Origin: a virus | Virus record (IMG/VR): IMGVR_UViG_3300025096_001891 | Span: 1 to 21,624 of that record | Direction: 5' to 3' (one strand) | DNA length: 21,624 bases | Part shown: piece after piece, positions 1 through 21,624 of the stretch | How positions within the stretch are numbered: the first letter of the stretch is position 1 | Layout: every line of letters starts with the position of its first letter | Position numbers and translations under genes: made by a program | The notes under the pieces: model-generated | The model's database searches: none | Told to the model about the DNA's origin: nothing | Seen by the model: only the letters and a program-made list of their open reading frames with translations

Positions 1-1
1 T

Positions 2-349
2 TACAATTCTCAGGCCGCTGGCAATGAGGGACTTGAGCCGATTCTACCTGAAGCTCCGAACCCGGTCACTATAAGTGCTGCGGTACAACAGGCTCGCTTG
101 TTTGCTCAGGATGGGCAGGATGTTGAAGCTGGTATCCGGTTCATAGCAGAGCAGAGGGGGATTGACCCAGACGCATTGGTCGCTGAGGTAATGAAGGTTA
201 TGTCAGTCGAGCAAGAAGACGCTGCCAAGCAGAAGTCTGAAGGTCTGGAACAGTTAATCGAACGCTTACGGAGAGAAAAAGCGGAGAAGGAAGCATCGGC
301 TGCGGCATTACTGTCACTTGCGGCATCTCCACAACCAAGGCCACTATAA
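2..349 (+). CDS. Partial hypothetical protein, C-terminal part (5' end outside window)
   Basis: The frame is open to the left edge, so only the last 115 residues are seen. A TTG at 98 could be read as a start, but in-frame codons continue upstream without a stop and without an SD at that TTG, so I treat the gene as truncated. The visible part has a short region beginning VTISAAVQQARLF, then a charged K/E/R-rich helical stretch (around EGLEQLIERLRREKAEKE), then an Ala/Ser/Pro-rich end. There is no recognisable domain or membrane segment. Its TAA overlaps the ATG of the giant gene (TAATG), so the two are probably translationally coupled and co-transcribed. Position next to a virion-type giant gene suggests a structural or assembly role; this is inference only. 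Confidence 0.7.
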   Translation, partial: YNSQAAGNEGLEPILPEAPNPVTISAAVQQARLFAQDGQDVEAGIRFIAEQRGIDPDALVAEVMKVMSVEQEDAAKQKSEGLEQLIERLRREKAEKEASAAALLSLAASPQPRPL

Positions 350-3300
350 TGGTAGACTTCAATGATGCCCTAGCGGCTTTCGACGAAGATACAGAAAAGG
401 CGAAACAAAAGCACGGTTTTGAGTCAGCCCTCGAAGGGTTTGACCAAGCCGTTGCTGGTCAGCCTCGGGAAACTGACGAACCAGGGGACTTCATTCCTAA
501 CCTCAAAGCTGGTGTAGAGGAGACCATAGGTCTTACTCGCGCAGCTGTGGGTACAGGGCAAGAACTCTTAGGGTTTGAGAACGCGGCGACGGAAAGCTTC
601 GAGGCTGCTGGAAAGCGGTTTGACGAGGCTCATCGGCTGACTGCTGGACTGGTAGATAACATCGACAAGATTGAAGATGTTGGGTCTTTTGTAGACTTCA
701 TGCAGGGTGTTGCAGGAAGACAATTACCTATCATTGCGAGTATTGTGGCAACTGGTGGTGTTGGTGGAATTATAGCTGGTGTAGGTAAGAAACTTGCTGC
801 TGATAAGTTTAAGAAAGAACTGACAGAAGAAGCCTTGAAAAAGACCATTACTAGGGGCCAAACAGCTGGTGTATTCGGCGGTGCAAGTACACTGGAAACT
901 GGTGGTATTGCTCAGGAACAGCACGAATCTATAGGTGAAATCAGGCCGGGAATTGCTGTTGCTGGCGGTGCTTTAGCAGGTAGTTTGGAGATACTTCCTA
1001 TCTTTCAGCTTGGGCGTATGCTCGGAGTAGGGCCACAGCTACAGAGCAAATTGATTGATAAGATCATGGGGAGTCCGAATATACTCAAGCGTATCGCTGC
1101 TGGTGGTACAGTTATATCAGGACTAGAAGCCGCTACTGAGTTTGGTCAGGAGGTAATAGCCAGTGCCGCGCGGGAGATTGTGGATGAGAACTACGATTTC
1201 TTGGGGGCTGAAGGTCGAAAGAGACTTCGAGACGCGGCGGCTGTTGGGGCTGCTGCTGGTCTCATGTTTGGTGGTGCAGTTGGCGCATTCTCCCGTCCTA
1301 GAAGTCACCGGACAGAGAAGGAAATACTCGAAGACTTCGATGCTCAGGTAACAGAGGAAGTTAATAAGCCTAGCACAACTCTTCCAAATGAAGGGTTGTT
1401 GCAGGAAGAAACAGTGGCACCGGTGCCTGATTATAGCTCCATTGACCTTGGTGAAAGAGGTGATGTGGTTATTAATAAAGAGATTGCTTTCCTCACCCAG
1501 CAGCTAGGCGCTCCCCTTCAGCAAATCCCCGATAGTCGAGACCAGGTTGAGCAAACGGAGCGTACACCTATTCCGGTTTTTACTGCTGTGAATGAGAGTG
1601 GATTAGTCTCCGCTGATGCTTTTTCTGTACAGGAACAGACATTTGGGCTTCCAATACCACATAGTCCTATTGCCCGGGATAAGTCCTTGGTACCGATTGT
1701 AGAAGATAGAATCGATGAGGGTAAAGGACTCAAGGTTACTACAAGAGAACCGAGAGTGCAGGTCGGAACGTTAGATATTGGCGGTAAGGTTAGACCAATA
1801 ACTATTCCTCAGCACCAGACTGTTTCTTCTCGTAGAGAACAGGATGCTATTTCGTTTCCAGACGTGAATACAGAAACTGAGGAGGTAGTCACACATGACG
1901 AGTCCTTGCAAGTTACACCAGAAGAGATTGAAACCAGTCCCCTTCGTCCTGAAAGTGTCGAAAGACTTACTAAGGGAGAGCAGAAGCGTCTTGATAAACT
2001 GCTGGAAAAAGAAATCGAAGAGGGACTCACAGACAAAGAATTCGAAATCTTGGATGCCTTGCGATCAAAGGCAGAGGGAGAGATAGTAGAGCGTAGGACT
2101 GCTACTAAGAAAGAAAATGTGGAGCTGAGGAAAGGGATATTCGAAAGTCGAAAGGTAGCTCCAACTGCACAAGTACCAGGTATTTCGGTGGAACAGGTGA
2201 AAGAAACTGTGGAGGCTATCGCACTTCCACTTGGCCCGCAGATTTCAATTGTCAAGAGCCACGAGGATATAGTTCATCCAGATGTTAAGCGCGCGGCTCA
2301 AGCACGGGGCACTCGCGCTGTGTACTATGTTGACTCACAAACAATGTTCTTGATAGCAGATAGACTCAAGTCCCCTGAAGCTGTTGTACAGGCATATTTT
2401 CATGAAACCCTGGCTCACCATGGGTTGAGGGCTGTGCTTCTTCCCAAGGAACTTAATGCACTATTAGACCAAGTGGCCCAGTCCTTTGACCTTTCTGGAC
2501 TCGCTAACTTGTATGGACTAGACTTATCAAATCCTGTACATAAAAGGGAACTTGCTGAGGAAAAGATTGCACATCTGGCAGAAAGTAATCCTCGTGCCCC
2601 AGTCCTTACTCGGGTTGTTGCTGCGCTGAGGAGATTCCTTCGTGAGTTCCTACCAAACCTTAAGTTATCTGACACAGAACTGAGGGTAATGCTGAGTGAT
2701 ATCCGACGTTATTTATCCGCCCCAATTAATACGACTAACTTGGGCGGGAAATTCCGTACAGAGAACTATTTGCGCAGAATGGTGGACTTGAAAGAGATTC
2801 CTAAGTATACTACAAGGGTGTTGGATGCACTCCCGAAGAAACAGTGGTTGAACGCCGGGCATGTGGTGCAGGCGCTGAAAGCTGCGAAGGCTAAGAAAGG
2901 TGAGGTAGAGATATTCAGGGAAGTACTTGCACTGCATCATATAGGGAGGAGGTTCCAGAGGGAGACTTTGATTCACGAAGTAATGCAAAGAATACTCCCG
3001 TTGAATGCAAAGAGTTGGCATGCTCCTGAGTTATCAAATGTGGGCTTCCAGAATATTGGTAGAGAAGACCAGGCTATATTGGATAACTTCGATGCGGAGT
3101 TGTTAGCGTTAGTCCAGAAAGATAGAAAGGCTTTGGCAGACGCACACTTTCGTTTGGGTGCGTGGATGTACAGGGACGCACACTTTCGTTTAGATGCAAC
3201 TAAGATAAGGCAGCCAGATAAAATACTAAAAGACTTAAGGGCTAGATTAAACTCTGGTACTGACAGCTTTGAGGAATTCTTTAATGATGAGATATACCAA

Positions 3301-6300
3301 GGACTTGGTGATGCAGGAGCAAAGGCTGGCCTGTTAATGGACGCTGTTAAGCAAGCTAATAGTGAAGCGATAGCAACGGAGTATCAATTGCTTGTTGGAC
3401 AACAAGGGTTAGACAAGACATTGGATGGAGTTCAAGCTTCGGCATTAGTTTGGGAAGGGCCAACGCAAACTCAACGACCTATCGATGAGGTTGGGAGAGA
3501 ACTGTCTAGGGCATCAGAACATTTTAAAGACTCGAATAATTATTTATCACATACTCGTGGGTTTGTTGATAAGGAAGATGTTACTCATGTGGTGGAAGTT
3601 CAAAGTGATGTAGCTCAGAATAGGCAGTTTGATACAGTTGATTTTCCACAGAGAACTACGCTGTTGAATCAAACGGTACGTGAGTATATACGCAGGAATG
3701 CTATTATGTTTCCTGGAAAGCCTATTAGGTTTCCTACAGGCAGGACAGCGGCTATCGTTGCAGGTAAATATCACAAAAATGCACTTATAAGCTTCAAGCC
3801 AAATGTACCACCGGATGTTGCGCTTAATCTAAACAGATGGGAAGGAATCTTCAAGATGTATGAGAAGGAACTACCGAAGATTTATAAGGAATTTGATGGG
3901 AAGATTGTGAAAGATAAGTTTGGCTTCTCATGGTGGGAAATACCTGGTGATGTTGCGCAAGCTGAGACGCCTGTTAAAGTCTTTGCAAGTAAGACTGAGG
4001 CTCATGCCGCGAATCTTGAAGCAAACTTGGATATGGACTTGAAACTTATTAAGGAAAATTTGAAGAAGTTTACCCAGGTCTGGAGAGTGAAAGGTGCCGG
4101 TGGTGTGTTGACTCCATTGCAAATGGCTCGGGTGTTTAATGTAAGTCCTAGTAAGAATTACCTCGAGGTGGTGCAGAGGTGGTGGAACACTAAGACAGAG
4201 ATAATGGAACTGGCGTCTGACATTGCTGGACGGTGGAGCACGAGTAATACAAGGAGTGAGGCTCTGAGTAAGACTATCTTTGAGGTCAGTACTACGAGTG
4301 ACGAGCTTGCTCGGAGGTTGACTCCAGAGGAAGTGGCTAGGATCATGCAGAAGAATAAACTGGATGAGGCAGGGCAGGCGCTGTTTACCGAGATTGATGA
4401 GAGCTTCCGTACGATTTTGGACAGGTTGCAACCGGGGCTGGAGTATAATGCAGCGCTGGAAAGCCTCGGGTCGCAGGCGGCGGCGGTGGAGTTTCTACAA
4501 GCCTGGAGGACTACGGATAAGGATACCCGGAAGCAGATGTTACAAGCGGCTCTGGCAGACAAAGGGAGTGAGAAGTTCCTGCTGATTCCAAGGCTGAATA
4601 AGATCGAGAAGGATTTCAGTGAGCTGAAGAACAGAAACTATTTTCCACGCCAACGGTTTGGGCAGTACACCGTTACTGTGAAAGCACAGAAGGCAATGAA
4701 ATTCGCTGGGCGTTCGTATGAGGCTGGGGACACTGTGTTGTTCGAGACACATGAGACACGGAAGGCCCAGTTACTTCGGAATGAAGAGCTGCATAAGTTG
4801 AGTCAGCTTGGCTCTGCGAAGATTACCATGAGTAAGTTGACGGATAAAGAATTCCAATTCCTCGGACTGCCGCCAACGTTAATCGATAGCTTTAAGAATG
4901 AGCTAGGATTAACACCTCAGCAACAGGAACGGATGAAGGAGATAACAATAAGGCTGTCTCCTGGACGGGCTTTCCTTAAGCACCTTTTGAATCGTAAAGG
5001 TGTGGCCGGGTTCAGCGAAGATGCGCTAAGGGTATATAGTTCCTACATGTTGAGTGCGGCAAATCACATTGCTCGGGTTGAGCACTTCATTGACATGGAC
5101 GCAGCGCTGAAGGGGTTTGACCAGCTACGTACACGGGTGGATCAGGAGATAGGAGATTCCACCAGTGCGGCTATGTTGGGTGATTACTTCCGAGACCATT
5201 ATAATTATATCATGAACCCAGAGGATGACTGGAGTAAGCTGAGGGCCATGGCCTTTCTGTGGTACCTGGGATTCAATGCGAAGTCAGCAGCTGTGAACAT
5301 GACGCAGGTGCCGATGGTGCTGTATCCGTACTTGTCGAGTAAATTCGGAGATGTCAAGACGACTAAGGAAATTGCTAATGCAACTATCGACGCGGCTCGG
5401 GTGTTTGGAGGTAAGAGTCCTAAGATAAGTAATGCTCTGAATGACATGATTGACAGAGCAAGAAAAGATGGGTTCTTAGATGAGAGTATTGCAACTGAGC
5501 TTGCTGGGTTCAGTGATAGTAATGTGTTGGAAAGGATGGTGCCGAGTACTGCGACCGGGCGGCTGATGAGTAATACTAGCTACTACGGTGCGTGGATGTT
5601 CAGGAATGCTGAGAAGTATACAAGGCTTGTGAGTTTTATCTCTGCTACACGGTTGGCAGAGAAGAGTGGAATCACTGACCCGGAAGAGATATATCAGGTT
5701 GGAAAGGATGCTGTTCAGACTGCCATGTTTGAGTATGCTAAGTGGAACCGGCCTCAGTTTATGCGAGGAAAGAAGAGCGTTATCTTCCTCTTCTGGATGT
5801 GGATGCAGGGCGCTAGCTTCCTTGCCTTGGGCGGGGCTGGCGGCGGTACAGCTATTCGGTTCATGCTTATGCTTGGGTTGTTGGCTGGACTACAGGGTAT
5901 CCCGTTTGCTGAGAATATACTAGATATCTTGAACAAGAGCACGACGAAGATTAAGACCTTAACGGGAATGAAAGACCCGCACACGGAATTGCGGAATGAT
6001 ATCCGTGAGCTGATGACTGGAATTACTGACCGCCCAGATCTGATAATGCACGGTGCTGGAAGATACTGGGGTCTCGGTCCGTTACACGCAGTTGAAGCTC
6101 TCGGAGTGCCAGTCCCCAATGTAGACATAACGGGATCGTTAACCATGGGTAGGTTCCTTCCCGGTGTAGGTGAGATACTATCGAATGAAAGGAATCCGGA
6201 GGCAAAATTCGGACGGACAGTGGTTGATATTCTTGGCCCAGTGATAGGGATTCCTTACAACTTATGGAAAGTAGCAGAGTCCTCAGATCCTGATGTATGG

Positions 6301-6801
6301 AAGAAATGGGAGAGGGGTATGCCCATAGCGTTGAAGTCTCTTTCAAAAGCAGCGCGTCTTCACACGAGAGGCGAAGAGACATTCCGTGGGGGCGGACAAG
6401 TAGTTGAGTTTGATCCGCATGACAGTCAAGCACAAGCAGAGTTGATTGCTCAATCATTGGGATTCGCTCCAAGTAGACTTTCTACTACGTACGAGCTGCG
6501 CGGAATTAAAGAGGACTTCCGTAGGTATGTCCTGATGAGAAGAAGTCTCCTCCTCGAGAAGTACGCATATGCCCAAGGTGAGGGCCACCGGGAAGGCATA
6601 GCAGACGTACGGAAAGCAGTTAAACAATTTAATCAGAACGCACCTCCTGGCCTTCGGATAACTCCGAGGATACTAAAGGAGAGCTTGAAGCAGCGTCGTC
6701 GTCGGGCACTTCTACGGGAGCGTGGTCTGCCGAATGAGAAAGGGTTTCGTCGGGACTTTCTTGAGATTGAGGAGCTTTTTCCCGAGGCCCAACGTAGCTG
6801 A
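349..6801 (+). CDS. Giant large-polyvalent-type virion protein with metallopeptidase-like and membrane segments
   Basis: A 2150-residue protein, probably an internal virion/DNA-ejection protein of the phage 'large polyvalent protein' class. Seen in order: a charged N-terminus; three glycine/alanine-rich hydrophobic segments (about residues 126-146, 201-222 and 296-314); a long acidic, probably disordered linker (about 330-640); a zincin-like motif HETLAHHG (685-692, H685, E686 and H690 or H691); a domain with HVVEVQSD (1080-1087) followed by a YEKELPKIYKEFDG / SWWEI segment, both recurrent in phage polyvalent proteins; a helical region; then YLGFNAKSAAVNMTQVP (1639-1655) and a hydrophobic stretch (1810-1860) resembling the common C-terminal module (LPD38-like; name uncertain). 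The C-terminus is Arg-rich. The hydrophobic segments suggest insertion into the host envelope during ejection. Its 3' end overlaps the converging helicase gene by 173 nt. The large-polyvalent class is well supported; the enzymatic activity is inferred. Confidence 0.8.
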   Translation: MVDFNDALAAFDEDTEKAKQKHGFESALEGFDQAVAGQPRETDEPGDFIPNLKAGVEETIGLTRAAVGTGQELLGFENAATESFEAAGKRFDEAHRLTAGLVDNIDKIEDVGSFVDFMQGVAGRQLPIIASIVATGGVGGIIAGVGKKLAADKFKKELTEEALKKTITRGQTAGVFGGASTLETGGIAQEQHESIGEIRPGIAVAGGALAGSLEILPIFQLGRMLGVGPQLQSKLIDKIMGSPNILKRIAAGGTVISGLEAATEFGQEVIASAAREIVDENYDFLGAEGRKRLRDAAAVGAAAGLMFGGAVGAFSRPRSHRTEKEILEDFDAQVTEEVNKPSTTLPNEGLLQEETVAPVPDYSSIDLGERGDVVINKEIAFLTQQLGAPLQQIPDSRDQVEQTERTPIPVFTAVNESGLVSADAFSVQEQTFGLPIPHSPIARDKSLVPIVEDRIDEGKGLKVTTREPRVQVGTLDIGGKVRPITIPQHQTVSSRREQDAISFPDVNTETEEVVTHDESLQVTPEEIETSPLRPESVERLTKGEQKRLDKLLEKEIEEGLTDKEFEILDALRSKAEGEIVERRTATKKENVELRKGIFESRKVAPTAQVPGISVEQVKETVEAIALPLGPQISIVKSHEDIVHPDVKRAAQARGTRAVYYVDSQTMFLIADRLKSPEAVVQAYFHETLAHHGLRAVLLPKELNALLDQVAQSFDLSGLANLYGLDLSNPVHKRELAEEKIAHLAESNPRAPVLTRVVAALRRFLREFLPNLKLSDTELRVMLSDIRRYLSAPINTTNLGGKFRTENYLRRMVDLKEIPKYTTRVLDALPKKQWLNAGHVVQALKAAKAKKGEVEIFREVLALHHIGRRFQRETLIHEVMQRILPLNAKSWHAPELSNVGFQNIGREDQAILDNFDAELLALVQKDRKALADAHFRLGAWMYRDAHFRLDATKIRQPDKILKDLRARLNSGTDSFEEFFNDEIYQGLGDAGAKAGLLMDAVKQANSEAIATEYQLLVGQQGLDKTLDGVQASALVWEGPTQTQRPIDEVGRELSRASEHFKDSNNYLSHTRGFVDKEDVTHVVEVQSDVAQNRQFDTVDFPQRTTLLNQTVREYIRRNAIMFPGKPIRFPTGRTAAIVAGKYHKNALISFKPNVPPDVALNLNRWEGIFKMYEKELPKIYKEFDGKIVKDKFGFSWWEIPGDVAQAETPVKVFASKTEAHAANLEANLDMDLKLIKENLKKFTQVWRVKGAGGVLTPLQMARVFNVSPSKNYLEVVQRWWNTKTEIMELASDIAGRWSTSNTRSEALSKTIFEVSTTSDELARRLTPEEVARIMQKNKLDEAGQALFTEIDESFRTILDRLQPGLEYNAALESLGSQAAAVEFLQAWRTTDKDTRKQMLQAALADKGSEKFLLIPRLNKIEKDFSELKNRNYFPRQRFGQYTVTVKAQKAMKFAGRSYEAGDTVLFETHETRKAQLLRNEELHKLSQLGSAKITMSKLTDKEFQFLGLPPTLIDSFKNELGLTPQQQERMKEITIRLSPGRAFLKHLLNRKGVAGFSEDALRVYSSYMLSAANHIARVEHFIDMDAALKGFDQLRTRVDQEIGDSTSAAMLGDYFRDHYNYIMNPEDDWSKLRAMAFLWYLGFNAKSAAVNMTQVPMVLYPYLSSKFGDVKTTKEIANATIDAARVFGGKSPKISNALNDMIDRARKDGFLDESIATELAGFSDSNVLERMVPSTATGRLMSNTSYYGAWMFRNAEKYTRLVSFISATRLAEKSGITDPEEIYQVGKDAVQTAMFEYAKWNRPQFMRGKKSVIFLFWMWMQGASFLALGGAGGGTAIRFMLMLGLLAGLQGIPFAENILDILNKSTTKIKTLTGMKDPHTELRNDIRELMTGITDRPDLIMHGAGRYWGLGPLHAVEALGVPVPNVDITGSLTMGRFLPGVGEILSNERNPEAKFGRTVVDILGPVIGIPYNLWKVAESSDPDVWKKWERGMPIALKSLSKAARLHTRGEETFRGGGQVVEFDPHDSQAQAELIAQSLGFAPSRLSTTYELRGIKEDFRRYVLMRRSLLLEKYAYAQGEGHREGIADVRKAVKQFNQNAPPGLRITPRILKESLKQRRRRALLRERGLPNEKGFRRDFLEIEELFPEAQRS
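3139..3191 (+). repeat. Short in-frame direct repeat inside the giant gene
   Basis: The 17-nt sequence GACGCACACTTTCGTTT occurs at 3139-3155 and again at 3175-3191, exactly 36 nt apart. It keeps the reading frame and encodes two adjacent 12-residue units, DAHFRLGAWMYR and DAHFRLDATKIR. This looks like a partial tandem duplication within the coding sequence. Confidence 0.8.
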
Positions 6802-8029
6802 GTACAAGGTCTGTACCGTTGTTGGTTTCCTTTACATAGCCAGCAATTACCGCGGCCTGGAGTGCGAGGTTGAATTCATTGATAGACATTACATTGAACA
6901 GCTTGCGCCATACTTCTGTCTTGGTTATCTTCGGATGATGCTTGACTTGCTTGACTACCATAGCCGCAAACTTCGTGTCTCGGTTCTCTGTCACAGCTGA
7001 GAACACGCTAGGCATGGTGGACTCAAGGGTGCTTATGAAGGTGTTGGCGGTCTTTATGTCTTCGAGTTGAATGACTCTATCATCACTCTTGGCGGCGGAT
7101 AGTACCATGGCAAGCTTGTGTATGTGAGTCTGTTTGCGGGCCTTGTAACCAGCTAAACTATCTGTTTCATTCGGGGGGCGTTGCCAGTGTTCACCATACC
7201 ACTTCTCTCCCCAAGCATAGGCATCTTCAGTAAGGTCGAAGGGGCCAGAGATTTTAGCTATGAGCTTCAAGTCTTCGACCAGCTTGCTTTTCATTTCCAT
7301 TCTTTCTTTAGGAACTATTGACCGATGAGGATAGGCGTTGAAAAATCTCTTGTGCTCTCCATACACGAACACCGTCCGAGATGTGAACCCACCCTGAATT
7401 GCGTACTCAGGGAAGTTCTCGTGCATCCACCCAGGTGTAGTACAGCCGACGAAGTTAAACCAAGGATTGGCTATTTCGGATTGACCTTCGCCTTTGGTTC
7501 TACGCTTCCACGGAACGGGGCGTCCATCCCAGAGGTCTACCAAGACGTCTATCATCTCCCTGTTCCGTGGGTCAAGGAAGGTTCCCAACTCACTAGCGGC
7601 GATGGTAATAGAGCTGGACGATAAGACACCTAAGTTATCTGCGAGGGTGTATTCTTCACTAGCTTCTGCAAAGGCATCAGTGAGTCCTTGCCAAGTTACT
7701 GAGTCAGGGCCGAAGTGAATCCCCGGCACTTCACGGAGAAGGGCATAGCCTTGCTCTATCGTGGTGCTCTTGTTAATTATTCCGGGAGGGCCGACAAGAA
7801 TAATAAAGAAGTTTGGCTTCCATTTGAAGAAGCCCATATCGAACCAGCACTTACCACGCAGGGCTCCGGCAATAGCCGCAACCGCTGACCAGAAGTGACA
7901 GGTATCCGGGGCTTCCAGTACACGAGTATATTCTAAATAGGCCCGTATCCAATCAGGGTAGTTCCGTTGAATAGCGATCTCTGAGTTTCTCCCAATAAGA
8001 AAGTGATAGAGCTTCAGCCAAAGTAACAT
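6629..8029 (-). CDS. DUF3987-like helicase/primase-type ATPase
   Basis: This 466-residue protein resembles phage DUF3987-type replicative ATPases, thought to unwind DNA at the fork. It has an N-terminal DWIRAYLEYTRVLEAP block typical of phage helicases, a Walker A variant GPPGIINKST (80-89, K87, S88), and a Walker B-like ITIAASELG around residues 140-148. The last ~55 residues are Ser/Asp/Glu-rich, lie outside the ATPase fold and are encoded antisense to the giant gene's 3' end (173-nt overlap). The start is uncertain. ATG 8029 is 77 nt inside the upstream gene and has no proper SD, but no other ATG, GTG or TTG precedes the conserved block; a non-canonical ATT is possible. It is the last gene of the - strand block. 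Helicase class is a family-level judgement. Confidence 0.72.
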   Translation of the reverse strand: MLLWLKLYHFLIGRNSEIAIQRNYPDWIRAYLEYTRVLEAPDTCHFWSAVAAIAGALRGKCWFDMGFFKWKPNFFIILVGPPGIINKSTTIEQGYALLREVPGIHFGPDSVTWQGLTDAFAEASEEYTLADNLGVLSSSSITIAASELGTFLDPRNREMIDVLVDLWDGRPVPWKRRTKGEGQSEIANPWFNFVGCTTPGWMHENFPEYAIQGGFTSRTVFVYGEHKRFFNAYPHRSIVPKERMEMKSKLVEDLKLIAKISGPFDLTEDAYAWGEKWYGEHWQRPPNETDSLAGYKARKQTHIHKLAMVLSAAKSDDRVIQLEDIKTANTFISTLESTMPSVFSAVTENRDTKFAAMVVKQVKHHPKITKTEVWRKLFNVMSINEFNLALQAAVIAGYVKETNNGTDLVLSYVGPREKAPQSQESPDETLSHSADHAPVEVPDDDAASSSPLVSSELSEGQEVRSD

Positions 8030-8339
8030 GGAAGGAGGGGATACTTAGTTCCTCTGCCATACACCATTCGTGACTGACGCCTACACTATGTTTCCAGCCA
8101 GGTAGGGTAATGACTACCAGACAACTGGCATGTGGAAGGAGCGCTTCACACTGGATACGAAACATACCAAAGCTTCCTTCAACCCCATAGGTACGGCTGA
8201 TTGGATGCCAGTGGTTTATCGGGCTGAAGATTGGGCAGTTTGCCTTAAGCGCAGTCGCGCATACCTCAACTATCTGCTCGTATCTCTCGTGCTCTTTAGC
8301 TCCTGTGCCGCTATAGGGATTGGCTAAGTAAACGAACAC
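7953..8339 (-). CDS. DUF1937 / nucleoside 2-deoxyribosyltransferase-like protein
   Basis: A 128-residue protein with the hallmarks of the DUF1937 family, related to nucleoside 2-deoxyribosyltransferases. These are YLANPYS near the N-terminus (residues 4-10), FSPINHWHPIS (38-48), and LPGWKHSVGVSHE (79-91), where E91 is the candidate catalytic Glu. Members of the fold cleave or transfer the deoxyribose N-glycosidic bond; substrate here is unknown. The start is GTG 8339, chosen because GAGGAG lies about 7 nt upstream. It overlaps the upstream zinc-ribbon gene by 16 nt and the downstream helicase by 77 nt. Together with the ribonucleotide reductase it suggests a nucleotide-salvage or deoxynucleotide-supply role, or base exchange for DNA modification. 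Confidence 0.75.
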   Translation of the reverse strand: MFVYLANPYSGTGAKEHERYEQIVEVCATALKANCPIFSPINHWHPISRTYGVEGSFGMFRIQCEALLPHASCLVVITLPGWKHSVGVSHEWCMAEELSIPSFHVTLAEALSLSYWEKLRDRYSTELP

Positions 8340-8563
8340 TGGGCGTTCTCCTCCTCAGGGTCATCATCGGGAGTGGCTATGATTCGTAGCTTGAAGTATA
8401 TGTCGTAGTTATACATACCCCCACAGCCTACACATTGGATTATGTGAACTCCGCCTATGTAAGTTTCCTCGCAGGACTTCTTTCCACATCCATTACAGAC
8501 GAATGTCTTGTGGTAGTCTTCTTTAGTTAGAGGCTTCTTTTCTTCTACGCTGCTATTTTCCAT
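8324..8563 (-). CDS. Small zinc-ribbon protein
   Basis: A 79-residue protein with paired cysteines, FVCNGCGKKSC (C23, C26, C31) and QCVGCGG (C44, C47), which should form a treble-clef or zinc-ribbon site. ATG 8563 is preferred because GAGGAG sits 6-7 nt upstream; an upstream in-frame start at 8587 has no such site and would extend further into the polymerase gene. The N-terminus is acidic/lysine-rich and the C-terminus acidic (DDDPEEE). It overlaps the 3' end of the polymerase C-terminal gene by 19 nt and the downstream DUF1937 gene by 16 nt, so it is translationally coupled to both. Function unknown; nucleic-acid binding or a replisome accessory role is possible. Confidence 0.7.
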   Translation of the reverse strand: MENSSVEEKKPLTKEDYHKTFVCNGCGKKSCEETYIGGVHIIQCVGCGGMYNYDIYFKLRIIATPDDDPEEENAQCSFT

Positions 8564-9288
8564 GTTGTCTCCTCGCAATGACCCCAAGACTTCTCGCTGA
8601 TGGAGATGCCGACAGGGATAGTTAGTAGATTATCGTACGGTATTTCAATGTGTAAACATTGGTGAAGATGTTCGAGCAGAGATTGAGTATAGTTTCTTTT
8701 CTTTATCTGATACACCAATGAGTCATGAACTTGTAAAAGAACTTCTACATGAGAGTAGAGTTCTCGGTCAATGTTTGCCCAGCCCTTGTCGATTACTAGA
8801 GCTACCGTTGACTGGGGAACCCAAGCCAAAGCCTCAGGAAGCAAACTGTCTGGTCTCTCAAAGTAGCGACGAGTGTAGCCAAACTTATTAGTTACTGATC
8901 GGGAAGCGTTAAGAGAATCTTGAGTTCTCTCGTGCCAGCGAGGTATAGCTGGATGAGCCGCGAACCATTTGTTGACGAATAGTTGGGCCATGGTTTTTGT
9001 AATGCCAAGGACCTTTGCTAGTCTTGGGACACTTGCTCCGTAGTTTGTTGCGTGGACTCCGGCCTTGGCTAGTTGCCGACCAGCCGGGCCAGTAAGACCC
9101 AGGGCTTCTGCATTTGTCGTATGTAAGTCAAGGGAAAGGTCTGTCCGAGCTGCTATGAAGAAGTCCATAAGAGCTTGGTCATCTGCTTCCCACGCAACAA
9201 CTTGTGCGTCAGCCTGAGCTAAGTCAGACTCGCATATGAGATACCCTGGGTCGGGGATAAGAACTTTACGGAGATTTGGAACTTTCAC
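8545..9288 (-). CDS. polA: Family A DNA polymerase, C-terminal piece (palm/fingers)
   Basis: A 247-residue protein containing the polymerase catalytic core. It begins at KVPNLRKVLIPDPGY, the block normally just before motif A. Motif A is SDLAQADAQVVAWEADD (catalytic D22). Motif B / O-helix is RQLAKAGVHATNYGA (R71, K75, H79, Y83, G84), and motif C is QVHDSLVY (D189). Aligned to E. coli Pol I, H79 matches Phe762, S190 matches Glu883 and D27 matches Glu710. The fragment lacks the exonuclease and thumb, which are in the gene at 9535-11244; both pieces lie in the same reading frame but an in-frame TGA and a further TAG separate them. The start is GTG 9288, with GGAG 7 nt upstream, so it can be translated on its own. 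It overlaps the 90-residue ORF by 23 nt. It is probably active only with the N-terminal piece. Confidence 0.88.
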   Translation of the reverse strand: MKVPNLRKVLIPDPGYLICESDLAQADAQVVAWEADDQALMDFFIAARTDLSLDLHTTNAEALGLTGPAGRQLAKAGVHATNYGASVPRLAKVLGITKTMAQLFVNKWFAAHPAIPRWHERTQDSLNASRSVTNKFGYTRRYFERPDSLLPEALAWVPQSTVALVIDKGWANIDRELYSHVEVLLQVHDSLVYQIKKRNYTQSLLEHLHQCLHIEIPYDNLLTIPVGISISEKSWGHCEETTWKIAA

Positions 9289-9538
9289 AGATAAGCTCCA
9301 GAGTTTCTTTGACTACGGTTAGGGACTTTTCAACCTGGTCGAAAGCCTGCATATGTAATTCTTGCAGATGTTCTATTCTTGAAAAGCGTTTATCAATCTC
9401 CTCGAGCATGGCTTCGGTACGTCTACGGACTCCCGATTCGCTATTGGCGTCGTCCATGTCAGCCATTATTTGCGCTACCCATCCTTCAGGCGGTGTAACA
9501 TCTCGGTATGTGTCAGGGTCATTGTCTTTGTTGCTCAT
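9266..9538 (-). CDS. Coiled-coil ORF lying between the two polymerase pieces
   Basis: A 90-residue protein of no recognised family. Residues 45-83 carry a continuous heptad pattern, with core positions L45, I48, F52, I55, Q59, H62, F66, V69, L73, V76, L80 and I83 (3-4 spacing throughout), predicting a long coiled coil. The first 40 residues are polar and Asp/Pro-rich. The ATG overlaps the TGA of the upstream polymerase piece (ATGA), with GGGAG 9 nt upstream, and its end overlaps the start of the downstream piece by 23 nt. It has no homing-endonuclease motif (LAGLIDADG, GIY-YIG, HNH) and no intein splice residues. The position suggests a protein made with and perhaps bridging the two polymerase pieces; that is inference. 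Confidence 0.75.
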   Translation of the reverse strand: MSNKDNDPDTYRDVTPPEGWVAQIMADMDDANSESGVRRRTEAMLEEIDKRFSRIEHLQELHMQAFDQVEKSLTVVKETLELICESSKSP

Positions 9539-11244
9539 GATTCTTTACTCCCACTGGTTAAGTTTTGCTGGTTGCCTCCATAGCCAAATACATCTCGGCT
9601 GGAGGATTTACGAAACGTCTCAGTTCCGCATATGTTAATAGAGCTACGCATCCGGTTGTCCCATTCCACAGGGGCGTTGAGGAAGTTTGACATAAGACTC
9701 TTAGCTGAGCGATAGTCTCGTAGTCTGTCTGTGACTGGCTTTATCAAAGGTTCTATTATACCTAATGCTTCAAGCGCATCGTCATTAGCTGTGCGAGTTT
9801 TCTTACCCTTACCACGTTGAGCGAATTGCTCAGGGAGCATAAGAACGTCGTAAAGAACCTCAGCGGTTTGGGTGGGGCTATCATACCACGGAGTCTTCTT
9901 TCGTCTATAGATATTCTCAGGGAGGATGTATTCAAAGAACGCAGTAGCATCGAACATATATTCCATCATGTCTGACTTGGCCTGGCGCTTAGCCTCGTTA
10001 TCCATGAGGGTTCCCCTAAGCTCAGCCCGCAGGACGGGGCGAATGAGAGACATCTGAAAGTCTACCTGCTCTTCGAGTTTATACATCTCGATAAGTTTTT
10101 GCAACACCTCGTCGGCTTCATAAGTAACTACGCAGTCTTTGCAGTTATATGTCCATAGTCGTTCTTCATCATGGAGCTTTGGGTCCCATTCCTTCCCCTC
10201 GTCTTTCCAGTACTGGTGGAACTCACAGTATACTGAGGACAGATAGTCGAGTCCTTTTTGAAGGCCGGGGAATAAAGTGTGTTGGTATATCATTGTGTCC
10301 CGCGCGGGAAGCGGGGCGAATCCCCACTCTCTAGACATGTACTGAATGTCATAGTCGAAGTTCTGTCCGATGAGAATAGTTTGTGGGTGGGTTAAGATAT
10401 CCTTTAACGACCAGACTATCTCAGACTCTTCGGTAGTAGACCAGTACCCCGACGGATTATCTGTCGACATAAAGGGAATGCATAGAGCACTACGAGCAGA
10501 GTTAGCAAGACCAAGACAAGCAATATGTCTGAGCCGGGTTTCAATATCGCAAGCTAGCTTTACATGGTAGCCTTCTGCAAATGCTTCTTGTATCGAATCA
10601 AAATACAACATCACATCTGTGAAGCTAGGTCTAATGTGGAAGTCATACTTAGGATAGTCCCAGGTCTTAGTGTTCTTCGCTTCGGCTACGCGACGAAGGT
10701 CATAGATACCTATATGTCGGTTTGCCCACTGACGAAGAATGGCGGCAGGATGGACGCATGGGACTACCTTGCGAGAACCAAACTCGGGGAGGGTTTCTAA
10801 CTGACTCCCTCTCCAGGTCATGATTCCAGTCGGGGCTGGTTTGTTTGTCTTACCAGTTAAACCTGTCAGTGCCCATAAAGACGTGGCACCGTAGGCGATG
10901 ATTACATTCGGGTCGACAGCCTCGATTTCTTTTTGCAACGCAGGGAGACCCTGGAGTATAGGCTTGTCTGGGTACTTACCGTGCCACTCTATTCCGCCAC
11001 GCTTCTTCGCTTCTGTCTTAGTCATGAAGAAGTTTTCAATCTTATTATATGGTGGGCGGAGGCGAGAGACGTTTGTTACGAAACATTCGTCGCGAGATAT
11101 CCCTGCCTCTGCTAACATGTTGTTCATCTCGTATCCGGATGAGCCGACGAACGGACGACCCTGCTCCTCCTCAGTCTTGCCGGGGGCTTCGCCAACTATC
11201 ATTATGTCAGCGGTGGGGTTGCCGTATCCGTGGACTTCAGGCAT
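9535..11244 (-). CDS. polA: Family 4 UDG-like domain + 3'-5' exonuclease + N-terminal DNA polymerase piece
   Basis: A 569-residue protein. Residues 1-190 resemble family 4 uracil-DNA glycosylases: GYGNPTADIMIVGEAPG (6-22), GRPFVGSSG (29-37), TNVSRLRPPYNK, and CVHPAAILRQ (163-172). The N-terminal CxxC of the Fe-S enzymes is absent. A proofreading exonuclease follows: ACDIET (D233, E235), GQNFDYD (N295, D299) and YNCKD (Y366, D370). The thumb region then ends at ETFRKSSS...GYGGNQQNLTSGSKES, where normal polymerases continue to motif A. ATG 11244 is chosen because it opens exactly at the UDG block and has GGGAGAG upstream; the longer GTG 11322 frame runs through the tiny ORF at 11237-11326. It should proofread and provide the thumb for the palm piece at 8545-9288. 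Whether the UDG domain excises, binds or ignores uracil cannot be read from sequence. Confidence 0.88.
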   Translation of the reverse strand: MPEVHGYGNPTADIMIVGEAPGKTEEEQGRPFVGSSGYEMNNMLAEAGISRDECFVTNVSRLRPPYNKIENFFMTKTEAKKRGGIEWHGKYPDKPILQGLPALQKEIEAVDPNVIIAYGATSLWALTGLTGKTNKPAPTGIMTWRGSQLETLPEFGSRKVVPCVHPAAILRQWANRHIGIYDLRRVAEAKNTKTWDYPKYDFHIRPSFTDVMLYFDSIQEAFAEGYHVKLACDIETRLRHIACLGLANSARSALCIPFMSTDNPSGYWSTTEESEIVWSLKDILTHPQTILIGQNFDYDIQYMSREWGFAPLPARDTMIYQHTLFPGLQKGLDYLSSVYCEFHQYWKDEGKEWDPKLHDEERLWTYNCKDCVVTYEADEVLQKLIEMYKLEEQVDFQMSLIRPVLRAELRGTLMDNEAKRQAKSDMMEYMFDATAFFEYILPENIYRRKKTPWYDSPTQTAEVLYDVLMLPEQFAQRGKGKKTRTANDDALEALGIIEPLIKPVTDRLRDYRSAKSLMSNFLNAPVEWDNRMRSSINICGTETFRKSSSRDVFGYGGNQQNLTSGSKES

Positions 11245-11326
11245 TCTTCTCTCCCGCTTCTTGTGATGCGCCTTTGTACAGTTCAGCCTCACCACCACAA
11301 AAAGGACACGGTAATAAATCACTCAT
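11237..11326 (-). CDS. 29-residue CPFCGG (Lar-like half zinc-ribbon) peptide
   Basis: A very short ORF, starting MSDLLPCPFCGGEAELY and ending EAGEKNA. The CPFCGGEA motif is the signature first half of Lar-type (restriction alleviation) zinc ribbons, but the second CxxC is missing, so zinc binding would need dimerisation or another partner. An excellent SD (GAGGAGGTG) lies just before the ATG and overlaps the stop of nrdJ. Its end overlaps the polymerase ATG by 8 nt. This supports real translation, or at least a leader that couples nrdJ to the polymerase. Function unknown. Confidence 0.6.
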   Translation of the reverse strand: MSDLLPCPFCGGEAELYKGASQEAGEKNA

Positions 11327-11338
11327 CCCTTCACCTCC

Positions 11339-13279
11339 TCACAATACCTCACACTTATCACCAGTACACGCCATCTCGTTCATCATGTCTGTCGTGTCTT
11401 CTGTTTCAAATATTGATAACCTATCCCAATGAATCATTGGAAAGTTTTCGGACATCTCATTATACGCAGCTTCGTCAATCTCTTCATATGGAGCCTGGGT
11501 ATATACGGTGTCATCTTCATTATATGGCAGAAATGATATCCCCGAGAGTAAGTCAAAATGCTTATAGACCCAAGCTCCAACTTCCATCCACTCATGGTCA
11601 CGTATGTATATTGTCTGGGAAGGTTTATGCTCACACCAGTGGATTTGGTATGTGAGCCAAAGATTAAGCTGATCGAGGGCAGTGACTTGCGAGCGAGTAA
11701 CAGCTCCCTTAGGTGCCATTTGTGGAAACGAAAACACTGCGACGTGTTGCGGACTTGTATATAGGTCTTCATGAGGAACCTCGCATTCTTTGAGAAGGGA
11801 AAAGACTGGGTCTTTCTTGTCCAATTGTATACGACGAATGTAGTACTTCGCATGTCGTGCATGGATACCGCTGGCTGTGTCACAGAGTTGACTCACCGTT
11901 CCCTCTGGTTTAACACAGGTAATGGCGGTGGCTTGGTTAATCCCTAGCTTCTGCGACCACTCAAGGTTGGTGTCGATAGCTACTTGTTTGAGTTCACGAA
12001 GGACATCGGGTAACGTATGTGCCCCGTTGTCTGTAGACATGAACCAGTCTGGGGTATGCTTCAGTCTCCCATTCAGCACGGGGTGATCCATTATTCCTGT
12101 AAGGCTGACCCCAAGCAGACGTTCCTCCTCGCAGTTCTTTTTCCAGGTGTCGGAGAGGAAATGGAAATCTGTAAGAGTTGACTGAAACGTTCCAATAATC
12201 GTAGCAGTGCGGACTTTTGCTTTAAGTTCATCGAGTGTATTATCAGCACGTACGATTGTCGTTGTAAGGTTACAGAATTCTCTATCTCGAAGTATAATCT
12301 CACTGCAAGGATTGGTGCCAAAGTGGTGGCTTGAATCTCTACGTCCGTTACGAGCCGCTTGTTTTTGTGCTGCAGCCACATTGTAAATACCTCTCTCACC
12401 CGACTTGGATTTGAGGAGCGAAGTCCATTCTTGCATAAAGATTTCCATATCGGGCCGTTCAGTATATGCGGCAGAGTTGTTAGCCAAACTACGCCACGGT
12501 GATTGGTCTGGTCTGTACCACTCTCCGACTTTTGCATTTCTCATCCTCTCGTCTGATGGGTTTGATAGGGATATAAGCGCTGAGCGACGGACGCCTCCGG
12601 AGACAACAACCTGTCCAGTCTTGCATACAAGATCGTGGCACTCGAGGGAAGTTAGCCTCCGCCCCTCAGCTTGTTTAAAGATTCTTACCGCGTATCGGAA
12701 GAGTTCTTCCAAAGGTCCGGGGCCAGATGCCCGTCCGCCGAAGGTACGCAGTCTTGCACCAGCGGGGCGCACGGCGGATATGTCCCACTTAGGTATCTGT
12801 CCGACAGAGAGTAAACTTAGTATCTCCCGAAAGGCCATGGCCCAACCAAGCTTACTGTCTGCTACCTTCACCGTAGTGTTGGACTCGTAGAAGTGGCTCG
12901 GTAACTCAGGGAGGTAGTTTACATACTGACGCTCGACAGAGAAGCCGACGCCTGTGCCACACATAAGTGTGTACATGACCTCAGCAAATTTAAATATCTG
13001 GTCGATAGCTAAGAAGGCACAGTTGTATCCAGCTACATGGTCTTTCTCAAGTGCTGGCCCAGCCGTCATCAGTTGTCGCATAGACGGCATGACCTTGACT
13101 GTATGGATTTCTGTGCAGAAGTTACTGATAGCTTGGTCGTGTTCAGGATACTTCTTCATCCAGAAGTCAGCGTACCTGTCTATCGTTTCTCCCCAGGTCT
13201 CCCGTCTCTGTTCGTCGTCATTCCATCGAGCATATCGTGATATATGAATAAAGTGTGGCAGTTCATTCTTTGCTTTCAT
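11339..13279 (-). CDS. nrdJ: Class II (adenosylcobalamin-dependent) ribonucleotide reductase
   Basis: A 646-residue single-chain class II reductase, converting ribonucleotides to deoxyribonucleotides with a B12 cofactor. The redox pair is YNCAF (C87) and FCNLT (C336), the thiyl site is TNPCSEI (C325 with E327), and the C-terminal redox shuttle is CTGDKC (C638, C643). The motifs and single-chain form resemble the monomeric Lactobacillus leichmannii triphosphate reductase (739 residues); this copy is shorter. ATG 13279 overlaps the end of the ParB-methyltransferase gene by 17 nt, with GGAGG rather far upstream (about 12 nt). All catalytic cysteines are present. It does not need oxygen or a separate radical-generating subunit but depends on host cobalamin. 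It supplies dNTPs for the polymerase encoded directly downstream. Confidence 0.92.
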   Translation of the reverse strand: MKAKNELPHFIHISRYARWNDDEQRRETWGETIDRYADFWMKKYPEHDQAISNFCTEIHTVKVMPSMRQLMTAGPALEKDHVAGYNCAFLAIDQIFKFAEVMYTLMCGTGVGFSVERQYVNYLPELPSHFYESNTTVKVADSKLGWAMAFREILSLLSVGQIPKWDISAVRPAGARLRTFGGRASGPGPLEELFRYAVRIFKQAEGRRLTSLECHDLVCKTGQVVVSGGVRRSALISLSNPSDERMRNAKVGEWYRPDQSPWRSLANNSAAYTERPDMEIFMQEWTSLLKSKSGERGIYNVAAAQKQAARNGRRDSSHHFGTNPCSEIILRDREFCNLTTTIVRADNTLDELKAKVRTATIIGTFQSTLTDFHFLSDTWKKNCEEERLLGVSLTGIMDHPVLNGRLKHTPDWFMSTDNGAHTLPDVLRELKQVAIDTNLEWSQKLGINQATAITCVKPEGTVSQLCDTASGIHARHAKYYIRRIQLDKKDPVFSLLKECEVPHEDLYTSPQHVAVFSFPQMAPKGAVTRSQVTALDQLNLWLTYQIHWCEHKPSQTIYIRDHEWMEVGAWVYKHFDLLSGISFLPYNEDDTVYTQAPYEEIDEAAYNEMSENFPMIHWDRLSIFETEDTTDMMNEMACTGDKCEVL

Positions 13280-14609
13280 TATTGGTTAGAGCCTCCAGTG
13301 TGGCAACAGCCATGTGATAGGTTGATTCTTCTTTTTCTATTCCCGTTGCTGTACACTTGAGTTCAGTGGCCGCAGGAAAGATATTACCCTCACCGCAGTA
13401 CGGGTCAAGGATTGTATTGGTTGGCAGAACACTACAGCTCAGAAGTTCGATGAGGAGTTCTGGCGGCTTTCCAGCTGCGTGGTTACCGCTTGTAGGATTT
13501 TGGCATCGGAAGACTTCAGTATGGGGCTTAGCCATTGTTCGTCTGCCCTTATTAATAAATAAGATTGCTTCGTATGTTTGGCGAAAACCGTACTCCATGT
13601 CTCCGAAGGAACCAGTATTACCTTTATCCCAGATAAGAGGTCGGGGCCAGCATTGAAAACTGGATAGTTCGAAAGCCACGAAGAGTTCGCTCCATCTGCG
13701 AATATCACAAAAGATATATCCGTGGGCTTGTGGTTTCGTAAGTCTATCACAAAGTCCGGGTAGCTCTGCAAGCATTTGTTGGAAGGCTTCTTCTGAATCA
13801 TCATAGTTATGTTTCCTCGTCCCAGCGTTCTTTTCTTTGTGCATCTCACGACCGTACGGTGGGTCAGCAAGGATGACATCGAACGGGGCACCGGAGACAG
13901 CTTCAAGGTTATAGCTATCAGCATGGAATAACACATGCGGTGCTTCCGTTAGGTCGAATTGTTCTGCGAGTTCTTTCCGTACCTTCGCGCGTTTGGTGTC
14001 CTTAATCGCTTTGAGTGCCTCGGACTTTGTCTTGGCCGCGGCGACCTCAGGGTCATCAAGATGCTCGGCAATGACAAGCAGGTCAGACAGGTCTTTCACC
14101 TTACTGTCCCCGGCGTCGTCCCCGTGTATCTCTTGCGCTGTAGCAAGGAGAGTCTGGCCTACAGTGTCACCTGTTCGTTGACTCTCACCCTTGTCATACT
14201 CTCCCTTTTGTTTTATCCGTAGCTCATGTAGCTGTGCATAGGCCGCAGCTTTCTCCTGAACAGTGAAGTCCTCGCGAGTTACGTTCTCCTCAATCTCAAT
14301 CTCAAGTCTTGTAACCTCGTCGAGTTCATCTACAAAGACAGTCGGTATTGTACCAAGCGGAACCTCCTGTCCGTCATGACGAAAGGGTGTCTTCTTCTCA
14401 ATAAGTTCCTTCACCACACGCAGCCGCCTCTCTCCGGCGATTAGGGTGACAGTCCCCGTTCCGCCATCATCGAGAGGCTCGACTACGATAGGATGAAACA
14501 ACCCATTAGACACTATGCTCTTGCTTAACTCCTCCATTCGCCTCTTGTTAAACGTCTTGCGCTGACGCGATTCAGATACTTCAATGTTCTCTAGTTCTGT
14601 TGTTTTCAT
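13263..14609 (-). CDS. ParB-like domain fused to a DNA methyltransferase
   Basis: A 448-residue fusion. The N-terminal ParB/Srx-type domain shows the conserved LIAGERRLRVV box (57-66) and ENVTREDFT (108-116), followed by a charged helical linker. The C-terminal half is an amino-methyltransferase with catalytic motif LADPPYGREM (DPPY at 249-252), a downstream HAAGKPPELL (378-387), and the AdoMet-binding motif LDPYCGEGN (401-409). Motif IV before motif I is the beta-class order of N6-adenine or N4-cytosine methyltransferases. The recognition sequence cannot be predicted. No restriction partner lies nearby, so it is probably an orphan enzyme used for protection from host restriction or for marking DNA. 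The start is ATG 14609, 3 nt after the small membrane ORF. It ends within the start of nrdJ. Confidence 0.87.
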   Translation of the reverse strand: MKTTELENIEVSESRQRKTFNKRRMEELSKSIVSNGLFHPIVVEPLDDGGTGTVTLIAGERRLRVVKELIEKKTPFRHDGQEVPLGTIPTVFVDELDEVTRLEIEIEENVTREDFTVQEKAAAYAQLHELRIKQKGEYDKGESQRTGDTVGQTLLATAQEIHGDDAGDSKVKDLSDLLVIAEHLDDPEVAAAKTKSEALKAIKDTKRAKVRKELAEQFDLTEAPHVLFHADSYNLEAVSGAPFDVILADPPYGREMHKEKNAGTRKHNYDDSEEAFQQMLAELPGLCDRLTKPQAHGYIFCDIRRWSELFVAFELSSFQCWPRPLIWDKGNTGSFGDMEYGFRQTYEAILFINKGRRTMAKPHTEVFRCQNPTSGNHAAGKPPELLIELLSCSVLPTNTILDPYCGEGNIFPAATELKCTATGIEKEESTYHMAVATLEALTNNESKE

Positions 14610-14612
14610 ATT

Positions 14613-14720
14613 CTATATACCTAGCGTTGGAAATATATTACCAAAGATACCCAGTAAGATAAAGGCCGTGGTTAGACCTACGACTGCATAGTAAGTTGCT
14701 TTGGCTAATAGATTTATCAT
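14613..14720 (-). CDS. 35-residue single-span membrane peptide
   Basis: A short ORF beginning MINLLAKATYYAVVG and ending FGNIFPTLGI. About 21 central residues are hydrophobic (YYAVVGLTTAFILLGIFGNIF), preceded by a lysine, so it could be a small inner-membrane peptide. It starts at ATG 14720 with a weak AGGG about 6 nt upstream and stops 3 nt before the ParB-methyltransferase ATG, matching the tight packing of neighbours. It fills much of what would otherwise be a gap. No family recognised. Chance ORFs of this length occur, so certainty is moderate. Confidence 0.5.
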   Translation of the reverse strand: MINLLAKATYYAVVGLTTAFILLGIFGNIFPTLGI

Positions 14721-14748
14721 ACGCGCCCTAGTTAGTTATAATAAGTGG

Positions 14749-14788
14749 GGCGGGAAAACAGGGTCATGGGGACACCCTGAATCCCGCC
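14749..14788 (-). terminator. Strong two-part hairpin after the SSB-like gene; possible terminator or attenuator
   Basis: Outer stem: 14749-14755 (GGCGGGA on +) pairs with 14782-14788. Inner stem: 14759-14764 (CAGGGT) pairs with 14774-14779. A small A-rich internal loop separates them and a 9-nt loop closes the hairpin: 13 base pairs with no mismatch inside either stem. It lies 51 nt beyond the SSB-like stop, before the membrane peptide gene. There is no clear U run on the - strand, so classic intrinsic termination is uncertain; partial attenuation, an RNA-stability element or an origin structure are alternatives. Confidence 0.5.
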
Positions 14789-14838
14789 GCCTGTGCACTA
14801 TTTTTGATACCGAAGTGCGGTGCACGCGCCGGTCGATG

Positions 14839-15297
14839 CTATACTAATGCTGCGACCTTGTTGATCTCAGCCTGCGGAGCACCAGTGTTTTTGTTGGTCT
14901 TGTGAACAACAAATATCCTGGCAACCTTTCCTTCAAGCATGGAAAATCTGAAGGCCAGGTCAGGGTCGGCGAGACCGGTTGCTTCGCGAAGCCGGTTGAG
15001 TGGTACGTTCTTACCCTTACCGTTATCGAGGCGACCATCGTCGGTGAAGTTCAGGAACATGCTGTCGCGGAGAGTTACTTCCTCGCGTTCCATTTCTTCC
15101 CGGACACCTGCGTCGTCAACAATCCAGGTTATGTCAAGGGCAATCCACTGCTCGCCGTTCTTGTCAGAGACGCCGTCGCGGAGTGCAACTTTCTTTACAA
15201 TGCCATTGTAACCGTCGGTACTGGCAGGGACCGGAACATACTCAGTTGATCCCATACCCTGTACTTCTTGATTGGCAAATTGTTCAAGGTTAATCAT
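14839..15297 (-). CDS. Putative single-stranded DNA-binding protein (OB-fold type)
   Basis: A 152-residue protein matching the layout of phage single-stranded DNA-binding or DUF669-like proteins: GYNGIVKKVALRDG (29-42), EQWIALDITWIVDD, then MFLNFTDDGRLDNGKGKN, LNRLREATGL, and a final strand-rich KVARIFVVHKTNKNTG. It should coat single-stranded DNA during replication and recombination. The start is ATG 15297 with AGGAGA 9 nt upstream. It lacks the very acidic C-terminal tail typical of E. coli SSB. Its position after the Sak4-like ATPase fits the frequent pairing of such ATPases with an SSB. Family assignment is by pattern and neighbourhood, so the SSB role is likely rather than certain. Confidence 0.55.
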   Translation of the reverse strand: MINLEQFANQEVQGMGSTEYVPVPASTDGYNGIVKKVALRDGVSDKNGEQWIALDITWIVDDAGVREEMEREEVTLRDSMFLNFTDDGRLDNGKGKNVPLNRLREATGLADPDLAFRFSMLEGKVARIFVVHKTNKNTGAPQAEINKVAALV

Positions 15298-15334
15298 GAT
15301 ACTTTCTCCTATTGGAAGTTTAGTTTAGTGTTAA

Positions 15335-15381
15335 CGGCTTTTGCCGATTTGAGTGGGAAGGTTAGACCTACCTGCTCAAAT
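15335..15381 (-). promoter_or_regulatory. Two adjacent hairpins in the leader of the SSB-like gene
   Basis: In the 83-nt gap before the SSB-like gene, CGGC/GCCG (15335-15338 with 15343-15346, TTTT loop) adjoins a 7-bp stem (ATTTGAG 15347-15353 with CTCAAAT 15375-15381). The large loop of the second holds an inner AGGT/ACCT pair (15359-15362 with 15366-15369). This could terminate the upstream gene or control SSB-like translation. There is no strong U run. Confidence 0.35.
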
Positions 15382-15668
15382 TATTTGCTACCGAGAAAAG
15401 AACCCTGCCTAGTTTCTGTAGGTCTGTCAGAGCTAGGCTCTTTTGCTTTCTCTTTAGCCTCGGGGACTGAAGCAACCAGGTCTCCCTCTCGGTAGGTGAT
15501 GACTAAGCGAGTGGACTCTGTGCCAGTACCCAGCGCGCGGCGGGTCTTGTTCAGGGTTCCTTCGATAGCCTGTGTAATTTGCTCCCGCAGTTCTTCGTCG
15601 TCACAGGAAATATCTATGACGGCTGTGCAGCGGATTGGGGCTGGAGCGTTGTTTGATTCGTTGGACAT
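15381..15668 (-). CDS. Small hypothetical protein downstream of the Sak4-like ATPase
   Basis: A 95-residue protein that I do not recognise. It has a compact N-terminal part (PIRCTAVIDISCDDEELREQI, then an RLVITYREGD strand-like block) and a charged, probably disordered C-terminus (KEKAKEPSSDRPTETRQGS). ATG 15668 is preferred over 15692 because AGGAGG lies 6 nt upstream. The start lies 55 nt inside the 3' end of the Sak4-like gene, a longer overlap than usual here, but the SD is strong. It ends at the hairpin cluster before the SSB-like gene. A role in recombination or replication is suggested only by position. Confidence 0.65.
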   Translation of the reverse strand: MSNESNNAPAPIRCTAVIDISCDDEELREQITQAIEGTLNKTRRALGTGTESTRLVITYREGDLVASVPEAKEKAKEPSSDRPTETRQGSFLGSK

Positions 15669-16552
15669 ATAATGCCTCCTCGCGATTGCCATTTTTGGAT
15701 GAGTGGATTGAAACTAGCAGGTAGTCCTTTAGACCACGCAACATTGCGGGCCTTGAGGTCTGTCCCTGGTTCCGTCGTACTCCATGACCATTCAGTGCCA
15801 GTACGTTTGGCCTGGATGACATCGGTAAAGTTGAACGGAAGTTTGGGAGCTAGCTTCTTACCTAAGGTAAGTGCGTAAATGTTAGAGCCACCGGACACCT
15901 CGTCTACCTCGCGGTCAAGATGGGCAAGGAGAATGAAGTGACACTTGGTTCCATTGGTTAAGGTTTGAATCAGACCCTCGATGTTTCCCATGGCAGTTCC
16001 CCACTCGCCTTGATGTGGAGAAGGTTTGCCACCTACGGTCAGTTGCATCGACATTGTTGATAGGCCCGACAGTGAGTCCACGACAAATGCGCGATCGGTT
16101 CCCCAGGTTGCGACATCTCCGAAGTTCTCTCCACACTCATCACATACAAACTTGTTCATACATTGGAGAGCGTCAACGAACTGATTGTACTTTGACTTGT
16201 TCGGGTCGTCGTATTTCTTCTGTGCTTCAAAGGACAAGGTGTTTATAATCTTAGCCTTGTCAATGAGGACAGACCACGGAACGTTGGCGGGTGGAGAGTA
16301 GCACCAGTGGTAATCGCCGTGGTTCATGTGCTCGGCGGCTACATCCATGCCGGGTTCCGTGAAGAGAATAAAAGGTGTGACTCCGGCTTTTGGCAGTGTG
16401 CATAGTGAGTGCGTCTTACCTGCCCCAGAGCCACCAATTAGCAAGACGTTTGCACCGGGGAGTGGGGAACTCTCCGTATGCTCAGGAGGGATTTCCGAAA
16501 CGACTTGCTCCACTTTCGTGGGTTCAGAGTTTGATAGGGCAACAGTGCTCAT
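15614..16552 (-). CDS. Sak4-like RecA-fold ATPase (single-strand annealing/recombination)
   Basis: A 312-residue protein of the phage Sak4 / AAA_24 type, a RecA-core ATPase that acts in single-strand annealing with an SSB. Walker A is GGSGAGKT (40-47), Walker B is AFVVDSLSGL (155-164), and a conserved FILLAHLDRE strand follows. A cysteine cluster at C131, C137 and C140 (CDECGENF) sits between Walker A and B and looks like a metal-binding insertion. The start is ATG 16552, overlapping the TGA of the upstream zinc-ribbon gene (ATGA), with GGAGGT about 10 nt upstream. Neighbours, an Fe-S nuclease upstream and an SSB-like protein downstream, make a coherent recombination set. Confidence 0.82.
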   Translation of the reverse strand: MSTVALSNSEPTKVEQVVSEIPPEHTESSPLPGANVLLIGGSGAGKTHSLCTLPKAGVTPFILFTEPGMDVAAEHMNHGDYHWCYSPPANVPWSVLIDKAKIINTLSFEAQKKYDDPNKSKYNQFVDALQCMNKFVCDECGENFGDVATWGTDRAFVVDSLSGLSTMSMQLTVGGKPSPHQGEWGTAMGNIEGLIQTLTNGTKCHFILLAHLDREVDEVSGGSNIYALTLGKKLAPKLPFNFTDVIQAKRTGTEWSWSTTEPGTDLKARNVAWSKGLPASFNPLIQKWQSRGGIICPTNQTTLQPQSAAQPS

Positions 16553-16905
16553 AAGATTTTATACCTCCTACAGTGGTTATATCGGACAAGGAATTCATAT
16601 TTGAGGACTTCGAGGGGATACTTATCCCAGTCGAAAAATCTATCCCATTGGTGAACAACCGAGCCAGGCATTTGGAAATGAAAGCCCGCGCGGCTCGTGC
16701 AGTTTCTGCATCTACCGTGGGAGATTGTATGTAACGGTCGGTTATAATCAGCGAGACATTGAGCGTAGATTCTTCCACAGTCACGGCAGAAGAAATGTTC
16801 GGACACCACGTGAAAACGGGGGTCGAGCCACGGCGGTGTGATGACAGCAGTACCGAAGTAGGAATCCTCAATGAACCATTGGTAGGATATTTGATTCGAA
16901 GACAC
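16549..16905 (-). CDS. Zinc-ribbon hypothetical protein between nuclease and Sak4-like ATPase
   Basis: A 118-residue protein with two CxxC knuckles, FFCRDCG (C40, C43) and GRCRNC (C66, C69), plus C50. It is rich in aromatic and histidine residues (for example FHF, HQWDRFFDWDKYP). The start is GTG 16905, just after the upstream TAA, with an AAGGAAG SD; the end overlaps the Sak4-like ATG (ATGA). It is therefore coupled on both sides to recombination genes. I do not recognise the family. A DNA-binding accessory of the nuclease or ATPase is a guess from context. Confidence 0.7.
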   Translation of the reverse strand: MSSNQISYQWFIEDSYFGTAVITPPWLDPRFHVVSEHFFCRDCGRIYAQCLADYNRPLHTISHGRCRNCTSRAGFHFQMPGSVVHQWDRFFDWDKYPLEVLKYEFLVRYNHCRRYKIL

Positions 16906-16906
16906 A

Positions 16907-18019
16907 TTAATCTTCCTTCTTCAGTGGATTCCACTGGCGGTGGTCGTAGTAGTTGTCCAGCCACACGTCAGGGTTGGGTGTCTCGCAAAGGATGGTGAAG
17001 GCACAGCCTCCGAAGTCATTGCAAGCATTGTCCTCTACTGTGTCCCATGCGGAATAGTCGAGGGGGTTGGACTTTCTGTCTTCTTTAAACTGTTGATAGT
17101 CTTCAACCATGCGGCGTAGCGTTGTCTGGACATGCTTAAGCCAGCGTTCGATTTTCCAATCCTCTCGGTACGTGATTGCCTGTGCGTGTTTAATCTGCGT
17201 CTTCTGGATCGCGGTGCCGCGAATAATGGCACCTGCAACTGGATATCCGAACACCTGCGCTGCCCAGCAATACCCAGTAAACTGCCCCCTGAGCTTCCAG
17301 TGGTCTGACCAGTGGGGTCCGATGGCTCCAGTTGTCTTATCATCAACAACGAACAGAACACCGTTTTGTTCTCCGATAAGGTCAGAACGTCCAACCCAAT
17401 TAATAGGGTCTCCAGTTTCAGGGTGAAGGATGCCAGGTATCGGTATGGAGAAGGAGAATTCGATACACGGATCTCCGTTAACGAAATGTGGGACAAGGTA
17501 GTCGGTCTCAGGAGGGTATTCTTTAAGATACGACAAGTATGCCGCAACAGTTCTGTCCCATGTTTTATAGTCCCTGGGGCCTGTGGGTTCGAAATCTGAA
17601 TAAGCTCTTGTAAGGGCAAGGAACCCTTCCTCAGTAGCCTCTTGCACAGAGACACCATCCTTGTAGAACCTACGACGGAATATCTCAAGACCTTTTGCAT
17701 ATGCGCCTCCGGCTGTTAAGTGAATAGAACGATTGTTCGGATGCCGGTTACGAAAGGAACCCCAGAAGAAGCGGCGTGGACAGGATATGTACTGGGCTAA
17801 CATTGTACTATCCATGAAGGAAGGAAAAACAAAGTCTGGGACTTCCATGTCACCAGCCTCTGCTCCTGCCGCCACAACAGGATTAGTCGGGAAGAAATGG
17901 TAAGTGTTATCTTGTAGGGCGTAGCTGCCAAGGATTTCCCAAGGCTTCACTTCTTTGATTGCTGTATCAGCCAAGTGTTTGTCTACGGGGTCTGAGTCCC
18001 AGTTGATTTCTTTTTCCAT
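16907..18019 (-). CDS. Cas4/RecB-like PD-(D/E)XK nuclease with Fe-S cluster cysteines
   Basis: A 370-residue exonuclease-type protein. Core motifs: GRSDLIGE (D213), VVDDKTTGAI (D226-D-K228) and the helix QFTGY (Q246, Y250) typical of the Cas4/RecB/AddB branch. Four cysteines are placed as in Fe-S nucleases: C80 in SCPRRFFW and C333, C339 and C345 in ACNDFGGCAFTILC. All active-site residues are present. The family degrades or resects DNA ends, often with a helicase; a UvrD-type helicase lies upstream in the same cluster. ATG 18019 overlaps the upstream stop (TAATG). No cas1 or CRISPR array is present, so a CRISPR adaptation role is not supported; replication-linked recombination is more likely. 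Confidence 0.85.
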   Translation of the reverse strand: MEKEINWDSDPVDKHLADTAIKEVKPWEILGSYALQDNTYHFFPTNPVVAAGAEAGDMEVPDFVFPSFMDSTMLAQYISCPRRFFWGSFRNRHPNNRSIHLTAGGAYAKGLEIFRRRFYKDGVSVQEATEEGFLALTRAYSDFEPTGPRDYKTWDRTVAAYLSYLKEYPPETDYLVPHFVNGDPCIEFSFSIPIPGILHPETGDPINWVGRSDLIGEQNGVLFVVDDKTTGAIGPHWSDHWKLRGQFTGYCWAAQVFGYPVAGAIIRGTAIQKTQIKHAQAITYREDWKIERWLKHVQTTLRRMVEDYQQFKEDRKSNPLDYSAWDTVEDNACNDFGGCAFTILCETPNPDVWLDNYYDHRQWNPLKKED

Positions 18020-18303
18020 TAGTCTTCCCTTGTATCTTGAAGTCGATGGGAGTAAACCGTCGACCGGCGTTTAAAGTTTAGTACCGTATCACCGCTTGGG
18101 TCGTCTGACATATTAACCTCTATCTTGTCAGCGGTGTTGGCCATGTCACGAAGTACCTGACGGAATTTGTAGAACTCAGCCCTAGTGTTCTTCGCTTCAC
18201 GTTTAGTAGTGAAGAAGCTAGTAACGCCAAGGCCGCGTTCTATTTTATCCAGTAGCTCGAATAATTCTGGAGCATAGTTGTCAAGTTTTTTAGCGCTGGG
18301 CAT
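18019..18303 (-). CDS. Hypothetical protein, helical N-terminus
   Basis: A 94-residue protein, beginning MPSAKKLDNYAPELFELLDK. It is charged, mostly helical in appearance, with a central SFFTTKREAKNTRAEFYKFR segment and a short strand-like end. No known family. It is coupled on both sides by TAATG overlaps, upstream to the 66-residue gene and downstream to the Fe-S nuclease. It lacks cysteines and membrane segments. Confidence 0.65.
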   Translation of the reverse strand: MPSAKKLDNYAPELFELLDKIERGLGVTSFFTTKREAKNTRAEFYKFRQVLRDMANTADKIEVNMSDDPSGDTVLNFKRRSTVYSHRLQDTRED

Positions 18304-18503
18304 TACAGCAAATCGCTAAGGTCAACAGTTTTCTTTGTGGACTTAGCCTTTGCTGTTTTGGCATCAGCGGCATCGGAGATAGCCTGCAGCCTGTTCGGTG
18401 CAAGGTGCTCGATAGCTCCCCGTACTTCGTCGCGTGAAAGGTCTTCGCTCTCCAGAACGCGGCGGCGCAGGTCGTGAACTGCATCTGGTGTCATGGTTTC
18501 CAA
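18303..18503 (-). CDS. Small hypothetical protein, first gene after an internal promoter
   Basis: A 66-residue, Ala/Lys/Asp-rich helical protein with internal METMTPDAVHDLRRRV and a C-terminal KSTKKTVDLSDLL tail. Start choice: TTG 18503 lies 7 nt after a perfect GGAGGT, whereas ATG 18494 is 16 nt away and an upstream TTG at 18539 has no SD. It is the first gene downstream of the sigma70-like promoter at 18552-18580 and is coupled to the next gene by TAATG. No known family. Confidence 0.65.
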   Translation of the reverse strand: METMTPDAVHDLRRRVLESEDLSRDEVRGAIEHLAPNRLQAISDAADAKTAKAKSTKKTVDLSDLL

Positions 18504-18551
18504 TTTTATTACCTCCGATTCTTTTCTCGGGATTGACAATCTAAGGCGGGT

Positions 18552-18580
18552 ATTCTACCTTATGTTTTACGAGTGGTCAA
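18552..18580 (-). promoter_or_regulatory. Strong sigma70-like promoter
   Basis: On the - strand, TTGACC (18580-18575) and TAGAAT (18557-18552) are separated by exactly 17 nt. Each box matches 5 of 6 consensus bases. It lies in the only sizeable gap of this stretch, just at the end of the gene at 18577-18936, and would initiate about 40 nt before the TTG start at 18503. It probably drives the nuclease, Sak4-like and SSB-like genes and possibly those beyond. Confidence 0.65.
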
Positions 18581-18936
18581 GCGTACACTCGCCGTAGTCG
18601 ATTGAATGACTCCGATACTCTCTTGCGACCTGTCTGTTCAAGAAAGGTCAGGAGTGCAGTGACAGCCTTGGACTGCGATGCCTCAACATCTGTGCGTTCC
18701 AAGTCTTCGCACTGTTTGAGAGTCTCGATGAGGTTATCCTCAAGGTCTTTCTCCCGTAGCCATTTGCGATAAAGCATGGATGTTAGCTCACTCCTTGCGC
18801 CAAGCGGCGGACCTTTGTCCTCGCCTAGAAGGTTCTGCTTAGCAAGTCTAGCTGTAACTGGGTCAGCTACTGACTGAGGGATTCGTAGTTTCCACTCAAG
18901 GCGTTTGTCTGTCTCTTTGCGTCTTCCTCTGGGCAT
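18577..18936 (-). CDS. Putative small DNA-binding protein (ribbon-helix-helix-like)
   Basis: A 119-residue basic protein. The N-terminus PRGRRKETDKRLEWKLRIP followed by VADPVTARLAKQ and later GARSELTSMLYRKWLREK resembles the strand-helix-helix order of ribbon-helix-helix regulators, with a longer loop than usual. The C-terminal half is a charged helical region. ATG 18936 has AGGAGA about 9 nt upstream; the gene begins 3 nt after the previous one ends. Its stop overlaps the -35 box of the downstream promoter. If it is a regulator, that promoter would be an obvious target. Family assignment is tentative. Confidence 0.6.
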   Translation of the reverse strand: MPRGRRKETDKRLEWKLRIPQSVADPVTARLAKQNLLGEDKGPPLGARSELTSMLYRKWLREKDLEDNLIETLKQCEDLERTDVEASQSKAVTALLTFLEQTGRKRVSESFNRLRRVYA

Positions 18937-18939
18937 GTC

Positions 18940-19287
18940 TTAGTCTCCTCTGTTAATAGGAATGATGTTGGATTCCTTTTCATCTGACGTCGGAGTTTCC
19001 GGTTCCGACTCCTGCTTCCGCTTTTGTCTCGCTTGGGCATCTTGTATCTCCTTGTTCATCTGGGCGCGAATTTCAATCGCGTTGGTAATGTCACTAGGGA
19101 CTTGGATGGGGCCAGCAAATACAATGCCTTGGGCAAGCCCAACGACAGGGTACTTGGTGTTTTCTCCAGCAAGGGCGAAGACCTGAGCAGTAAAGTTCCA
19201 GTAAAGAATGGAGCGAGACTTCCGCTCCACATCAAAGAACCAGTAAAATCCTGTCGGCATTGTTGTTAGGGTGTCATGGATGTCCAT
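18940..19287 (-). CDS. Hypothetical protein downstream of the UvrD-type helicase
   Basis: A 115-residue protein that I do not recognise. Residues 10-70 look like a small beta-rich fold (PTGFYWFFDVERKSRSILYW, then VFALAGEN, YPVVGLAQGIVFAGP). The C-terminal third is charged and probably disordered (QARQKRKQESEPETPTSDEKE). The start is ATG 19287, immediately after the helicase TAA, with the SD GGAGG inside the helicase's last codons. Tight coupling to the helicase suggests a linked role. Confidence 0.68.
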   Translation of the reverse strand: MDIHDTLTTMPTGFYWFFDVERKSRSILYWNFTAQVFALAGENTKYPVVGLAQGIVFAGPIQVPSDITNAIEIRAQMNKEIQDAQARQKRKQESEPETPTSDEKESNIIPINRGD

Positions 19288-20817
19288 TTAGTCCTCCGGT
19301 AGATATACGAAATACAGTTCTTCCAAAGACCTGGTGATTGCTACATACAACAGGTTGTCTTCCTGTTGAAGAGCAGAGTTGGTCTTTGCAAATCGGGAAG
19401 GGATAAGGTCAGGCCGCCAGATGAATACGCGGGGGGCTTCTAGTCCCTTGGCTTTGTGAATGGTGCAGAGTGTTGGGCCTCGGCCGGAACGGAATATCTT
19501 CTTGATAAGGATTAGCATATCCGTTACAGTTGCTACATCCTCGCCTTGTGCTAGCACACGGATGGTGTCGTACCTATCCGAGATGGTTTGCATATAGGCT
19601 TCACGGCCTTCAAGCTCTGCCTTGGTCAGCTCAGCTTGGAACCAGTTATTCAACCCTTCGATGAACTTATCAATGTCATCGTTGCACTTGTACTTCCCGT
19701 CGATGAGATTGATGAAGGTTTGTATGGTCTTTTCCAGGTTTGACTTGACCTGCACCGGAAGACGTTCCCGAACAAACTGCATGGCTAGGGAAAATATCGG
19801 TGCGTTGTTGCGACAGACCACCATGTCTGTGTCAAGGAAGGATGTAACTGGCGGTGGCTCGGTGAGGTCTTCACATATGCCTAGCTCTGCGTCTTCCTTG
19901 GGCTGTATTTCTTCCACGTACATCTGAGCTTGTTCAACCACAGCGATTGGACAACGGTAGGACACGGAGAGTGGTAGCTCCTCTGCGTTGAACATGTGCT
20001 TCATGTTGTCCATGCTACGAGAGTCCGCGCCTCGGAAGGCATAGATAGCCTGTGACCTGTCACCCACAGCGACTACCCGTCCGTTAGGGCCAGTGAGTCG
20101 GTAGACCATCTCATGCTGGATGGGGTTCAAGTCCTGTGCCTCGTCAGCGAGAACGAAGTCATACTGCGGGAACTCGCATTTGAGGTAGAAGGGAAGGAAT
20201 AGCATGTCGTCAAAGTCAATGGTGCGGGTATCGGACAGGCAGATTCTATACAACCTGCTAGCTATTGTAGCTACCTGATGTGGCTGGTACTGCCCGATGC
20301 CTTCATCTTGAAGTCCTTCAACCGCCTCAACAAAATACTGGGTAAGGTCAGCTGGCTGTTCGTTGTGACAACCGAGCATGTTCGCCTTTGCTGTAGATAC
20401 CAGCTTGATAAGAGCTTGCGCAAGGTCGTCGACAATATCTTGTGGGAAGTTGTCTTTGAGAGCCTTCCGGGTCTTCTGGCCAACTACGTTCCAGTCAGTG
20501 TGTCCATTATTGCGTAGTATGAGACAGCCCAGGGAATGAAAGGTCTTGGCCTGTACATAAGACGGGACTTGGTTACGGAGGTTGTCCGCAATAGCCTTGT
20601 TGAATGCAAGGAGAAGAACCTTTTTATCGTACGGAATGTACTCAAGGCTCTTCAGTATTGTGGTGGTCTTGCCACTACCTGCCACGGCTTGCACGATGAT
20701 ATTTCCAGTGCCGTATTCGACAACATGGAAAATTGCTTTTTGCATTGGAGACCAGATACGCGCATCGATAGGTGCAGCGTGTTCGGCATCCATTAGGTCA
20801 GTGAGATCAATTGCCAT
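19288..20817 (-). CDS. UvrD/Rep-type superfamily 1 DNA helicase
   Basis: A 509-residue ATP-dependent DNA helicase with all main SF1A motifs: Q-motif WSPMQKAI, Walker A AVAGSGKT (44-51), motif II LADEAQDLNPIQ (DEAQ at 225-228), motif III VGDRSQAIYAFRG (251-263), SYRCP (motif IV), TIHKAKGLE (motif V, about 452-460) and LLYVAITRS (motif VI, about 489-497). It is shorter than E. coli UvrD or Rep (about 670-720 residues), with reduced accessory subdomains and no nuclease domain. ATG 20817 is chosen over the upstream start at 20847 because AGGAG precedes it at good spacing. It probably unwinds DNA during replication or repair, perhaps feeding ends to the Fe-S nuclease. Confidence 0.93.
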   Translation of the reverse strand: MAIDLTDLMDAEHAAPIDARIWSPMQKAIFHVVEYGTGNIIVQAVAGSGKTTTILKSLEYIPYDKKVLLLAFNKAIADNLRNQVPSYVQAKTFHSLGCLILRNNGHTDWNVVGQKTRKALKDNFPQDIVDDLAQALIKLVSTAKANMLGCHNEQPADLTQYFVEAVEGLQDEGIGQYQPHQVATIASRLYRICLSDTRTIDFDDMLFLPFYLKCEFPQYDFVLADEAQDLNPIQHEMVYRLTGPNGRVVAVGDRSQAIYAFRGADSRSMDNMKHMFNAEELPLSVSYRCPIAVVEQAQMYVEEIQPKEDAELGICEDLTEPPPVTSFLDTDMVVCRNNAPIFSLAMQFVRERLPVQVKSNLEKTIQTFINLIDGKYKCNDDIDKFIEGLNNWFQAELTKAELEGREAYMQTISDRYDTIRVLAQGEDVATVTDMLILIKKIFRSGRGPTLCTIHKAKGLEAPRVFIWRPDLIPSRFAKTNSALQQEDNLLYVAITRSLEELYFVYLPED

Positions 20818-21061
20818 TGTTGCTCTCCTCAGTTGTCTGTCTAACATGGAGAGTTATGATGGGGTCATCCAGGTTAGGTTTAATGTGAGGCCCTTTCTCA
20901 ATGTACGACATAAAAGATAGTTTATCCGTAATCGTGCTGATTGCTGGAAGATTGCTATCTTTCACCTGTGACTGAAAATAGTTTATTAGCTTGATAATGT
21001 CATTGAGACTCAAGTCTGTTTGACTATCAACTGTCGTTACGGTTTCGTATTTCGTTTGCAT
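20807..21061 (-). CDS. Small hypothetical protein before the helicase
   Basis: An 84-residue protein with no recognised family. It has a helical stretch SLNDIIKLINYFQSQVKD and a strand-like end DDPIITLHVRQ. It is coupled upstream by TAATG and overlaps the helicase start by 11 nt. There are no cysteines and no membrane segment. Confidence 0.62.
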   Translation of the reverse strand: MQTKYETVTTVDSQTDLSLNDIIKLINYFQSQVKDSNLPAISTITDKLSFMSYIEKGPHIKPNLDDPIITLHVRQTTEESNNGN

Positions 21062-21249
21062 TATCTCACCCTCACGTTTACGCGAACTTTGAAGTCAGCG
21101 TTGGATATGTTTTGAATGGTAGTAGCTTTATCTCTACCACGAGGAATGCCACGCTTCTTGGCGATATCTCGAAGCGTGTCACGGTGTAGTGCAGGGCCAA
21201 GGAAAACCATGGCCTGCTGGGGAGTTAGTATTGACGTGTAGGTTTTCAT
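21061..21249 (-). CDS. Small basic protein with a SAP-like DNA-binding motif
   Basis: A 62-residue protein. The segment DTLRDIAKKRGIPRGRDKAT followed by TIQNI fits the helix-loop-helix pattern of SAP/Rho-N-like motifs (LxxIAKxxGIPxxxxKxxxIxxI), which bind nucleic acid. The tail is basic (KVRVNVRVR). It is coupled on both sides by TAATG overlaps. A DNA- or RNA-binding role is plausible; the match is by eye. Confidence 0.6.
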   Translation of the reverse strand: MKTYTSILTPQQAMVFLGPALHRDTLRDIAKKRGIPRGRDKATTIQNISNADFKVRVNVRVR

Positions 21250-21440
21250 TAGAACTCGCTCCCAACGGTTAAGTCTGAATCGTTCAACTCATGTTCATCT
21301 TCGATTTCTTTTAGAAATTCTTCAAAGTCAATTTCTGCTTGACTCCAATATTCTTCTAACTGGTCACAGATAGCATTTAGAATTTCTTCTGGAATATCAG
21401 TATCGGTTCTTGTTGTGAACCTGGCCAGGTGGATATCCAT
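21249..21440 (-). CDS. Small acidic hypothetical protein
   Basis: A 63-residue, strongly acidic protein; its core, about residues 17-55 (IPEEILNAICDQLEEYWSQA and following), is probably helical. It starts at ATG 21440, overlapping the previous stop (TAATG), with AGGAGG 8 nt upstream, and ends in TAATG with the SAP-like gene. The pairing of an acidic and a basic small protein in one coupled unit is notable. The family is unknown; a DNA-mimic or inhibitor role cannot be judged from sequence. Confidence 0.6.
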   Translation of the reverse strand: MDIHLARFTTRTDTDIPEEILNAICDQLEEYWSQAEIDFEEFLKEIEDEHELNDSDLTVGSEF

Positions 21441-21624
21441 TATGCCGCCCTCCTTGCTGTTGCTTTCCGCCTGCGACCTTTGCGGTACTTCACGCGAGTC
21501 CGCTGGGTATGTCGTTTGCCGTTGGCACGAGGCTTGAGCTTAGGCTTTCCGCACGGGCCAGTTAGGTCGATTAATCTGCCACCAGTTCCAATGATGACCT
21601 TCCCTACCTCAATGAGGGTGTCCA
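21440..21624 (-). CDS. Partial hypothetical protein, very basic C-terminus (5' end outside window)
   Basis: The frame is open to the right edge of the window and ends at TAA 21442-21440. About 60 residues are visible, beginning DTLIEVGKVIIGTGGRLIDL and ending in a highly basic tail rich in Arg and Lys (for example KYRKGRRRKATARRAA). The tail would bind nucleic acid electrostatically. Its stop overlaps the next ATG (TAATG), placing it in the same coupled operon. No family recognised. Confidence 0.65.
   Translation of the reverse strand, partial: DTLIEVGKVIIGTGGRLIDLTGPCGKPKLKPRANGKRHTQRTRVKYRKGRRRKATARRAA

Follow-up and report, generated by a model that had tools for sequence, protein, structure and literature searches.

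A phage operon encoding a predicted Fe-S nuclease, a Sak4-like ATPase and an SSB-like protein together with a conserved, repeatedly lost zinc-ribbon gene

In HK620, Sak4 and the DUF669 SSB encoded next to it constitute a tested annealing pair, and a six-residue tail at the C terminus of this SSB is needed for recruitment of Sak4 (PMC5928155, in the part of the paper available). According to the same part, Sak4 alone is a weak annealase that is thought to need partners, and the tailed SSB is the partner that has been proven (PMC5928155). In PA73/KL1, an exonuclease is encoded near a Sak4-like recombinase (PMC3483164, again in the part available).

The window, that is, the whole stretch of DNA analyzed here, comprises 21,624 nucleotides (positions 1–21,624 of the IMG/VR record IMGVR_UViG_3300025096_001891), and an earlier note on it concerned positions 14839–18019. 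Relatives were taken from the best-scoring part of IMG/VR scans (the best 80 of 292 nuclease relatives and the best 80 of 306 SSB relatives), and near-identical loci were merged by common 31-mers, which reduced 206 sequences to 146, hereafter the best-scoring loci. A first locus count used a profile threshold of E<1e-4; a second count, on a larger set, used 1e-3. No DNA-level relatives of the window were found among phage records, and isolate collections are nearly devoid of this clade, with three close relatives among 50,697 records. The following features of the window are referred to below:

13263–14609, minus strand: ParB-like and DNA methyltransferase fusion, downstream neighbor (phrog_67 and ParB-like PHROGs)
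14839–15297, minus strand: SSB-like protein with a predicted OB fold, 152 aa, DUF669-related, without a C-terminal tail (model pLDDT 95.1)
15381–15668, minus strand: small orphan ORF overlapping the ATPase gene (phmmer matches only the window's own copies)
15614–16552, minus strand: Sak4-like RecA-type ATPase, 312 aa, Walker A G40–T47, Walker B D159 (phrog_124, E=1.8e-16; AAA_24, E=7.4e-11)
16549–16905, minus strand: zinc-ribbon protein of an undescribed family, 118 aa, GTG start, CxxC...Cxx[C/H] (model pLDDT 89.6)
16907–18019, minus strand: Cas4/AddB-like PD-(D/E)XK nuclease, 370 aa, with a predicted Fe-S cluster (PF12705 PDDEXK_1, E=3.4e-10)
18019–18303, minus strand: small ORF between g78 and the nuclease gene, barely conserved (strong matches confined to the window itself and to 3300006750_002304, a near-identical record)
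18303–18539, minus strand: small adaptor-like protein, g78 (start uncertain, TTG 18539 or later)
18577–18936, minus strand: small conserved upstream gene, g119, with a near-invariant G46 in a GAxS stretch
19288–20847, minus strand: UvrD-type SF1 helicase (PF00580, 2.3e-29), outside the conserved core

The ORFs on the minus strand bear out the gene positions and order of the earlier note: transcription runs from the nuclease through the zinc ribbon, the ATPase and the small ORF to the SSB-like gene, with the UvrD-type helicase gene upstream. Coupling by overlaps, as described in the earlier note, is seen at two of the four junctions and nearly at a third, but not at the SSB-like gene. The nuclease and zinc-ribbon genes are separated by a 1-nt gap, the zinc-ribbon and ATPase genes overlap by 4 nt, the ATPase gene and the small ORF overlap by 55 nt if the start is ATG 15668, which has AGGAGG upstream (the overlap is 79 nt if counted from the first ATG of the ORF), and an 83-nt gap precedes the SSB-like gene. 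The helicase, which had been named as the upstream neighbor, is present in the window at 20847–19288 but is no fixed neighbor: it is kept in only 3 of the 41 best-scoring loci with at least 5.5 kb upstream and was rejected as a core member. g119 is kept in 46/50 distinct best-scoring loci with at least 4.5 kb upstream, and the ParB-methyltransferase gene in 73/75 with at least 4.5 kb downstream. The operon runs on into ParB-methyltransferase, ribonucleotide reductase, PolA and primase genes; an intron behind the split polymerase was considered and rejected, as Rfam gives no match in the window.

The nuclease matches PF12705 with 40.7 bits (cut-off 22), and 41 of 43 sampled nuclease members match the exonuclease family phrog_1218. 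Its catalytic residues D213, K228, Q246 and Y250 are present in 130/130 aligned homologs and D226, of the D226-x-K228 motif, in 129. Four cysteines, one before the core (C80) and three after it (C333, C339 and C345), are likewise invariant in 130/130 aligned homologs, and the spacing CX5CX5C occurs in 137/137 nucleases from the best-scoring loci. This conservation confirms the nuclease as a predicted Fe-S protein. In AddB, the last three cysteines are spaced CX2CX5C. Because the nuclease has the spacing CX5CX5C instead, it is a Cas4-like relative and not AddB proper. The earlier suggestion of an annealing pathway with an AddB/Cas4-type nuclease is supported by the family matches and conserved residues. 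The nuclease of Caulobacter phage Kuura has an inserted cysteine-rich stretch of the CxxCxGxG type, a hint that zinc modules accompany this nuclease. A PDB sequence search with the nuclease profile gave no meaningful match.

The ATPase matches PF13479 with 42.7 bits (cut-off 27). G43, G45, K46 and T47 of the Walker A motif are found in at least 140 of 141 ATPases, and K46 and D159 in all 141. The extra CxxC insertion that had been ascribed to this protein is no insertion, since it sits in a loop that is present in all relatives (consensus DDRTG), and as a family trait the CxxC was rejected because it occurs in 6/141 only. A PDB sequence search with the ATPase profile returned P-loop matches only. 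That the protein is a DNA loader or a similar motor rather than an annealase could be argued from weak profile matches to a DnaC-like loader PHROG (E 0.2) and to IstB (E 0.04) and from the label "putative DNA helicase" in two public records; given that all 40 sampled ATPase members match the Sak4-like phrog_124 (best E=1.4e-23), we regard this as very improbable.

The SSB-like gene lies downstream of the ATPase gene in 112/113 best-scoring loci with at least 1.5 kb downstream. Its product is predicted to have an OB fold, the best Foldseek match of the model being the ssDNA-binding protein PrgE (8s4s, E=2.1e-4; VIA Z 11.1 over 112 residues at 3.4 A). The window protein does not match Pfam DUF669 above the curated cut-off; weak DUF669 matches were obtained for 16 of 85 SSB-like members (best E=0.0032), and a PDB sequence search with the SSB profile gave no meaningful match. 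The proteins are tailless in 131/133 cases, ending within 3–5 residues of the last strand, the exceptions being the acidic ends in two loci (L006 and L125). Taken together, the nuclease, the Sak4-like ATPase and the OB-fold SSB-like protein are a known kind of set.

The earlier note had further proposed two coupled proteins as candidate partners, a proposal to be abandoned if they varied freely in relatives while the nuclease and ATPase stayed together. This is the case for the small ORF at 15381–15668, an orphan without a homolog in the 145 other distinct best-scoring loci and thus rejected as a partner, but not for the zinc ribbon, which sits between the nuclease and ATPase genes in 121 of the 136 distinct best-scoring loci holding both, even though it has been lost repeatedly. 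Among loci found via the SSB-like protein, and not via the nuclease or ATPase, 26/30 have the nuclease and the zinc ribbon. The CxxC...Cxx[CH] pattern is kept in 120/123 zinc ribbons at a median identity of 23%, and the median dN/dS of 0.18 over 12 pairs (from 15 hand-picked close pairs, of which 11–13 per gene passed the filter) indicates purifying selection. The window protein matches neither Pfam nor PHROG families, with scattered weak zinc-finger matches in other members, and a PDB sequence search with the profile gave generic fingers and chance matches only. A search of its fold against PDB gave nothing at E<=0.001, which leaves it compatible with a known fold, and a viral-library fold search gave a single match, A0A2D1AFP5 (153 aa), which, judging by length, is probably the Vibrio phage's own zinc-ribbon copy. 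In the first 126 sequences, no ORF was found that fuses the zinc ribbon to the nuclease or ATPase.

The zinc ribbon is missing from its slot in 15/136 loci, and the tree, a quick build with long branches, needs 11 changes to explain this, at least five of them forced by well-supported branches. One loss is recent and left a remnant behind. In L151, L165 and L168 the gene is gone and the nuclease is almost unchanged, and since their records (43.0, 40.4 and 22.8 kb) contain no zinc ribbon elsewhere, it cannot be essential there. The vacated gap holds unrelated small genes, namely a gene for a 63-aa hydrophobic protein in L151 and L165 and other ORFs in L054, L106 and L064, whereas in L016 the zinc ribbon is found downstream of the SSB-like gene. 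Judged by its slot and its cysteine pattern, the zinc ribbon is a genuine conserved partner gene that has been repeatedly lost.

We think it probable that these genes form a phage replication-recombination operon for resection, coating and annealing with the zinc ribbon as an accessory. The Fe-S nuclease would resect phage DNA ends (this activity and its polarity, like the activities that follow, we infer), the OB-fold protein would coat the single strands laid bare by resection, and pairing of complementary strands would fall to the Sak4-like ATPase and depend on ATP, the presumed outcome being recombination-dependent replication and repair independent of host RecA and RecBCD. The zinc ribbon would be a fast-evolving structural accessory of the nuclease/ATPase pair, helpful and not essential, that most likely forms a bridge between the two or makes contact with the DNA of the resected end. 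Its repeated loss, the unrelated genes in the gap, its position in L016, a dN/dS above the 0.09–0.13 of its neighbors and the missing PDB fold match would also suit an early regulator, or a protein directed against the host, that occupies a stable slot of the early operon and is no recombination partner. As the zinc ribbon holds its slot in most loci and across deep branches, whereas the other small operon genes change freely and the gap lengths vary with them, we take this to be the less likely reading, albeit one with a real chance. A main role in fork repair or in the breakdown of host DNA for nucleotides, instead of annealing recombination, is unlikely: the continuation of the operon into a replication and nucleotide region would fit such roles, but the succession of a Sak4-type ATPase and an SSB corresponds to the HK620 pair that was tested for annealing (PMC5928155, part available).

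A second conserved small gene, g78, lies outside the range of the earlier note and is kept more regularly than the zinc ribbon, being found upstream of the nuclease gene in 117/120 distinct best-scoring loci that have 600 bp or more of room there; the first count had given 84/89, the difference reflecting the looser threshold and larger set of the second. The ORF between g78 and the nuclease gene, at 18019–18303, has a further match in L009/L183 at E=0.008. g78 consists of a helical N-terminal part with a conserved R and E, a K-rich linker and an acidic-hydrophobic C-terminal tail (VDLSDLL in the window). A DxDxLLxEL tail after a K-rich linker is common to g78, an early phage protein of ~185 aa and one clade of the nuclease, occurring in 84/120, 28/38 and 6/137 proteins from the best-scoring loci, respectively, where shuffled ends lead one to expect about 1, 0.3 and 0.2–0.5; the pattern was composed after the tails had been viewed, and one close clade accounts for five of the six nuclease tails, all near-copies. 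The tails of the two unrelated proteins are more alike within a phage, at 5.4 of 11 positions, than between phages, at 4.8 (p 0.0004 from 5000 label permutations over 22 phages, kinship ignored). Because an SSB tail recruits Sak4 in HK620, one new reading that can be tested here is that another protein provides the tail. The docking tail of the SSB may have moved into separate proteins. A shared DxDxLLxEL "docking code" would then bring the resecting, coating and annealing proteins together on a single hub, which would probably be either the Sak4 ATPase or the SSB, and the zinc ribbon would be an optional bridge. We offer this as a long shot; L006 and L125, which carry both a tailed SSB and g78, argue against a simple tail swap. 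Were it true, the phage would wire its recombination machine through one short peptide.

In this little-studied environmental phage clade, two more genes, the zinc ribbon and g78, have stayed with the core through deep divergence, and both are named candidates for the missing Sak4 partners. Natural pairs with (L179/L176) and without (L151/L165) the zinc ribbon exist, and Vibrio phage VS-ABTNL-3 offers one cultured host system. Literature searches found no paper on VS-ABTNL-3 or Mel-JY34 and no biochemistry for any member of the clade, and no paper in the open-access library searched has "Sak4" and "zinc ribbon" together.

The phage Cas4-like pfam12705 nucleases described in PMC5704561 (part available) likewise have the PF12705 fold and four Fe-S cysteines and are phage-borne; the nuclease here differs in the X5/X5 spacing of its last three cysteines and in its Sak4, SSB and zinc-ribbon neighbors. 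The PA73/KL1 exonuclease, unlike the one here, is lambda Red-alpha-like, and the available part of that paper mentions no zinc ribbon (PMC3483164). Bacillus phage BSP7 encodes in its genes 040–043 a helicase, a Cas4-like nuclease, a P-loop NTPase and an SSB-like protein in the same order as here, with profile matches for the nuclease (E=3e-21), the ATPase (E=9e-8) and the SSB-like protein (E=7e-3); its helicase matches the profile of the window helicase at E=0.005 only. Neither a zinc ribbon nor a gene of the g78 type was found in the 6.5 kb of BSP7 examined, the cysteine spacing is CX3CX5C and the SSB has a long acidic tail. Because BSP7 has the same order without the zinc ribbon, the novelty of the combination of nuclease, Sak4 and SSB is weaker. 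As in HK620, a Sak4-type ATPase gene lies here beside a gene for a DUF669-type SSB; in the available part of PMC5928155, no zinc ribbon is named beside the HK620 pair, the HK620 SSB is tailed, unlike nearly all SSBs here, and HK620 hijacks RecBCD through Abc2 without a nuclease of its own, whereas the clade described here encodes one.

The early operon of the 21,624-base virus record lies on the minus strand and comprises the following genes:

20847-19288, minus: UvrD-type helicase, first in transcription order
between helicase and nuclease, minus: four small genes
18019-16907, minus: nuclease
16905-16549, minus: zinc ribbon
16552-15614, minus: ATPase
15668-15381, minus: small ORF, after the ATPase and before the SSB-like gene
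15297-14839, minus: SSB-like gene
13263-14609, minus: fusion of a ParB-like domain and a DNA methyltransferase, after the SSB-like gene
8545-9288, 9266-9538 and 9535-11322, minus: family-A DNA polymerase, split, with a 90-aa ORF between the halves

Past the ParB-methyltransferase, the transcription order is ribonucleotide reductase, split polymerase and primase. The earlier note described the recombination genes as coupled by overlaps; nuclease to ATPase is indeed tight and the ATPase and small ORF overlap, but 83 nt are open before the SSB-like gene. A search for an intron at the split polymerase found no Rfam match. On the plus strand, the C-terminal part of a 2150-aa protein (349-6801) matches DarB-like antirestriction and related PHROGs.

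Both the nuclease and the ATPase have close relatives in three phage records, namely Vibrio phage VS-ABTNL-3, in which the family-A polymerase likewise has a three-ORF arrangement, and Microcystis phage Mel-JY34 and 'Bacteriophage sp.' MW202489, in which, unlike in the window, it is one long gene; Desulfofustis phage LS06-2018-MD01 is a more distant relative. The relative set was collected by IMG/VR scans with the nuclease, ATPase and SSB and one scan of bacterial genome contigs. The IMG/VR relatives are the best 80 of 292 for the nuclease query and the best 80 of 306 for the SSB query, and the 206 sequences, including the window, gave 146 distinct loci once near-identical ones were collapsed.

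The earlier note had proposed the zinc ribbon and the small ORF as partners, and gene-neighbourhood analysis separates the two. The zinc ribbon lies between nuclease and ATPase in 121 of the 136 distinct loci holding both (91 of 99 in the first set alone) and is a conserved partner gene, whereas the small ORF has no relatives beyond the window's own copies; the helicase, noted as an upstream member, is kept in 3 of 41 loci. Among SSB-sampled loci with 3.5 kb upstream (n = 30), collected without using nuclease or ATPase as a query, the ATPase is present in all 30 and nuclease plus zinc ribbon in 26. The SSB gene follows the ATPase in 112/113 loci with room, the ParB-methyltransferase is downstream in 73/75 distinct loci, and g78, a small protein encoded at 18303-18539, is upstream of the nuclease in 117/120. 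Spacing between these genes ranges from overlap to over 2 kb, so the frame is constant, zinc ribbon included, while the small genes around it are gained and lost. In three loci (L203, L204 and L205) the nuclease-ATPase-SSB operon lacks the zinc ribbon; binning assigned their contigs to Nitrospinota, Dokdonella and Saccharibacteria genomes, which could hint at hosts or reflect binning error.

The assignment of the nuclease to an AddB/Cas4 type is supported. It is Cas4-like with a predicted Fe-S cluster: C80, C333, C339, C345, D213, K228, Q246 and Y250 are found in 130/130 aligned homologues and D226 in 129, and 41 of 43 sampled nucleases match phrog_1218 'exonuclease'. However, AddB has the cysteine spacing CX2CX5C, and the spacing here is CX5CX5C (137/137). 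The ATPase is Sak4-like, as proposed, with phrog_124 matched by 40/40 sampled members and Walker A and Walker B conserved; its extra CxxC is present in the window but in only 6/141 homologues, in a loop with consensus DDRTG. Caulobacter phage Kuura carries an inserted CxxCxGxG-type cysteine-rich stretch in its nuclease (gene 035, L207:2218-3369) and encodes, in the stretch from nuclease to ATPase, an extremely acidic protein of 57 aa (gene 033, L207:3791-3964).

The zinc ribbons are divergent (median pairwise identity 23% among 92 aligned members), and CxxC...Cxx[C/H] is conserved in 120/123. The window's member matched nothing in Pfam or PHROGs, and its predicted model (pLDDT 89.6; five strands and a C-terminal helix) matched no PDB fold at E<=0.001. 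Median dN/dS, from 15 hand-picked close pairs of which 11-13 per gene passed the filter, is 0.18 for the zinc ribbon, 0.09 for the nuclease, 0.10 for the ATPase, 0.13 for the SSB and 0.10 for g78. On a quick nuclease tree with long branches, zinc-ribbon absence maps as 11 changes, at least five forced by well-supported branches. Loci L151, L165 and L168 lack the gene, although their nucleases are nearly identical to those of the gene-bearing loci L179 and L176; L151 and L165 retain a remnant of its last codons ahead of the next gene, and a search of the three records (43.0, 40.4 and 22.8 kb) detected no zinc ribbon at another site. This is recent natural loss. The zinc ribbon is thus an old operon member, useful yet dispensable. 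In two relatives (L095 and L059) cysteines are seemingly lost and the 'VWAR' stretch is retained, pointing to a metal with a structural role, not a catalytic one.

The predicted SSB-like model (pLDDT 95.1) best matches the OB-fold ssDNA-binding protein PrgE of plasmid pCF10 (Foldseek E=2.1e-4; VIA Z 11.1 over 112 residues, next unrelated row 6.6). DUF669 matches are weak (16/85 members), and one member touches phrog_378, an SSB family. Acidic ends occur only in L006 and L125; 131/133 members stop 3-5 residues past the last strand. At the C-terminus, g78 proteins have a K-rich linker followed by a D/N-x-D-D/A-L-L-x-E-L peptide; this peptide also terminates an early ~185-aa phage protein family and the nucleases of one clade. 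With a pattern written after the tails were inspected, matches exceed those of shuffled ends in g78 (84/120, about 1 expected), the ~185-aa family (28/38, 0.3 expected) and the nuclease (6/137, 0.2-0.5 expected; five of the six are near-copies from one clade), and the pattern was found in 0/123 zinc ribbons, 0/133 SSBs and 0-1/142 ATPases. An earlier, different pattern matched 72/120 g78 proteins, 7/137 nucleases and 39/7369 other ORFs, many of these 39 being of the ~185-aa family. Within-phage likeness of g78 and ~185-aa tails is greater than in permuted pairs, kinship being ignored. That family (L052:950-1507 and 41 more ORFs) has a conserved 'HGxxQKxGD' stretch ahead of its DxDxLLxEL tail, and two of three members tried had no PHROG match. 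A simple swap of the tail from SSB to g78 is disfavoured, as L006 and L125 have a tailed SSB and g78 together.

The nuclease, Sak4 and SSB core is of a known kind, and Bacillus phage BSP7 has it too; in that phage an acidic tail is part of the SSB itself, and the 6.5 kb examined showed no g78. In Kuura, where profiles missed both genes and they were read by eye, SSB-like gene 031 has no tail, whereas gene 036, upstream of the nuclease, has a K-rich linker and ends in NIDDLFSE. The new part is the conserved zinc-ribbon family and a putative tailed adaptor around a tailless SSB; their mode of action is one we infer. In Firmicutes phages, Sak4 is commonly upstream of SSB or DUF669 genes (PMC8093625), and in HK620 the proven SSB is a DUF669 protein adjoining Sak4 whose last six residues are required to recruit it (PMC5928155), in contrast to the tailless SSBs found here.
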